Source of the DNA: Hondaea fermentalgiana | Lineage: Eukaryota > Sar > Bigyra > Thraustochytrida > Thraustochytriidae | Length of the DNA: 64,000 nt | Assembly: GCA_014084085.1 (NCBI GenBank) | Contig: NPFB01000019.1 | Location: forward strand, 445,310-509,309 | Direction: 5' to 3' | Part shown: piece after piece, positions 1 to 64,000 of the stretch | Position numbering within the stretch: the first letter of the stretch is position 1 | How the letters are laid out: each line of letters starts with the position of its first letter | The notes under the pieces: generated by a model | What the model was told of the DNA's origin: nothing | Seen by the model: the letters and a program-made list of their open reading frames with translations, nothing else | The model's database searches: none | Position numbers and translations under genes: made by a program

Positions 1-2354
1 CCTCCCTCCCTCCCTCCCACCCATCCCGAGGACCGTGACTCCTGCGGAGAGAAGGGAGACACAGCGCGGGCTGCTCGAGGCCCGCGCGCGGAATGGAAAC
101 GAGGCGCTTGTCAAGACGTGCATGCTGGGCGTCCAAGCGCGCCGCGATTCCTGCCGCACGTGCTGTCAACTGGCTGGCAATAAGAAAACAACCTTGCTCG
201 ACTTCTTTTCCCTTCTCCTTCTCGTCCTTCCTCACCTTATCCCCGCAGCTCGGCCTGGCGAAGGGAACGCAGCCGCAGGGTGTGCTGTGGAGAAGCTGTG
301 GGAAGGTATTCGGCCCCGGGTAGGGTAGGAGCGGCCGGCGGGATGGGTGCTCGAGGTATGCCAAGCCAAGCCAAGCCAAGCCAAACCAAGCCAAGCGGAT
401 GATCCCCGTGACTCACGGTGGAACATCGCGGCTCGCGAAGCCCGGCAAGGGCTTCGCGCATCTTTTCGGGCCACGTCTATCTCCCGTTTCGTCGCCTTTC
501 TCCGCTCGCTTGCCACGGCACGAACGACAGTGGCTTTCTCTCGTGACGGTGATTCTTTTGAAAATTATCAATCAATAATCTCATCCGGTTCCATTGGAGG
601 CCTATTTCCATCCAGCCTTGCTTTTCCAGGCTGTTGCGAGCGTCATGTGTGCGCGCGCGCGGCCAACGAACTGCGAGAATGGGCTTCTCCTCAGATGATT
701 CGCGCGAGAAACGGGACGCACACGGTGGCGAATGGATAGTCGGATGGATGGATCGGTGGATCGATCGATGGATCGATCGATCAGTCGATTATTTTTACCT
801 TAAACGATCGACGATCAATTGAACGAACGCGAGCAGCCGCAGGTGAGTAGTTCTTCCATGGCGCATGCATTCCATGCGTTTCATGCAAGCTTGCATTTCT
901 TTGCATTTCTTTCCGAATCTCTCGCCACCTGCCTTGTTACTTTCCTTGGATCTGCCAAAGGCGGTCTTCCGTCGCAGTCTGCAGCTGCTGCTTGCTCGGC
1001 TCGCAGTCGCATTCGATCGTCGCCGACAGAGTGCCCGAGAAGCGAGCGCCGCGGCTGAAAACGCCTCCTCGAAGGCGAGCAGGGCATCATCGAAACCTTC
1101 TCCGATGCCACAAGCCTGAAGCAAGCGCAGCAAGTGCCCAAGATCCGGCTCCGTCACTCCGCCCAGAACGCGAAGCAGGCCGGCCGGACGTGCCTGCAGT
1201 CCAGCAGCCAGCTGTATACACCTAACTGCCTTCGCGTATACCTGCGTGAAGAACCGCCGTGTCCAGCCAGCCATGCTTGTCAGCCAAGCTTGCTCGTCAA
1301 AAGCTTGCCGTGCTTTGCCTTGGGTTGCCTTACAGTTAGTTTGCTGGGCCGCGTCTCCCTCCTCGCCTGCGTCTGGATCGGCTCGCGCAGTCGGAGGCCG
1401 GTCCACCACGGCTGTGGCGCGTGCAGGCGCGCTGCTGAACCAGCTACTGTAAACAGTAAGAGTATCTTATGACGCGCGAATGAGGGTGTGCGCACGTGAG
1501 AGAGGGAAGTGTGTGCGCGCCTTCTCCTCGAGATCGCTGTCGGTCGCATCGACCACAATCGCAGTTGCTGGTTGCTGGTTGGTGATTCGAAGGCCAATGG
1601 ATCGGTCGAATCCAAATGCCAGCGCTGCCCACCCGCCGCTCCGCTTGCGACCAGCGCGCCTCGCAGTTGGTTCCAAGCATCGCTCGCCGGCGAATGGCGG
1701 TGGCGCACGGTGGAGGCACCTCAAACCGAAGCTGTCGTACGAAACAAACGATCGCCCGAGGCGCGGCGCTATAATAATGGCCATGGTGGATGTCGCTCGC
1801 GAGCTGCGGGAGGTACGAAGGAGCGAGAGGGGGAAGCGGAAGCGAAAGCACGAAGCGTCACCGCAATCCCCGCGCCGGACATGGCGGCTGACAGACAAAC
1901 AAACAGATAGACAGGCAGACAAACAGACAGCTAGACAGACTGACAGACAGAGCGTAAATTCATCGCCGACACCTTCGTCTGGTTCCTGTCGCGTCCCATC
2001 CGCTGCTCTTGCTGGCTGCTCGGCTCTCTCCTTTCTCCCCTCCCGGATCCTTGCTTTCCATCACTCCAGGACCGGGCCGGCGTCGCGTGTCAAGTCGGCT
2101 AGTCAGCGCATTCTGACGGTGAGGCCGCACGTGAGAGACTTTCTTTTAAAACACACAAACACGCATCCGTCCGCAGGGAACTCGAAGGAGAGAGGTGGGA
2201 AACAAGAAGCAGAAAAGAGGGCCTCTTTCCCGTTCGCAGCGACAAAAGCGAATTAGCCTCCGCTTGGCGTCGCTTGGGCTGGCCTAGCCATTGGTCGGCC
2301 GAGGCGAGCGGCGCTTGCTGCCAAGAGCTTGCGCAGCAGGCATAGACTGGTAGC
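1..2354. other. Intergenic region upstream of the first type A membrane protein; no supported gene
   Basis: About 2.3 kb without a gene I can support. It begins in a CCCT-type repeat (1-18), then holds a CCAAG pentamer run (361-395), a GATC/GATG-rich stretch (about 740-790) and a CAGA-type tetranucleotide tract (about 1889-1952). ORFs of 130-258 codons occur on both strands but are rich in Arg/Ser/Ala with no recognisable domain, as expected by chance in GC-rich DNA. A splice-donor-like CAG/GTGAGT lies at about 842 and could belong to a 5' leader of the gene at 2355. Confidence 0.5.
361..395. repeat. CCAAG pentanucleotide microsatellite
   Basis: Seven near-perfect tandem copies of CCAAG, one with a single change (CCAAA). 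It is one of several 5-bp repeats in intergenic DNA of this window. Confidence 0.9.
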
Positions 2355-5285
2355 ATGACGCAGCCACCTCTGCCGAGCGGACCGCCGCCGTCCGAAGACG
2401 ACGTGGATCATTCGCCGTGGCGCTTCGTGTCGCGCGTGTCTGCAAAGTTTGGACGCGTGAGCGGCCGGCTCAGCCAGACAGGGTCGAACGGCCAGCGACC
2501 CAGTCTCGCGTCCCTTAACCGCCGCCTGACGCACGTGCATATACCGGGGACACGACGAGAAGACAATGAATATGCCTTTGAGGACTCGGGCGCCTCATCG
2601 GACGAGGAGGACCTCGAAACTGTAGAAGCTGGATCGCTTCCGAGTCATGCAACGAAAGCAAACTTCATGCTTGCCAAAGTCAAGGGAGGCGTAAAAGGAG
2701 CAGGCATGGCGACGGGCCACAAAGTGGCAAACCAGAGGATCCCGCAGCGAATTTGGCTCGCTCTCATCGCCGTCTGCTGGCTGTGGCTAACATCGTACGC
2801 ACTGGCACAGTACATCGTAAACTCGTACATCCCGGTCCCCGACCTAGACTCGGTGTACGACGGAAATACGCTAGCGTATGAAACCTCGGCTGCCGCCCGC
2901 GAGGAGTACGCCGCAGATGTCGAGCGCGTCGCCGACGCTTGCGAGGCGGCCTTTATCCAGGCCAATTTGACGGAAATCGCACGTAGCCAAAGCTATCGCA
3001 CCTACAACGAGAATCAGATCACCTGGCTCGCAGGCAACATTACCTTGATCGAAGCCTACTACAATGTCACACAACTGGCTCTGGACGCGCTCGCAGAGGC
3101 CGGCGATATCGACCTCGCAGAAGGATCGATCTATCGCTCAGACTCTGTCGCAGATGAATGTAAACTCATTTCTAGCATTGTCGCTGGTGAAGAAGCTGCA
3201 ATCAATGCACTAAACAGCGCGAATGAGTACGTTTCGACCACAAACGCAGCGGCCGAGGACCTCGCCTATCAGCTTCAGCGAAAGCGGGAGTACGACACCG
3301 AGTATTATGCAAACAAGACGCAAGACTTGGTAGACTTGCAGGAACAGCTCGTCGCCAGCGTGCACAACATGACAGCGAGTTTCTTGAACATTGGAAGCTA
3401 CTTGGACGAGTTCAAAGAGTGCGTAGTAGCGGACGGATCCTGCGATAGCTCCAGCTCGACGGTTTTCGATAAGCTGTCCAGCATGTACACTTCGGGCTTG
3501 CAGTTCTTCTCTAACATCAAGACTGCTGCATCCAATTACAAGGAGGCAGCTTTGGAACAAATGAACGAGTACAACAAGACCATCATCAGCATCAACGACA
3601 ATCTTGCGTCCATTCAACAACACTTTGGAACCATTAGTGGCATTCCGTCCACATCTGACACAAGCACGCCAAACTTTGACGTGGATAGCTACTCGATGGA
3701 TTCTGTGAGCACCCCGGATGACGTCACGAGTTCCTTCAATGAATCGTATTCGTCGTTGACATCAAACGTGAGCAGTTCAGGAGAAGTCTTTGAGGCTGAC
3801 GCCAATGCGACGCGGGAGAACTCTGTTGGCTGGGAAGAGGGATGGGACGATGACTACAGCCCTGCAGACAACGAAACAGAAACAAACGCAACCGTCGCCG
3901 CGCTTGCATCCTCGGGAGATACGTTCATTTCAAACTTCAGTTCAACACTGAGCTCTATCACCGAAGATGTCGATGAGGATTATGGCGACGTCATTGACTC
4001 GGTCGTATCAACCACCGTCAACGCCACTGTGTCGGCCTCTGATGTTCTTGTTGAACTCACGGACCACTCGTCGTGGGATTTTTATGCGTACAACTCGAGC
4101 ATTATCTCGCAAATCTCGGATGGTTTTCAAGATATGAGCGACCTCATCCTGACCTTCGACACTGTCTTTCGCGTCATGTACACGCTCATCATTATCAACA
4201 AATATTGGTCCCTCACAGGACTTGCAACACCTCCTGGTGATGCTCGCATCAAGGCTGAGTCCGGGGCTGGGTGGGGTCCAAAGAAGACTCTAGTGCAAAA
4301 GCTCGCGGCCATCTTCCTGAACCCGATCTTCATCACCTTGGTGTCGGTGACGGGTGTGTCGTTGGTCCTGTACATGTTTTGGTGGGCTTATAGTCCTCTC
4401 TACTTTGCCTATGTGGAGTCCTGCGTGCAAAATGACTGGCGTGACATCGAGGCAGGCACTGTCAACGGAACGATGCTCTACCGGAATGCATACTCGGTAG
4501 TATTCCAGTACGCATGCGCAACAGGCGATACGCTTGCTCAGACGCGCACAGACGACATTAATGTAGGTCGCGACTTTTTCTGCAGCAAGCAGACGTATGA
4601 CGACACGATCTACTACAACGACCAAGTCGAGCTCTTCGATGACCTCTACGAGCGCTTTGAGTCGACTGTGAATCAAAACGCCGCACTCGTGGAATGCCTG
4701 AATCTGGCCAATATTGATGCTCAAGAAAATACGGATTTCGAGGTTCGTGTCGCGTTAGCCAACTTCGCATACGAATTTGGTCCTCTCACGCAGAGTGCAA
4801 TCTACGATTGCGACAATGTGCAAGGCTGTGATGCTATTCGTGGCAAGGACGAGGTGCAGAGTCAGGCCGAAGGCCCAGACGAAGATCTCTTGCAGTCTGT
4901 CACCTTTGACGCGACTTGCAACAGCGAATACTGGGTCCATGCCAACCTATTTTCGGGTTTCATGGTGATCAGTGTGTACATTATCCTGAACATTTCACGT
5001 ATCACGGGGAGCCGGGCGCTGGTGCGCGTGCTGTGGCGCCAGGTGGTCGTTCGAAATTTTAGTGTCTTTATCAGCGTCACAGATCGCGGTGAGATTATCT
5101 ACCCTGAGCGTGTCACCGAGAAAGGAGACACGATGCAGGAGGCGATTCGATTGGCAGTCAAGAAAGCGATCAAGTCATGGGAGCGTTGGGGCTGGTTCTT
5201 TTTGTTCATGGCCATTTTCATGAATGCCCCTTGGATTTATGCTTTGTGGTATATCTCGTCGACAATCGAGTACTCGAGCTCTTGA
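2355..5285 (+). CDS. Type A multipass membrane glycoprotein (five predicted TM segments), unrecognised family
   Basis: 976 residues, intronless. I do not recognise the family. The N-terminus (1-130) is cytosolic-looking, with proline-rich PLPSGPPPSEDD, a DHSPW motif and an acidic SSDEEDLETVE patch. Predicted membrane segments are near 133-155, 597-618, 652-680, 862-884 and 945-968. Two large loops (about 156-595 and 681-861) carry many N-glycosylation sequons (for example NLT, NIT, NVT, NKT, NMT, NGT) and paired cysteines, so they are probably extracellular or lumenal. A cytosolic loop after TM4 contains YPERVTEKGDTMQEAI. It is closely related to the protein at 10896-13997 and more distantly to those at 5742-8732 and 51466-54615. 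The topology recalls prominins, but I see no sequence evidence for homology. It is convergent with the next gene (456 bp between stops). The start is the first Met and aligns with the paralogue's DHSPW region. Confidence 0.9.
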   Translation: MTQPPLPSGPPPSEDDVDHSPWRFVSRVSAKFGRVSGRLSQTGSNGQRPSLASLNRRLTHVHIPGTRREDNEYAFEDSGASSDEEDLETVEAGSLPSHATKANFMLAKVKGGVKGAGMATGHKVANQRIPQRIWLALIAVCWLWLTSYALAQYIVNSYIPVPDLDSVYDGNTLAYETSAAAREEYAADVERVADACEAAFIQANLTEIARSQSYRTYNENQITWLAGNITLIEAYYNVTQLALDALAEAGDIDLAEGSIYRSDSVADECKLISSIVAGEEAAINALNSANEYVSTTNAAAEDLAYQLQRKREYDTEYYANKTQDLVDLQEQLVASVHNMTASFLNIGSYLDEFKECVVADGSCDSSSSTVFDKLSSMYTSGLQFFSNIKTAASNYKEAALEQMNEYNKTIISINDNLASIQQHFGTISGIPSTSDTSTPNFDVDSYSMDSVSTPDDVTSSFNESYSSLTSNVSSSGEVFEADANATRENSVGWEEGWDDDYSPADNETETNATVAALASSGDTFISNFSSTLSSITEDVDEDYGDVIDSVVSTTVNATVSASDVLVELTDHSSWDFYAYNSSIISQISDGFQDMSDLILTFDTVFRVMYTLIIINKYWSLTGLATPPGDARIKAESGAGWGPKKTLVQKLAAIFLNPIFITLVSVTGVSLVLYMFWWAYSPLYFAYVESCVQNDWRDIEAGTVNGTMLYRNAYSVVFQYACATGDTLAQTRTDDINVGRDFFCSKQTYDDTIYYNDQVELFDDLYERFESTVNQNAALVECLNLANIDAQENTDFEVRVALANFAYEFGPLTQSAIYDCDNVQGCDAIRGKDEVQSQAEGPDEDLLQSVTFDATCNSEYWVHANLFSGFMVISVYIILNISRITGSRALVRVLWRQVVVRNFSVFISVTDRGEIIYPERVTEKGDTMQEAIRLAVKKAIKSWERWGWFFLFMAIFMNAPWIYALWYISSTIEYSSS

Positions 5286-5741
5286 GGCTTTTCAGTTTCT
5301 TTTTCTGTTGTTGTTTATTGTCATCAATTTGTAACTTTGTGTTTTTTGTGTTTTGGTGTTGTCGACGGATGAGGTTCGAAAATGTTTTTTTGTTTTTTTC
5401 CACACAGCTTACTCCTGTCTGCAAAAGAAGAGTCCGGAATCGTGTATGTCTGCTGGCATTTTATTGGGTTCGACGCTGAATGGGGGGGGCGCCGAGGTTT
5501 GTCACGAACGGGGTGAGATTGATCATTGTTCTGGTGTCCTGTGGAATCGGGGGTGTGGCGCTACACCACAGTAAGGATGCATTTCAGTTTGATAATTGGC
5601 CCACGAAAAGAGAACTTCCCAGTATGATCATTGACGTGTCACCCAAATCACTACCACCACCAACAACAGCAATAACAACAACAACAACAACAACAACAAC
5701 ATAAGTTTTGGGGGATGTTTAGTCCTCAAAATGTTAAAAAA
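5286..5741. other. Shared 3' region of two convergent membrane-protein genes
   Basis: 456 bp between the stop codons of two convergent paralogues. It is T-rich just after the + strand stop and contains a CAA trinucleotide run at about 5670-5702. No gene is seen. Both 3' UTRs and poly(A) sites must lie here. Confidence 0.6.
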
Positions 5742-8732
5742 TCACAGATCGCAGATACGATCCGAATCAAAGGCCAGGCTTCGCCGTAGTGTGATGAGAA
5801 TGGCGAACCATGGCACAATGAGTGAGATGCCAAAAAGAGTGATGGCACAGCCGCGGCGCTCAAAGGCGCGAATGGCGATCCGTAGCTGCTTGACAATGAC
5901 CTTGCGAAAAGACTCGCCCTTGACAGTGACATCCTCGGGGTAAATCATGGTGCCGTCTTCCCGGCACGACGCGATAATCGCAAACTTGTGCGAGCTTAGA
6001 TGACGCCAGCTGATCTTTACAATGCCGTTGAGGAAGATCATGCGCGCCAAGTTAGTGGTAATGTAGCCGAGAAGGGCGCAAAAGAAGGTGAGCAGCTCTG
6101 CGTGCAGATACCACTCCATGGTGCACGAGGTATCAAAGGTTACGCCTCGAAGAATAGGTTCGCTGGGCCCTGAGCACTGGAAGTCACAGGGAGCAATCTG
6201 ATCGCAATCGTAGATACGGTCAAGCGAGAGAACCTGCAAATTAAGCGTTTGCAAATACTCTTCGAATGGTGGAAACGTGCGAACGCACGACTCGAGGGCG
6301 CTATCGCGGACCAGATTCGAGAACTCGTCCGTCCAGCCATTGGCGGTTTCAATCGCATCGAAGTCAACACAGCTCCGAAGATACTCGATTTTGCCAGAGA
6401 GATCGGCGGCACGCGTATTGTAGTACTCGAGACGATCATCTTGGTTCAAGCGAAGCGAGATGGAGTCGATCGTGGAGTCACGGCACGAAAGCTCCATGTT
6501 GACTCCAATCGAGTCAATCTCCGTGTTGGCCACGTAGTCTCCATCACTAAAGGCATACTGCTCTGCGAGCGCGTACGAGTTACGGTAGAGCATGGTGCCA
6601 TTAGCAGTAGTGTTGTAGAGGAGTTCACCGTCATTCCCCGTAATGGAGTTCTTAATCTCCACAAAGCACTTATCGACACAGTTATTCGTGTACTCATTGT
6701 AGATGGGGCTGTAGGTGCCGTAAAATGCGGCTCCGAAAAGACCAAGAAAGAGGATGATGATGGCAATGTTGAAGACGGGGTTCGTGAGAATGTTGCCAAT
6801 TTTCTGCATAGGGTTGGCTTTGGCCTGAAAAACACCCGCAGCAATACCGCGCTTGGTGCGGACGTCGGCAGGAGGAGTGTTAATGGCCGAGATATTCCAA
6901 TACTTGCGGATGAGCATAATGGAGCGGAGAATACGGTATGCATAATCGAATGCGAGCGCGAGGTCGTTGACGTCGGTAATGCCGTTGTAGACCTGGTTAA
7001 AGACGTCATCAGAGTAAGAGTAGACGTCAGACCACTCGCGAGGGTCCGCTTTGTTGAGGAGGCTCGCGCTTGCCTCGGAAACGTTCACCTGGGCCTCATC
7101 GATGAACTCTTCGATGCTGCTCGTGCCATTCTCCTCGGACGAAACGGAATCGAGCTCGTCCGCTACGTCACCAACAATCGTGGCCGAAGAGCGTCTCTGT
7201 TCATCAAGAAGGGTCTCGTTGACATAGGGCGGATTATAATCATCAAAGAACACCTGCAGAAGCGCTGTGGTGTTGCCTTCATAGAGAGCGTTGGAAGCAG
7301 CAATGAGGTCTGCTTCCGTGTACACTTGGCTCATGAATCCATTTGCCTGCGCCAACATATCGTCATAGACTTCTTCAGGGTTGGGGTCGACGAGATTCGA
7401 AAGGGAGTCGTACTGCGCGCTCACGAGATTGCCAAGGGAATCAGCAAAGTCGAGAGAGATGCCAGAGACGTAGACCAAGCCTGCAGAGAATCCTGCTGCC
7501 GAGAGGACACCCTGGACGCTGACGCAAAAGTCGTAAAGAGACTGATAATTGGCCATCTTGGCTTCGATAGAATTGCGGTATACGCGGGCCCGGTCGAGCA
7601 TTTCTTCGTATTCGCCCTTCATAGAGTCGAACCGGGTCCGGGCCTTGCCAAAGATGGTTGTCTCAGAGCAGCTCACCGACGCTCCATTTTGTTTTGTATA
7701 GGTACCATCGGTCGAAACGCAGGCCATGAACTCGGAGAAGGACTGGTCGATTGCGTCGATCACGGCCTGCGGGTCTGTGAGGTTCCCTGTGAGGTCGCCA
7801 ACAACGCTGCTAAAGAGATTGTTGGTCTTGTTGTCCATGAATTGAAGGTCATAGAGCGCGCGGGCTGCCAGCTGGTCGCTTAAGCCGTTGACAGTCTCAT
7901 CGGTGGAGCCCTTGTATGCCTCGAGATCGGCGACAGCGCCTGCAGCCAGAGCCTCGCTACTCAGAAACTCGGAGATATCCGTCTCTCCACAGGTTCCGGT
8001 CTCGTCCACATTGCTGGTCACGCTGCTTGCGTCATTGAGCTTTTCGTTGGCATCAATGAAGGCCTCACTGCAGAGGATAACTTCATCCTTGATCTCCTCG
8101 AGGCGGTCCTCGATGGCTGTTTGGATAGTTCGGATGCGATCTTCCTCGTTTGTCTTGTCGCGCGCGAACGAGATGGTGCACTCCTCGGAGACCTCGGTTG
8201 CGCAGGCCTTGTAGGCTGCGCGCTGGTCCTGGGTGATTTCGAACATGCGCTCCGTGGAGTCGCTCACGGTCGCTTGGGTTGGCGTCGGGATGAAGAGGTG
8301 CGTGACCTCCTTGGCGACGACGAGGGAAGTCAGCCAGAGCAGACTGACTGCAAGGGCGCACATGAAGGCGCGCTCGCAGGCATGTTTCTTCCTGATTTGT
8401 TTGTGGACCTGGTTGCCCATACGCTTGACGATATTTCCCTTTTTGTCCTTGACGACCGTGGCGTCTTCGAGCGGGGGCATGTCGTCCGGGTGCGCCATGG
8501 ACGGGGGCCGCGCCTTGAAGAAGGAGCTACCGGGCATGGAGGGGGGTCGCTTGAAGAGTGAGCCACCGCCGCTGCCGGTCATCGAGGGTCGCTTCAGGAA
8601 CGAGCTTGCCTTGCGCGGCGGCGGACCAGCCGGAGTTGGCGGGGTCGCCGTGGGGACCGCCATGGTGAACTCGTCTTCATCCTGCTCCGCGAACGGGTAC
8701 GCCGCCGAGGGCGGCCTTGCCTTGAAAGGCAT
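5742..8732 (-). CDS. Type B multipass membrane glycoprotein with FKARPPS motifs
   Basis: 996 residues from the chosen Met. The ORF is open to a Met at 8789, but the start at 8732 gives MPFKARPPS, matching the MFKARPPS start of the paralogue at 51466. The cytosolic N-terminus has full motifs FKARPPS at 3-9 and 72-78 and reduced forms FLKRPS (45-50) and FKRPPS (60-65). TM1 follows RKKHACERAFMCALAVSLLWLTS; four further membrane segments and two sequon-rich loops follow in the same order as in the type A proteins. Family signatures include NISAINTPPADVRTK after TM2, NGTMLYRNSYALAEQYA and YDCDQIAPCDFQCSGP in loop 2, and IYPEDVTVKGESF in the last cytosolic loop. Function unknown. It is probably the product of an old duplication, followed by inversion relative to its + strand neighbours. 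Confidence 0.88.
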   Translation of the reverse strand: MPFKARPPSAAYPFAEQDEDEFTMAVPTATPPTPAGPPPRKASSFLKRPSMTGSGGGSLFKRPPSMPGSSFFKARPPSMAHPDDMPPLEDATVVKDKKGNIVKRMGNQVHKQIRKKHACERAFMCALAVSLLWLTSLVVAKEVTHLFIPTPTQATVSDSTERMFEITQDQRAAYKACATEVSEECTISFARDKTNEEDRIRTIQTAIEDRLEEIKDEVILCSEAFIDANEKLNDASSVTSNVDETGTCGETDISEFLSSEALAAGAVADLEAYKGSTDETVNGLSDQLAARALYDLQFMDNKTNNLFSSVVGDLTGNLTDPQAVIDAIDQSFSEFMACVSTDGTYTKQNGASVSCSETTIFGKARTRFDSMKGEYEEMLDRARVYRNSIEAKMANYQSLYDFCVSVQGVLSAAGFSAGLVYVSGISLDFADSLGNLVSAQYDSLSNLVDPNPEEVYDDMLAQANGFMSQVYTEADLIAASNALYEGNTTALLQVFFDDYNPPYVNETLLDEQRRSSATIVGDVADELDSVSSEENGTSSIEEFIDEAQVNVSEASASLLNKADPREWSDVYSYSDDVFNQVYNGITDVNDLALAFDYAYRILRSIMLIRKYWNISAINTPPADVRTKRGIAAGVFQAKANPMQKIGNILTNPVFNIAIIILFLGLFGAAFYGTYSPIYNEYTNNCVDKCFVEIKNSITGNDGELLYNTTANGTMLYRNSYALAEQYAFSDGDYVANTEIDSIGVNMELSCRDSTIDSISLRLNQDDRLEYYNTRAADLSGKIEYLRSCVDFDAIETANGWTDEFSNLVRDSALESCVRTFPPFEEYLQTLNLQVLSLDRIYDCDQIAPCDFQCSGPSEPILRGVTFDTSCTMEWYLHAELLTFFCALLGYITTNLARMIFLNGIVKISWRHLSSHKFAIIASCREDGTMIYPEDVTVKGESFRKVIVKQLRIAIRAFERRGCAITLFGISLIVPWFAILITLRRSLAFDSDRICDL

Positions 8733-10895
8733 CGCTCGAGTACGCTCGGGCAAGCAGCCGAGCGAGCGAGCACGCGAGCACGCGAGCACGCTTCGGGCGC
8801 TTTCGTTGCGGCCGGCCAGCCGGCTCGGCGTCCGTCTCGGTTTGAACGCGAATACTGTAGATGTTGAAGTTCAAGCGAACTTGCGCTCAATCAGCCACTG
8901 CCGGCCGCGAGCGAGGCTCTTTGGCAGCAAGGCAAGCACGCGAGGAAGGAAGGCGTGCCAGCGACGCGGAGCGCGGAGCGGAGCGGGCCGCGCGCGCGAG
9001 GTTTGCTCGCTCGCTCGCTCGCTCGCTCGCTCGCTCGCTCCTTCTCTGCACGCGCGTGGTAGTAGTACTATAGGCCCTTGTTGAGAAGGCCTAGTACCAA
9101 GAGCTTTTTGTTTTTATTCTTTTGTTCATGACCGTCAGTCACACAGTCAAGCCCACGCTGGCTGGTTGGCGCAAGTGCGCCTTCCGCGATACCCGACTTG
9201 CAGGCGTGCGTCGCAAGTGGGGAATGTATACCTCTGTTTGTTGCCTGTATGGCTGTCTGTCTGTCTGGCAGCTGGGCGCTGGCGCTTGTGCACGCGCCGG
9301 CTACGTGCCCTCATGATGAGTCCACCTCGACTCCGCGCGTTCGCCTCGGCCTCCTTTCTTGGCAGCTAGCCGCGAAGCTCGCAGCTGTGCTCCTCCTCCG
9401 CGCAGCTGCAGCGTGCCTGCACAGCCTGCCGCTGCTGCACTTCGCCTCGCGAGAGCGAGAGACCGACCACGAGCGACAGCGCCATGACGCCGCTGCCGCC
9501 GTAAATAAAAGACCCGCTTTATTATGCATAAGCGCACACCCCCCAAAACACACACCCTGCCTCACAGTGTGAGACACTGCACGCGCGAAGCCAAAAGCCA
9601 GACAGATGCGCGCTTCTCCTTTCTCTCTCTCTCTCTCCACCACCACTGCTGCTCCTGCGCTGGCTCGGCGGCCGTCGGCCGGCGCAGCCACCCTGGTGAG
9701 GAGCGGCGAGCGCGGTGGCCGCCGCGGAGACTCACAGACAGACAGGGAGACTTCCGCGAGCAGCGGCCTGGCGGGCCGCTCCGCGAGCCGTCTCGGATCA
9801 CGCTCCGGCCCGCTTCGGTCGCGCGCGGCTACGGTGCCCTCCGTCACTGGCGGCGTATAGGTCGCACGGGTTGTCAGTGGCCTTAGTTGGCAGCACAGAA
9901 GCTGCGGGTCCACAGCGCGGTGCACGGCAGGTACGCCCTGGCGAAAGCCGGCGAAGGTGTCGCAGTGGACGCTTGGGGGGCGGAGTCATCTCGCAGACTG
10001 CCACAGCCCGCCGCCCGACTTGGGAGTGAAGCCGGGAGAAAACCAGCGTAGCCGCGTATGCACGCATGCTAATGTGGGAGTACGGTGTGCGGCTAGCACG
10101 CGTCGAGGTAAGTTGAGTAAAAGCGGGGATAATAGGAAAATAGATTTATAGCCGACTTGCACGGTCCTTTTGTAACTGAAGAGCTCGACTCCACTGGCAG
10201 GCCTCCTCACAGCCTCTGCTCCGAAACCACCTCAGTAAAGTCTCCGCCACTGGACTTCAGCATTCCAAAAGAAAAAAAAATTCTAACTGTACCTTGTACG
10301 AGCCGGCCTCGGCCGGCCGGCCCGGAAGTGAAACAAAACGCGCGCATACAGTGCGTGGCGGCGTCGCAAAGTCGGGTAAACGAGGCTGAAAGTAGAGTAT
10401 AGTCCCCGACCGGAGCGGCGCGTGCACGCGTCTTCATACACACCAGTCAAGCCGTGGCCTAGCGATACTTCTATTCATACTAACTACTTCTACCGAGAAG
10501 ATTTCTGCCACCACTATCGGCACAGTCCTGCCTGCAGCATCAGCAGCAGAGTTCAAGAGCGTGGCGCGCGCGAAGAAGCGAGCGGGGGCAAGCGCACTGG
10601 CGCTGCGCGCGACCAGTTCGCTTCGCTTTGGTTTGCGTCGCTTCGCCCGGCGCGGCGCGGCGCGGCTCAGATCGGCTCGGCTCGGCTCGGCTCATCTCGA
10701 CCCATCGCGGGCTCGCGTGCGCGTACTCGGTACGGCGCGCACGCACGCACGCACGCACGGAAAACAGAGCAGCAGCGGCTGCGGCAGCAAAGGCAGCAAA
10801 GGCCAGGCGTAAAAGGTCTCATTGACAGCATACGCGAGCACCGCGGGCGGTGAGACTTGCCTTCTCGAGGCGGTCGAGCGCCAAGGACTCTTTGA
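8733..10895. other. Divergent intergenic region between type B and type A membrane protein genes
   Basis: About 2.2 kb between divergent starts. It contains a GCTC microsatellite (9005-9041), a pentamer GGCTC run (about 10668-10693), an ACGC run (about 10739-10758) and other low-complexity tracts. ORFs up to 204 codons have no recognisable domain. A strong donor-like GAG/GTAAGT at about 10107 and pyrimidine/CAG-rich acceptor-like sequence near 10525-10549 suggest a 5' leader intron for the gene at 10896; this is inference. Confidence 0.45.
9005..9041. repeat. GCTC tetranucleotide microsatellite
   Basis: About nine tandem copies of GCTC/CTCG in the divergent intergenic region. Confidence 0.9.
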
Positions 10896-13800
10896 ATGCC
10901 AACCGCGCCTCGACGGACCACCTGGACGACGAGCAAAGACGGGCAACCCAGCGTCGAAACTGTGAACAATATGTACCGAGCCGAACATGATGGCAGCGGG
11001 CACAACGGCGGGTCGCAGAGAGTAGCCTCGCAAATGCCACGACGACCAACAGCTCCGCCCCCCGCCGCCAGAGCTCCGCCCCCTCTCCCCGCTGGACCTT
11101 TGCCGGAGGAACACGAGGTTGATCACTCGCCATGGCACATGTTTTCCTCGCGTATCTCATCCAAATTCCAGCGCGTGAGCGGCCGCTTGAGCGTGACACG
11201 GCGACCCAGCGCGTTGGGTCGCACGAGCTTCGCTGGCGAAGGAGGTCTACATCTCCCACGCATGTCCAAAATTTTTCATCGCGATGAGCACCACGAGTTC
11301 GCCTTTGAAGAGGAGGGCGCGTCGTCCGACGAAGAGGACCTCGAAACTGTGGAGGCAAGATCGGCCCCGAGCGAAGCCTCAAAATCCAATTTCCTGCTCA
11401 ACAGAGTCAAGGGCGGAGTTCAGGGCGCCGGCATCTCAACGGGCCACAAACTCGCGGATAAAAAAATTGGACAGCGCATCTGGCTGGCCCTGATTGCCGT
11501 CTGCTGGCTGTGGATCACCTCGTACGGCATGGCCAAGGCTATCGTCGAAGCCTACATTCCAATTCCCGCGCTCACCGACGTGTCTGATCGCAATTCGTTT
11601 GCATACTCGACCTCCACGCAGGCTCGGGACGACTACGCGGACGACGTAAATCGTGTCGCGGATGCTTGTGAGGCTGACTTCGACCGAACCTTCCGACTCG
11701 AGGTGCGGCGACGTGACCTCGCCAAGCTATTCAACCAGAATGAGCTCACTTGGTTGATTGGCAACATTACCATTGCCGAGACGAAGTACAACGCGACGCA
11801 GACCGAGCTCTACAGCACCGTCGACATGAACGATGCGAACGTTCGCACGACATCCAATGCAACCGAGTGCCTCCTGATTGACGGCATCGTGGCCGGTGAC
11901 GCTGCCGCCATTAATTCCCTCAATGCTGCCAATGCGTACCGCGCCACTTCAGAGCTGGCAGCCGAGGACCTCGCGTTTCAGATTCAGCGGAAGAAAGAGT
12001 ACGACGAGGAGTACTTTGCCAACAAAACGGACGATTTGCAGTCGCTGCAGTTGATGCTTGTGGCAAGCGTGCACAACACGTCGAATACCTTCGATAACAC
12101 TGAGGGGTTCGCGGAGAGTCTGCGGGCTTGCATGGTGGTTGGTGGCGGCTGTTCCTCCGGTCAATCCATTTTCACCAAGATCCAGGGCACCTTTACGGAG
12201 GCCGAACAGTTCTTTACGAGGCTGACCAATGCACTGGCCGACTACGAGACCAAAGCCCTGGAGCAAATGACCGAGTACAGGAAAACGATCCAAAAGATCA
12301 ACGAACTCAAGGACGACAATCTCGCTGTGTTGGAAGATGCCTTTGGCTCGTTTGGTACCATTCCACCTGAAAGCGATGCGGATACGGATACCATATATTA
12401 CGTGAGCTTTTCTGATACAAGCATCACTGATGTGATTTCGACCTTCCCCGACCTGTACAGCGGTCTCACCTCCAACATCAGTGCGGATGGGACGGTTTTT
12501 GAAGATTCGTCCGAGGCACTCCGATCAAGCTCGACAGGCTGGGAGGCCGGGTGGACCGACGACTACGACCCTCCTGAAGTTGACACGAACGAGACACTTG
12601 CGAACTTGTCCGCAAGTGGCGACAGCTTCTTCACGAACTTCAGTTCCACCCTCAGCGGCCTAACGCCAGACTCCACTGATGATGCGGAGCCCATGCCATC
12701 CGATTCCGTCAACGCTGAGACTCTCAACACCAGTCTTTCCTCTTCCGAGGTCCTCGTCCGACTCACAGATCATTCTTCGTGGGACTTTTACGCTTACGAC
12801 GATTCTATCACACAGGCCGTCTCGGACGGCATCCAGGAGATGAGCGATTTAATTCTCATCTTCGACATCATTTTCCGCATCATTCGCACCTTTCTCATTG
12901 TTCACAAGTACTGGTCACTGACAGGCTTGGCGACACCTCCTGGCGACGCGCGCATCAAGATGGATAATGGCGCCGGCTGGGGACCCAAGAAGACCCCGCT
13001 GCAAAAGATTGCAGCCATTGTGCTCAACCCGATTGTCATTACGATTCTCTCCGTGGTTGCAGTGGGTGTCATCTTTGGCAGCTTTTGGTATGCGTACAGC
13101 CCCCTCTACTACGAGTATGTCGACTCGTGCGTCCAGAACGACTGGCGCGACATCGAAGCTGGCATGGCGAATGGCACCATGCTTTACCGTAACGGTTACA
13201 CGGCCACCTTTCAGTACGCATGCGCAGACGGCGACTCCTTGGCACAGTCGCGCACGGACGACATTAACGTCGGTCGTGACGTCGAATGCAGCAAGCAGAG
13301 TTTCGACGACACAGTGCTCTACAACGCACAAGTGGAACGCTTCAACGAGGCGTACGAGCGTTTCTTCTCGACGGTGAGCCAGAACGCCGCTCTGGTTGAG
13401 TGCCTTGACTTGGCCTACATTGATGGTCTGTACAGTACGGACTTCGAATCCAGCACAGACGATCCTGTCTTCGATCTCACCTTTGGTCCACTTACAAAGG
13501 CCGCAATCTACGAGTGCGACAATGTTGAGGGCTGCGAAGCGATTCGCGGCAAAGACACGGTGCAAAGTCAAGCAGAGGGCCCCGATGAGAATCTTTTGCG
13601 CTCTGTCACCTTTGATGCCGCGTGCTCGAGCGAGTACTGGGTTCATGCCAACCTTTTTGCCGGCATTTCTGTGGTTGGTATTTTCATCATCATTAACATC
13701 TCGCGTATCATTGGAAGCCGTGCTCTGGTTCGCGTTTTATGGCGCATTGTCGTTGTTCGGAATTTCAGCGTTCTCATCAGTGTTACGGATCGTGGAGACA

Positions 13801-13997
13801 TTGTTTACCCCGAGCGTGTCACAGAAAAGGGGGACACGATGCAAGAGGCCATTCGCCTTGCTGTGCGCAAGGCCATCAAGCGGTGGGAACGATGGGGCTG
13901 GGTGCTGCTCGTCACTTCGCTTGTCATGAACGTTCCCTGGATTTGGGCCCTGCACTGGGTCTCCTCCACCATCGAGTACACTTCGGAGGCGGACTAG
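10896..13997 (+). CDS. Type A multipass membrane glycoprotein, paralogue of the protein at 2355-5285
   Basis: 1033 residues as drawn; in-frame Mets at 10971 and 11034 are alternative starts, the latter putting the proline-rich segment near the N-terminus as in the paralogue. It shares with 2355-5285 the DHSPW motif, RVSGRLS, the SSDEEDLETVE acidic patch, TM1 (RIWLALIAVCWLW), two large sequon-rich loops, the segment YWSLTGLATPPGDARIK, loop-2 cysteine signatures (CVQNDWRDIEAG, CDNVEGCEAIRGKD) and the cytosolic YPERVTEKGDTMQEAIRLAV followed by a final TM and a short tail ending EYTSEAD. High similarity over nearly the whole length indicates a fairly recent duplication. Molecular function unknown; it is probably a surface or endomembrane glycoprotein. 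The N-terminus is extended by proline/alanine-rich sequence (TAPPPAARAPPPLP) compared with its paralogue. Confidence 0.9.
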   Translation: MPTAPRRTTWTTSKDGQPSVETVNNMYRAEHDGSGHNGGSQRVASQMPRRPTAPPPAARAPPPLPAGPLPEEHEVDHSPWHMFSSRISSKFQRVSGRLSVTRRPSALGRTSFAGEGGLHLPRMSKIFHRDEHHEFAFEEEGASSDEEDLETVEARSAPSEASKSNFLLNRVKGGVQGAGISTGHKLADKKIGQRIWLALIAVCWLWITSYGMAKAIVEAYIPIPALTDVSDRNSFAYSTSTQARDDYADDVNRVADACEADFDRTFRLEVRRRDLAKLFNQNELTWLIGNITIAETKYNATQTELYSTVDMNDANVRTTSNATECLLIDGIVAGDAAAINSLNAANAYRATSELAAEDLAFQIQRKKEYDEEYFANKTDDLQSLQLMLVASVHNTSNTFDNTEGFAESLRACMVVGGGCSSGQSIFTKIQGTFTEAEQFFTRLTNALADYETKALEQMTEYRKTIQKINELKDDNLAVLEDAFGSFGTIPPESDADTDTIYYVSFSDTSITDVISTFPDLYSGLTSNISADGTVFEDSSEALRSSSTGWEAGWTDDYDPPEVDTNETLANLSASGDSFFTNFSSTLSGLTPDSTDDAEPMPSDSVNAETLNTSLSSSEVLVRLTDHSSWDFYAYDDSITQAVSDGIQEMSDLILIFDIIFRIIRTFLIVHKYWSLTGLATPPGDARIKMDNGAGWGPKKTPLQKIAAIVLNPIVITILSVVAVGVIFGSFWYAYSPLYYEYVDSCVQNDWRDIEAGMANGTMLYRNGYTATFQYACADGDSLAQSRTDDINVGRDVECSKQSFDDTVLYNAQVERFNEAYERFFSTVSQNAALVECLDLAYIDGLYSTDFESSTDDPVFDLTFGPLTKAAIYECDNVEGCEAIRGKDTVQSQAEGPDENLLRSVTFDAACSSEYWVHANLFAGISVVGIFIIINISRIIGSRALVRVLWRIVVVRNFSVLISVTDRGDIVYPERVTEKGDTMQEAIRLAVRKAIKRWERWGWVLLVTSLVMNVPWIWALHWVSSTIEYTSEAD

Positions 13998-14366
13998 GTC
14001 CAGCCTACATTTTTCGTTTTTATGAATAATTGTTGTTTCTGTTGTTTTTTCTTCTTCTTCTTCTTCTTCTTCTTCTTCTTCTCCTTCTTGTGCATGCCAT
14101 CTTTTTTCCCCGCGCCGCGCACAGTGTCCATTTTCTGCTTCCAATTCTATACTTCGCTTTACAACAACTTTGCTGGCTGCGACGACGGCGATAGCAACAG
14201 CGACGGCGAAGGCGTCCGAAGCCACGCCAGAGCCTGAACAGCGAGGCCCGCTGCTCCAGCAAGCGCCGCCTCGCCAAGGGCTCGGACGCGGAGCCGCCGT
14301 GGGGTCCGTATCCCTGACAGACAGCCGCAGAGGCTCAACAGCTCGAACAACGGCAAGAAATCAACC
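13998..14366. other. Intergenic with CTT microsatellite
   Basis: 369 bp between the type A stop and the next ORF. It holds a CTT/TTC run of about 11 copies (14050-14083), probably in the 3' UTR. No other feature seen. Confidence 0.6.
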
Positions 14367-15290
14367 TTGGTGGTCGCAGTCGGTGGACCGCGTCGAAGCG
14401 TGCTTGAAGGGACCGGGCCCGGGTCCAAACGAGCGCGCGGTCCAGACCGGCAGCAGGGGGGTGAGTGCGAGCTTCAACAGCGCGAACGACCGAAGACACG
14501 GCCACGGTTGGTCGCGGGGAGCGACACTACTCTGGACAAGATGCTGCAAGGGCGCAAAAACTCGCTGGCACCACAATCGCCAAAAATGGTCCCGTCCCCT
14601 CGTGCCGTGGAGGCCGCCAAGCTCAAGGGCTGGGGAGACCTCGAGCTCGAGGAAGGCTTTTCGCTCGAAGGCAAGGACGAGGCCAAGAGCGAGAAGAATA
14701 AACAAAGCCGGCCCCGTGTAAATACGACGGAAGGCAGTCTGCAACGGCGTAAAACCAGCCTTGATGGACATGCTGCGAAGCCGCCTCGCGCACGCGCTCA
14801 CTCGAGCTTTACGCTTGAAAGTGTTGATGGAGGTCGGGACGTGCGCATCGTATCTCCGGTGCGATCCCGTCGCGAATCGCTTGTGCAGACCTTGTCCGAA
14901 CGTAACATTCACGTCACCTACAAACAGCTGCGCGTCGCTACGCATCCGGAGACCGGGGAGATCTTCAAGACCTTTTTCACAACCTATGTCGTGCTTGACG
15001 CAGCTTCATTTGGGTCTTCCAAGACTTCACCTCGCAGCAAACGCGGTGCCTCTAGTTTCTCGACGAGTCCTGCGCAGGTCCACAGCGCTGCCTCGCCCGC
15101 GGATCCGTACACGACGAGCTACACATTTTACGTCATCAATCAGAGCGAGCCCCCTTGCTCCGCAGGCGTCGCCGGTCCACCCTTGCCAGGTGCCTCCACG
15201 ACGAGTTCCACCTCGCCAGACTCTTGCAAGTTCGTCACGCGCTATACGCACTTCTTTAATGGCATCGTAGAAACCGCGGGTCCCGCGTAA
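14367..15290 (+). CDS. Hypothetical protein, basic/serine-rich N-terminus
   Basis: 307 residues from the first Met; a start at 14541 (MLQGRKNSLAPQSP) is equally possible and would give 249 residues. I do not recognise it. The first half is disordered and rich in Arg/Lys/Ser, with basophilic phosphosite-like sequences (RRKTSLDG, RSRRESLVQ). The second half has beta-like segments (HVTYKQLRVATHPETGEIFKTF, TSYTFYVINQSE) interrupted by Ser/Pro-rich insertions, so a compact domain with inserted loops may exist. A good donor-like GGGTGAGT at about 14458 lies inside the 5' part, so the true N-terminus may be spliced to the overlapping frame at 14170-14460. The codon use is in line with its neighbours. 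Confidence 0.55.
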   Translation: MVVAVGGPRRSVLEGTGPGSKRARGPDRQQGGECELQQRERPKTRPRLVAGSDTTLDKMLQGRKNSLAPQSPKMVPSPRAVEAAKLKGWGDLELEEGFSLEGKDEAKSEKNKQSRPRVNTTEGSLQRRKTSLDGHAAKPPRARAHSSFTLESVDGGRDVRIVSPVRSRRESLVQTLSERNIHVTYKQLRVATHPETGEIFKTFFTTYVVLDAASFGSSKTSPRSKRGASSFSTSPAQVHSAASPADPYTTSYTFYVINQSEPPCSAGVAGPPLPGASTTSSTSPDSCKFVTRYTHFFNGIVETAGPA

Positions 15291-15586
15291 CGCCCTTCAT
15301 ACTACATACTAGAGACCTTGACTTGTTTGTCGACTGTGATCTTTTTCTTTTTCTTTTGCTCGTGCTGTATGCTTGCCTGCCTGCCTGCCTTGGTAGGTGC
15401 AGCTAGCTGTTGCTCGAGTCGCAGTCCTCCATTCCCAACTTGCAGCCTGCATCATCATCGCCCATCCTTCTCCCTCGTTCATTCTGCCAGCGCCTGCCGG
15501 CTGCTCGAGAAGTGGAAGTCCGGGCCTCGCTCTCGCTGCGAACCAGGATCGCAACACAACGCTACGCTACGCTGCGTTATAAGGCA

Positions 15587-15700
15587 ATGAATGAATGAAT
15601 GAATGAATGAATGAATGAATGAATGAATGAATGAATGAGTGACCATGGTGAATGAATGAATGAATGAATGAATGAATGAATGAATGAATGAGAATGAATG
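15587..15700. repeat. TGAA tetranucleotide array with a short interruption
   Basis: Two blocks of AATG/TGAA repeats (about 15587-15638 and 15650-15691) separated by a short insert containing GACCATGGT. The insert is nearly palindromic. Confidence 0.9.
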
Positions 15701-15939
15701 ATGCAATGCGTCCCCGCCGATTGCACGCGGAAGGGAGGGCGGCTCCATCCTCCAAGCCGCCGCCCCGCCCCGATGAAGTACTTCTACCCCGCCTCCCTCC
15801 GCGTCCTGCCTGGCTGCCTGCTGTACCGCCCCGCCCGCCTCGCCTCGCCTCGCTAGAGAGCGGCGCAGAGCGGCCGCGTGCCTCGCCGCCGGCGTGGCCG
15901 ATGCGAGCGGGCTGAGGAGGGAAGCGCAGGCCCGCGCGC

Positions 15940-16475
15940 ATTGCTTGCGTTGCATCGCATTGCGCCGCCCTGCATTGCTAGCGTTGCTTGCGTTGCTTGC
16001 ATTGCTTGCATGGATTGCATGGATCGCACCCAGGATTGCAAGGTGCGAGGCCGCGACAACCGGGTTCGCCGCGATTACATTGCACGCGCCCCTCGCTGGC
16101 GTGGCCTGGCGTGGCCTGGCCGAGCTCGCTCGCAGGAGGCAGCGGCGGGGCTGCGCCCTCCGCCTCCTGCGAACGGCGGAGCGGCTGCGCTGCGTTGGCG
16201 TGGCGTGGAGTCGAGTGCACCGCATTACAGCAGGGCATGTGCACGGAATGCTTGTTGTGCCAGGTTGCATGCCTTGCCTTGCCTTGCCTTGCCTTGCATT
16301 GCGCCGTGTCGTCTTGCGTTGCACTGCTCTGTATTGCATTGCACCGCATTGCACTCACTGCGCCGCGTGGATCGCAGTGTGTGTTGCATTGCACTGCATT
16401 ACATCGCATTGCAGCGCATTGCAGTGCAGTGCATTGCAGTGCAGTGCAGTGCAGTGCAGCGCAGGGTGCTGCATT
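15940..16475. repeat. Degenerate pentanucleotide satellite (GCATT/GCAGT/CCTTG family)
   Basis: More than 500 bp with clear 5-bp periodicity: runs of GCATT, GCACT, GCAGT, GCTTG and CCTTG separated by less regular GC-rich DNA. The densest part is 16380-16465. It lies directly upstream of the 5' region of the trifunctional enzyme gene. Confidence 0.8.
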
Positions 16476-16752
16476 ACACCGCGGCGCGTCGAAGCGCATT
16501 ACATTCCTGCCTGCCTCGCCGTGTCACGCCGTGTCATGTCGAGCATGGATCGATCAGTCGATCAACCGGCCGAGCATTGACCAGTTCCCGATCGCCCAGC
16601 CAGCCCGCCCGCGCGGCAGACGGTAGCAGGCAGGCAGGCAGGCAGGCAGCAGCGCAGCGCAGCGCAGGAGCAGCGCGGCCGCGGGAAAGAGGCGCGCGCG
16701 CGCGGAGCGGGAAGGAGACAGACGCAGGCGCGGAAGCGGTTAGGGACGCAAG

Positions 16753-18996
16753 ATGCAGCTCGCGGCGCGACGCGCAGGGGGCCTGCTGGCCGGCGCGACC
16801 AGCAAGGCCGTGCCGGCCGGCGTCGCCACGCAGCGCACGGCGGCGCTCTCGGCGGCGGCCACCGGCGGACGATTCTCGCTCGAAAAGGTCGATGACGTCG
16901 CCGTCGTGACCCTCGATGACCCGGAGTCCAAGGTGAACACCATTAGCACCAAGATGCAGGCCGAGTTCTCGGAGCTGCTCGACACCCTGGAGCAGGACTC
17001 GTCCATCAAGGCAGCGGTGCTCATCTCCGGCAAGAAGGACAACTTCATCGCCGGCGCCGACATCAAGGAACTCGACAACATGAAGAGCGCCGCCGACGCT
17101 GAGGCCGCCTCCAAGATGGGCCAGGCCATGTGCGACCGCCTCGCCAACAGCAAGAAGCCCATCGTCGCCGCCATCAACGGCAGCTGCCTCGGCGGCGGCC
17201 TCGAGGTCGCCATGGCCTGTACCTACCGCATCGCAACCTCCAACAAGAAGACCTCCCTCGGCCTCCCCGAGGTCCAGCTCGGCCTCCTGCCCGGTGCCGG
17301 AGGCACCCAGCGTCTGCCCCAGCTCGTGGGCATCCAGGCTGCCCTCCCCATGATCCTTACGGGCTCCCCGGCCAAGCCGGACAAGGCCAAGCGCATGGGT
17401 CTCGTCAACGAGGTCGTCGACCCGCACGCACTCCGGACCTCGGCCATTGCCGCCGCCAAGGAAATCGCCGAGGGCTCGCTCAAGGTCAAGGGCAAGAAGA
17501 AGAACATTGTCGGCCGTATCCTCGAGGACAACCCGCTCGGTCGCATGGTGCTCTTTGATCAGGCTTCCAAGCAGGCGCTCAAGCAGAGCGGCGGCCTCTA
17601 CCCTGCCATCCCCAAGATCCTCGAGGTCGTCCGCGCCGGTGCCGACAACGGCCCCAAGGCCGGCTTTGCGGCCGAGTCCAAGGCCTTTGGCGAGCTTACC
17701 CAGACCGAGGTCTCGGAGAACCTCCGCGGCATCTTCTTTGGCAGCACCGCCCTCAAGCAGAACAAGTTCGGCAAGCCCGAGCAGCCCGTCAAGAAGCTCG
17801 CCGTTATTGGCGCTGGCCTCATGGGTGCCGGTATCGCCCAGGTGACCACCATGAAGAAGATGGACGTCATCCTCAAGGACGTCAATGAGAAGGGCCTCAG
17901 CCGCGGCCTGAACCAGATCCAGGGCGAGCTCGACAAGCGCGTCAAGAAGCGCAAGATGACCCCGTACGACCGCGACGCTGCCATGTCGCGCATTGTTGGC
18001 CTCACCAACGAGAGCGCCTGGCAGACGCACTTTAAGACTGTCGACCTTGCCATCGAGGCTGTTCTCGAGGAGATTGGCCTCAAGCACCGCGTCATCCAGG
18101 AGCTCGAGGAGAACCTTCCCAGCGACGCCATCATCGCCACCAACACCTCTGCCATTCCCATTGCCGACATTGCCAAGGGCGCCAAGCGCCCGGAGAACGT
18201 TCTGGGCATGCACTACTTTTCGCCCGTGCCCAGCATGCCTCTGCTCGAGATCATCCCGCACGAGGGCACCTCCAAGGAGGTCATCTCCAAGGCCGTGGAT
18301 TTTGGCATGAAGCAGGGCAAGACCGTGGTCGTCTGCAAGGACGTTCCGGGCTTCTTTGTCAACCGCTGCCTCGCCACGAGCATGGCCGCCACCACGGGCC
18401 TCCTTGTTGAGGGCACTCCCTTTGAGGACATTGACAAGGCCATGAAGAAGTTCGGCAACCCCGTGGGCCCCGTCACACTCTGCGACGAGGTTGGCATGGA
18501 TGTCGCCATGCACGTCGAGCACACGATGGCTGCTGACCTTGGCGTCCGCATGACGGGCGGTGAGCCCAAGCTCCTCCAGGCTCTTGTCGACGCGGGTCTC
18601 CTCGGCCGCAAGGCTGGCAAGGGCTTCTTCGTGTACCCCAAGGGCAAGGGCAAGAAGACCGTCAACGCCGAGGCGGAGAAGATCATTGCCAAGTTTAAGC
18701 GTGATGGCCCCAAGCTTGATGAGGAGGAGATCCAGAAGCGCGTTGCGTACCCCTTCATCAACGAGGCCTTGTACTGTATCCAGGATGAGGTTGTCGCTAC
18801 CCCGGTTGATGCCAACATGGCCTCCATTATGGGCGCCGGCATTGGCATCCCGCGTGGCGGCCCCATCAAGGTCTTTGACCGTCTTGGCCAGAAGTGGGTC
18901 GATGACATGAACCGTATGGCTGACCTCTACGGCGAGCAGTTCGTTCCGGCCCCCATTGCCGTCGACTACGCCAAGGCTGGAAAGACCTTTCTCTGA
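16753..18996 (+). CDS. HADHA: Mitochondrial trifunctional enzyme alpha subunit (enoyl-CoA hydratase / 3-hydroxyacyl-CoA dehydrogenase)
   Basis: 747 residues, close to the usual length of about 760. It catalyses hydration of long-chain enoyl-CoA and NAD-dependent oxidation of 3-hydroxyacyl-CoA in the mitochondrial matrix, normally with a thiolase beta subunit that is not in this window. The N-terminal about 35 residues are Arg/Ala-rich and lack acids, typical of a mitochondrial presequence. The crotonase domain has NFIAGADIKEL (oxyanion-hole region) and the two catalytic glutamates E151 (GGGLE) and E173 (LPEVQLG). The Rossmann segment VIGAGLMGAGIA is at 351-362, and the dehydrogenase dyad is H487 (GMHYFSPVP) and E499. 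CDVPGFFVNR-like KDVPGFFVNRC and PVGPVTLCDEVG mark the C-terminal dimerisation part. The start is the first Met and begins the presequence. It is convergent with the CoA synthetase gene. Confidence 0.97.
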   Translation: MQLAARRAGGLLAGATSKAVPAGVATQRTAALSAAATGGRFSLEKVDDVAVVTLDDPESKVNTISTKMQAEFSELLDTLEQDSSIKAAVLISGKKDNFIAGADIKELDNMKSAADAEAASKMGQAMCDRLANSKKPIVAAINGSCLGGGLEVAMACTYRIATSNKKTSLGLPEVQLGLLPGAGGTQRLPQLVGIQAALPMILTGSPAKPDKAKRMGLVNEVVDPHALRTSAIAAAKEIAEGSLKVKGKKKNIVGRILEDNPLGRMVLFDQASKQALKQSGGLYPAIPKILEVVRAGADNGPKAGFAAESKAFGELTQTEVSENLRGIFFGSTALKQNKFGKPEQPVKKLAVIGAGLMGAGIAQVTTMKKMDVILKDVNEKGLSRGLNQIQGELDKRVKKRKMTPYDRDAAMSRIVGLTNESAWQTHFKTVDLAIEAVLEEIGLKHRVIQELEENLPSDAIIATNTSAIPIADIAKGAKRPENVLGMHYFSPVPSMPLLEIIPHEGTSKEVISKAVDFGMKQGKTVVVCKDVPGFFVNRCLATSMAATTGLLVEGTPFEDIDKAMKKFGNPVGPVTLCDEVGMDVAMHVEHTMAADLGVRMTGGEPKLLQALVDAGLLGRKAGKGFFVYPKGKGKKTVNAEAEKIIAKFKRDGPKLDEEEIQKRVAYPFINEALYCIQDEVVATPVDANMASIMGAGIGIPRGGPIKVFDRLGQKWVDDMNRMADLYGEQFVPAPIAVDYAKAGKTFL

Positions 18997-19311
18997 TTGG
19001 TAGACTCTCACTGTTGATTCCATTTACATAAACCCTTTTTTCGCAATCTTTCGTTTTGCTCTGGCCTTGATTGTTTTATCTGACAAAATAATGGGAAAAT
19101 GAACACCTGAGCCAGCTGACTTTGTTTGTAATCACCGATGCAGAATTTCGTGTGGCTTTCTCTGCGCATGGACTGTTCCGCTATTTTCATTTGCTTCGAC
19201 TCTTTGAGAAAAAAAAGCCCGACTTCACAAACACAAAGGGACTCGGAAAGAAAAAATAAACTTGATAAAGATAATTCAAATACGTGCATGGTCGGTCGCG
19301 CAGATAAACGT
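18997..19311. other. Shared 3' region of convergent HADHA and CoA synthetase genes
   Basis: 315 bp, AT-richer than the flanking coding sequence, containing both 3' ends. No other feature seen. Confidence 0.6.
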
Positions 19312-21396
19312 TTAGGCCGCGACACTTTGCGTAGGTACATTTTCGTTGGCGTAGGCTTCGTCATCATACGAGTCCTTCTCCTTGAAGGGGATCCAGCGGG
19401 CTTCGAGAGTTCTCTTGACCTCTTCCACCGCAGCCATGTCCTCAATCGTGCCAGGGACGCGGATCTCCTTTTCATCAGCGATTTGAAGCATGACATTGCG
19501 CAGGGTCTTGCCGGAACGCGTCTTCGGGAGCATGCTTACCACGAATGCATGGCGCATGCTGGCAACGGCGCCAATCTCCTTGCGGACCTTGATGACCAGC
19601 TCCTTTTCAATCTGTTCCGGAGCGTCGGTCGCATTGTCAGAGAGCACAACAAGGGCCACGGGGACTTGGGCCTTTTGCGGATCGTACGCACCAATGACAG
19701 CTGCCTCCGCAACGGCAGGATGTCCCAAAAGAGTCTCCTCCAAGGCACCAGCAGAGAGCCGATGACCTGCACAGTTAATGACGTCATCCGTGCGCGCCAT
19801 GATGTGAAAGTAGCCATCCTCATCGCAAATACCCGCGTCGCCCGTGAGGTAATAGCCATCGTGCTTGGAGTAGTATGTCTTCTTGCAGCGCTCGTCGGCG
19901 TTGTGCAGCGTCGTAAAGGTTCCGGGAGGAAGTGGAAGGCGGATGACAATGTCACCGAGCGTATGGTTCGGCATGGGAACCGAACTCTCTTCGCAGACCA
20001 CATCAAACTCAAAGCCGGGCAGCGCGCGGGCAGCACTACCTGGGCGCGCACCGATGCCCGACATCTGAAAACCGAGCGCAGGCCAGCCAAGCTCGGTCTG
20101 CCACCAGTTGTCAACGACATTCTTTCCCAACTTGTTGGCGTAGAAACGAACCGTCTCCGGGTCGCCGCGCTCACCCGCGAGGAAGAGCGTCTTGAGCTTG
20201 GAGAGATCGTATTTGGAGGCAAAGTCGAGGTTGCGGTCCACCTTGCGAATCGCGCGAAGAGCTGTGGGCGCAGTGAAGAGCGCGCGCACATTGTAGTCCT
20301 GCGCGATGCGCCAAAAGACGCCTGCATCGGGGAGAATGGGCTTGCCTTCGTACATGACCGTGGAGCATCCATGGAGCAGCGGGCCGTAAACGATGAAGCT
20401 GTGACCAACCACCCAGCCGATATCACTGGCAGCCCAGTACGTGTCCGCGGCCTCCTTGCAGTCCATAAAATTTTCCATGGCCCATTTCAGTGCAGTGGCG
20501 TACCCACCGGTGTCACGCACCACGCCCTTGGGGGCGCCCGTGGTGCCACTTGTGTACAGGATGTAGAGGGGATCGGTCGACTTGACGGGCACGCAGGTGT
20601 GAGGGATGGCGTTTTCCATGACCTGGTTCCAGTCTTCAAAGGAAGCAATGCTGGCGTTCACTGGATCAGCGACTTCTTCGCGATGCTTGTTAACGATCAA
20701 GCTGGGCTGGTGTTCAGCAAGTCGCAGCGCATCCTCGACAATGGGGCCGTACGGGATGATACGCGTAGGCTCAACGCCGCACGAGGCGGTGATGATGGCC
20801 TTAGGGGTGGCGTCATCGATGCGGGTAGCAAGCTCCTTTGCGGCGAAACCGCCGAACACCACACTGTGCACGGCGCCAAGACGCGCGCAGGCCAACATGG
20901 CCACGACGGCTTCGGGAATCATGGGCATGTAGATGACGACACGGTCGCCCTTGGTGACACCTCGGGCCGCGAGTCCGCCGGCGAGACGTGCGACGCGGTC
21001 CTGTAGGTCGCCAAAGGTGATGGTTTCCTTGACGCCCGTGGTGGAGGAGTCAAAGAAGATGGCAGGGCGCTCGGCGTGGCCAGCGTTCACCCAGCGGTCG
21101 ACGGCATTGTGGCAGACGTTGAGCTCTCCGCCGACGAACCAGCGCGCAAAGGGGGGGTTCGACTCGTCGAGCACCTTGTCCCAGGGCCGCGTCCACTCCA
21201 GCTGGCACGCGGCGTTACCCCAGAACTCGTTCCTCGTCGCCGGGTCCAGGCTGTCCTGCACGAGGCTTTCGTACGTCTCGGCGCTCAGGTGGTAGGCCGC
21301 CGTGCGCTGCGCGCCCTTGGCGACCGCGCTGGCGGCGGCGTCGCGCAGGCCTGCCGCGGCCCTCAGCAGCGTCGGGGCCGCCCTCGTTCCCAGCAT
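19312..21396 (-). CDS. ACSS3: Acyl-CoA synthetase, ACSS3/propionyl-CoA synthetase type
   Basis: 694 residues from the chosen Met. Acyl-adenylate-forming enzyme activating propionate or acetate to the CoA thioester. The start at 21396 gives MLGTRAAPTLLRAAAGLRDA, a good mitochondrial presequence, and a length close to ACSS3; the frame stays open upstream with Mets at 21543 and 21927, adding low-complexity Gly/Ala/Arg sequence unlikely to be coding. Visible motifs: the P-loop-like YTSGTTGAPKG (about 277-287) followed by VVRDTGGYATALKWAM, a context typical of ACSS3/PrpE rather than ACSS1/2; WWQTELGWPALG; YLTGDAG; MARTDDVINCAGHRLSAGALEE; and SGKTLRNVML with the adenylation-regulating lysine (about 629). 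It lies tail to tail with the HADHA gene. Substrate preference cannot be decided from sequence alone. Confidence 0.93.
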   Translation of the reverse strand: MLGTRAAPTLLRAAAGLRDAAASAVAKGAQRTAAYHLSAETYESLVQDSLDPATRNEFWGNAACQLEWTRPWDKVLDESNPPFARWFVGGELNVCHNAVDRWVNAGHAERPAIFFDSSTTGVKETITFGDLQDRVARLAGGLAARGVTKGDRVVIYMPMIPEAVVAMLACARLGAVHSVVFGGFAAKELATRIDDATPKAIITASCGVEPTRIIPYGPIVEDALRLAEHQPSLIVNKHREEVADPVNASIASFEDWNQVMENAIPHTCVPVKSTDPLYILYTSGTTGAPKGVVRDTGGYATALKWAMENFMDCKEAADTYWAASDIGWVVGHSFIVYGPLLHGCSTVMYEGKPILPDAGVFWRIAQDYNVRALFTAPTALRAIRKVDRNLDFASKYDLSKLKTLFLAGERGDPETVRFYANKLGKNVVDNWWQTELGWPALGFQMSGIGARPGSAARALPGFEFDVVCEESSVPMPNHTLGDIVIRLPLPPGTFTTLHNADERCKKTYYSKHDGYYLTGDAGICDEDGYFHIMARTDDVINCAGHRLSAGALEETLLGHPAVAEAAVIGAYDPQKAQVPVALVVLSDNATDAPEQIEKELVIKVRKEIGAVASMRHAFVVSMLPKTRSGKTLRNVMLQIADEKEIRVPGTIEDMAAVEEVKRTLEARWIPFKEKDSYDDEAYANENVPTQSVAA

Positions 21397-23466
21397 CGTC
21401 GTCGCTTCCGGGCCCGCGCAGGGCGCCTCCTCTTCCCCGGGTCCGGCCGCTGCGCCTCCTGCGCCTCCTGCCGCTGCTGCTGCTCCTCCTCCGCGCGCGA
21501 GGGCGCGGGGTTCTTCTTCTGCCGGCCTCGAGAGGGTCTGCATGCGTGCGAAGGTGGCGTCGCCTGGGCCCGCCTCGCTTCGCAGCGGTAGTATCCTTCC
21601 TGCTCTTTCTCTTCCTTCCCTCCCTTCCACCCCCCTTCCTGACGGACGCTCTCTGTCCTTTCTTTTCCTCTTCCTTCCTTCCTTCCTTTTCCCTTCTTTC
21701 CCCTTCTTTCCCCTTCTTTCCCCTCTTTCCTTTCCTCGTTCCTGCTTTCGGTCTCGCCGGCAAGGTTCCGGGATTGCCGGACTGCCTGCGCGGGCTGCGA
21801 GCGGCGGCGGCCTCGGCGCCCGCGAGGGCGCGAGAGAGAGAGGAGAAGGGAGGAGGGGGAGGACAGCGAAGAATCGACGATGGGACGAAGTCGGCTCGGC
21901 CCGCGACGAGCTCGCGGATCGTGGCACGAGTCACGAGGTGCAGTCACTGCCGGGCGATGGAGAAACTTTAGTGCGTTACCGGTAGAAAGCGCTTACGGTG
22001 GCCTAGGCCCACGTCCTGACACAACCACCGACCATTTCAAAAAAAGAAAGAAAAAAAAACAACCTTTTGCCTGCACCAAAACTTGAGCTCTCGCTCGAAC
22101 CCAATCCTTCGTTTCGCGGCCAACGCACGGGCGGGGAAAAGCTCGAAGATCCCGAGGCGGGTCCAGGTTGCTCTGCTCTGCTCTGCCCTGCTCTGCCGCT
22201 GCCGCTGCGCACTCCTCTCCTCTCCTCTCCTCTCCTCCGCGGGAGAGAGAACGCGAGGGCAGGCGAGGCGAGGCGACCCGCGAATTGGGGACTTGGTTGC
22301 GGCTGCTCGCGCCGCAGGTGTGCGCCAGAATCCGGACCTGCCGCGCCCGCGAATTGGGATCGTCGATCGTCGGACCCGGTTTCAACGCGGGCGCGCAAAT
22401 AAACCAAAGCTCAAGCCGTGTTGCGCGTCGAGGACTCGGACTCGGAGAGGGACGGCCAGGACGGGCCCAAGAAGACCGGCAGCGACAGGAGGGAGGGAGG
22501 GAGGGAGGGAGGGAGGGAGGGTTTGTTTCTTGGAGGCAAGCCGTGCCGAGCGGTGCCAGGACCGGGATCGACACGATCATCGACCGGATCCGCCGCGACG
22601 GGATCGAACCGGCGGGACGCGGCCCGGACGCCGCAAATGGGTGCAAGCAAGGAGTAAACCTTTGCTCGACCAGATTGAGCGAGTCGATCGCTTGGCTGAG
22701 CTGACAGCCCGAGGAGAGCAGTGGCAGAGGAAGAAGAGGAAGAAAACCCCGCGGCCACTTGTGCCGGCACCTCGTGCGGCCACTGGGCAGATTGGCGGTG
22801 GACGAATGGAATGGGCAACCGACTTGCCAGGACTGCGATCTGCGGCTGGCTGTGCAGTGGCAGAGCGAAGTTTTCAGGGATTTACGATTATATCAGGGTA
22901 TAGTAGAACATAGATGGCCGCCAGGAAAAGCTTGGCTTGGCTTGGCTAGGCTTGGCTGCCCCGGCTCGCTCGCCGCCGGCCCAACTCGAGCGGCCGGCTC
23001 GATCCGCGAGGTCTCGAGGCTCGATGCAAAGCGAATCGTCTTGCAATCCGAGAGGAGGGAAAGCGACCCGACATTTGGCCCAACTCGCAATTGCAAGGCC
23101 GGTGATCATGGTGCTCGGAGAGAAAGGAAGTTGCGCTCGCGGGCCGGCTGAGGCCAGCGAGAGCATCTAGAGAGATCTTGTAACATGAAGCGAGCAAAAA
23201 TGGAATCTGCCGCCATTTGTCAAGATCCTTTTGACGACACTGCTTGTCTGGAGCTGGCGTTTGCCTGCGGGTAGCGTGGAGACGCCGTGCTGTGTGCAAG
23301 CGCAAGTGGCAAGGGCGAGGTGAATAGGATTTTCTGGAAAAGTTGTTGTTCTGCAATCGGAAGAGCTGGCCAAGATGACAACGACTGGGAAAAAAAGATG
23401 ACCAAAGCTTCGCGAAAGTAGAAAGTAAATTGGCTGGTTTGTGATTGGATTTTGATGATAGAAATA
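21397..23466. other. Intergenic region between CoA synthetase 5' end and nucleolin-like gene 3' end
   Basis: About 2.1 kb. The first 530 bp are open in the synthetase frame and probably hold its 5' leader, with a CTTTCCC/TTCC polypyrimidine tract at about 21590-21740. Further on are CTCTG and CTCCT pentamers (about 22160-22240), a GGGA run (22488-22521) and GGCTT pentamers (22928-22953). ORFs here (up to 276 codons) are low complexity and not supported. Confidence 0.5.
22488..22521. repeat. GGGA tetranucleotide microsatellite
   Basis: About eight tandem GGGA copies, G-quadruplex-prone. The same motif flanks the scaffold gap and, as CCCT, the left edge of the window. Confidence 0.9.
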
Positions 23467-24963
23467 CTAGTCGAAGGTGATGCGCGTGCCTTGGCTCTCC
23501 TGGAACATCTTGGGCTTCTTGAAGGCGCTGCCGCCGCTAGGCGTCGCGTTTCCGCCAAAAGAGCGCTTGCGGCCGCTCTGGTCGCCACGGCCACCGGAAT
23601 GGCCTCCGGCGTCGCCGCCAAAGGACTTGCGCGGGCCAGAGGGCTTGGCAAAGTCAATGCGCAAGTCGCGGCCCATGAGCGGGGTGCCGTGGAGCTTGAT
23701 AGCTTCGACGGGTCCGTTCTCGTCAAAGAACTCAATATGGCCATAGCCCTTGAAGTCGCCGGTCTCGCGGTCGATGCCCCACCGAATCTGTTTAATGCCG
23801 CCGCAGTGCTTAAAGGTCTCGTTCACGGTGTCCTCGTCAACGTTGAAGCTCAAGTTTCCGACAAAGACAGTCGTGCAGCCCTCAGGCCGCTCACCGGGTC
23901 CGCTGGGACGCGAAAAGCCCTGGCGCGACTTGAAGAGACGCACCTTGAGCCAGCGCGCGCCAATGTACTCGCCGTCGAGCGTGATGGCGGTCTGCGCGTC
24001 GTCCTGGGACGAAAAGTACACAATTGCAGTCCCCTTCCATTCCTCGTTCAGTTCAACACGGGTCGGCTTGACCTTGGCGGCAAAAAAGGCCTCGAGATCT
24101 TCCGCCGTCGTCTCGTACGGGAAGCCAAGCACCTGAACGGCCGTCTCCTGGCCGCTAGCGGCGCCATTTGCATGTCCGTTTGACTCTGCCGCCTTGCCGT
24201 TCGCCTTGCCGTTGGCGGTGTGCTCTTCCTTGGCAGTTTTCTTCGCGTCTTCCTTTTCTTCTTCTTCTTCTTCGTCATCCTCCTCTTCGCTGCTGCTGCT
24301 GCTGCTGCTGCTCTCGTCGTCGGAGGACGAGTCCTTGGCCTTTGCGGTTTCGGCGGCCTTCTCCTTCTTGGCAGCAGGCTTCTTTTCGGTCTCCTTATCG
24401 TCTTCGTCGTCGCTCGAATCATCGTCGCTGCTGCTCGAGTCATCGCTCGAATCTTCCGAGGATGAGTCCTCCTTCTCTTCCTTCTTCTCAACAGCCTTGG
24501 TCTTGGTTTCGACCTTGGCAGGCGTCTTCTTCTCCTTCTTCTTGTCGTCTTCGTCATCCGAGTCGTCACTGCTCTCGTCCGAGGAGTCTTCGTCGCTGCT
24601 GCTCTCCTCGGCCTTCTTCGCGGCCTCGACCTTTTCAGGCTTCTTCTCATCCTCCTTCTCGTCGTCGCTGTCGTCGCTGTCACTCTCTTCCGACGAAGAG
24701 GATTCCTCCTCCGACGAGGATTCCTCCTTCTTGGCGGCGGTCACCTTCTTGGTCGGCGTCTTGACCTCGACCTTCTTCTTGACAACCTTCATCTTGGTGT
24801 CGCCATCTTCGTCATCGCTGTCGCTGTCGCTGCTGCTGCTGCTCTCGGGTTCGCTCGAGTCGGAATCCTCCTTGGCGGGCTCCTCCTTCTTCTTGGTCAC
24901 CTTCTTGGTCACCTTCTTGGTCACCACCGTCTTGGGAGCCTCGGTCTCAGACTCAGACTCCGA

Positions 24964-25004
<41 letters not shown>

Positions 25005-25056
25005 CACTCTCGGACTCTTCGACCTTGGCCTTGACTTCCTTCGAACGCTTCGCCAT
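23467..25056 (-). CDS. Nucleolin/gar2/Nsr1-like nucleolar RRM protein
   Basis: 529 residues from MAKRSKEVKAKVEE (the longer ORF from 25197 adds a Thr/Arg-rich leader unlike the family). Architecture is that of nucleolin, gar2 and Nsr1, which act in pre-rRNA processing in the nucleolus. Residues 1 to about 290 are long Ser/Glu/Asp tracts alternating with KKxE/KVxxKK basic blocks, with many CK2-type SxxE sites. RRM1 is at about 304-378 (RNP2-like VQVLGFPYE, weak RNP1 TAIVYFSS) and RRM2 at about 393-470 (VFVGNLSF, GYGHIEFF). The C-terminal tail is Gly/Arg-containing (GGDAGGHSGGRGDQSGRKRSFGG), a short RGG-like segment. A GCT/CTG trinucleotide run in the gene (24965-25002) encodes a polyserine tract and may vary in length. 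It is divergent from the enkurin gene. Confidence 0.93.
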
Positions 25057-25867
25057 TTTCCTTGTAGTTTCTCGCCTTTTTGCCCAGCGCGTGCGCCTTG
25101 TGGTCCTTGTGGTCCTTGTGAGCCGCGATGCCGCGCGCTCTTCAGCTAGGTCTTGAATACAAAGCTCGTCCGCGATAGAATCGAATAGAACAGACACTCG
25201 TGGCTAGCTTGCGCTCCGCCAAGCCTTGCCGCCGTCTACCCCTGCGCTCGCCGCGACTGCTCTCGCTCGTCGCCGCGCGTCTTGATGGTCTGTCTGCTGC
25301 AGCGCAGAACTTAGCGCCACAGGTCTCGAGGCCAGCCAGCCAATGGGAGGGGGGTAGTCTACAAGTCTATATTGGTCCCGTGCGGAAACCTCATGCCGAC
25401 GTTCCTTCAGAAGCCCTTTGCATGCAAATCACGACAGGGATTCATCTACAGACATGCTGGACTTCATGCACGCTAAAGTTGGGCGGCTTCTGAGTCATCC
25501 GCACGTCGCGACACGCGTCTTGCGTACAATGTCTAGGGGGCAGTTTAGCACTTTTATAGTATCTCGGCGTCAAAATACAGGTTCGTGACAAGAGAGGGGC
25601 AGGGGGTTCTGCGCCTTGAAACGTGCAAAAGGCCCCCTCTTCGAATAACCTAGGTTCGCAACGGCTTGCTCGGCTGCCGACGGTTTGCCTCGAGCGCAAA
25701 CAATTTGCAAAAGCTCTCGTGCGTACGTGCGTACCGGTGTCGGTGCCGGTGCGCGAGCACAGGTCAAGGAAGGAGCGCGGGAGAGCGTGGTGCAAGAGGC
25801 AAAGAAGAGCACATACCCGCGCGAGGGGCGGCTCGCAAGCCAGCCAGACAGACTGCACGCAAGCAAC
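25057..25867. other. Divergent promoter region, nucleolin-like and enkurin genes
   Basis: 811 bp between divergent starts. Both adjoining ORFs stay open into it, but neither extension resembles its family. A TCTATATTGG sequence near 25370 is TATA-like, without further support. Confidence 0.45.
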
Positions 25868-26830
25868 ATGTTGGCCAAAAGGCCGAGCCCCAGCAGCTCC
25901 AAGGCAAAGCACAACGCTAGCGACCAAGTCTCGGCTGTGCTCAATCCCGTACGCGGCTACCGCGACCAGCTCCGCAGGTCTGGCGTCCAACCCAAGGACC
26001 ATGCGCGTGAAAACCTGAAAAAGATCAAGGAAACCCAGCGCAGGATAAAGGAGGAGAAAGAGGCCGCAGCACAACAAGCAACGCCAGTGCCATTCAAACT
26101 CAAGAAATTCGCCAATGTGGAGTCCCGCATCACCAAGGGTAGACAGCAGCAGCAGCAGCAGCAGGACGGTCAAGAATCCCCGCGCGAGGAGGATACCCGG
26201 CCAACGCATAAGTTTCTGCGTAAAGGTGAGCGCTGTCATCTCCCTGCCGGTCCCCCTGCGACTTCGTCAAATCAGAACGGCGCCGCGGAAAGCTCGGCGC
26301 GACCGCTATCTGGCCGCTCAGGGGCTACCTTGCGTACGCGCGAGCGTCTGAAGGACCCTGTGCCCAAAGCGAATGAGCTCAACACGCTCGCCCCACGCAC
26401 AAACAAGAACTATATCCAGAATAATGCTCGCGATGTCCTCGCGCGGAATCAAGCCCGCCGCGATCGAGAGAACGCGCAACGTGCCCTTTTGGAGCGCGCT
26501 TCCGCCAAGCAACACGCCAACTTTGGTCGTGTGCCAACCTATCTGCTCAAGCGCCAGGCAGAAATCCTTCAAGCTGAAGCTCGTCGCGCCGAGCTTGATG
26601 CAGGTGGCTGCCCGCCCGGCATGGCACTCATGGACGAGCAGGAACGGCTTCGCACGCTTGCTTCTCTCCGCCAGAGTGCGGATGTGACCATGAACGACTT
26701 GCGCAAGATGCCACTCACTCTCGGATCCATGGCGCTTCGTAAACGTAAGGAGGAACTCGAGAAGCAACTCGAAGAGCAAGAGGCTGCCATTGAAATCTTT
26801 TCCAAGGACAAGGTATTTTTGTACGAGTAA
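25868..26830 (+). CDS. Enkurin-domain protein, ENKD1-like
   Basis: 320 residues from MLAKRPSPSSSKAKHN; an upstream Met at 25685 would add 61 residues unlike the family. Near the N-terminus VQPKDHARENLKKIKETQRR resembles the corresponding ENKD1 segment. The C-terminal about 100 residues form the enkurin domain: FGRVPTYLLKRQAEI, then CPPGMALMDEQERLRTLASL, then RKRKEELEKQLEEQEAAIEIF and a DKVFLYE end. Enkurin proteins are found in cilia and at microtubules, so this gene implies a flagellated stage. A CAG run at about 26145-26164 encodes a short polyglutamine. There is no visible SH3-ligand or IQ motif that I can place with confidence. Confidence 0.88.
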   Translation: MLAKRPSPSSSKAKHNASDQVSAVLNPVRGYRDQLRRSGVQPKDHARENLKKIKETQRRIKEEKEAAAQQATPVPFKLKKFANVESRITKGRQQQQQQQDGQESPREEDTRPTHKFLRKGERCHLPAGPPATSSNQNGAAESSARPLSGRSGATLRTRERLKDPVPKANELNTLAPRTNKNYIQNNARDVLARNQARRDRENAQRALLERASAKQHANFGRVPTYLLKRQAEILQAEARRAELDAGGCPPGMALMDEQERLRTLASLRQSADVTMNDLRKMPLTLGSMALRKRKEELEKQLEEQEAAIEIFSKDKVFLYE

Positions 26831-27352
26831 GTAGGCGAATTGCATAAGTCCGCGAGCAAATGAGCCGGTGAATCAGCGAGATGGCAAACATGCACCTTGG
26901 CAAGTGCATCGTTTGGGTGAGCGACCAAATCTCCTTGCAAAGGAAAAGTATAGAAGATTGTCGATTCTCTTCCAATGCTGTCGCATTTTTCTCGCGCTGG
27001 TTGACGGCATACCGCCAGTAGAAATAGATGCGGGCGCGAGCCTTTTCGAATTTTCATTCCTCTCTTTTGTCTTTCTCGCCTGTTTATGTGAAATTCTATA
27101 TTCTCTTGTTTGGCGAGCAAGCCATGCCTGGCCCAACAAACGTTAATGTCAATCGCGAGAGTCTCCACCCGACCCGGCTGACCCCACCTCTGGTAAACAG
27201 ATAACTGGCCTAGATAAACGCAATCGATCGCGAGAGTCTCCACCCCGCTATCCCATCGTATATCCTTCTGGCATGGTCGCGCGCCGATCCGCGTCGCCAA
27301 AAGGAAGAGGGCGCCCTTCCTCCTCACCGGGTCGAGCGCGCAAAAGCTAAAC
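26831..27352. other. Intergenic region and promoter of the heat-shock factor gene
   Basis: 522 bp. The upstream part carries the 3' UTR of the enkurin gene; the downstream part has a 19-bp direct repeat (see separate entry). No ORF of interest. Confidence 0.5.
27152..27245. promoter_or_regulatory. 19-bp direct repeat pair in the HSF-gene promoter
   Basis: The sequence ATCGCGAGAGTCTCCACCC occurs exactly at 27152-27170 and again at 27227-27245, starts 75 bp apart, about 110-200 bp before the HSF start codon. Exact repetition in otherwise unique DNA suggests a paired cis element or a recent local duplication. It does not match the nGAAn heat-shock element. Confidence 0.45.
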
Positions 27353-28383
27353 ATGCAGGCCAACGCAGCGGGCGGCGCTGCTGGTGGCGTTGGCGGGAAC
27401 AACAGCAACAGCAACAACAACAGCGGCAGCAGCAGCAGCAGCGCAAGCGTGGTGAGCTCCGGGAGCAAGAAAAAGACGAGGAAGGACGGAAAGTCGTCGC
27501 AGCCAGTCGTGCCGAGGTTCCTCATCAAAACTTACGAAATGATGATGGAGCCCAGTCACCACGATCTCGTGGACTGGAACCGCGAAGGCACGGTGATCGT
27601 CATCAAAAACGTACATGGCTTTTCCGAAAAGGTGCTCCCGCAGTACTTTAAACACTCCAACTACGCCAGCTTCGTCCGTCAGCTCAACATGTACGGATTC
27701 ACGCGCGCCCTCAACATGCCACAGGCCTTCAAGCACCACCTCTTCCAGCGAGGCAAGAAAGAAAAGCTCTCGCTTATGAAGCGCAAGCTGAGTCAGCCAA
27801 AACAGGACCTTACCGCCCTCAGTAATAAATACAAGGCGGACCTCGAGCGCGCACAGCAAGATCTAGAGGCCATGCGCGAGCGGCAGCAAAGATTCGACGA
27901 GGAGGTCACCAAGCTCAAAGGCCAAAATGCACATCTTGACAAAGAAAATGCAATGCTCTGGCAGGTCGTCGAGGAGGCACGCGGTCGCCAACAGCTTCTT
28001 GCGCAGAAAATGAAGCAAATCATGAGCTTCTTGTATGGGGCCTTCATGAACAGGGACGGCAAAGTCCAGCTCGAGACAATCTCCGAGGCGCTTCCAATGA
28101 TCCTCGATTCCGCTAAAGACGCTGGCGTTGAGATTGAAGAGCTTTCAAATGGTGACAACCAAAAATCTGCCAACGCGCTCTTTGCGCCTGACCAAGGGAG
28201 TGCGCAAGGAGCCTCCGCGAGGAGCGGACTGCCCGCGCCGCCTCGGTCGCGCATGTACGATGAGCACCGTCCGCACGAGACGACTTCCACCCGGGCGTCG
28301 TCCTCAGGTGTGCCAAAGGGTTTCGAACCTCCGTCTGGGGCCAACCATTCTTCAAGGCAGTCTCATCCACCACCACAACACAT

Positions 28384-28416
<33 letters not shown>

Positions 28417-29191
28417 CTCGGGCGAGGATGAGGAGGACGATTCTGACTTTGTCCGGCTTGACTCCTCGCTTTTACGTATGCCCACGCTCACTGGGGACTC
28501 TCTGCTTGACTATAGCAACTCAAATCAGCCAGGCGAAAACAATACTGCAGGCGCTCTTGTTTCCCCCAACGGCCCCAGCAACGATCTTGCCCCGCTTCTG
28601 CAGCAGCCCAGGACCAGGGAACTTTCCAGCAGCTCTTCAAGGATGATGAAAGACCTTCCTTCTCCCTCGCCAATGTCCAGCGACCCCAAATTTGCACCCG
28701 AAAACGACGTCGACTTTAGCGCAGAAACCAGTATGGGTGCTCCAGACCTCGCGCGGGCAGACAGTCTTGTCCGCGGGGCTTCCTTGCAGTCCTTTCTGGA
28801 TCTTGTCGAGTCGAGCAAGGCCAAAAATGGAAATGCCGAAGATGACCTCCACAGACATTTGGATATCGCGAAAGAGCTTGATCAGTACATGAACGAGCAA
28901 GATAATACGCTGCAACGCATGAATACCATTGAGAGCCAACTCTCCCAGGCGCAAGGCCCCCACTTTGACAACGACGGCGACTCTGGCATCGGCGACGACC
29001 CGAACGTGCCCGATTTTTTTACGGGTGATGACGACGTACAGGGCGCGTCTTCCGAGTCCACGAATCTTTCGCCATCCAAGCGCCGTGAACCCGATTCTCC
29101 AGATAAAGTGTCTCCTGGTGACATTCTTCAAGATGGGAGCTCCAGCGCCACAAAAAAGAGGAAAACAAGCTTCGATGATGGCGTCATTTGA
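27353..29191 (+). CDS. Heat-shock transcription factor family protein
   Basis: 612 residues. Residues 1-50 are Gly/Asn/Ser-rich. The HSF DNA-binding domain spans about 53-145: VPRFLIKTYEMM, then LVDWNREGTVIVI, then LPQYFKHSNYASFVRQLNMYGF, which is the recognition-helix and wing region. A heptad-rich coiled coil (about 150-220, LERAQQDLEAMRERQQRFDEEVTKLKGQ) fits the HR-A/B trimerisation region. The remainder is acidic, Ser/Pro-rich and contains a polyglutamine run (28387-28413) and clusters such as EDEEDDSDFVRL, plausible activation regions. It ends with a basic SATKKRKTS, a possible nuclear localisation signal. Stramenopiles carry many HSF genes, so this need not be the stress-master regulator. 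Confidence 0.95.
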
Positions 29192-29357
29192 AGAAATTTG
29201 ACTATGCTATGCACGGATTTTTGAGTTGCGCCCATGCTTGGTAAATGCACGGGGCCACGGGCCTTGGCTCCGTTCAATTTTATCAAATGCTTGGTGTCAT
29301 CAATATATTTTTTTCTCATATTTCTCCATGTGTCAATGCGATTATCACTTTCAATGT

Positions 29358-29930
29358 TCAACCTTCTTGCTGGTCCTGCGCCGCAGCTTGCTGCTGTGTT
29401 TGTTGCTGTTGTGGTTGCTGCTGTTGCTGCGGCGGCGGTGGCTGGGTCACTGACGTCATCTCGGCGTCACCCTCGGTGGTCGGTGCGGCTGCAGGTGCTG
29501 CCGTGGCGCCCTGCGTTTCGGCTTGTTTATCTAGCAGCATCTGCAGCTCCGAGGCGTGTCTCGCCTCCAGCGCCGCCCCCTTGTCCTTGATCTCCTGGAG
29601 GATGCGCTTCCTCTCACGCTCCACCTCGGGACTTTTGCGCTTCTTGAGCTTGTTCCGCTGTCTCCGCAGCTCGCCTTCTTCGACCCGCCATTGCTTGAGC
29701 TCGTGATGGTGCCTCTTTTCCATCTGGCCGCGCGACTCCTCCACCTCTGCCGGGTTCTCGCTCACCTCCTCGCCCTGGGGCTGGAGCTTGCCGCTCGAGT
29801 TCCTCGCGGGGCCCGGGTCGGCATCGTCGCCCACGTCCATGGACTCCGCCCCATCTCCCGCGCTCCGTGCACGCAGCGGGTCGAACCTTCGCGCCTGCGC
29901 TTTCGCGCGCTTGCGTCTGGACTTGGCCAT
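29358..29930 (-). CDS. Small basic/coiled-coil protein resembling the OTUD6 N-terminal region, no OTU domain
   Basis: 190 residues. It starts MAKSRRKRAKAQARRFDPLR, a strongly basic nuclear/nucleolar-type N-terminus. Residues about 68-130 form a charged helix (EKRHHHELKQWRVEE, RKRILQEIKDKGAALEARHASELQ) that resembles the N-terminal coiled coil of OTUD6 deubiquitinases, including the duplicated RHxxEL pattern. No OTU catalytic domain follows; the C-terminus is Ala/Pro then Gln-rich (PPPPQQQQQPQQQQTQQQ). It may be a separate small protein or one whose catalytic exons have been lost. The similarity is judged by eye. Confidence 0.6.
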   Translation of the reverse strand: MAKSRRKRAKAQARRFDPLRARSAGDGAESMDVGDDADPGPARNSSGKLQPQGEEVSENPAEVEESRGQMEKRHHHELKQWRVEEGELRRQRNKLKKRKSPEVERERKRILQEIKDKGAALEARHASELQMLLDKQAETQGATAAPAAAPTTEGDAEMTSVTQPPPPQQQQQPQQQQTQQQAAAQDQQEG

Positions 29931-30402
29931 GCTCTTCGAGCGCCCGCGCCTCGCCGGAGCTCGCGGGTTTGCTTGGGCCCAGAGCCCGCGCGCCCGGCCT
30001 CACCCCGCGACGCAAGAATGCGTGGTCCCGCTCGCGAGACCCCAATTCGTTTGGGGGCCCCGCCGCGGTGGGACTCTTTCCCGCGGTCCTCCATGGTGAA
30101 CCTCCTGACAGTAGAGAAACTGACGCCTGGGCGCGAGGGAGAGAAAGTGAAAGAGGGCACTACTTGGCTTCCTGAGCAAGCAAGTGCCGCGCAGCCCGCC
30201 ATGGCCTTGCATACGGGAATCGCGTCTGCTGTTGCGCGAGGCAGTGAAAAAGAAAGTGAAAGCTGGCATTCTTTGGCTGCCTACTTTTAGAGCAAGGATG
30301 AATTCGCATCAATGCATGTTGCAAGGCAGACTGCATTCGTCCTGGAAGGGAAGAAAAAGTGTATAAATAAGACATCGTCTTTTAAAGATGGCCGTCAAGT
30401 TC
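29931..30402. other. Intergenic with a diverged tandem duplication
   Basis: 472 bp between the OTUD6-N-like start and the Mot1 stop. Two related blocks of about 45 bp start at 30142 and 30251 (both begin AGAAAGTGAAAG and continue with similar GGC...CTTTGGCT/CTTGGCT sequence and GAGCAAG), suggesting an old tandem duplication of about 109 bp. Confidence 0.5.
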
Positions 30403-33400
30403 CTACTCCTGCCGACCATCGAGTTTGCGTACAAAGGCGGCGACGTCGAAAGCATTGTACTCGGTCTCGTGCGGATCCACCTCGTGAACCTCGTCGAGCC
30501 GACTCGCAAAACTCTGGGGAAGGTTGAGCGCCTGCAAGATCTCGTCGGTGTGCATGCTGTCCACAGCGCTGTTATCCGCATCCACCACACGATCGGCAAC
30601 TGCTCGCTTGAAGCGCTGCAAACTCAATACGCGCTCCTCCACCGTGCCCCGAGAGAGAAGTCTGTACACATTTACGGCGCGCCGCTGTCCGAGCCTATGC
30701 GCACGATCCATGGCTTGCAAGTCATTCATTGGGTTCCAGTCATGTTCTACGAAAATGACCACGTTCGCGCCCGTTAAGTTTAGGCCCTGTCCTCCAACTT
30801 TAGTCGTGGCCAAAAGAACTTGGATGTTTGCATCCGTGTTGAAACGGTTTGCAATGGATTGGCGCGCATGCGCAGTCACCGATCCGTCGAGACGCAGGGA
30901 ACGGAGCGCTCCGTTCAAGGCCTGCTGCAACACCTGCTCCTCGATTAGATCAAGCGTCCCTGTCCATTGCGCAAAGATGATCGCCTTGGCAGGACCCGTG
31001 GAATCTGAATTCGGCCCTGGGATACTACTTTCCCGCGCACGCACTCCAGACGAACTTCCGTCCGCTTCGTCCTTGACGAATGCAACGAGGCGAGCGTCGC
31101 TCCCTCCGTTCCCGACAGCGTCCGCACTGGGGATAACAACGTTGCGCAAGAGGTCGACAAGCGCGCGGAACTTGCCCGCAGTACGATAGCCATCTTCTTG
31201 AGCTGCAGAGAGTTTGGACTCGAGCAATCTGCGTTCGAGGCGGTCTCGCGTCGCGTTCTTTAGGCTACGCAGACAAAGCAATGGGTGTGTGCATGCCATG
31301 AGCAAGCGCATCGAGTGACCCAATGGGTCACTCACCCCGGCACCTTGGTCGTTTTCAAGCGTTGCGTACACTTTGGCCTGCACAGGAGACATTTCCATGG
31401 TCAAATCTTGCACGATTTTGGGCGGGAGATCGCGCAGCACCGAAGACTTTTCGCGCCGCAGCAAAAATGGCAATATTTTCCTACGCAACGACTCCAAGGC
31501 TTCCGCAGCGCGAACACCCTCGATTTCGCGCTGCTGCTCTCGCTTGCTTGCGCGTGATGACAAATTCTCGGGCCTTGACACATCGTCGCTGCCGCCGCCC
31601 CCTTGGTCTGCGGCACCAGTATCGAGGGTAATTCCGTCCTTGGAGAGAGCCACACGCGACGCACGCACCGGCTTGGCTACCGTGCGCTCAAAGCTCGAAG
31701 CGTCGCCCAGATATCCTGGCATAAGGAAATCAAACACGCTCCACAAATCGAGCACGTCGTTATGTATCGGAGTGCCAGTGATGGCGAGGCGATGCTGCGC
31801 GGCCCCACCGATCAATTTACATTTTTCAGAGGCCGCCGTATACGGGTTACGAATGCTATGCGCTTCATCGAGAATCATTGTTCGCCACGAAAGACCCATC
31901 CGAGCAATACGATCTGCATCGCGTGTAAGGACAGTATACGAAATCACCAAAAGCGCGTGTTTCGAGGCGTTCGCTGGGTCAGACATGAATTGCAGCAAGC
32001 GCACGAGCTCCATGCCACGTTCTCGAGGCGATCCAACATAAGCAAAGGGCACGAGCAAAGTCCCATACCATTGCTGCGCCTCTTGGCACCAATGACCCGT
32101 CAGCGAAGAGGGACAGACCACGAGAGAGCACTCTGGCAATGTGTATGAAGGCAACGACGCGACAAGAGTAAGCGCCATGAGGGTTTTTCCAAGTCCAAGA
32201 TCGTCGCAAAGGGCACCGCAAAGGCCGTGCTCGGCAAGAAACCCTAGCCAGCATACGCCTTCCTTTTGATACGAACGCAGCTCAATACCAGCGGTCGCTG
32301 CGGTTTGGAGAACGCCCGCAAAGTCCTTTTCCATGGTCGCTCCAGTCAAAAGAGTATCGAGAAAGTATTGTCCTGCCTCTCTACGGCTTCTGGCTGCTTG
32401 CACGTCGGCCGGATGGCTGACACTTTCTGGTATGCGCGCGCTGCGTTCAATGGGCGCAACTTGAATGAGCGTGGCAAGACATTGTGCTGCCAAATCACGG
32501 ACTTGTGGAGCGCGCGCGTCGTGAAGCAGGGGCATCACAAGCGGGACAAGACCAGCAGTGAAGGGCAGAAAGCAAAGTGCAGGATCCTTTGCTTCGTCGA
32601 GCAGAGAGAGCAAAAGTGAGAGTGCACGGACGCGATATTTTGCATCGCGCGAGGTATCGCACGCAACGGGGAGCAGGAATTCGTGCACAATGCTCCAGCT
32701 TGGCGCAGCGAGGTCTCCCCATGTCTCCAACGCGCGAAAGAGGCTTCCCAGTGGCTGCAACAAGCTGATTTCGCTGTCTTGATTGAGAACAGGTTCGTCA
32801 TGATCGCCTTGGTTATGAATCGGACCGTTCGTATCGCTGCTGCTGCTGCTGCTGTTGCTGCTGCTGTTGCTGCTTTCTTGCCCATTCTTGCCAGTCTCAG
32901 AGCCAACAAAGCTTTGGACACCTGCACGCAAGTGAGCGAGCACATCGGGAAGAGCGATGCGTTTCGCAAAGGTCGAGCACACCCAAAGGGCCCCTGGAGA
33001 AGACTCTAAAAGTCGCGACTCCAGCTCAGGAAGCAGCATCCAAAGCTGCTCACCATTGGGATATTTCAGCGCGAGGCTCGAGGCAAGCACCTGCTGTCGA
33101 GGCCACTCGGCGGCAAGAATCTTTTTCGAGATTGTGCCAAGGGCTTTGGTTTTATCGGCGTCTGCGAGCTTTCCCATAAGCGTGACGAGACCTTCGGCAA
33201 GGATCTTGCTCTCAAACTGTGCAAACTCACTGTCGAGGGTTGCCGGAACGAGTGGTCGCAAATATGGCCCTACTTCGCCTTGCACAGGCCCCGCGCCCAA
33301 CGCGCACACTCTACCAACTTGAAAAAAAGCACGATTGCGCAGCTTGGACCACGCCAGCAACTTGGAAAATCGTCTGATTGCTTGCATTGTGTGGCTGCGC

Positions 33401-36095
33401 GCAGCTGCGGTGGACTCATTCCAAAGTCGCGCGTCCTCTTGCGATGTCGGCTCGGGAAGAGCTTCGAGCCACTCTTGTGCTAAGCTTGCAACAAATCTTT
33501 GAGCGCTTTCGAGGAAAGCGTCATTCGTCGACAGGCCGACCTCTTCACGATCAGCAAGATACTGCGAAATGATCTGTTCGTCAATGTTGGCGCTTCGGAA
33601 GCAGTTGATAAAGAATGTCAAGGCTGCCTCGAGTGCACTCCGAGCAGCTCGGACTTTGGACGATGCCATCTGGCCCCAGTCACGGTGATCGCACACAGTC
33701 TGGCACGCCTCACGCAAAGTATCGCATCGAAATGCCATGGTAACAGCGACAACGCGGAGAACAGTCACGAATGCGTCTTCATTGGCGAGGTTCGGTACGC
33801 GTGCTGCAAGGTACGCCGAGGTCGAATATTCTCGAGTGCGCGACTCGTGTTCGTTGCGATCCTCACGCTCGAGAAGCGCGCGAAGAGCTGTTGCTGCTGC
33901 TGCGCTAGCCCCATGACCATGTTGGCCGGACACGCACTCATCTACAAGGCCTTGGACCTCTGCAGCCGCAAGTTGATCGAGATAACCATGGACCAGAATA
34001 GCCCAGACTTGAAGCGCGGACTGTCGCACCCTGGCGGAAGGCGAGATGCCCTTCGCTGCCACTTCAGCCTGCTCGCTATTGGAACTTTCGAAGTCGCCAT
34101 CCACAGAATTATCGGCTGAGTCGTTAGAGAGGGCTGCGGCGAGAGTCGTTCGAAACCATACAAGCAGCTGCGCCTTCCCAAAAGATGCCGTAAGTTGGCA
34201 TGCGCCAGTGGAGCTGTCGTGGCGCGCAATAAGATGGAGAGCCTGGAGCCCCGTGTCTTGCACTTGTCGATTGCGGTGAGAAAGCATCATATCGAGCACG
34301 CGGGGAGCGTCTGTGCCCGAAGAGTATTCTTTACAGGCAATAAGCGACGTCGCGGCCAAAAGAGTCACGCTACGAGACGTAATGAGCGCTACATCGTCGA
34401 GGCGAGCCAAGAGACGCCAGAGAGCGTGACAAGCCTTTTCAGCAGACTCGTGCGTGCGCGAGAGCACTGCAACGGCATGTAAAGGGTCAAAGCGTCCTGT
34501 TTCGGGGTCAATGTCCTCCGTTTCCCAGATACACACAAGTGTTACGTCTGCGGCGGCGCGGCGGATCTCGTCGTTATAGACTGCAGTATCGACGATTTTG
34601 CCGGCATCCACGCTCATATTCGCCTCGGACTCTTGAAAGAGAATGCTGCCAATGCGTGGAAGCATGTGCGGTCCTTCGTTGCGACGGAAAGACGGCGCTC
34701 GAAGCAAAAGAAACTTGGCCGCCAATAGTGCAGCATATCGTCTGCCCCACAAAGTCGCTGTGCCCATATCGCGCAAAGTGTCAGAGACAGTTCCGCTACT
34801 GCCTTCAGCTGCGACGCCCTCGGCCTCAACAGACGGGCCGTCGGAATGGAGCTCGTTCTGTGAGAACATGTTGCAGAGCGTTTCGACGACCCGGCGGGAA
34901 TGGTCCATTGCACTTTGTTGGGGAGCGGCACTAGCGGCGGCGAGCGCCAGCAAGCGAGCGCACGACTCACGAACGGGAGCCACTACGCTGTCTGCGGCGT
35001 AGTCGCCGAAGCGATCCATGCCAAGGACACAAAGACAGCGCACAGCGATATCCTCGAGACAAGGCGCCGGCCAAGTCGTGCGCGACGTCATAAAGGCGCT
35101 CAAAGCAGCCGCAGATCCATGACGGGCCTCCCAGCGATGGCTGAGGAGATTTTGCGCAAGAACAAGCCACACGCTGGCCATCTGATAGGCAGCAGAGTCC
35201 CCCCGAAAAAAGGATTCGCTGACGAGGTGCTCGAGGTCCTGCTCAAAGCTGTCTGTCGCGGTAGCCTCATTGGTGCGCGCAGCTTTGACGCGGTCCTGCG
35301 CGAGCTCGCGTGCGCTGCGTTTACGAGATGAGGTAGTGCCGGTCGAAGTCGAGGCGGCACTATCCTTGGATTTGAGCTCGAACTTGACACTTGGCGCAGG
35401 CTTGGCCGCGCGAGAGTCGTTCGAGGAAGAAGAGGCGATGAGCGTCGACACATGTGGTCGTTGAGGAAGAGATTTGCGCGAAGCTACTTCGGCCGAGTCG
35501 GGTGCAAGGTCATTCTCATCGAGAATGTCGTCTTCAGCAGCCCCGACGCCAGGGGGATTGAAAGCGGCCAGACGGAGATTGCGCAGGACGGCTGCCCGTT
35601 GGCGTTGTAAGTCTCTCTCTCCCTCGTCGTCCACGTCTTGATCGTCATTTGGCTCTTGACGGCGTCGCTTCGTCGCACGGGAAAGTAGCGGCTGTGCATT
35701 GGCAAAAATGTGATCGAGGTCGACCCGCGCGAATGAAAGTGGAGTTGCGCGAGCCTGCACGCATCGCATGACATTTGCGCGCGCGACATCATCGTCTAGC
35801 GCGTGCGCGAGGGCCGCCTCGAGCGTCGCCGCTGCTGCAAGCCTCGCATCCCACGCGAGGCTGCCGACGCAGACCGCGCTCGATTCTGCCAGGACCCAGG
35901 CCGTTTGCGCGCGGGCATTCCCGTGCTCGTCTTCAGCGGAGGCAGCGAGGCTCTCGCCGACTTCTGCGCCGAGCTGCTCGGCTGCGCTCTGCCGCGCGAC
36001 AGCGCTCCTCGCTGCGCCGCGCCAAGGCGTGCGTGCGCGAGGAAGCGGTCGGTGTTGGTCTCGCTCGTCAGCCGCGTCTCGCGTCCCGAGTTCAT
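30403..36095 (-). CDS. BTAF1: TBP-associated Swi2/Snf2 ATPase, BTAF1/Mot1, with a probable frameshift near the 5' end
   Basis: The continuous ATG-started ORF is 30403-35769 (1788 residues), but the same frame stays open upstream and reads sequence matching the Mot1 N-terminal HEAT repeat (VARQSAAEQLG; LAWDARLAAAATLEAAL). Farther upstream a second frame starting at 36095 reads MNSGRETRL and TDRFLAHARLG, matching the Mot1 LDRLxxLLDTG start. The two frames meet at about 36010-36025, so one base is probably missing from the assembly or the allele. Mot1 removes TBP from DNA using ATP. Visible domains: N-terminal HEAT array, then the Snf2 core with DDLGLGKTLMAL (Walker A), LDEAHSIRN (Walker B), FAQWTGTLDLIEEQ, VGGQGLNLTGANVVI and RAHRLGQRRAV. 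A Ser/Asn-rich insertion of about 15 Ser residues lies mid-protein. It is divergent from the SET gene. Confidence 0.92.
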
Positions 36096-36369
36096 GCCAA
36101 GCTCACGCCGCCCCGAGCGGGCTGCGCGCGGCCGGGCGCCTGAACGTACCATGGAGGAGCCGCGCGAGCCGGCGCCAGGCGCCGCGCCGCGCGGGCCGCT
36201 CGCTCATGCGGAGGCGGCCTCGTCGCGCACGTCGCGGACAGTTGGTTGTCTAGGGCGATCGATCTTGCTCAGTATGGCGAAGTATGGCTTCTGCGACCGC
36301 TTCTTCGGCGTGCAGCAGCAGACCCCGAAGCACGGCAGCGCGACGCTCGCGAGCCGCGAGCACGGCCGG

Positions 36370-37239
36370 ATGCGGGCGGTCGCGTGGTGGCCGCTGCTGC
36401 TGCGGTGGCTGCTGGCGCAGGACGCCGACGTGGCCTCGCCGGAGCTCTGGGAGCCGCGGGTCGTGCCGACGTCGACGTGCAGCGAGCGGCTGCACGGCGA
36501 AGGCCTCGAGGACGACGCCGTGGAGGCGTCGGCCGGCGTGGGCCTCTTTGCCACGAGCTCCATGGACCGTGGAGAAAGGCTCTTTGAGCTGCCGCCAAAT
36601 GTCTTTGTCAAGGGCGATCAGTGGGAGCTGGCGGAGTGGCTTGTCCGCGAGAATGTGACCTTGGAGGTCATGCGTGTGCGAGCCGAGGTCTGTGCTGCGC
36701 GGCCCGAAGACTGCGCGGCCATGGGAGAGCTCGAGGAGGACGACATTCTTGAGGCGGAAACGTGGCAGCCATATGTCGACAGTCTTCCACAGGACCGCTC
36801 GCGATTACCATTGGGCAACGTTTTCCTTCAGGCGCTCTTTAGCGAGAATTCGCGCGAGCGCACAACAGAAGCCAGCGAGCTCGCGGTCCGCGAGGCGGTC
36901 GAGTACATTCCGGACTGGATCAAAGAGGTCCCAGAGGGCGTCGAGCGATGGCTTTACGCCAATGCCCTTGTTGCAAGTCGACTGCACAAGGTTTGGTACC
37001 GCGATGCGTTCGGAGATTGGGAAATGACAACTGCCCTAGTTCCGCTGGCGGACCTGCTCAACGCCCCAGCGCCCGGCGAGGCAGCAAACGTTGCATGCGA
37101 GACCAGCCGTCGAAATGGCTACTTTTTATGTACGACCACGACGCATGTGTCAGCTGGCACGCAGCTACTCGTTCATTATGGTGATCCAAATGCTACGGCT
37201 GAGAGCCTTGTAGATACCTTTGGGATCCTCGTAGGATAA
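36370..37239 (+). CDS. SET-domain protein, SETD3/Rubisco-LSMT-like fold, with signal-peptide-like N-terminus
   Basis: 289 residues from MRAVAWWPLLLRWLLAQ, which looks like a cleavable signal peptide; alternative Mets at 36274 and 35803 would run into the divergent Mot1 promoter and 5' end. The split SET pattern of the SETD3/LSMT group is recognisable: AGVGLFATSSMDRGERLFELP (SET-N), the insert with FLQALFSENSRE, VASRLHKVW, LVPLADLLNAPAPGEAANV and the end segment LLVHYGDPNATAESLVDTFGI with the catalytic-type tyrosine. The usual Asn-His after the LVPLADxxN segment is Asn-Ala. No obvious Rubisco-LSMT substrate-binding domain follows, so it is shorter than family members (about 450-500). A secretory-route location would be unusual for this family. 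Substrate unknown. Confidence 0.78.
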   Translation: MRAVAWWPLLLRWLLAQDADVASPELWEPRVVPTSTCSERLHGEGLEDDAVEASAGVGLFATSSMDRGERLFELPPNVFVKGDQWELAEWLVRENVTLEVMRVRAEVCAARPEDCAAMGELEEDDILEAETWQPYVDSLPQDRSRLPLGNVFLQALFSENSRERTTEASELAVREAVEYIPDWIKEVPEGVERWLYANALVASRLHKVWYRDAFGDWEMTTALVPLADLLNAPAPGEAANVACETSRRNGYFLCTTTTHVSAGTQLLVHYGDPNATAESLVDTFGILVG

Positions 37240-37687
37240 TTTTTTATTGTATTGAATTTATTTCGTGGGGCGCTTTATGTGTATCTCCTACTGGTTCAAG
37301 TCAGCGGTCGGTTGTTTTGCGTCTCGTCATTGAGAGTTTCTTTCTGACGACCTTTCTTATTTTAGTCTCCCTCACCGATGGTTTGACTCCACGTATTGCT
37401 TGCTTGGTCAGTCGAAAGTACCACTCTCGCTCATGGTTGGCCACAGGTTTCGACGCAATCATTCGATCGATCGATCGATCGATCGACCAGATCAGCCAGC
37501 CAGCCCGTCCGCTTCTGTGCGATGCCGAACACAAAGGAAGAACTCTCCTTGCCCTGCTTTCTTCTTCAGATCTGGTCGAAGCGAGGACGAGAACTTGAAG
37601 CAAGTCTCGAGCTCGGACGCAGACTCTCGGACCTGGACACGCAGACGCGCAGACGCGAGCAGCGAAGCAGCGAAGCAGCGAGAGAGG
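37240..37687. other. Intergenic, GATC repeat
   Basis: 448 bp between the SET gene stop and the Lifeguard start. It contains a GATC tetranucleotide run (37464-37487) and probably the promoter of the next gene. The ORF frame of the next gene is open through part of it. Confidence 0.5.
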
Positions 37688-38587
37688 ATGAGCGGCGTGG
37701 GCGCGCGGCGCGAGGTGGACGACCTGGAGGCCAACAAGCCGCTGCGCGGCGGCGGCGGCGGCTGGGGTGGGCGGCATGAGGATGACAGGGACGGCTTCGT
37801 CCCGACAGCCGAGCCCGTCGGTGGCACGGGGTACTCTACGGGCTACGCGACGGCTCCGCTGGGCGGGGGCGCAGGAGGTATGGCGGGCAATGAAGACGTG
37901 CGATTTGCCGAAGCCATTGACGCGTACGACGTGGCGGTGAGGCACGGATTCGTTCGCAAAGTCTTTGGGATCCTTTTCGTGCAGCTCGCCGTGACCTTTG
38001 GCTGGACACTCTTTTGCTCGCTGCACGCGGGTGCACGGCAATACATGCAGCAGAACAGCGGCGTCCCAGCTACGCTTGGTCTTGTGCTTCCGCTGGGATC
38101 GCTGCTGGGCCTTATGTGCTGTGGCGATGGTGGCAGGCGGTACCCACTCAATTACATCTTGCTGTCGGTCCTCACTGTTGGCGAAAGTCTCCTCCTCGGT
38201 CTCGTGGCCGCCACGACTGAAGCCGAAACGGTGGCCATGGCTGTTGGTACTACAGTGGCGGTTGTAGGCATGCTGGGTCTGTTTGCGACGCAAACAAAGT
38301 ATGATTTTACCGGCGCTGGGCCCTACCTGTCGATGGCGTTGTGGGTCATGGTGTTGTACGCGCTGATTGGAGGTCTCTTCGGACTTGGCGGTGGTCGCGT
38401 TTATGCAATCTTTGGCACTCTTCTCTTTTCTGCCTATCTCATTTACGATGTTCAGCTCATTGTCGGTGGCAAACACACAAAGTTCGCCTTTGGCGTGGAT
38501 GACTACGTGCTCGCAAGCATTTCCGTGTACCTGGATGTCATCAACATTTTTCTCTACATTTTGGAGTTGATGAACGATCGCAATTGA
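37688..38587 (+). CDS. BAX inhibitor-1 / Lifeguard (TMBIM) family membrane protein
   Basis: 299 residues from MSGVGARREVDDLEAN; the ORF is open upstream to 37400 with no family-like sequence. A Gly-rich disordered N-terminus (about 1-75) precedes seven membrane segments. The conserved core is present: RHGFVRKVFGILFVQLAVTFGWTL (TM1), PLNYILLSVLTVGESLLLGLV (TM3), TKYDFTGAGPYL, FSAYLIYDVQLIVGGKH and DDYVLASISVYLDVINIFLYILELM with the C-terminal acidic residues that form the pH/calcium-sensing pair in the family. Members are ER/Golgi calcium-leak and cell-death suppressing proteins. The YDVQLIVGG signature places it with Lifeguard/TMBIM rather than BI-1 itself. Confidence 0.95.
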   Translation: MSGVGARREVDDLEANKPLRGGGGGWGGRHEDDRDGFVPTAEPVGGTGYSTGYATAPLGGGAGGMAGNEDVRFAEAIDAYDVAVRHGFVRKVFGILFVQLAVTFGWTLFCSLHAGARQYMQQNSGVPATLGLVLPLGSLLGLMCCGDGGRRYPLNYILLSVLTVGESLLLGLVAATTEAETVAMAVGTTVAVVGMLGLFATQTKYDFTGAGPYLSMALWVMVLYALIGGLFGLGGGRVYAIFGTLLFSAYLIYDVQLIVGGKHTKFAFGVDDYVLASISVYLDVINIFLYILELMNDRN

Positions 38588-38993
38588 CTTTCAGAAGATT
38601 CACACAGAAGGAATGGGTGATGGGAAAAGCTTCGCGCATTCTAAAATTAACGAGAGCATCATTGACATGACAACAATTGCGTGTTGTTGTTAATCATTTT
38701 TCTTTTTGGTAGGGTATTGTTTTCGCTCCCGTTGTGTCACTTTGTGTCTTCCTTCCGTAGGAATGGCAATCCTGTGCCTTTCTTTATTCACGCTGCGCGT
38801 GAGCAATCGCTCATCACGATCGCTCCTCCAACAAAAGAAAAGAGTATGTAGTATACCAAAGGCTACTCTCTACCTAGACCTACTTCTACACACTCAAGAG
38901 GCGAGAACAGCGCGCAATGGAAAACAGCCAAAAAGTTTGAATTATGAACGAGATGGGAGAGAAATGGATTGTATATGATCAGAAAGAGAGGAC
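38588..38993. other. Shared 3' region of convergent Lifeguard and gelsolin genes
   Basis: 406 bp, AT-richer than flanking coding sequence, between stops of convergent genes. No other feature seen. Confidence 0.6.
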
Positions 38994-40196
38994 TTAGTAC
39001 TCGACCATGTTGCCGAAGATGAGGTCGACCTTGTCCTGGTTCTTGGCCTGGAGGATGCGGGTGACCGGGATGTGCTTGTTGAGGCCCTCATCGGCAATGT
39101 ACTTGTCGGCGAACTTCATGCACTTGGACTTCTCCTCGCGGGAAGCGCCAGTGCCCACCCAGACCCAGATGCCAACGTTGGCGTGGACAAGGAAGACATC
39201 GGACGAGTCGAGCATGTCCCACTTGACCTTGCCCTCGTGCTCCTTGGTCATCTTGACCGCGCCGGACTGGTCCGAGATGCGGTAGAGCTTGATCGAGTCG
39301 ACGTCGAGGGCCTCGTCCTTGCCGGCCTCGTCCTCGGAAAGGAGGAACGGATCGTCGGCGGGGCGAACGTCATCCTCGGAGCCGCCAAGGATCGTCCAGA
39401 ACTCGTCGTCGACGACGTTGACCTTGCGGGCCTTGCCGTTGCGCGAGGCGACGACGTTGCTCTGGAGGTTGGCGCCCTTGCTCTTCTCGAAGGCGTTGGC
39501 CTCGGCGCCGACCCAGAGGTAGATCTTGAGGCCGGCGTCGAGCACAAAGACGTCGCCGTGGTTCATGTTCGAGGCTGCCACGGGGATCTGGAAAGCGCGG
39601 GTGGTGCGCTTGGTGCGGCGGATCATGAGCAGACGGGGCTCGTACTCCTCGGGCTTGACCGCGCGGAAGCCAGAGGGGTGGCCACCCTTGAGGTACATGA
39701 TCTCCTTGAAGTAGGACTGGAAGAGGCGGCTCTCGGAGCCCTGGGTCTCGCGGTGCTGGATAGGGCCGTCGTCGAGGAGGTCGTCGATCTCGACGGTCTT
39801 GTAAGCGGCGACACCGATCTCATCCTGGGACGAGTCGTTACCGAGCCAGAAGTGGACATCCCAGGCGAGCTTATCGGTGAGCTTTCCGTTCTCGTCCTTG
39901 ACGCGGTAGGTGTTCAGGGCGATGTACGAGTCGCCGGTGAAGAATTGGCCGTAGTCGGCAGGGGCGACGCGGGCGATGCCAAAGTCCGGGGTGTCGTTCG
40001 CGGTGCGCTTGTTCTCGACGCGCCAGACCTCGAGGCCGACCTTGCTGCCGGCGTTCTTGAGAGCCGGGTCGGAGGCGGCGGCGTTCTTGCGAAGGTCGCG
40101 GTTCTCCTTGCTGCCGATGCCGGCAATGTTCGAGTCCTCGAGCGAGGCCTGGCCAACGTCGCCGTTCTCATCGCGTCCGAACTCGTCGACGGTCAT
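38994..40196 (-). CDS. Gelsolin-family actin-binding protein, three-repeat (severin/fragmin type)
   Basis: 400 residues with three gelsolin repeats, the size of severin/fragmin/CapG. Repeat 1 (about 40-145) has GLEVWRVEN, FFTGDSYIALNTY and DVHFWLGNDSSQDEIGVAAYKTVEID; repeat 2 (about 160-245) has AFQIPVAASNMNHGDVFVLDAG and IYLWVGAEANAFEKSKG; repeat 3 (about 280-395) has IKLYRISDQ, DSSDVFLVHANVGIWVWVG and REEKSKCMKFADKYI. The HFWLG/YLWVG/WVWVG strands and acidic Ca-site residues (D in GDSYI, GDVFV) suggest calcium-dependent severing or capping of actin filaments in the cytosol. High coding GC gives a spurious 757-codon ORF on the opposite strand. Confidence 0.95.
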   Translation of the reverse strand: MTVDEFGRDENGDVGQASLEDSNIAGIGSKENRDLRKNAAASDPALKNAGSKVGLEVWRVENKRTANDTPDFGIARVAPADYGQFFTGDSYIALNTYRVKDENGKLTDKLAWDVHFWLGNDSSQDEIGVAAYKTVEIDDLLDDGPIQHRETQGSESRLFQSYFKEIMYLKGGHPSGFRAVKPEEYEPRLLMIRRTKRTTRAFQIPVAASNMNHGDVFVLDAGLKIYLWVGAEANAFEKSKGANLQSNVVASRNGKARKVNVVDDEFWTILGGSEDDVRPADDPFLLSEDEAGKDEALDVDSIKLYRISDQSGAVKMTKEHEGKVKWDMLDSSDVFLVHANVGIWVWVGTGASREEKSKCMKFADKYIADEGLNKHIPVTRILQAKNQDKVDLIFGNMVEY

Positions 40197-42795
40197 CTTG
40201 CTTGCTTGCTTCGTCTGCGTGCGTGCGTACGTACGTGCGTGCTAGCTTGCTGTTTGTGTTTGATGCGGATCGACAGCTGTCTGTCAGTCTTCAACTCCAA
40301 TCAGGGTTTGCTTTGCTTTGCTTTTGTTTTGCCTCGCTCGATGCGCCCACTCCTCCTACCCCCTCCCCTCTCCTTCCCTCATCCCCGCCCAGTCCACTTG
40401 GCACGCGGCCTCGCAAGAACCAGCGCAGAAGTGCGCGCGTGCACAACAAAGCCAGCGAAGCCTCTGCCCCACGACGTGCGCGCGCGTGCATCCACTGCTG
40501 CTTCTCCTTGCGCATCTTCCTGTCTGTCATTCATTCAGAAACACCTCGGCCCTGCACGCGCGCGTGCATATACATACATGGCAAGCTCGACCTGCTCTGC
40601 TCTGCTCTGCTCTGCACTTCAAGATGCACAAAAGCCTTCCCTCCCTCCCTCCCTCCCTGCTATCCCCCGCCCAAGGCGGACAGCGCCGGCTCGCGCTCCC
40701 TCGCTCGCGATGGACGAGCACGGACGAGCTAGCCGGGCTTTCTTTCTCCTCTCCCCTCTATCCGCGAGCACACGGCCTGGACTCGCGTTTCTGGTGCACG
40801 AGGTGCGCGTTCTCCAGGTGCAGCAGCGGCGTCTTCTCCAGCTCCATCCCCATCGCGAGCGCGTGCAGGCCCAGCGCGAACAGCACTTTTCGCACGCGGC
40901 TCTCGCGGACCGCGTGCGAGCGAGCGAGCGGGCGGACGGGCGGGCGGGCGATGGGCAAGCAAGCGGGCAATGGTGCGGGCGGGCGAGGCCTCGAGGACGG
41001 CGTCGCGAGCGTACGTACCTGGCGGCGGTGATTGCAATTCGGATTTGCGAAAGTGCTTTTGCGCGCCCCGGCCGGCCAACCGCGCAGACTCGCGCCCTGC
41101 CCCCTCCAGCCCCCTCCCTCCAGCCTCCCTTTCTCCCCCCGTCGGCCTCCCCACAGCCCTCCCCCGGAGACCGGCCGCCGCGCCCCGCACCGGCCGGCGG
41201 TTCTACCGCTGCGGTATGCAGCTTCCGCCGCAGCCGCTCGCGCGAAGAGCCGACGTCCTCCTACCAGGGGCGTAGCTGTGGCTCTCCTCTACCACTGCGC
41301 CCTGCGTCGCGCACGCGTCTCGTATATCGACGTACCTTCGCCTAGTGTGCGATTCCTTTACCCCCACTGGCGCCAAGACCCGCTTAGTGAAAGGGGGTGT
41401 GCGCGCCGGTCGGGGGGGCCATGGGACACTCCCCCGCTCGAGGGGGACTCTTCGCCCGCGTCCTGAGCGCGCGGCGCCCAGTGACACGCTGGACAGTGCC
41501 GCGCGCGCCAGGATATCCTCGATTACTCGTAAGATCATCCAAACTTGGCCATCGCCGCGGCGGCCGTCGCGGCCCATTCTGCCGCCGCTCCGCTCCTCCG
41601 CTGCGGTCGCCCTGGCTGCTGCCATGCCATGCCGTGCCATGGCTGCTGCAGCTGCTGCTGGCCGCCGCGGCACGGCGCGGCAGCCCGGCCCGCGTCCATC
41701 CTCACGGGCAGAGAGGCAGCTGCCACTGCCGGATTTGGTTTGCGAGAGTTGAGAGTGTGTGTTCGCGTGTGTGCGGCCAGCCAGCTGTATGTATTGCATA
41801 GTACGGCACGTGCAGCGCGTGCACGTGCCGGCCGTGCTGCACGCGCTGCAGTGCACCTGGCTGGTGTCGCTGTCGCTGTCGCTGTCGCTGTCGTGCGGCT
41901 GCCCGTCGCATCGCTGCCGCTCCGCCGCCTCTGCCGCCACCACCTGCATTCCCTCGCTCGCCCGCTCGCTCTCTCCGTCCCTCTCCTCGAGCGCTGGCGG
42001 CGGAAGGTATGCACGGAGGAAGCGCGGCCTGTGGCCCTAACGGGCGCGCTGCACTCGCCATGGTCACTGCCTTGCTCGCCTTCTTTCTTCTCGGCGTGCC
42101 TGCCTGCCTGCCTGCCAGCGAGGTGAGGTGGCCCACCCGGTCATTACCGAGCCCCTCCACCTGGACCTGCGCTCGTCAGCGTGTGGCGTCACGTCGGATT
42201 TCCGATCGATCCTCGCTCGCTCATTCGCTTGCTCACTTGCTTGCCTGCTCGGCCAAGGGGGAAAAACATGCGGTCGCGGCACGGCTCGCTTCCGCGCCTC
42301 CACGTGCTACTATGTGAGGTTCATTTTGGTTACCGACCACTAGGCCTTACACTACAATAACTCGCCTTCGAGCATCATGACGACGACGACGACAACGACA
42401 ACGACAACCTGGCTGCCATGATACTCGAGGCTGCTGCAGCAAGTCAGCCAGCCAGCCAGCTATACCCTAGCTAGCTGTCGCGGCCTGTCAAGACGGACGA
42501 GCCCGTTCACGAGGCGAGGACTCCGACTCGGAGGGAGCCCCCTCCGCCTTCAAGTTGGGCCACCTGCCGCGAGAGAGCCGAGACGAGCCAGCGGGAGCGT
42601 TCTTGCACGCAGGCACGCACGTGGGCCGGTGAGCACGCGCCCAAGATTGTTTGGCAAGTGGCCGGGATGGCCGGGGTGGCTGGTTTGGAGTTTGTGTAAG
42701 ATTCCGGCCGCGGGTTATCCATCCTGCGTGCAGGGCGTGGGCTCGTGGTCATGCATGGCCAGTTCGCTGCGCTGCTTGGAGCGAGGAAGATAGAC

Positions 42796-42839
<44 letters not shown>

Positions 42840-43171
42840 TGGTTGGACGAGTAGAAAGCGAAGAATGAGTAGTAGTAATAACAAGATAGTCACGACGGCG
42901 AGTAGCCGGTGGTGGTGACTGCGATCATGACCCGTCATTCGTAAATGAGCTGCGGCAGCAACAGCAACAGACGGCAGTGCTCGCGTCACAGATAATAACG
43001 GCGGGAACATAACGAGCGCATACCTTCATTTCCGAGCTCGCCGCAGGATCACGATCTGCAGAACTTGGACACGGACGCGGCGCTGGAAAAAATCGCGAAT
43101 CTTCCGAATTTACAGCAGACAGTCAGGCAGCTTGTACGGACTACACTACTACAGTCAAGCGTCCCCCTTTT
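40197..43171. other. About 3 kb intergenic region without a clear gene
   Basis: Between the gelsolin 5' end and the DHX16 3' end. Low-complexity tracts include CTCTG pentamers (about 40590-40616), CCCT (about 40637-40660), CTGTCG-type repeats (about 41862-41893) and a GA run (42799-42834). A short minus-strand stretch at 40758-40902 with a non-repetitive reading frame (KVLFALGLHALAMGMELEK) preceded by a strong minus-strand splice donor at about 41018 may be part of a small spliced gene; otherwise nothing supportable. Confidence 0.45.
42799..42834. repeat. GA dinucleotide microsatellite
   Basis: About 18 copies of GA in tandem in intergenic DNA. Confidence 0.95.
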
Positions 43172-46100
43172 TCACAGCCCAAAGCGCTTCTTCTTGTTGC
43201 GCCGCTTCGCCATGGGCTTCGACCTACCAAACTGAACATCTGCCGCGCCAGAGCCACTCGACGCACTCGAAGCTCTCACGCTCGCCCCACTCAAAGCATG
43301 CGCGCCTGCAGCAGCAGGCCTCGACGAGCTCGAGCCATGGCCAGTGCCGTCCTCGGAATCTGCGCCGGCAACCATCTTGCCACCAATATCGTGGCGTCCC
43401 AGATGCTCGTGACCCTTGATACTAAAGAACATAGGCCCTAGCTCCGCGAGCCAATGCGGGTCGATGGCCGTCACCGTGCGCATATACTCCTTGCTGGTCA
43501 GGACGAGCTCGTGGTACACCACATAATCGGGCGTCTCGCCAATGCCACAGATTGCAGACGATGGATGCAAGGCAGCAGAAGCGCCATTGAGAAGATTGAC
43601 ATACTCCGTGATGGACTTGAGACGCGCCGCTTGCACAAAGTACGCCGAGCAAATGGCCTTGCGAACAAGGTCCCATGCCGGCGTCCCCGACACAGCCTTG
43701 ACGCCGTGCGGCGGAGCTGGAACCATCGATTGCAGCTGCTCGCGCACCTCGTGCGCCTTGAGCACTGCCTTGCGGTGAATGAAATGCTTGGCGCACCACC
43801 CTGCGTTGAATCCTTGTCGTTTGCTCAAATTGTACACGTTGCACAACGTCAAATGGTCAGACTCCGGCACGAAGAACCGTTCGCGCGCCTGATCTGACTC
43901 CTCGGCACGCTCCGCTGGCCTGTAAAACACCTCGGGAACCGAAAGCATCGATACCACCGTGAGCATGTCTTCCGCGCATCCGAGCTCCCGAGCCGAAATA
44001 AGCATCTTGGCCAGCGGCGGGTCAAGCGGGTACTTGGCCATTTGCGTCCCAAGCGCGGTAAGCTCCCCCGCCCCATCGAGAGCACCGAGAACCCAAAGTT
44101 GATACATGGAATCAACAATGTTTTCCTTGGGTGGAGGATCCATAAAATCGAAACTTAAAAGATCCCGCACACCAATGGTCTTGAGCAAGAGCACCACGTT
44201 GCCCAAATTCGTGCGCTGGATCTCCGGCACCTGTGCCGGGAGCAGCTCATGCACAAATTGGTTCTCTGTGTACATGCGCCAACAAAAACCTCGCGCCGTG
44301 CGGCCAGCGCGGCCGGCCCGCTGGTTCGCGTTCGCCTGCGACACAGGCGTCACACGCAGCGCATCCATGCCCACGCGCGGGTTGAACACCTTGAGCTTGC
44401 ACATGCCCGAGTCGATCACATAGCGAATCCCGTCCACGGTCAATGAGGTCTCGGCAATGTTTGTCGAGACGATGCACTTGCGCTGGCCAGCCTTTGCGCG
44501 TTCAAAAATCTTGGCCTGCAGGTCCGCTGGGAGTTGCGAGTACATGGGCAGTAACAAAAGCTCGGGCACGCCCTCGCCGAGCGATTCAATGCGGTCTGCC
44601 AGAAGCTGGCACGTAGCAGTAATATCCTCTTGACCTGTCATAAAAATTAAAATGTCCCCTGGCGGCGAACTCAAGTGGATCTCGAGCGCCTGCTTCACGG
44701 CCGCCTCCACAAAATCAGGCACCACCGACTTGGCAAAGTATGTCTCCACCTCAAAAGTGCGACCAGGAATGTGAAAGGTCGCGCAGCCACCAAAAAATCG
44801 AGAAAACTTGTCAGCGTCCATCGTTGCAGACGTCACGATCAGCTTAAAGTCGAGTCGCCGCTGAACGACGCCCTTGAGCACGCCAAAGAGAACGTCCGTG
44901 AAAAGCGACCGCTCGTGTGCTTCGTCCATCACTACGCACGAGTACTTGTCCAAGTCTGGCGAGCTCAAGGTTTCGCGCATGAGCACTCCATCCGTCATGT
45001 ACTTGATCTCCGTCTCGGGCGACGTGCAGTCCTCGAAACGAATCGCGTAGCCGACGGTCCCGCCCAGCGGGCACCCTGCCTCCTCGGCGACGCGTTTAGC
45101 TACACTCATCGCAGCCACGCGCCGCGGTTGTGTGCAAGCAACCAACAGCCGTGCCCCAGTTGACGAGCGGGTGTAGCCGTCTTCTCGCAGGTACTGTGTC
45201 AGCTGCGTCGTCTTGCCGCTGCCAGTCTCGCCGACCACAACAATTACTTGGTTGCTCCGAATGACGCGCAAGAGCTCATCGCGGACCTGTCTCACAGGGA
45301 GATTTTCGCGAACCTGCTGAATCTTTTCGCGTGCGTCCAACGCTTGATCTGACGTCTGCAACGATTGCGCCTGTTTGTCTTGCGGCAAAGCGACCGCGCC
45401 ACTTGTGCCTGGGCCTTGCGCGCCCTCTTGCGAAGCCTCTTGCGCCGGTTTCGAAGGAGCAACCTTGTCCAGGTCAAAGTCGGCCGCTTCCTCCTGATCC
45501 TGGCCATAGTTGGCGACCTGGCCGCCCTGCCCAATTGCTGCGCCCATTTTTGACCCGCCAAGCTCCCAAAACTTGTGTTTCATGCGTGTGCGCGCAAGTT
45601 GCTCGCGAATGCGCTTCACGGCAGGGGAGCCACGGCTCGCAGCCATGGCCATATCCGAGTTTTCGTCCACCACAACGGCCGCAGTCTCAGCGTGGCCTGC
45701 AGCGTCAAGCCTGCGCACCAAATCACCCTCGCGAAGAAAGGCTGGACGCAGATTGCGAACAAGCACAACGGTGCGGACATCCGTCTCAGTGTGCGCGTCG
45801 ACGTCAACGTGGCGACCGCGCTTGACGCCGCTGCGAAACATGAGTTCCTCTTCCCATGCCGATTGCTGGCGCGCGCGGTCCTCGGCGTGCAGCCTGGATG
45901 CCAGCGAGCGTCTCGGTTGCTGCTCGCGCTCCATGCGCGCCTGCCGCGCCGTCCACTTGGCCTCGTCGCCCAGGAATTCGGGCCCATCTGCGGCATCATA
46001 GTAGGAGCGGTCAAAGTCGTCTTCTTCTGCGCCGGCCTCGCGGCCTACAAACTGGCTTCCGGGCTGCGTGGTGGCGTCGTCGTCGGCGTCCGCGCTCGCG

Positions 46101-46303
46101 AGCGTCCTCCACAGCGCCTCGAGCCGCTCGCGCGGCTCCTGCGCGAACCCGCGCGCGAACTTGGTGGCCTCCTCGCGGAAGGCCTCGGCGCTCTTGCACG
46201 AGCGGCCCGCATCGGCCAGCTGCGCGGCCACGCCGCGCCAGTCGCAGCTCGACCCGCCTGCCACGCGCGCAAACGCCTCTGCCGCCGCGTCCACCGCCGC
46301 CAT
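43172..46303 (-). CDS. DHX16: DEAH-box pre-mRNA splicing helicase DHX16/PRP2
   Basis: 1043 residues from MAAVDAAAEAFARVAG, nearly the length of human DHX16; the frame is open to a Met at 46402 but the extra residues are unlike the family. Prp2/DHX16 uses ATP to activate the spliceosome before the first transesterification. The N-terminal about 300 residues include a PWI-like helical start and charged region. Motif I GETGSGKTTQL is at about 358, II DEAH at about 456, III SATMDADKF, then FMTGQEDI, NIAETSLTVDG (V) and QRAGRAGRTARG (VI). The winged-helix/ratchet and OB parts follow (LGTQMAKYPLDPPLAKML; NVYNLSKRQGFNAGWCAKHFIHRKAV; VYHELVLTSKEYMRTVTAIDPHWLAELGP), all typical for the Prp2 clade. It ends with a basic AKRRNKKKRFGL tail. 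Confidence 0.96.
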   Translation of the reverse strand: MAAVDAAAEAFARVAGGSSCDWRGVAAQLADAGRSCKSAEAFREEATKFARGFAQEPRERLEALWRTLASADADDDATTQPGSQFVGREAGAEEDDFDRSYYDAADGPEFLGDEAKWTARQARMEREQQPRRSLASRLHAEDRARQQSAWEEELMFRSGVKRGRHVDVDAHTETDVRTVVLVRNLRPAFLREGDLVRRLDAAGHAETAAVVVDENSDMAMAASRGSPAVKRIREQLARTRMKHKFWELGGSKMGAAIGQGGQVANYGQDQEEAADFDLDKVAPSKPAQEASQEGAQGPGTSGAVALPQDKQAQSLQTSDQALDAREKIQQVRENLPVRQVRDELLRVIRSNQVIVVVGETGSGKTTQLTQYLREDGYTRSSTGARLLVACTQPRRVAAMSVAKRVAEEAGCPLGGTVGYAIRFEDCTSPETEIKYMTDGVLMRETLSSPDLDKYSCVVMDEAHERSLFTDVLFGVLKGVVQRRLDFKLIVTSATMDADKFSRFFGGCATFHIPGRTFEVETYFAKSVVPDFVEAAVKQALEIHLSSPPGDILIFMTGQEDITATCQLLADRIESLGEGVPELLLLPMYSQLPADLQAKIFERAKAGQRKCIVSTNIAETSLTVDGIRYVIDSGMCKLKVFNPRVGMDALRVTPVSQANANQRAGRAGRTARGFCWRMYTENQFVHELLPAQVPEIQRTNLGNVVLLLKTIGVRDLLSFDFMDPPPKENIVDSMYQLWVLGALDGAGELTALGTQMAKYPLDPPLAKMLISARELGCAEDMLTVVSMLSVPEVFYRPAERAEESDQARERFFVPESDHLTLCNVYNLSKRQGFNAGWCAKHFIHRKAVLKAHEVREQLQSMVPAPPHGVKAVSGTPAWDLVRKAICSAYFVQAARLKSITEYVNLLNGASAALHPSSAICGIGETPDYVVYHELVLTSKEYMRTVTAIDPHWLAELGPMFFSIKGHEHLGRHDIGGKMVAGADSEDGTGHGSSSSRPAAAGAHALSGASVRASSASSGSGAADVQFGRSKPMAKRRNKKKRFGL

Positions 46304-46876
46304 CGCGCCGCGCGCGCGGGCCCGACTCGGCTCTGCTCCGCGATCAACCGGGCGATCGATCGATCGACGATTGAAGCATCGACCGATCTCGGAGCTGCGC
46401 AACCCTTTTTACTGCCACACGTTGCTAGCTTGACGGCAAGTGCGCTCGTGTGGGCCACGTTGGGACGCGCTCCGTGCGAGCGCGACGCACGGAGAGAAAG
46501 AGGTGCACGCGCACACAAAGGCGACTCGGAGCAAACTCTTCGGGACAATTTTTTTTTGGGGGGGGGAGACCCAGGGACGGCGAGAGGGAAAAGAGATGGT
46601 GGTTCGGCTGGTGGCTGCTTGCAAGGTGAAGATGGAACAAGGCGCTATTTGGCCGCGCCTGACGGACGACTTCTGCGCATCATCATCATCATCATCATCA
46701 TCTTCGTTTTCTTCTTGCGGAAACGCAATGAGTTGGCGAATGGAGTTATAAAATCATGATGTTTCTTGGTCAGGAGTGGGGTCTATACGATTCTCATCGA
46801 AGGCGCGAGTTTTTGCGCAGGAGTTAGTGAGGGAAGCCGCTTGTGTATCGTGAAAAGCAAAAGCGTGTGCTCGTCG
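46304..46876. other. Intergenic between DHX16 5' end and the CxxC microprotein
   Basis: 573 bp. It contains adjacent homopolymers (about eight T then nine G, 46549-46566), a likely length-error site, and a CAT trinucleotide run (46677-46702). No ORF of interest. Confidence 0.5.
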
Positions 46877-46996
46877 TCACTTCTTGCAGGTGCAAAGTTT
46901 GTCCTGGGGCACGCCGCGAAGGGCGCTCTCGACGTGGTTGCCGCAGCCGCCCCACGTGGTCTTGCCGCACTTGCTGCACTTCACTTGAAAGCACAT
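46877..46996 (-). CDS. 39-residue cysteine-rich (CxxC) microprotein
   Basis: The ORF is MCFQVKCSKCGKTTWGGCGN followed by HVESALRGVPQDKLCTCKK, 39 residues. Cysteines at 2, 7, 10, 18, 36 and 38 give CxxC plus a C-terminal CxC, a zinc-ribbon-like arrangement. I recall similar tiny proteins with CxKCGKTTWxGCGxH and a C-terminal CxC in fungi, plants and protists, of unknown function; that recollection needs a database check. A longer open frame to 47209 reads through a CTTG microsatellite (polylysine/alanine/serine repeats) and is not part of the gene. The internal Met chosen here begins exactly at the conserved-looking segment. Confidence 0.8.
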   Translation of the reverse strand: MCFQVKCSKCGKTTWGGCGNHVESALRGVPQDKLCTCKK

Positions 46997-47068
46997 TGTT
47001 TCTGGTCTCTTGTCTTGACTTGGCGAATGGGCGGATGGACTCGTGCGCCTTGAAGCTTGTCTGCTTGA

Positions 47069-47124
<56 letters not shown>

Positions 47125-47617
47125 TTGCTTTGATCGAAGGGGGAGGGAGTTCAGGGTCTGCCGGACTTGCGCCAAATCTTGACGCTCGATCCGCTACGGA
47201 ACTTGCCAACGGTGTTTTTCCTTGCTTCGATCGTCCGGAGAATCAGGCGGCCAAACAGACCTTTCCATGTGTGTGCGGCTAAACACCGCGTTCAATTGCC
47301 GAGGGTGCTTGTGGAGAAAACATTACGTCGGACGAATCGCAAACCGTCCCGAACAAGATGGCTGGCTTGCCAGCGATCTGGTAATTGGTAGTATACCCCG
47401 TCGGTTTTAGCTCAGAGACGTTGCAGCTACGACACACAACTACAAGACTCAAGCTGGCGCGTTGGCTCGCTGGCGCGCTGGCTGGGACATGTCGCGTATT
47501 GGCGCGCACTGACTGACAAATAAAGTCGTAATAGGCAAGAGTCAACATTAGGTCGTACTAACAAGAGTCGACATTAGCTTTGTATAAACGTAAAAATTTC
47601 GGGCTTGCGAGTCAGAA
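46997..47617. other. Intergenic with CTTG microsatellite
   Basis: 621 bp upstream of the microprotein, including the CTTG run listed separately. Nothing else supportable. Confidence 0.5.
47062..47130. repeat. CTTG tetranucleotide microsatellite
   Basis: About sixteen tandem CTTG/GCTT copies just upstream of the CxxC microprotein start codon, hence probably in its promoter or 5' UTR. The same motif occurs at 62652-62676. Confidence 0.95.
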
Positions 47618-50026
47618 TCATGACTCCAAACTTTCGATGAGGCAATTGAAATTTCTCTCGCGCGCCGAGGATGTGGAAAAGTCGATCACATTCTCCTGCA
47701 AAAGCCACCCTTGCAGAGCCCCCTTCCATGAGGCTGAGTCCAGCATATCCGCGTCCAGAACCACGGGAATGATTCGCTTGGGGCCAAAGGTATGACAAGC
47801 GACGGTAAAGGCTTGCTTGCAATAATCCGCGCGCCGCTTGTTGACCTCCTTCATGAATCGTCGAGTGACAAAGACCACCGCTTTTTGTGAACGCGCCGCG
47901 CCATTTACAAGCTGATATGAAGCATTGTCAATCAGACGTTCCTCGTCAAACCATGTAAGCTTTCCTGCCTGCACGAGCTTTGTATTGACCTCGCTCACGG
48001 AGTCATGATCAGTGCTGTTGACGCCCCAGTAGTGCACGACAAATGCGTCGAATTCGGCTCGACTTGGAGGAGAGTCGTAACCCTCGTAAAGTCGTCGAGG
48101 ATTGCTTGCACGATTCAAGGATCGCCGTTCGAGCGCAGACTGAGGAGCCTGGAGCTCATTGAGAACTTTATCGAGTTCAGTTTGCCACTCCGCGTACGAG
48201 GTGATACCCAACTGAAGCAGGTCCCCTTCGCTAAGGAGGAAGCACTTTGCTAACGTTCGAATGTCTTCGTCGTAAAAGCGGGTCACGAGCTCCCGAGACA
48301 GCCGCATTTTGCGTAGCAGGAACCTTGCAACGCTAGTCTTGTGAAGAAAATCAAAATACGCCAGAATATCGTCGCGGCCGTTGTTTCTGGCGATATCAAT
48401 AGCGTTATCGCCTTTTTCGTCCCTCAACATGGCATCGGAGCCCAATGTCCACAACAGTTTCACACACTGCAGGGTGTTCTCCTGGTGGACAGACCGGGTA
48501 ACATTCACACCATTGCGACCGCGCGTGTTTCTTTGTCTCCATTGGCGAAAATCGTTATCTTCGTCCATAGCCTCCCACGGTTCATCATCACCGTCCGCCA
48601 ACGAGCAAGCGAGCATGAGCGCCGTTGAGCCATGCTGGTTTTGCGCATTAAGTAAAGCAGTGCCAAATTGAAGTTGAAACCGAGTAAGGTTGATTTGGCC
48701 GAACAAACACGAGAACATCAAGGCCGTATTGCCATCCCGACCCTGCAAGTCCACATTCGCCCCAGACTCGAGCAACAGACCAGCGATCTCATCTTCGCCA
48801 AGCCGGCAGGCCAGCATGAGAGCTGTGTAGCCTTCGACCGCCTTCGTCTCATCATCATCTCCCCCCACCTGCACGTCCATGTTGGCGCCATACTGCAAGA
48901 GTAGCTGTACGATTTCGAGCTGGCCAGCCGCGCATGCTAGCATAAGTGCGTTTAGCCCCTTTGGATGTTTGCTTGGGTTAATGACGGGACCTCGGTCAAG
49001 AAGGACTTGCACAATCGTAGGATCTCCGTGAATGCCGCACGCAATCTCAAGTGCAGATTTACCCTCGCTATCCCGCAACTTCAAGCTTGCGCCGTGGTCG
49101 AGAAGACACTCGATGACTGCAGCATCGTGCCCATTGCTATCGCTGCCAGTGGCTGCAGACACAGTCTTTAAATGCCGCGACTTTAGATTCTGGCACGCAT
49201 ACATTAGAGCAGTGGTACCCGTCTCGCTCTGCAGATCCACATTAGCACCGGATTCTAGAAAAAGGATGATCAAGTCCAACATCCCACTCGCAGATGCAAG
49301 CATGAGTGGAGTGATGTCATCATCTCCCCAGACATCTAGATCTGCACCACGTTCGACGAGGAGCTGAGTTAGTTCTAGCTTGTTCTCCTCCATGCACATA
49401 AAAAGAAAAGCAGTGGCATCATTTCGTGGCCTTGCACCATTCTCAAGAAGAATCTGAGCGCAGCGATATGCTTGAATGGTACTCGCACAGGCGAGAGCTG
49501 TTTCGCCGCTGTATTCATTTTCATAATTAACGTCAGCACCTCGTTTGAGAAGCGCTTCGACGAGAATGGGCCGTCGTTTTAAGCATGCATAGTAGAGAGC
49601 CGTATTTCCCCAAGAATCACTGAGGTTCACATCGGCTCCGAATTCAGTGAGGTAGCTCGCAATTGATGCATTTCTGGATCCATCGCGAATCGAGAGCATC
49701 AATATTGTCATCATGTTCATCGCTGGCGACTGGGCGTTGAGATCAAAGGGCGATGTCTGCATCTTTAGCATGAAAGCCTCTAGATCGTCAGCTGCAATGA
49801 TTTCGAGCATCTCTGGGTCAATTTCGCCGTTGCTCGCGTCGTTTTCTTTCGCGTCATTTTCGTTCGCGTCGTTTTCGTTCGCGTCGTCCTGGTTCGAGTC
49901 GTTCTCGTTCAAGTCATCTTCGCCTGGGTATTCTTTGCTTAGGTATTCTTCGCTTTGCTCTCCCCTGCGATAGTTATACTTCGACCACGCAGATCTCCCT
50001 TCCCGGGCTTGCCTTCTTCTCCGCAT
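47618..50026 (-). CDS. Ankyrin-repeat, SAM-like and TIR-domain protein
   Basis: 802 residues. After an acidic Asn/Asp/Glu-rich start with near-tandem NEND/KEND units (about 38-63), roughly ten or eleven ankyrin repeats cover about 75-545 (for example GNTALYYACLKRRPILVEALLKRGADVN; GYTALMLACRLGEDEIAGLLLESGANVD). A SAM-like helical segment lies at about 566-625 (VARFLLRKMRL ... GDLLQLGI). The C-terminal about 655-800 is a TIR-type domain: EFDAFVVHYWG, LTWFDEERLI, AARSQKAVVFVTRRFM and KRIIPVVLD. The position expected for the NADase catalytic glutamate (after the WFDEERL loop) appears to be Ser/Tyr, so an adaptor rather than enzymatic role is more likely. The basic MRRRRQ start is the first Met; low-complexity frames continue upstream towards the scaffold gap, so the true 5' end is less certain. 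Confidence 0.88.
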   Translation of the reverse strand: MRRRRQAREGRSAWSKYNYRRGEQSEEYLSKEYPGEDDLNENDSNQDDANENDANENDAKENDASNGEIDPEMLEIIAADDLEAFMLKMQTSPFDLNAQSPAMNMMTILMLSIRDGSRNASIASYLTEFGADVNLSDSWGNTALYYACLKRRPILVEALLKRGADVNYENEYSGETALACASTIQAYRCAQILLENGARPRNDATAFLFMCMEENKLELTQLLVERGADLDVWGDDDITPLMLASASGMLDLIILFLESGANVDLQSETGTTALMYACQNLKSRHLKTVSAATGSDSNGHDAAVIECLLDHGASLKLRDSEGKSALEIACGIHGDPTIVQVLLDRGPVINPSKHPKGLNALMLACAAGQLEIVQLLLQYGANMDVQVGGDDDETKAVEGYTALMLACRLGEDEIAGLLLESGANVDLQGRDGNTALMFSCLFGQINLTRFQLQFGTALLNAQNQHGSTALMLACSLADGDDEPWEAMDEDNDFRQWRQRNTRGRNGVNVTRSVHQENTLQCVKLLWTLGSDAMLRDEKGDNAIDIARNNGRDDILAYFDFLHKTSVARFLLRKMRLSRELVTRFYDEDIRTLAKCFLLSEGDLLQLGITSYAEWQTELDKVLNELQAPQSALERRSLNRASNPRRLYEGYDSPPSRAEFDAFVVHYWGVNSTDHDSVSEVNTKLVQAGKLTWFDEERLIDNASYQLVNGAARSQKAVVFVTRRFMKEVNKRRADYCKQAFTVACHTFGPKRIIPVVLDADMLDSASWKGALQGWLLQENVIDFSTSSARERNFNCLIESLES

Positions 50027-51465
50027 CGTAATCTCGTGCGAGAGCGTCTATTCTCTTGTTCTTTTCTTCGAGTTCCCCTTCTTCGAGTCCTGCTCGTTTG
50101 AGACCTGTTCGTACGAGTCTTTCTCGTTCGCTTTCTCCTGGCCAAGCGTTTTCCTCTCTTTTCCTCGGTACGATACGTACGTAAACGCGTCGTTCTCCTT
50201 CTCTTTCCCCTCCTCCTCGTCCTCGTCTCCGCCGCCGCTGCCGTCTCTAAAGACGACGAAGAAGAAGTAGCAGTAGTAGAAGCAGGTAGGATCAAGCAAT
50301 CCTTCGGATAACTTCTCCTTCCCCGCGCCTCCTCCCCCTCCTCCTCGTCCTCGTCCTCGTCCTCCTCGTTGGGGTTCTCCCCGTCCGCGCGTGCAGAAAG
50401 AAATACGTCGCTCTCCCAACTCGAGCCGGAGGGGCAAACTCCGGCCGTTCGGGCCCGCTCTCGCGAAGACGTGGGGGCAAATGGCGCGGGAGCGGTTGCG
50501 AAAAGTTCCGCCGCAGCCAGCTGGCGCGGGGCGGCGGGGGCGGCATATCCGCAACCAGTGGCGCTGCACTGCGCGCCTCAGATCGGGCGAGCGGCCTCCA
50601 GACAGGAGAGGGCGGCGGAGCAGACTTTCTCCGCGCGGCGGGCAGCGGCGAGCGAGCGAGCGCGGCGCGACCGGGTCGCAGCCCTTGCACCCCTCCTCCG
50701 GCGCCCCCCCATCCNNNNNNNNNNNNNNNNNNNNNNNNNNNNNNNNNNNNNNNNNNNNNNNNNNNNNNNNNNNNNNNNNNNNNNNNNNNNNNNNNNNNNN
50801 NNNNNNNNNNNNNNGGAGGGAGGGAGGGAGGGAGGGAGGGAGGGAGGGAAAGAGCGGGAAGGGAGCGCACGCGGCACCGGCACCTGCATCGTGTCGGTCT
50901 CCGTCTCGCGGCAGACAGCCTCCCTCCAGGCCTGCAAGTCGCAGTCGCAGGCACTTGGACGCTCGCTGTCGGTGACCGCGCGGCGCGGGCCCGCTCGCTC
51001 GTCGCGCGCCGGGCCGAGCACTGGTCGCTGAAGAAAGCAAGAACGCTGGCTGCAGTCTGGCAAGGTGAGCTGACTAGTTAGACTGGGAGCGAGCACGTGC
51101 ACGCGCTGCGTTCTCTCTGTCTTCCTTGCTTGCCGCATCGATCTTCAGCCTTCTCGCACGCACCTTCGACAGACCCCTCTTCCGGAGTCCTCACGCGCGC
51201 TCTGTCGCTCTGTCGCACGCACGCACGCACGCTCGCTCGAAGAAAACGCGCGCCAGCTAACCTGCCTGGTTGACTCGCGGGCTCCGCTGGCTCGGCATTG
51301 GTGCCCTCCGTTCGTATCTCCATCTCGTTCGGCCGCAGGGACCGAGACCAAAACCGGCACCTCGCCTGCGAAGTTAGTCTGGCCGTATGCAGGGGGGAGC
51401 TCGGACGTGAGCCAGAGCCCGTCTGCACCCGAGACGAGTAGCTTCAAAAGGAAAGCGATCAAACC
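50027..51465. other. Intergenic region containing a scaffold gap
   Basis: About 1.4 kb including 100 Ns. On the minus strand upstream of the ANK-SAM-TIR start, low-complexity Lys/Glu/Asp-rich frames continue for about 300 bp. On the + strand a donor-like AAG/GTGAGC at about 51063 and a pyrimidine-rich acceptor ending TTCAG at about 51148 could define a small 5' leader intron of the gene at 51466. Confidence 0.45.
50715..50814. other. Assembly gap (100 Ns)
   Basis: Exactly 100 N, the usual placeholder for a gap of unknown size. The right flank is a GGGA repeat (50815-50849) and the left flank a C-rich stretch, so the break is probably due to a G-quadruplex-prone repeat. Confidence 0.98.
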
Positions 51466-54400
51466 ATGTTCAAGGCTCGCCCGCCGTCAACCCCGTACCG
51501 TGGCGTCAAGCCCGCGAAGGAGGATGAAAGCGAGCAGGACGACGAGCACATCGAAGGCCATGAGGAGGGCGAGGTCAACGAAACAAATCAGGAACCCGAG
51601 AAACGATCTGGGTTCAAGCTGTTCAAAGCGAGACCACCCTCGACGCCGTACGATGGCCTCGACATGAGAAAGAAACCGAGTGCCCGCAAGAGTTCCGCAC
51701 TAAACATTTTCAAAGCTCGTCCTCCTTCTGGTCCGTACGCAGACGAGGACCCTCTGACCCATAATCCTAGGTTCAAGCCCAAGCTGTTCAGAGCTCGTCC
51801 GCCATCCGCGGCCTTCCCCGCTGATGAGGAATTCGGCCTTCCCGTCGCCACACTCGAGGATGACTCCGATGATGAAGACGAAGGTCGTGCAAGCAAGAAC
51901 ATGAAGAAGCCCAATGTCGCCATTCGCATGAAAACCAGAGTGACCAAGCAAATTCGGAAAAAGCACGCTTGTGAACGTGCCTTCATGTGCGCCTTGGCCG
52001 TAAGTCTGCTCTGGCTGACTTCGCTTGTCGTCGCCAAAGAAGTCACGTACTACTTCATCCCAACGCCGACGGAGGCTTCTGTGGAGTACTCTGTTGAGCA
52101 AAGCGTTCAAGTCACCAAGGATCAGCGGGTTGCATACGAGGAATGCGCCACGGAGGTGCTGGCGTCTTGCGAGGCCACCTTTACGCGCGACGATACAGCT
52201 GAACTCGAACGGATCCAGATCATCCAAGAGGCAATCGCTGAGGAGCTCGAGCGCATCAAAGACGAGATCGTCGCCTGTAGCATCGCCTTCATCAATGCCA
52301 CGGACTGGCTCGATGCTGCAACCACCGCCGGTGCAATTGATAGCTCCAATGTCATCACATCGGGTCCTGCCATTTGCGAGAGTACAGACCTTTCTGAGTT
52401 CATCACATCGGAGGCCCTTGCTGCAGATGCTGTGTCGCAAGTGGAAAACTACCAAAGCGAAGCGGACGAGCAAATCAATAGCCTCTACGACTCAATCTAC
52501 GCACGTTCCGCGTACAACACCGAGTTCATGGATAACCTCACCAACGGCCAATTCTCGGAGATCTCGAGCTCGCTCACGTCGAATCTAACATCTGCATCAG
52601 ATGTCATCGATGCTGTTGACACTCTCTTTAGCGACTTTATGGCCTGTGTATCTCTGGACTCTTCGTACGAGAAACAAGACGGCACAACTGTGCAATGCGA
52701 CTCAACGAGCGTTTTCGGCCAGGCACGCTCTCAGTTCGAAGAGATGGAAAATACTTATCAAAGCCTCCTTGAGGAAGCTCGCTCGTTCCGAGAGTCCATT
52801 GAGGCAAAGATGGCGCGATATCAAGAGCTTTACGACCTAGTGACTCAAATCGTCGGCGTATTCTCCGCTGGAGGTATTTCCATCAACTTGTACCTGTCAA
52901 CCGTTGACCTCGGGTTCACGGATTACTTGGAGAGTCTCGTCGGAGATGCTTTTGACTCTCTCTCTAACCTCATACCCGATCCCGAAGAGATCTACGACGA
53001 CATGGTCGCACAGGCCGAGTCATTCATGGACGATATGTTTGGCGAGGGATCGCTCATCGAAATCTCCAATGCACTTTACGAAGGCAACGCCACAGCCCTG
53101 ACAACGACAATTTTTGATGACTACGACCCACCCTACGTGAACGAGACGCTCTATGAAGAACAGCAAGCGGCTTCTGCAGCTGTGGTCAGCGACGTGGCAA
53201 GTGAGCTGGACTCCGTCACGTCTGAGGAGAATGGCACATCCATTCTAGACGACTTTGTCGAGACCGTGGGAACCAACATTTCTGAGGCCGCAGCAACCTT
53301 GCTTGACAAGGCCGACCCCCGCGAGTGGTCATCTTTTTTCTCATACAGTGACGACATTTTCAATCAGTTCTCGACGGGCATCACTAATGCAAACGACCTC
53401 GCCTTAGCCTTCGATTACGCCTACCGCATCATTTATTCCTTCATGCTCATTCGAAAATACTGGAACATCTCGGCCATCAACACGCCACCTGCAGACGTAC
53501 GCACCAAGGCTGGCATCAAGGCAGGCACTTTTCAAGTCAAGACCAACATGATGCAAAAGGCTGGCAAGCTCCTCGCCAGTCCTGCGCTCGCGATTTTCAT
53601 CATCCTGCTCTTCCTCTGTCTCTTTGGGTATGCATTCTACTACGCGTACAGCCCAATCTACGAAGAATATGTCAACAATTGCGTCGACAAGTGCTACTTT
53701 GACATTCAAAACACGATTCGCGATGACGACGGTAATCTGCGATACGACGCACAGGCCGAGGGCACCATGCTCTACCGCAATGCGTACGTAATTGCCCAAC
53801 AGTACGCCTTTAGCGACGGTGATTACGTGGCGTCCACAGAGGTCGACTCCTTGGGCGTCACAATGGAGCTTTCGTGCAGCAATAGGACTATCACGAGCAT
53901 CCAGAGCCAATCCAATGAGGACGATAAGCTCGACTACTACAACACACGAGCGGACAGTCTTATCCCCAAATTCGAGTATTTGCGCACGTGTGTGGACACT
54001 GCAGCGATTCGAGATGCGCACCCTGAATACGACTTTTCCGAACTGATCTCGGACAGTACCTTGCCCGAGTGCGTGCGCAACTTTTCTTCCTTTGAGACCT
54101 TTCTCGAGACGGCGAGTCTCACCGTGCTTCAGCTTGATCGCACATATGACTGCAACAACATTGCTGCTTGCGACTTTGAATGTTCGGGTCCAAATGAGGC
54201 AATCTTGCGCGGTGTCACGTTTAACACAGCGTGCACGAGCGAATGGTATGCACACGCCGAGCTTTTGTGCTTTTTTTGCGCGATTCTCGGGTACATCACC
54301 TCGAATTTGGCGCGACTCATCTTTCTTAACGGAATTGTCAAGGTCAGCTGGCGTCACCTTAGCTCGCATCGATTTGCCCTCATTGCCTCTTGCCGCGAGG

Positions 54401-54615
54401 ATGGCTCAATCGTCTATCCCGAGGAGGTCACCGAGAAGGGCGAGTCTTTCCGCAAGGTCATTGTGCGCCAGCTGCGCATCGCAATTCGGGCCTTTGAACG
54501 TCGCGGTTGCTTGATCACTCTCTTTGGCATTGCTGTTGTCATTCCGTGGATTGCCATCCTCATTGCCCTCAACAGGAATCTCGGATTCGACTCCGAAAAG
54601 TACTGTGAGACATAG
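51466..54615 (+). CDS. Type B multipass membrane glycoprotein with four FKARPPS motifs
   Basis: 1049 residues. The cytosolic N-terminus carries four full copies of F[KR]ARPPS at residues 2-8, 53-59, 82-88 and 108-114, each followed by a small residue, Pro or Ala, and Tyr/Phe (TPY, TPY, GPY, AAF). Predicted membrane segments: about 171-192 (CERAFMCALAVSLLWLTSLV), 646-667, 704-732, 929-953 and 1015-1035. Two sequon-rich loops (about 193-645 and 733-928) include NGTSIL-type and NLT/NAT/NET sequons, EGTMLYRNAYVIAQQYAFSDGDY and YDCNNIAACDFECSGP. The final cytosolic segment has IVYPEEVTEKGESFRKVIVRQ. It is the closest relative of the protein at 5742-8732, about 43 kb away. Molecular function unknown. 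Confidence 0.9.
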   Translation: MFKARPPSTPYRGVKPAKEDESEQDDEHIEGHEEGEVNETNQEPEKRSGFKLFKARPPSTPYDGLDMRKKPSARKSSALNIFKARPPSGPYADEDPLTHNPRFKPKLFRARPPSAAFPADEEFGLPVATLEDDSDDEDEGRASKNMKKPNVAIRMKTRVTKQIRKKHACERAFMCALAVSLLWLTSLVVAKEVTYYFIPTPTEASVEYSVEQSVQVTKDQRVAYEECATEVLASCEATFTRDDTAELERIQIIQEAIAEELERIKDEIVACSIAFINATDWLDAATTAGAIDSSNVITSGPAICESTDLSEFITSEALAADAVSQVENYQSEADEQINSLYDSIYARSAYNTEFMDNLTNGQFSEISSSLTSNLTSASDVIDAVDTLFSDFMACVSLDSSYEKQDGTTVQCDSTSVFGQARSQFEEMENTYQSLLEEARSFRESIEAKMARYQELYDLVTQIVGVFSAGGISINLYLSTVDLGFTDYLESLVGDAFDSLSNLIPDPEEIYDDMVAQAESFMDDMFGEGSLIEISNALYEGNATALTTTIFDDYDPPYVNETLYEEQQAASAAVVSDVASELDSVTSEENGTSILDDFVETVGTNISEAAATLLDKADPREWSSFFSYSDDIFNQFSTGITNANDLALAFDYAYRIIYSFMLIRKYWNISAINTPPADVRTKAGIKAGTFQVKTNMMQKAGKLLASPALAIFIILLFLCLFGYAFYYAYSPIYEEYVNNCVDKCYFDIQNTIRDDDGNLRYDAQAEGTMLYRNAYVIAQQYAFSDGDYVASTEVDSLGVTMELSCSNRTITSIQSQSNEDDKLDYYNTRADSLIPKFEYLRTCVDTAAIRDAHPEYDFSELISDSTLPECVRNFSSFETFLETASLTVLQLDRTYDCNNIAACDFECSGPNEAILRGVTFNTACTSEWYAHAELLCFFCAILGYITSNLARLIFLNGIVKVSWRHLSSHRFALIASCREDGSIVYPEEVTEKGESFRKVIVRQLRIAIRAFERRGCLITLFGIAVVIPWIAILIALNRNLGFDSEKYCET

Positions 54616-54764
54616 AGGATCTTTCAATGTCTCAACATTCTGTTTACCAATTTTTTGTTTTGTGTTCTTCATCTTTTTTTATTTCATATCGCTCGTCTTC
54701 AGAGCTAGTTATCACGGGTGTTGTGTACACGCACGTGACGTACCGTACGCGCTTGATATGCATT

Positions 54765-57700
54765 TCACCGATCGCGCGTGTGCAAAAGCAGCTTTTCCTC
54801 GAGCAAAAATGTGAGACGTGGGACCTTCGCATACGAGAGGCCATGCTTCTCCGCAAAGTTCTGCGCGAGCATGGCAATATCGTCACCCTGGTGCACAGAA
54901 ATACGCTCCATTTTGGAAGCGCCAATATTGACATCCAAGTGAAAAAGAGGCGCCGAGTCTTGATTCATTTGCGTTCCGAATGATGGAAACTCTTCCAGAC
55001 TGCCCTTGCTCTGGCGCAGGCCTGCTTTGTGCATATCGCCCAAAGCAGGAGATCCTCGATTCTCGTCGTTCTCAACGCGCTCGTCCTCTTGGTCCTGCTC
55101 GGCCTCTCGTGCAGCCTGCCAGCCCAGAGTGGCGTGCAAAAGTTCGCGCTGACGTTGCGTAAGGACAGAAGGATAGCGCACCGGTGAAGGAAGTTGCTCG
55201 TTTGGGTCAAAATATGGTGCTGGCGGGTCAAGGGGGGGGGTTACATGAGGAGGAGGAGGTGCTCGGGCAGGCACACCTCTGTTTGCCCCGTGACTCGCAC
55301 CCCTCTCGAGGTCCTCAAAATCTTGCGATTGGTTCGTGGACGTCAAATTACCTTGAGGTCGGAGACCTCGCACCGGAACGCCATGATTAGAGTAAGAACT
55401 CGCCGCCGACGAGAGACTAGCGCCAAAAGGGCTCTCGGGGACGGCCCGAAAAGACTCGTTCACGTGAGGGGAACGAGATCGCAGACGCTGCGTTTCAGGC
55501 ACGGTGACCAAACCTTGGTGCTTCGACTCGTCGTCATCTTGGCTATTGTAATGAAGGCGAAGTTGCAGAGCAACGCGCTCTTCAATCTCTGCAGCCTGCC
55601 GTGCTCGAAGGCCAAATGTTTTTCGAAAACCTTCCACGAGCTGCGTGGGATCGTCGCCCTCGCGCACGGTGAGCTTACCAATTCGTCCAGGCCCAACTTT
55701 AACATGCAGCGTTCCAATGACTGGTCCATTTGGTGGACGCATACTGCGAGGTAATCCCCGAACGCGATGTTGGGACTGACGTCGCACAGGTGCGGGTACC
55801 GCGTCCGCGACCGCGTTTTCATTGTTGTTTCTTCTTGAAGACGGTTGGTGGGCGAGGCCCGGTCCTTTCGAGGCACTGGAACGTGTCGACGGCAAGCTTG
55901 ATGCCGGTGTGGTCGATGCAGGTGCAGATAGGCCCTCTGTTCCATAGAATTCAATCATCCGATCATGCAGCAAACGCCGAAGTTTGGGCTGCATGCTGCG
56001 CTTGAGCCTGTGCGTTGCTACAAACGCCGAAGCCAGCGCCGAGGGATCGTTACCACGATGAACAGAAATCGTGCCCACGAGTCTACCCTCCATATTCACA
56101 TCAACATACATTTCCGGCACCGTAGCCTCGCTGGCCCCTTTCGAGTGCATCGCAGATGATGCCGATGACGCTCGACGTTGGCGCGTGTCGCGTGATCCCG
56201 TTTGGCGCGAAGGCCCTTCTTTGTGAGTGTGTCCAAACGATGATGTCTCGCTAACGTTTCCATTCTCCACAGCGTCATCGTCGTCCTTGACCTTGCGCGC
56301 AAATGACTTGGTCGACCGTTTGTGCAAAGTCATATCCTCGGGACGGATAAACCTTCGCGAGGCTGGCGGCGCAGACACAACGCTGGATCGGGAAGGCCGA
56401 GACCATCGAGCCTCCTGACGTGGGGGATCAGCGGCGCTTTGCTTCTCAGTCTTGTGCCCTGCCGCAGCACTAGGGCCATTTTCGTGACGCTCGATATCCC
56501 GATCACCTTCGCTTGGACGTTCGTCCTCGTTGCGCGTGGGACGTGTGTGTTGCACGGTGTAGCCCCCAGATCGATGAAGACGAAGACCGCTCACCTCGGT
56601 ATGCGCAGGCTCCTGGCGGCGATCGTATTGCCCATAGGCGCTCGTAGCGTCGTTGAGGGATCCAGAAAGACTTTCTGGTTGCGCGATGTCGGTTCCGAGA
56701 TGTAAGGCCGAACGAACTGTCCCCGCGAGACGCTCCACCTCATCCTTGGACTCTGTGGGCGGACCCCGTACAGAGGCTGTCGATGCAGAGCCCAGACCGG
56801 CCACATGGGAATCTCCAGGTCCGAACATCTTGCTTGCTGAAGTTCTTCGGCCGCCACCATTTCGATTTGGGGCGTCAACTTCAAGGCCAGCGCTGACGTT
56901 AAGATTTTCAATGTCGCGCGCAAGCACGCCACGGTCGCTATCATCATATTCATCCACGCCAAAGGTTGCCGGTGGAGATGGCTTGGAAGGTCGGCCCAAA
57001 ATAGCACTAATGGTCATGGCATCCGACGAGAGAGGCGTCAAGGCATGCTCGTCAGAGTCGGCATGGCCCGGCGAGAACTCTTGCCCTGATCCAGAAATTT
57101 GACGCGATGTCCCGGAGAGCGACAACCCAACGCTCGGGACCCAACCTTGCGAGTCGTCCGCTGGCAATCGGTCTTCGTTTTCGTACGAACATGTCGACAG
57201 AGGTCGCTGAGAAGAGGTTTGCTGACTATGACGGCTTCCATGCGCAAAACTATTAACTCGAGATGAACGCGGACTCGAGCGCAAGGACTGTCCAGGTTCT
57301 GCGCCCCGTCCGGCTGAATCATGCTCAGCACTTCCTCTCTTGCTAGCAAACGCTCCAGCATGAAAGTTTTCGTAGCTGCCATGATCTGCATACTCCTCAT
57401 CGTCGTCATTTTCGTCATCCTCCAAGTCTCCATGTAGATCCGCGTTCAGCGTGTGCTGGGCGCGGATGCGGAGCAACGAGAGCGTGAGATCAACGTTTTC
57501 GTGCGTACGAGCACTCATTTCCATAAACAAGAGGCCATGATCGCGGGCAAATTCTTCGACCTCGGCAACCTCAACCGACCGCACCGAAGACTGGTCCACC
57601 TTGCAGCCAATGAGTACAATAAATTTGTCGGGGGCTGCTGCCCGCACTGCGTCGAGCCAACGCGTGGTGGCTTGCTCGTAGCTATTTGAGTCAGTGACGT

Positions 57701-58151
57701 CATAGAGAATGAGAGTGCAAATGGCGCCGTCGAGCATTCGCTCGAGACGCACATTGTCCAGGGAACGGGTGCCACAGTCCCAAAACTGGGCACGCATGCG
57801 TGGGCCCGGATCAAAGTCATCAATGTTGGCTACTTGTCCAGCGCCACTCTCCATCAGGTATGCGCTGTCAACTTCGTCATCTTCGTCGCCGTACGAAAGG
57901 CTGCTTCGTGTTCTACGCCTGCGATGATTCGCCGCCGGCACCGCAGGGGTCGGGAGCAGCGCATCCCATATGCGTACGTCGCCACTTTCATGATACGCAT
58001 CTTGGAATGGAAGTCCACTAAAGGCGCGAAGAGCGCTGGTCTTGCCAACAGCTTGCTCGCCGACAACAGCAACTTTGAGGCAATACACCTGTTGAGGCTC
58101 GTGCTGGTTCGCAAGCGTCCAGCTTTGCTGTATCTCACCCTCGGATTCCAT
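54765..58151 (-). CDS. Ras-superfamily GTPase domain fused to a long disordered region and three C-terminal repeats
   Basis: 1128 residues. The N-terminal GTPase domain (about 20-235) has G1 GEQAVGKTS, G3 as WDCGT, G4 as GCKVD (NKxD replaced by CKVD) and G5-like EMSA, with an insertion of about 40 residues rich in basic and acidic runs between G1 and G3. There is no C-terminal prenylation motif. The middle (about 240-670) is disordered, Ser/Arg-rich. Three copies of a ~57-residue module follow at about 681-737, 810-870 and 1067-1124, each of the form V.V.h...G.(I/L)(S/T)V(H/R).GDDP..L...F...(H/F)GL followed by a helix (LHVKVGPGRIGKLTVREGDD; LDVNIGASKMERISVHQGDD). I do not recognise this module with certainty; a beta-strand pair then helix suggests a ubiquitin-like or PB1-like fold. 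It is divergent from the phosphatase gene. Confidence 0.88.
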   Translation of the reverse strand: MESEGEIQQSWTLANQHEPQQVYCLKVAVVGEQAVGKTSALRAFSGLPFQDAYHESGDVRIWDALLPTPAVPAANHRRRRTRSSLSYGDEDDEVDSAYLMESGAGQVANIDDFDPGPRMRAQFWDCGTRSLDNVRLERMLDGAICTLILYDVTDSNSYEQATTRWLDAVRAAAPDKFIVLIGCKVDQSSVRSVEVAEVEEFARDHGLLFMEMSARTHENVDLTLSLLRIRAQHTLNADLHGDLEDDENDDDEEYADHGSYENFHAGAFASKRGSAEHDSAGRGAEPGQSLRSSPRSSRVNSFAHGSRHSQQTSSQRPLSTCSYENEDRLPADDSQGWVPSVGLSLSGTSRQISGSGQEFSPGHADSDEHALTPLSSDAMTISAILGRPSKPSPPATFGVDEYDDSDRGVLARDIENLNVSAGLEVDAPNRNGGGRRTSASKMFGPGDSHVAGLGSASTASVRGPPTESKDEVERLAGTVRSALHLGTDIAQPESLSGSLNDATSAYGQYDRRQEPAHTEVSGLRLHRSGGYTVQHTRPTRNEDERPSEGDRDIERHENGPSAAAGHKTEKQSAADPPRQEARWSRPSRSSVVSAPPASRRFIRPEDMTLHKRSTKSFARKVKDDDDAVENGNVSETSSFGHTHKEGPSRQTGSRDTRQRRASSASSAMHSKGASEATVPEMYVDVNMEGRLVGTISVHRGNDPSALASAFVATHRLKRSMQPKLRRLLHDRMIEFYGTEGLSAPASTTPASSLPSTRSSASKGPGLAHQPSSRRNNNENAVADAVPAPVRRQSQHRVRGLPRSMRPPNGPVIGTLHVKVGPGRIGKLTVREGDDPTQLVEGFRKTFGLRARQAAEIEERVALQLRLHYNSQDDDESKHQGLVTVPETQRLRSRSPHVNESFRAVPESPFGASLSSAASSYSNHGVPVRGLRPQGNLTSTNQSQDFEDLERGASHGANRGVPARAPPPPHVTPPLDPPAPYFDPNEQLPSPVRYPSVLTQRQRELLHATLGWQAAREAEQDQEDERVENDENRGSPALGDMHKAGLRQSKGSLEEFPSFGTQMNQDSAPLFHLDVNIGASKMERISVHQGDDIAMLAQNFAEKHGLSYAKVPRLTFLLEEKLLLHTRDR

Positions 58152-58750
58152 TTTATCTTGATGACAAGGACGAGAAGCAGACAGCAGGAGCAGCAGGGTT
58201 TGCGTTTGGCGTCTATAGCGTTTGGCGTTTGACGTTTGCTAAAAAACCAGGAACGATGTCCCTGCCTGTGTGCCTGTACGCCTGTGTGCCTGCCTACCTG
58301 CCTGCAAAGCCAAGGTGTCCACAGCGTCGCGGCTCTTCGTTTTCGGTCCGCGCGCCGTCCGTATCGAGGCGCTCGTTCGCGTGCGTGTCCGGGGTCTGTG
58401 CGTGTGTGTATGTGCTCACCACGTCAACATCCAACTCCGCCAGCCTGCGCAGCGGGTCGGTCGGTCGGTCGGCCGGTTGCCCGCGGCCTCGCGCAAGGCA
58501 GGCGCGCAGGTGGGCAGCTTGGGGCGTGGCCACGGCGGCGCCTCCCGCTCAAGCGGCGCCACGCAGAGCCGCGCCGCGAGGCAGCGGCACGCCGGGCCTC
58601 CTCTTCGTCTGGCTTGGAGATCTGCTATCTACTCAACGTCCCCTTTCTCGCGCTCTTGCTATGCTACAGCAGCAGGATACGAGAGACCTCGCAGACCCAG
58701 ATCGACGCCGAGGAGGCTCGCTGCGCAGACGAGAGCGACGCGCGGCCGCC
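58152..58750. other. Divergent promoter between the GTPase-repeat and PHOSPHO-like genes
   Basis: 599 bp between divergent starts. It includes the TTTGGCGT direct repeats listed separately. The frame of the downstream gene is open through it but without family-like sequence. Confidence 0.5.
58202..58235. promoter_or_regulatory. Tandem GCGTTTGGCGT motifs, E2F-site-like
   Basis: GCGTTTGGCGT occurs at 58202-58212 and 58218-58228, and GCGTTTGACGT overlaps at 58225-58235. The TTTGGCG core resembles an E2F/DP site. It lies about 50 bp upstream of the GTPase-repeat start, a plausible position for a cis element; the proposal is inference. Confidence 0.35.
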
Positions 58751-59590
58751 ATGAGCACGGAGGAAGGCGCGGCCGCGCCAGGCGGGCCCGCAAGCGCCGC
58801 GAGCGCCGCCGAGAACGACGCGACGACGCCGTCAAAGGTAGTCGTGGTCTTCGACTACGACTGGAGCCTCGTCAACGAGAACTCGGACACCTACCTGTTC
58901 AAGACGCTCGCGCCCGAGGTGTATGCGTGGCTCAAGGAGCGAGCAAGGGAAAATCCAGGGGACTGGACGGCCACCGTGGATGCCTCGCTACTCAAGATGC
59001 AGGACTCGGGTGCAGCAGAACTTGGGGGCATTCAAACTTGCCTGGAGAACATCCCTGTGCTCGACGAAATGCTCGATGCCGTGCGCGAGACAGCGGCCAG
59101 TGATGCAGGAGCGCTTCACATCGTTTCAGACGCCAACGACTTTTTCATTCGTGTCTTTCTTGAGAAACACGGTCTCGCGACCATGGTGGACTCTGTTCAT
59201 ACAAACAAGTCCTTCACGGATGATGAAGGCTATCTCCGGGTGGCACCATACGTGAGCGCCGAAGATCCGCACACCTGCGAGTTGTGTCCCAAGAACCTAT
59301 GCAAGGGCTTGGTGATCGACAAACTTGGGATTCTAACGCCCGATGTACGCGTTCTTTATGTGGGTGACGGAGGAGGGGACTTTTGCCCTGGCTTACGACT
59401 TCGTCCACAAGATTGGCTTCTCGTACGCTCTGACGAATCGTACCCTTCAGCTCTTGGTTTATCCAAGCGCATCAAGGCTCACCAGGACGAGCGTCCTGTA
59501 TTGGCTCGTGTTCGTCCTTGGACGCAAGGTTCAGAAGTCGCTCAGCTCGTCCGCGAAGCGTTAGCGCTTGCGCGACGCGCGCGCGTATGA
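58751..59590 (+). CDS. PHOSPHO1/PHOSPHO2-like HAD phosphatase
   Basis: 279 residues from MSTEEGAAAPGG; upstream in-frame Mets (58229 on) would add Arg/Ala-rich sequence unlike the family. The HAD nucleophile motif is FDYDWSLVNENSD (D35, D37), matching the DFDxTxxxxxSD start of PHOSPHO proteins. Motif II is HIVSDANDFFIRVFLEKHGL; CPKNLCKGLVIDKL and YVGDGGGDFCPGLRLRPQDW carry motifs III/IV with the acidic GDGGGDxCP signature. Family members hydrolyse phosphoethanolamine/phosphocholine (PHOSPHO1) or pyridoxal phosphate (PHOSPHO2); plants and protists have related enzymes, and the substrate here cannot be assigned. Probably cytosolic, no signal peptide. Confidence 0.93.
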   Translation: MSTEEGAAAPGGPASAASAAENDATTPSKVVVVFDYDWSLVNENSDTYLFKTLAPEVYAWLKERARENPGDWTATVDASLLKMQDSGAAELGGIQTCLENIPVLDEMLDAVRETAASDAGALHIVSDANDFFIRVFLEKHGLATMVDSVHTNKSFTDDEGYLRVAPYVSAEDPHTCELCPKNLCKGLVIDKLGILTPDVRVLYVGDGGGDFCPGLRLRPQDWLLVRSDESYPSALGLSKRIKAHQDERPVLARVRPWTQGSEVAQLVREALALARRARV

Positions 59591-60523
59591 TATAATTTTA
59601 TTGACAAGTGCATGTTTTCCGTCTCTGATTCACCCTTTCTGCCATAGCTAGATAAGAAAGAGGCAGGAGGCAGCAGCCAGGTGTCACTTGAGCTCTTCAT
59701 TGTGAGAATCATGTTTTTTATAAAAATAAAGTAAAGTGCTTTTGCGCCTGTAAACCATCTGAAAGGCAGTTTCGTACATAAATGAAAAGAACGGCATGGC
59801 GGACAATCCGGAAGACCCGTCCCTCTTATCTTTTCTTTTTTTTTGTCTTGACACAGAAATGGCGTCTTTACCATTCCATTTTCCTTTCGTGGACAACCAC
59901 TTTGGTCCGAGAAGCTCACAGTCTTGAGGTTGGATTATGGTCGTCACAGTACGAAGATGAGAAAGAGGTGAGACGAGAGCTTTTGCGACGACACCGCGAC
60001 TTCGCTCGCGTCTTGTACGGACCTCTCAAAGTCCTTCTCACGACGGCTTCGGGAGAAATGGATCGCGAGTCCGAGAGTTTTCAGGTTGGGCCAATTGGGC
60101 CAGATTCTCCGCGTCAACTCTCTCCCACCCTCTCGCCTAGTGGTGGATCTCTGTAAGCTGTGGGACTATCTTTCCTCTCACCAGTGGTCTTCTGAAAGTG
60201 GCAGTGGTTGAGAAACAACTGTCTGCAGTGAAACAGTCGCAGTGGCGGAGGAGGAAACGGATTCTGCGGAATCGCGGTCAATGTGAGGGCAGGGATGGAT
60301 CTTTCCCTCTGATCTTTTCCTTTGCAATGTAGTATCTTTGCATGTGCTTCGCTCGATTCGAGGACGCAAAACCCGATCGTGATCGCGCGGAACTCTGCGC
60401 GCGCCCGTTGCGACGACGCGAGAGCGAGAAGAGGAGCGGCGAAGGCGAAGGCGCGGCGTGTGAAGGCGGTAGTAGCGGCAACAGGCCGGGAGCAGCAAGA
60501 GCGGCGCAGGCGCAGGCGCAAGA
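59591..60523. other. Intergenic region upstream of the aspartic protease
   Basis: 933 bp. AT-richer at its left end (3' UTR of the phosphatase gene, with AATAAA-like sequence near 59725), GC-rich on the right. A 124-codon frame at 59782-60156 has no recognisable domain and is not supported. Confidence 0.5.
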
Positions 60524-62149
60524 ATGGGTTCGGCCGCGAAACTGGCGGCCGTTCTGGCCGCCGTCGTGATGATCACGGCGGCAGAGAGCGCGCAGGTGAT
60601 CAAGATGCCGCTCAAGAAGCACCCTCGCAAGTTCTTGTTCCAGACGGAACTGCCCGAAGACGGGAACCCCGTGGATGCGTTCTACCAGGCCAAGTTCACG
60701 AATGTTGAGGGCAAGTCCGAAGGCGATATTCTCGTTCACGACTACATGAACGCCCAGTACAGCATTGACGTCACCATGGGCACGCCGCCGCAGGCTGTGA
60801 CGGTGATCCCGGACACGGGCTCCTCGAACCTCTGGGCCGCCAGCAAGAACAAGTTCCTGCAGTTCCACAAACTGTACAAGAAGGAGAAGTCGAGCACCTA
60901 CAAGCACAACGGAACCAAATTTTCGCTCCATTACGGCTCTGGCGGCGTGAACGGCGTCTTCGTCAACGACGTCTGGCGTATTGGCCCCTTTGAGGTCACG
61001 GGCAACAGCTTTGGCTCCTGCGACGACATGTCTGGGTTCGGCGTTGCGTGGTACATGGCCCACTTTGACGGCATCCTTGGCCTCGGTTTTAGCTCGCTGC
61101 GCCAGGGCGGCGGGCCGGCCCCGTTCCAACAGCTCATTAACTCGGGCCAGCTGGCGGAGTCCGTCTTTGCCTTTTACCTTTCGAGCACCTCGGGGTCCGA
61201 CGGCGAGCTCGTTATTGGTGGCGTCGATTCTGCCCATTATGAGGGCGACTTCCACACGGTGCCGCTTACCTCGGAGACCTATTGGGCCGTGGAGCTTGGC
61301 GGCCTCTACGTGGATGGCGAGCTCGTGTCTACCACCAAGAAGGCCATTGTGGACAGCGGCACGTCTCTGCTGGCGGGTCCCCGCGCAGAGGTGAGCAAGA
61401 TCGCCGAACAGCTCGGCGCCAAGGCGCTCCCCGTTGGCGAGTACGTGATTGACTGCAATGCCAACGGCCCCGATATCGACGTCGAGCTTAACGGCAAGAA
61501 GTTCACACTTTCCTTTGAGGACTACATTATCAACAGCGGCCAGGGCATGTGCATCCTTGGTATGATTGGCATCGAGATTGGACCCCCCGCTGGCCCGCTC
61601 TGGATCCTTGGTGACGTCTTTATGAAGAAGTACTACGTCAAGTTCGACTGGGAGGGCCAGAGCGTCGGCATTGCCAAGCTCAAGTCCGCGGACACTGCTG
61701 AGGTTGCCGTTGCGCAGCCGGAGATGCCCAAGAGGCACCTTCCTTGCAACACCAAGGTCGTCACGCACGAGCACCTTCACGAGCACCACCATTACCATCC
61801 GATCATCGTTGACACCATGGGTAGCATCGGCGCTCACATGAACACGGTTGCCGACTACTTTGTTGGTGGCCAGGCCGCGGGCGAGCGTCCCAGCCACCAC
61901 CACGAGGAGCCTCATCTCCACAACCACCACCCGCATCACTTTCACCACATGCATCATCGTGCCTGCCACCAGTTTGTGGGCATGGTGGCGCTCATCGGAG
62001 GTCTCGGCTTCTTTGCACTTCGCCGTGTGCTTCGCAAGCGTCGCGAGGCAGCCGCCGTCGCCTCACAGACGCGTGACGAGTCCTACGAGCCCCTCGCAGG
62101 TTCGCCGGAGTCGACCACTTCGACGGCCAAGGCCCTTCCGCTCGTGTAG
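60524..62149 (+). CDS. Membrane-anchored pepsin-like aspartic protease with histidine-rich stalk
   Basis: 541 residues. Signal peptide MGSAAKLAAVLAAVVMITAAESA, a propeptide-like basic segment, then an A1 catalytic domain: DTGSSNLW with D97, flap tyrosine Y137 (HYGSG), FDGILGLGF, and second site DSGTS with D277, ending in GPLWILGDVFMKKYYVKFD. These are cathepsin D-like features and both catalytic residues are intact. Then a striking linker at about 414-482 contains more than 25 histidines (HEHLHEHHHYHP, SHHHEEPHLHNHHPHHFHHMHH), followed by a single TM segment at about 484-501 and a basic cytosolic tail (RRVLRKRREAA ... DESYEPLAG, with YEPL as a possible Yxxphi sorting signal). Likely a type I protein of endosome/vacuole or cell surface. 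The start is the Met that begins the signal peptide. Confidence 0.96.
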   Translation: MGSAAKLAAVLAAVVMITAAESAQVIKMPLKKHPRKFLFQTELPEDGNPVDAFYQAKFTNVEGKSEGDILVHDYMNAQYSIDVTMGTPPQAVTVIPDTGSSNLWAASKNKFLQFHKLYKKEKSSTYKHNGTKFSLHYGSGGVNGVFVNDVWRIGPFEVTGNSFGSCDDMSGFGVAWYMAHFDGILGLGFSSLRQGGGPAPFQQLINSGQLAESVFAFYLSSTSGSDGELVIGGVDSAHYEGDFHTVPLTSETYWAVELGGLYVDGELVSTTKKAIVDSGTSLLAGPRAEVSKIAEQLGAKALPVGEYVIDCNANGPDIDVELNGKKFTLSFEDYIINSGQGMCILGMIGIEIGPPAGPLWILGDVFMKKYYVKFDWEGQSVGIAKLKSADTAEVAVAQPEMPKRHLPCNTKVVTHEHLHEHHHYHPIIVDTMGSIGAHMNTVADYFVGGQAAGERPSHHHEEPHLHNHHPHHFHHMHHRACHQFVGMVALIGGLGFFALRRVLRKRREAAAVASQTRDESYEPLAGSPESTTSTAKALPLV

Positions 62150-62718
62150 ATCGATCCTCCATTTTGAGTCGGCACTTCTCTTTTCTTCCATTGCCGACCG
62201 CCCTTTCTCTTGGGACTTCATCAATAAGATATCTTCATTCTTGTAGTAGGCCTACTCGTCGTCATCGTTGTTGTTGTTGTTGTTGTTTTTGCCGAGATTG
62301 TAGGGTTTGGTCTGGTGAGAGCGGTCACGGAAAAGGATTTGCAGCAGGCAAGATACAACCAATCCCGGAGCGTGAGTGCTTCCGTCAGGTTTATAGATGC
62401 CAGACTATACCTAAAATTCCTTCTGTTGACAGACAATCTATGAAGAAGAGAAGGATGAGATGAGATGGATGAGATAAAATGAAATGAAATGGATCCTTGT
62501 CAAGCTTTTTTTTCTTTTTATATTTTGGTTGCGCCCTACATCACGGCAACGTGGCCGGCATGTTGCCGACGCCTCTGAAGGCTTAGTGCCTATGATCTCG
62601 TCTCGTCTCAAAGACTCCACGCCCTTTGGCTTCTTCTCTCTTTGTTCATCTACTGCTTGCTTGCTTGCTTGCTTGCGCCCCAGCGCAAGCATTCATCATC
62701 CAATTTCCTTGGTGACCT
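62150..62718. other. Shared 3' region of convergent genes
   Basis: 569 bp between the protease stop and the stop of the small minus-strand gene. Contains a GTT run (about 62263-62287) and a CTTG run (62652-62676). No gene seen. Confidence 0.5.
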
Positions 62719-62949
62719 TTACACAGCCAGGCGGTGGCCAGACTGGTTCATAGCGAGGACAGAGAGGGCAAAGAAGGTAAAGTTCTTGAGCAGCTTGAGG
62801 TTGTTCGCGCGCTCCTCGCCCTCGCCAAAGTAGTCCGTCATGAGGCGCTTGTAGTTGTAGCTCATGAGCTCCATCACGCTCGCGTCCTCGTCCGGGACGA
62901 CCAGCACCTCGGTCGTGCTCTCGGCCTTCACGTCGTTGAAGAGAAACAT
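62719..62949 (-). CDS. Small protein with C-terminal membrane-tail-like segment
   Basis: 76 residues from MFLFNDVKAESTTEVLVV; the frame stays open to 63399, but the additional sequence is Arg/Ser/Ala-rich and unlike a real extension. The N-terminal half is acidic (VPDEDASVMELMSYNYKRLM) and the C-terminal half has a basic-flanked hydrophobic stretch (NLKLLKNFTFFALSVLAMNQ) then GHRLAV, the layout of small tail-anchored mitochondrial proteins such as TOM5/TOM7-sized subunits. I cannot assign a family. Coding potential is supported mainly by its non-repetitive composition. Confidence 0.6.
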   Translation of the reverse strand: MFLFNDVKAESTTEVLVVPDEDASVMELMSYNYKRLMTDYFGEGEERANNLKLLKNFTFFALSVLAMNQSGHRLAV

Positions 62950-63922
62950 GCTTGCGGCACCTGCGCGGGCGTTCGGGCGTGCGGCTCGGCGTGCGGCGGC
63001 GGCGAACGAGCAGAGACGGAGAGGCTGCGAAGTTTTCTTTCTGCTTCTCGCGCTCCTCGGCGCCGCTGCGCCACCAAAAGTTTCCCCGATTCTTCCGCGT
63101 TTATCCGACCGCTTCCGGGAAGTGCCGCCAATCAAGCTGAGCAGACTGTGAGCTGCCTGCCTGTATGTGATGGGGAAAAGAAGGAGGGTTTCTCCACTCG
63201 CAGGATGGTGCGAAGTGAGGAAGACGATCGCTCGCGAAGAGAACGAAAGCGTAGCACGGGATGAGGAATAGCTTTCCATTTGCTGGCGAGCGCAAGGGCG
63301 AGTCTCGGAAGAAGGCTGGGCGTAATCAATTCTTGGTTGGGAAGTTCGCGAAGATGTCGATCGATGGATTTGGCCCAAGAGTGAATTCGAGCTCTGCAAA
63401 AGGTCCAGCGTGGCGTACCGCCAAGTCTACCTGCCTGCTGTTTCGTTCATTTTTAAGATGAATGATGCCTGTTCTCATGCATCTTCGAACAAATTTCGTG
63501 GTCATTGTTCCGCATTTATTCATTCTTTCTTTCTTTCTCTCTCTCTTGTTCTGGAATGAAAGACTCAGGCGATGTCTCTCTGACTGTGAGTCCACAACCC
63601 TGCCCATGGCGAGGTCAAGGAAATTTAGGGACGTCAAGATCACAACACAAAGTCACGGAAGGACTTTCCTTCAATTCTGAGTTTTTTTCTTCATTTTGTG
63701 CCCGTCATGCCACTGGACTTCGCGCGCTCTTCTCTTCGTCAGCTCGCTGGCGATGCGCCGTTCATACAATCACTACATTCAGATGCGTGCCATACAAATA
63801 TCGCTTGTTCGCGTGCGTGTATACATGCTAAGAAAAAAGTGACGGTTACGAGTCTCTCTTTCAAGTTCCGGTCTGCTTGACGCTGGCAATTCCCAATTAA
63901 TCTCGCGTCTTGGCGCAACATC
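62950..63922. other. Divergent intergenic region at the right end
   Basis: 973 bp between the small minus-strand gene and the partial ORF at the window edge. The frame of the small gene stays open across the first 450 bp without family-like content. No other feature seen. Confidence 0.45.
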
Positions 63923-64000
63923 ATGCACGCCGAGTCATTGCTCGGCTCGCGCGGGCCAGCTGCACCGCAGCCCAACAACCCGCGCGCGTTCATGGACATC
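63923..64000 (+). CDS. Partial CDS, possible cyclophilin-type peptidyl-prolyl isomerase (5' end only)
   Basis: 26 codons run off the window: MHAESLLGSRGPAAPQ then PNNPRAFMDI. NNPRAFMDI closely matches the first beta strand of cyclophilins (NP.VF.DI.IGG). Only the first residues are visible, so the assignment rests on one short motif. The ATG is the only in-frame Met before the motif apart from the one inside it. Confidence 0.45.
   Translation, partial: MHAESLLGSRGPAAPQPNNPRAFMDI

What the first reader, a model, noticed from the sequence alone, without database searches (positions are those of the whole stretch)
2355..13997. Cluster of three large paralogous glycoproteins with two ectodomains and five membrane segments
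Three neighbouring genes (+, -, +) encode about 1000-residue proteins sharing cytosolic N-terminus, TM1, large sequon-rich loop, TM2-TM3, second Cys-containing loop, TM4, conserved cytosolic segment and TM5. I recognise no named family. The order of two large loops between TM pairs recalls prominins, without visible sequence homology. A family restricted to this lineage and expanded in a cluster would be a good candidate for a new surface or membrane-organising system.
Basis: partly seen in the sequence, partly recalled or inferred. Interest (0 to 1): 0.75.

Follow-up and report, generated by a model that had tools for sequence, protein, structure and literature searches.

The report
Paired slime-net two-ectodomain pentaspan proteins
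Four related genes, in what is likely a slime-net protist (labyrinthulomycete), encode predicted five-pass membrane proteins with two large outer domains; no relative among named protein families was found, and they would likely work in A/B pairs to organise the cell's outer membrane network.

Summary
The window has uninterrupted paralogues A1 (2355-5285 +), B1 (5742-8732 -), A2 (10896-13997 +) and a fourth, B2 (51466-54615 +); a fifth, divergent copy lies on contig C223. With ten database relatives they form a 15-member family: class A (5), class B (8), two outliers. Predicted layout: cytosolic N-tail, TM1, ectodomain 1 (434-460 aa), TM2-loop-TM3, ectodomain 2 (179-234 aa, five invariant Cys), TM4-loop-TM5. 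This 1+2+2 pattern is not prominin's 2+2+1, and Pfam, NCBIfam, PDB-sequence and Foldseek searches gave no credible relative. New here: A and B genes are neighbours in the window and, inferred from equal contig lengths, on three other contigs; all 8 class B tails, and none of the 7 others, carry an RPPS motif; cytosolic loops are more conserved than ectodomain 1. I infer an A/B surface complex, anchored by its tail, that shapes or tethers ectoplasmic-net membrane. Function is untested and the fold unresolved (pLDDT 64). Lineage restriction rests on searches with limited recall; the only relative listed with an organism name is from Thraustochytrium.

The parts
2355..5285 (+). A1, class A pentaspan paralogue, 976 aa
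2748..2810 (+). A1 TM1 (predicted signal anchor)
   Evidence: hydropathy
2811..4130 (+). A1 ectodomain 1 (EC1), 14 sequons, acidic
4131..4205 (+). A1 TM2 with invariant Asp and Arg
4206..4322 (+). A1 cytosolic loop 1 (KYW..TPPxDxR), 82% identical to A2
4323..4385 (+). A1 TM3
4386..4943 (+). A1 ectodomain 2 (EC2) with the five invariant Cys and GTMLYRN motif
4944..5006 (+). A1 TM4
5007..5192 (+). A1 cytosolic loop 2 (YPExVTEKG), 90% identical to A2
5193..5255 (+). A1 TM5
5742..8732 (-). B1, class B pentaspan paralogue, 996 aa
8379..8732 (-). B1 predicted cytosolic N-tail with three RPPS motifs
10896..13997 (+). A2, class A pentaspan paralogue, 1033 aa (possible start at Met123)
51466..54615 (+).
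51466..51969 (+). B2 predicted cytosolic N-tail with four RPPS motifs
52036..53394 (+). B2 ectodomain 1, predicted long helices
52813..52965 (+). B2 stretch (residues 450-500) with the Gly-rich hydrophobic loop, most hydrophobic part of EC1
53395..53463 (+). B2 TM2 (charged; assigned by alignment, AF2 helix and parity)
53635..54258 (+). B2 ectodomain 2 with the five invariant Cys
54328..54507 (+). B2 cytosolic loop 2

Best explanation
The window holds four uninterrupted paralogues, two of class A and two of class B, of a predicted five-pass membrane protein with two large Cys-bearing outer domains, and A and B likely assemble into a surface complex that would shape or tether the membrane of the ectoplasmic net. 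Shown by the calls: the four genes, the A/B split, the conserved Cys, the well-kept sequence of the predicted cytosolic loops, the class B RPPS tail motif, and A/B adjacency in the window. Predicted: topology, glycosylation and long helical ectodomains. Inferred: A and B bind each other through the membrane (each TM2 has an invariant Asp-Arg pair) and EC2; the RPPS repeats dock a cytosolic partner in several places at once; EC1 reaches outward to a neighbouring membrane or substrate. The site, the ectoplasmic net, is inferred from apparent lineage restriction only.
For: Pairing: A1 and B1 stop codons lie 456 bp apart and B1/A2 starts 2163 bp apart. For 3 of 3 class A relatives from outside this genome, a class B relative has the same longest-contig length (17902, 45545, 9494). 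Multivalent tail: RPPS in 8 of 8 class B tails (1-4 copies), 0 of 7 others, 0 copies in the rest of the 15 proteins; a genome-wide FKARPPS codon pattern had 4 hits, 3 in B1/B2 and one out of frame with a long ORF elsewhere, none for its backward control. Inside kept, outside freer: A1/A2 cytosolic loops 82 and 90% identical, EC1 50%, EC2 73%; B1/B2 74 and 85%, EC1 54%, EC2 63%; over the family EC1 has the lowest mean identity of 11 regions within class A (0.38) and within class B (0.35). Five Cys in EC2 are invariant in 15 of 15, a sixth in 14 of 15. Asp and Arg in TM2 are invariant in 15 of 15. The one relative listed with an organism name is Thraustochytrium sp. LLF1b; its label is of a transcriptome project (recalled), so a member is likely expressed. 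Labyrinthulomycetes produce an ectoplasmic network of anastomosing wall-less filaments (passage of PMC6492006).
Against: No experiment, expression or localisation datum ties the family to the net. A/B adjacency may be only an old tandem duplication. The three outside pairs are inferred from equal contig lengths, not seen, and 3 of the 6 outside class B relatives (P0010, P0014, P0015) have no such partner in the lists. The net-candidate list for Aurantiochytrium limacinum (section 9 and Table 1 of PMC12221091) has 18 proteins; I could not tell whether any is of this family, and no relative labelled with that species came up. Models are weak (mean pLDDT 64, pTM 0.44 and 0.41). Single RPPS copies in P0010, P0011 and P0015 are also reached by 4, 27 and 73 of 2000 shuffles.
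Confidence: 0.35

Rival explanations
1. They are likely surface receptors or adhesins: EC1 would bind substrate or prey and the conserved cytosolic loops and tail would pass on the signal; pairing and membrane shaping are incidental.
For: EC1 has the lowest mean identity of 11 regions within each class and the cytosolic loops are well kept; EC1 sequons exceed shuffles, 109 against 65.8.
Against: No Pfam family over its cut-off in the members whose rows I saw and none shared by more than 2 of 15; five passes are more than an adhesin needs.
Confidence: 0.25
2. They would work like fungal Prm1: a disulfide-stabilised two-loop protein at contact sites that helps outer membranes fuse, here for joining of net filaments.
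For: Two extracellular loops with functional Cys, and a hydrophobic stretch in loop 1, are described for Prm1 (passages of PMC2868043). In 6 of 8 class B members a Gly-rich loop holds the most hydrophobic 19-residue window of EC1. The net anastomoses.
Against: The loop is not the most hydrophobic window in 4 of 5 class A members, in P0014, in P0012 (by one window) or in P0016; a fifth pass has no place in the Prm1 layout (recalled); no Prm1 sequence was at hand to compare.
Confidence: 0.13
3. A channel or transporter: four of the passes with N-terminus inside and two outer loops recall connexin, innexin or LRRC8 (recalled), and TM2 carries an invariant Asp and Arg.
For: TM2 Asp and Arg invariant in 15 of 15.
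Against: No channel family among the 23 weak Pfam matches of the 15 members; ectodomains of 434-460 and 179-234 residues are far larger than those of such channels (recalled).
Confidence: 0.12
4. A strongly diverged prominin/Tweety relative with a shifted membrane pattern.
Against: Predicted TM order 1+2+2, loop lengths, and no prominin or Tweety match in any of 15 members. A separate ORF of the same genome (P0017) has a weak Tweety match and no profile similarity to this family.
Confidence: 0.1

Closest known systems
Prominin (CD133) and Tweety homologues
   Same: Five membrane passes, two outer loops, predicted long helical ectodomain; prominin 1 and Ttyh1 bend membranes and make vesicles (PMC11405016, abstract and passages seen).
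   Different: 2+2+1 pattern, outer loops over 300 aa, cytosolic loops under 25 aa as curated there, against 1+2+2, EC2 179-234 aa, cytosolic loops 33-34 and 48-60 aa here; no Pfam match.
Fungal Prm1
   Same: Two extracellular loops with functional Cys, a hydrophobic stretch in loop 1 (PMC2868043, passages seen).
   Different: Here a fifth pass, five invariant Cys in loop 2, two gene classes and an RPPS-bearing tail; sequence not compared.
Patched/Dispatched/NPC1 (RND) proteins
   Same: Two large outer domains (recalled).
   Different: Five assigned passes here, not twelve (recalled); no Pfam match.
Ectoplasmic-net candidates of Aurantiochytrium limacinum
   Same: Labyrinthulomycete proteins without clear homologues elsewhere, several with predicted membrane segments (PMC12221091, section 9 read in full).
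   Different: None of the 18 is described there as a five-pass two-ectodomain protein; three are described only as having transmembrane and extracellular parts; sequences were not compared.

Membership tests
Prominin | five passes in a 2+2+1 pattern | tested here: not met
   predicted 1+2+2 with cytosolic N-tail; TM2 of class B is the least certain pass
Prominin | both outer loops over 300 aa | tested here: not met
   EC1 434-460, EC2 179-234 aa in 15 members
Prominin | two small cytosolic loops, under 25 aa | tested here: not met
   33-34 and 48-60 aa in 15 members
Prominin | sequence similarity (PF05478) | tested here: not met
   0 of 15 members list it at E up to 10, where HMMER's filters drop most above about 0.1; 0 matches in the genome at E 0.001
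Prominin | shared fold | tested here: inconclusive
   weak models; searches
Tweety | sequence similarity (PF04906) | tested here: not met
   0 of 15 members list it at E up to 10, same filter caveat
Tweety | shared fold | tested here: inconclusive
Prm1 | sequence similarity to fungal Prm1 | not tested
Prm1 | intermolecular disulfide dimer needed for fusion | not testable with these tools
   needs non-reducing gels and Cys mutants
Patched/RND | twelve passes (recalled) | tested here: not met
   4-6 hydropathy peaks in the 15 members, five passes assigned

The most novel reading that the evidence does not exclude
A two-subunit, labyrinthulomycete-specific membrane machine with a membrane topology of its own builds the ectoplasmic net: class B holds the cytosolic scaffold by repeated RPPS motifs and inserts a Gly-rich hydrophobic loop into the opposite membrane, class A covers the surface, and together they draw out and join net filaments.
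Probability: 0.15. Interest if true: 0.85.

Novelty: new variant of a known kind. Interest (0 to 1): 0.5.

Why it matters
The ectoplasmic net is a structure found in one group of marine protists; a 2025 proteome study lists 18 candidate proteins for it, none experimentally tested (PMC12221091, section 9 read). A large, constrained, paired membrane-protein family with no relative found would be a concrete target for knock-out and localisation, and a new example of the two-ectodomain multi-pass layout.

Full report
What is there. Searches of the window's genome with A2 and with B2 found the same five places: the four genes and an ORF of 900 codons on contig C223 (P0009, 24-25% identical). A sixth match with B2 (E 0.11, two stops inside) I take for noise.

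The family. Two protein searches brought in ten relatives: class A P0006, P0007, P0008; class B P0010 to P0015; and the outlier P0016. P0005 is A2 with a later start and was dropped from the counts. With the five of this genome that makes 15. The tree separates five class A (100/100) from eight class B (96/97); P0009 and P0016 sit on long branches and are not placed. B2 groups with P0010 (98/98) apart from B1, so B1 and B2 appear to have split before this organism and the source of P0010 did. Only one relative carries an organism's name in the listings: P0014, Thraustochytrium sp. LLF1b, a labyrinthulomycete.

Layout. Hydropathy, loop charge and sequons, conserved Cys and an AF2 model point to: cytosolic N-tail; TM1; EC1 (434-460 aa); TM2; cytosolic loop of 33-34 aa; TM3; EC2 (179-234 aa; five Cys invariant in 15 of 15, a sixth missing only in P0016); TM4; cytosolic loop of 48-60 aa; TM5; short outer C-tail. 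The weak point is TM2 of class B, whose Asp and Arg keep it under the hydropathy cut-off; parity and the class A members argue for it. Sequons do not discriminate cleanly: they are enriched in EC1 (109 against 65.8) but not in EC2 (31 against 29.5), and the two predicted cytosolic loops (8 against 2.5 and 6 against 1.3) and TM4 (10 of 15 members, at its inner end) also exceed shuffles. P0016 lacks the acidic outer loops of the others.

Constraint. Synonymous sites are saturated between A1 and A2 and between B1 and B2, and non-synonymous change is lower. The cytosolic loops are well kept (74-90%) and EC1 is not (50-54%), though the order is not perfect: in A1/A2 TM3 (43%) is below EC1, in B1/B2 the N-tail (48%) is below EC1 and TM1 (100%) above the loops. 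Over the family EC1 has the lowest mean identity of the 11 regions within class A (0.38) and within class B (0.35). I read this as a fixed inner contact and a freer outside.

The class B tail. RPPS occurs in 8 of 8 class B tails (1, 1, 1, 2, 2, 2, 3 and 4 copies) and in none of the seven others. In 2000 shuffles of each tail the observed number was never reached for the five tails with two or more copies, and was reached 4, 27 and 73 times for the single copies of P0010, P0011 and P0015. A codon pattern for FKARPPS had four hits in 36 Mb, three in B1 and B2 and one out of frame with a long open frame elsewhere, and none for its backward control; a second pattern for the wider motif had two hits, both in B1, but its backward control also had two. 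I read the motif as a docking site.

A/B pairing. In the window A1 and B1 are tail to tail, B1 and A2 head to head, and B2 lies 37 kb beyond A2. For each of the three class A relatives outside the genome a class B relative shows the same longest-contig length; if the 9494-base ones are one contig, the two genes fill about 5.8 kb of it. I did not see those contigs. Of six outside class B relatives three (P0010, P0014, P0015) have no such partner in the lists.

Hydrophobic loop. In 6 of 8 class B members the most hydrophobic 19 residues of EC1 fall in one Gly-rich stretch (P0012 misses by one window, P0014 by 22); so they do in P0006 (class A) and P0009, not in the other four class A members or in P0016. 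Its place at a hairpin tip is a guess from helix order in a weak model.

Comparison. Prominins are curated in PMC11405016 (passages) by a 2+2+1 pattern, outer loops over 300 aa and cytosolic loops under 25 aa. All three fail here as predicted. Pfam lists neither prominin nor Tweety for any of the 15 members. Folds could not be compared reliably. Prm1 (PMC2868043, passages) is closest in layout from the outside, but no sequence was at hand.

Verdict. A real, constrained, so far unnamed family; most likely surface proteins working as A/B complexes; net function is a hypothesis. The text searches made listed no paper on it, in a library that lacks most subscription journals.

Noticed in passing
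window 47621-50026 (-): Ankyrin-repeat protein with a C-terminal TIR-like stretch (TIR_2 E 1.2e-5, 26.2 bits, cut-off 28), possibly a protist TIR protein.
   Followed up: partly
L016 148-4314 (-) (contig C237): A 1388-codon ORF with a weak Tweety match over its first membrane segment (E 0.0015, under the cut-off) and, by eye, a 2+2+1 membrane pattern: a possible prominin/Tweety-class protein of the same organism.
   Followed up: partly
L017 6282-8984 (+) (contig C223): Fifth, divergent member of the family (P0009), without the RPPS tail, near an ORF on the other strand that by eye resembles trehalose-phosphate synthase.
   Followed up: partly
window 54768-58151 (-): Ras/Roc-type GTPase with a long extra tail, next to B2.
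   Followed up: no
window 60524-62149 (+): Pepsin-type aspartic protease (PF00026, E 8e-88) with a His-rich, by eye possibly membrane-anchored C-terminus.
   Followed up: no
G000 contig C161, about 228305-242563: Open frame of 5708 codons with several ketosynthase-like repeats, possibly a large polyketide synthase.
   Followed up: no
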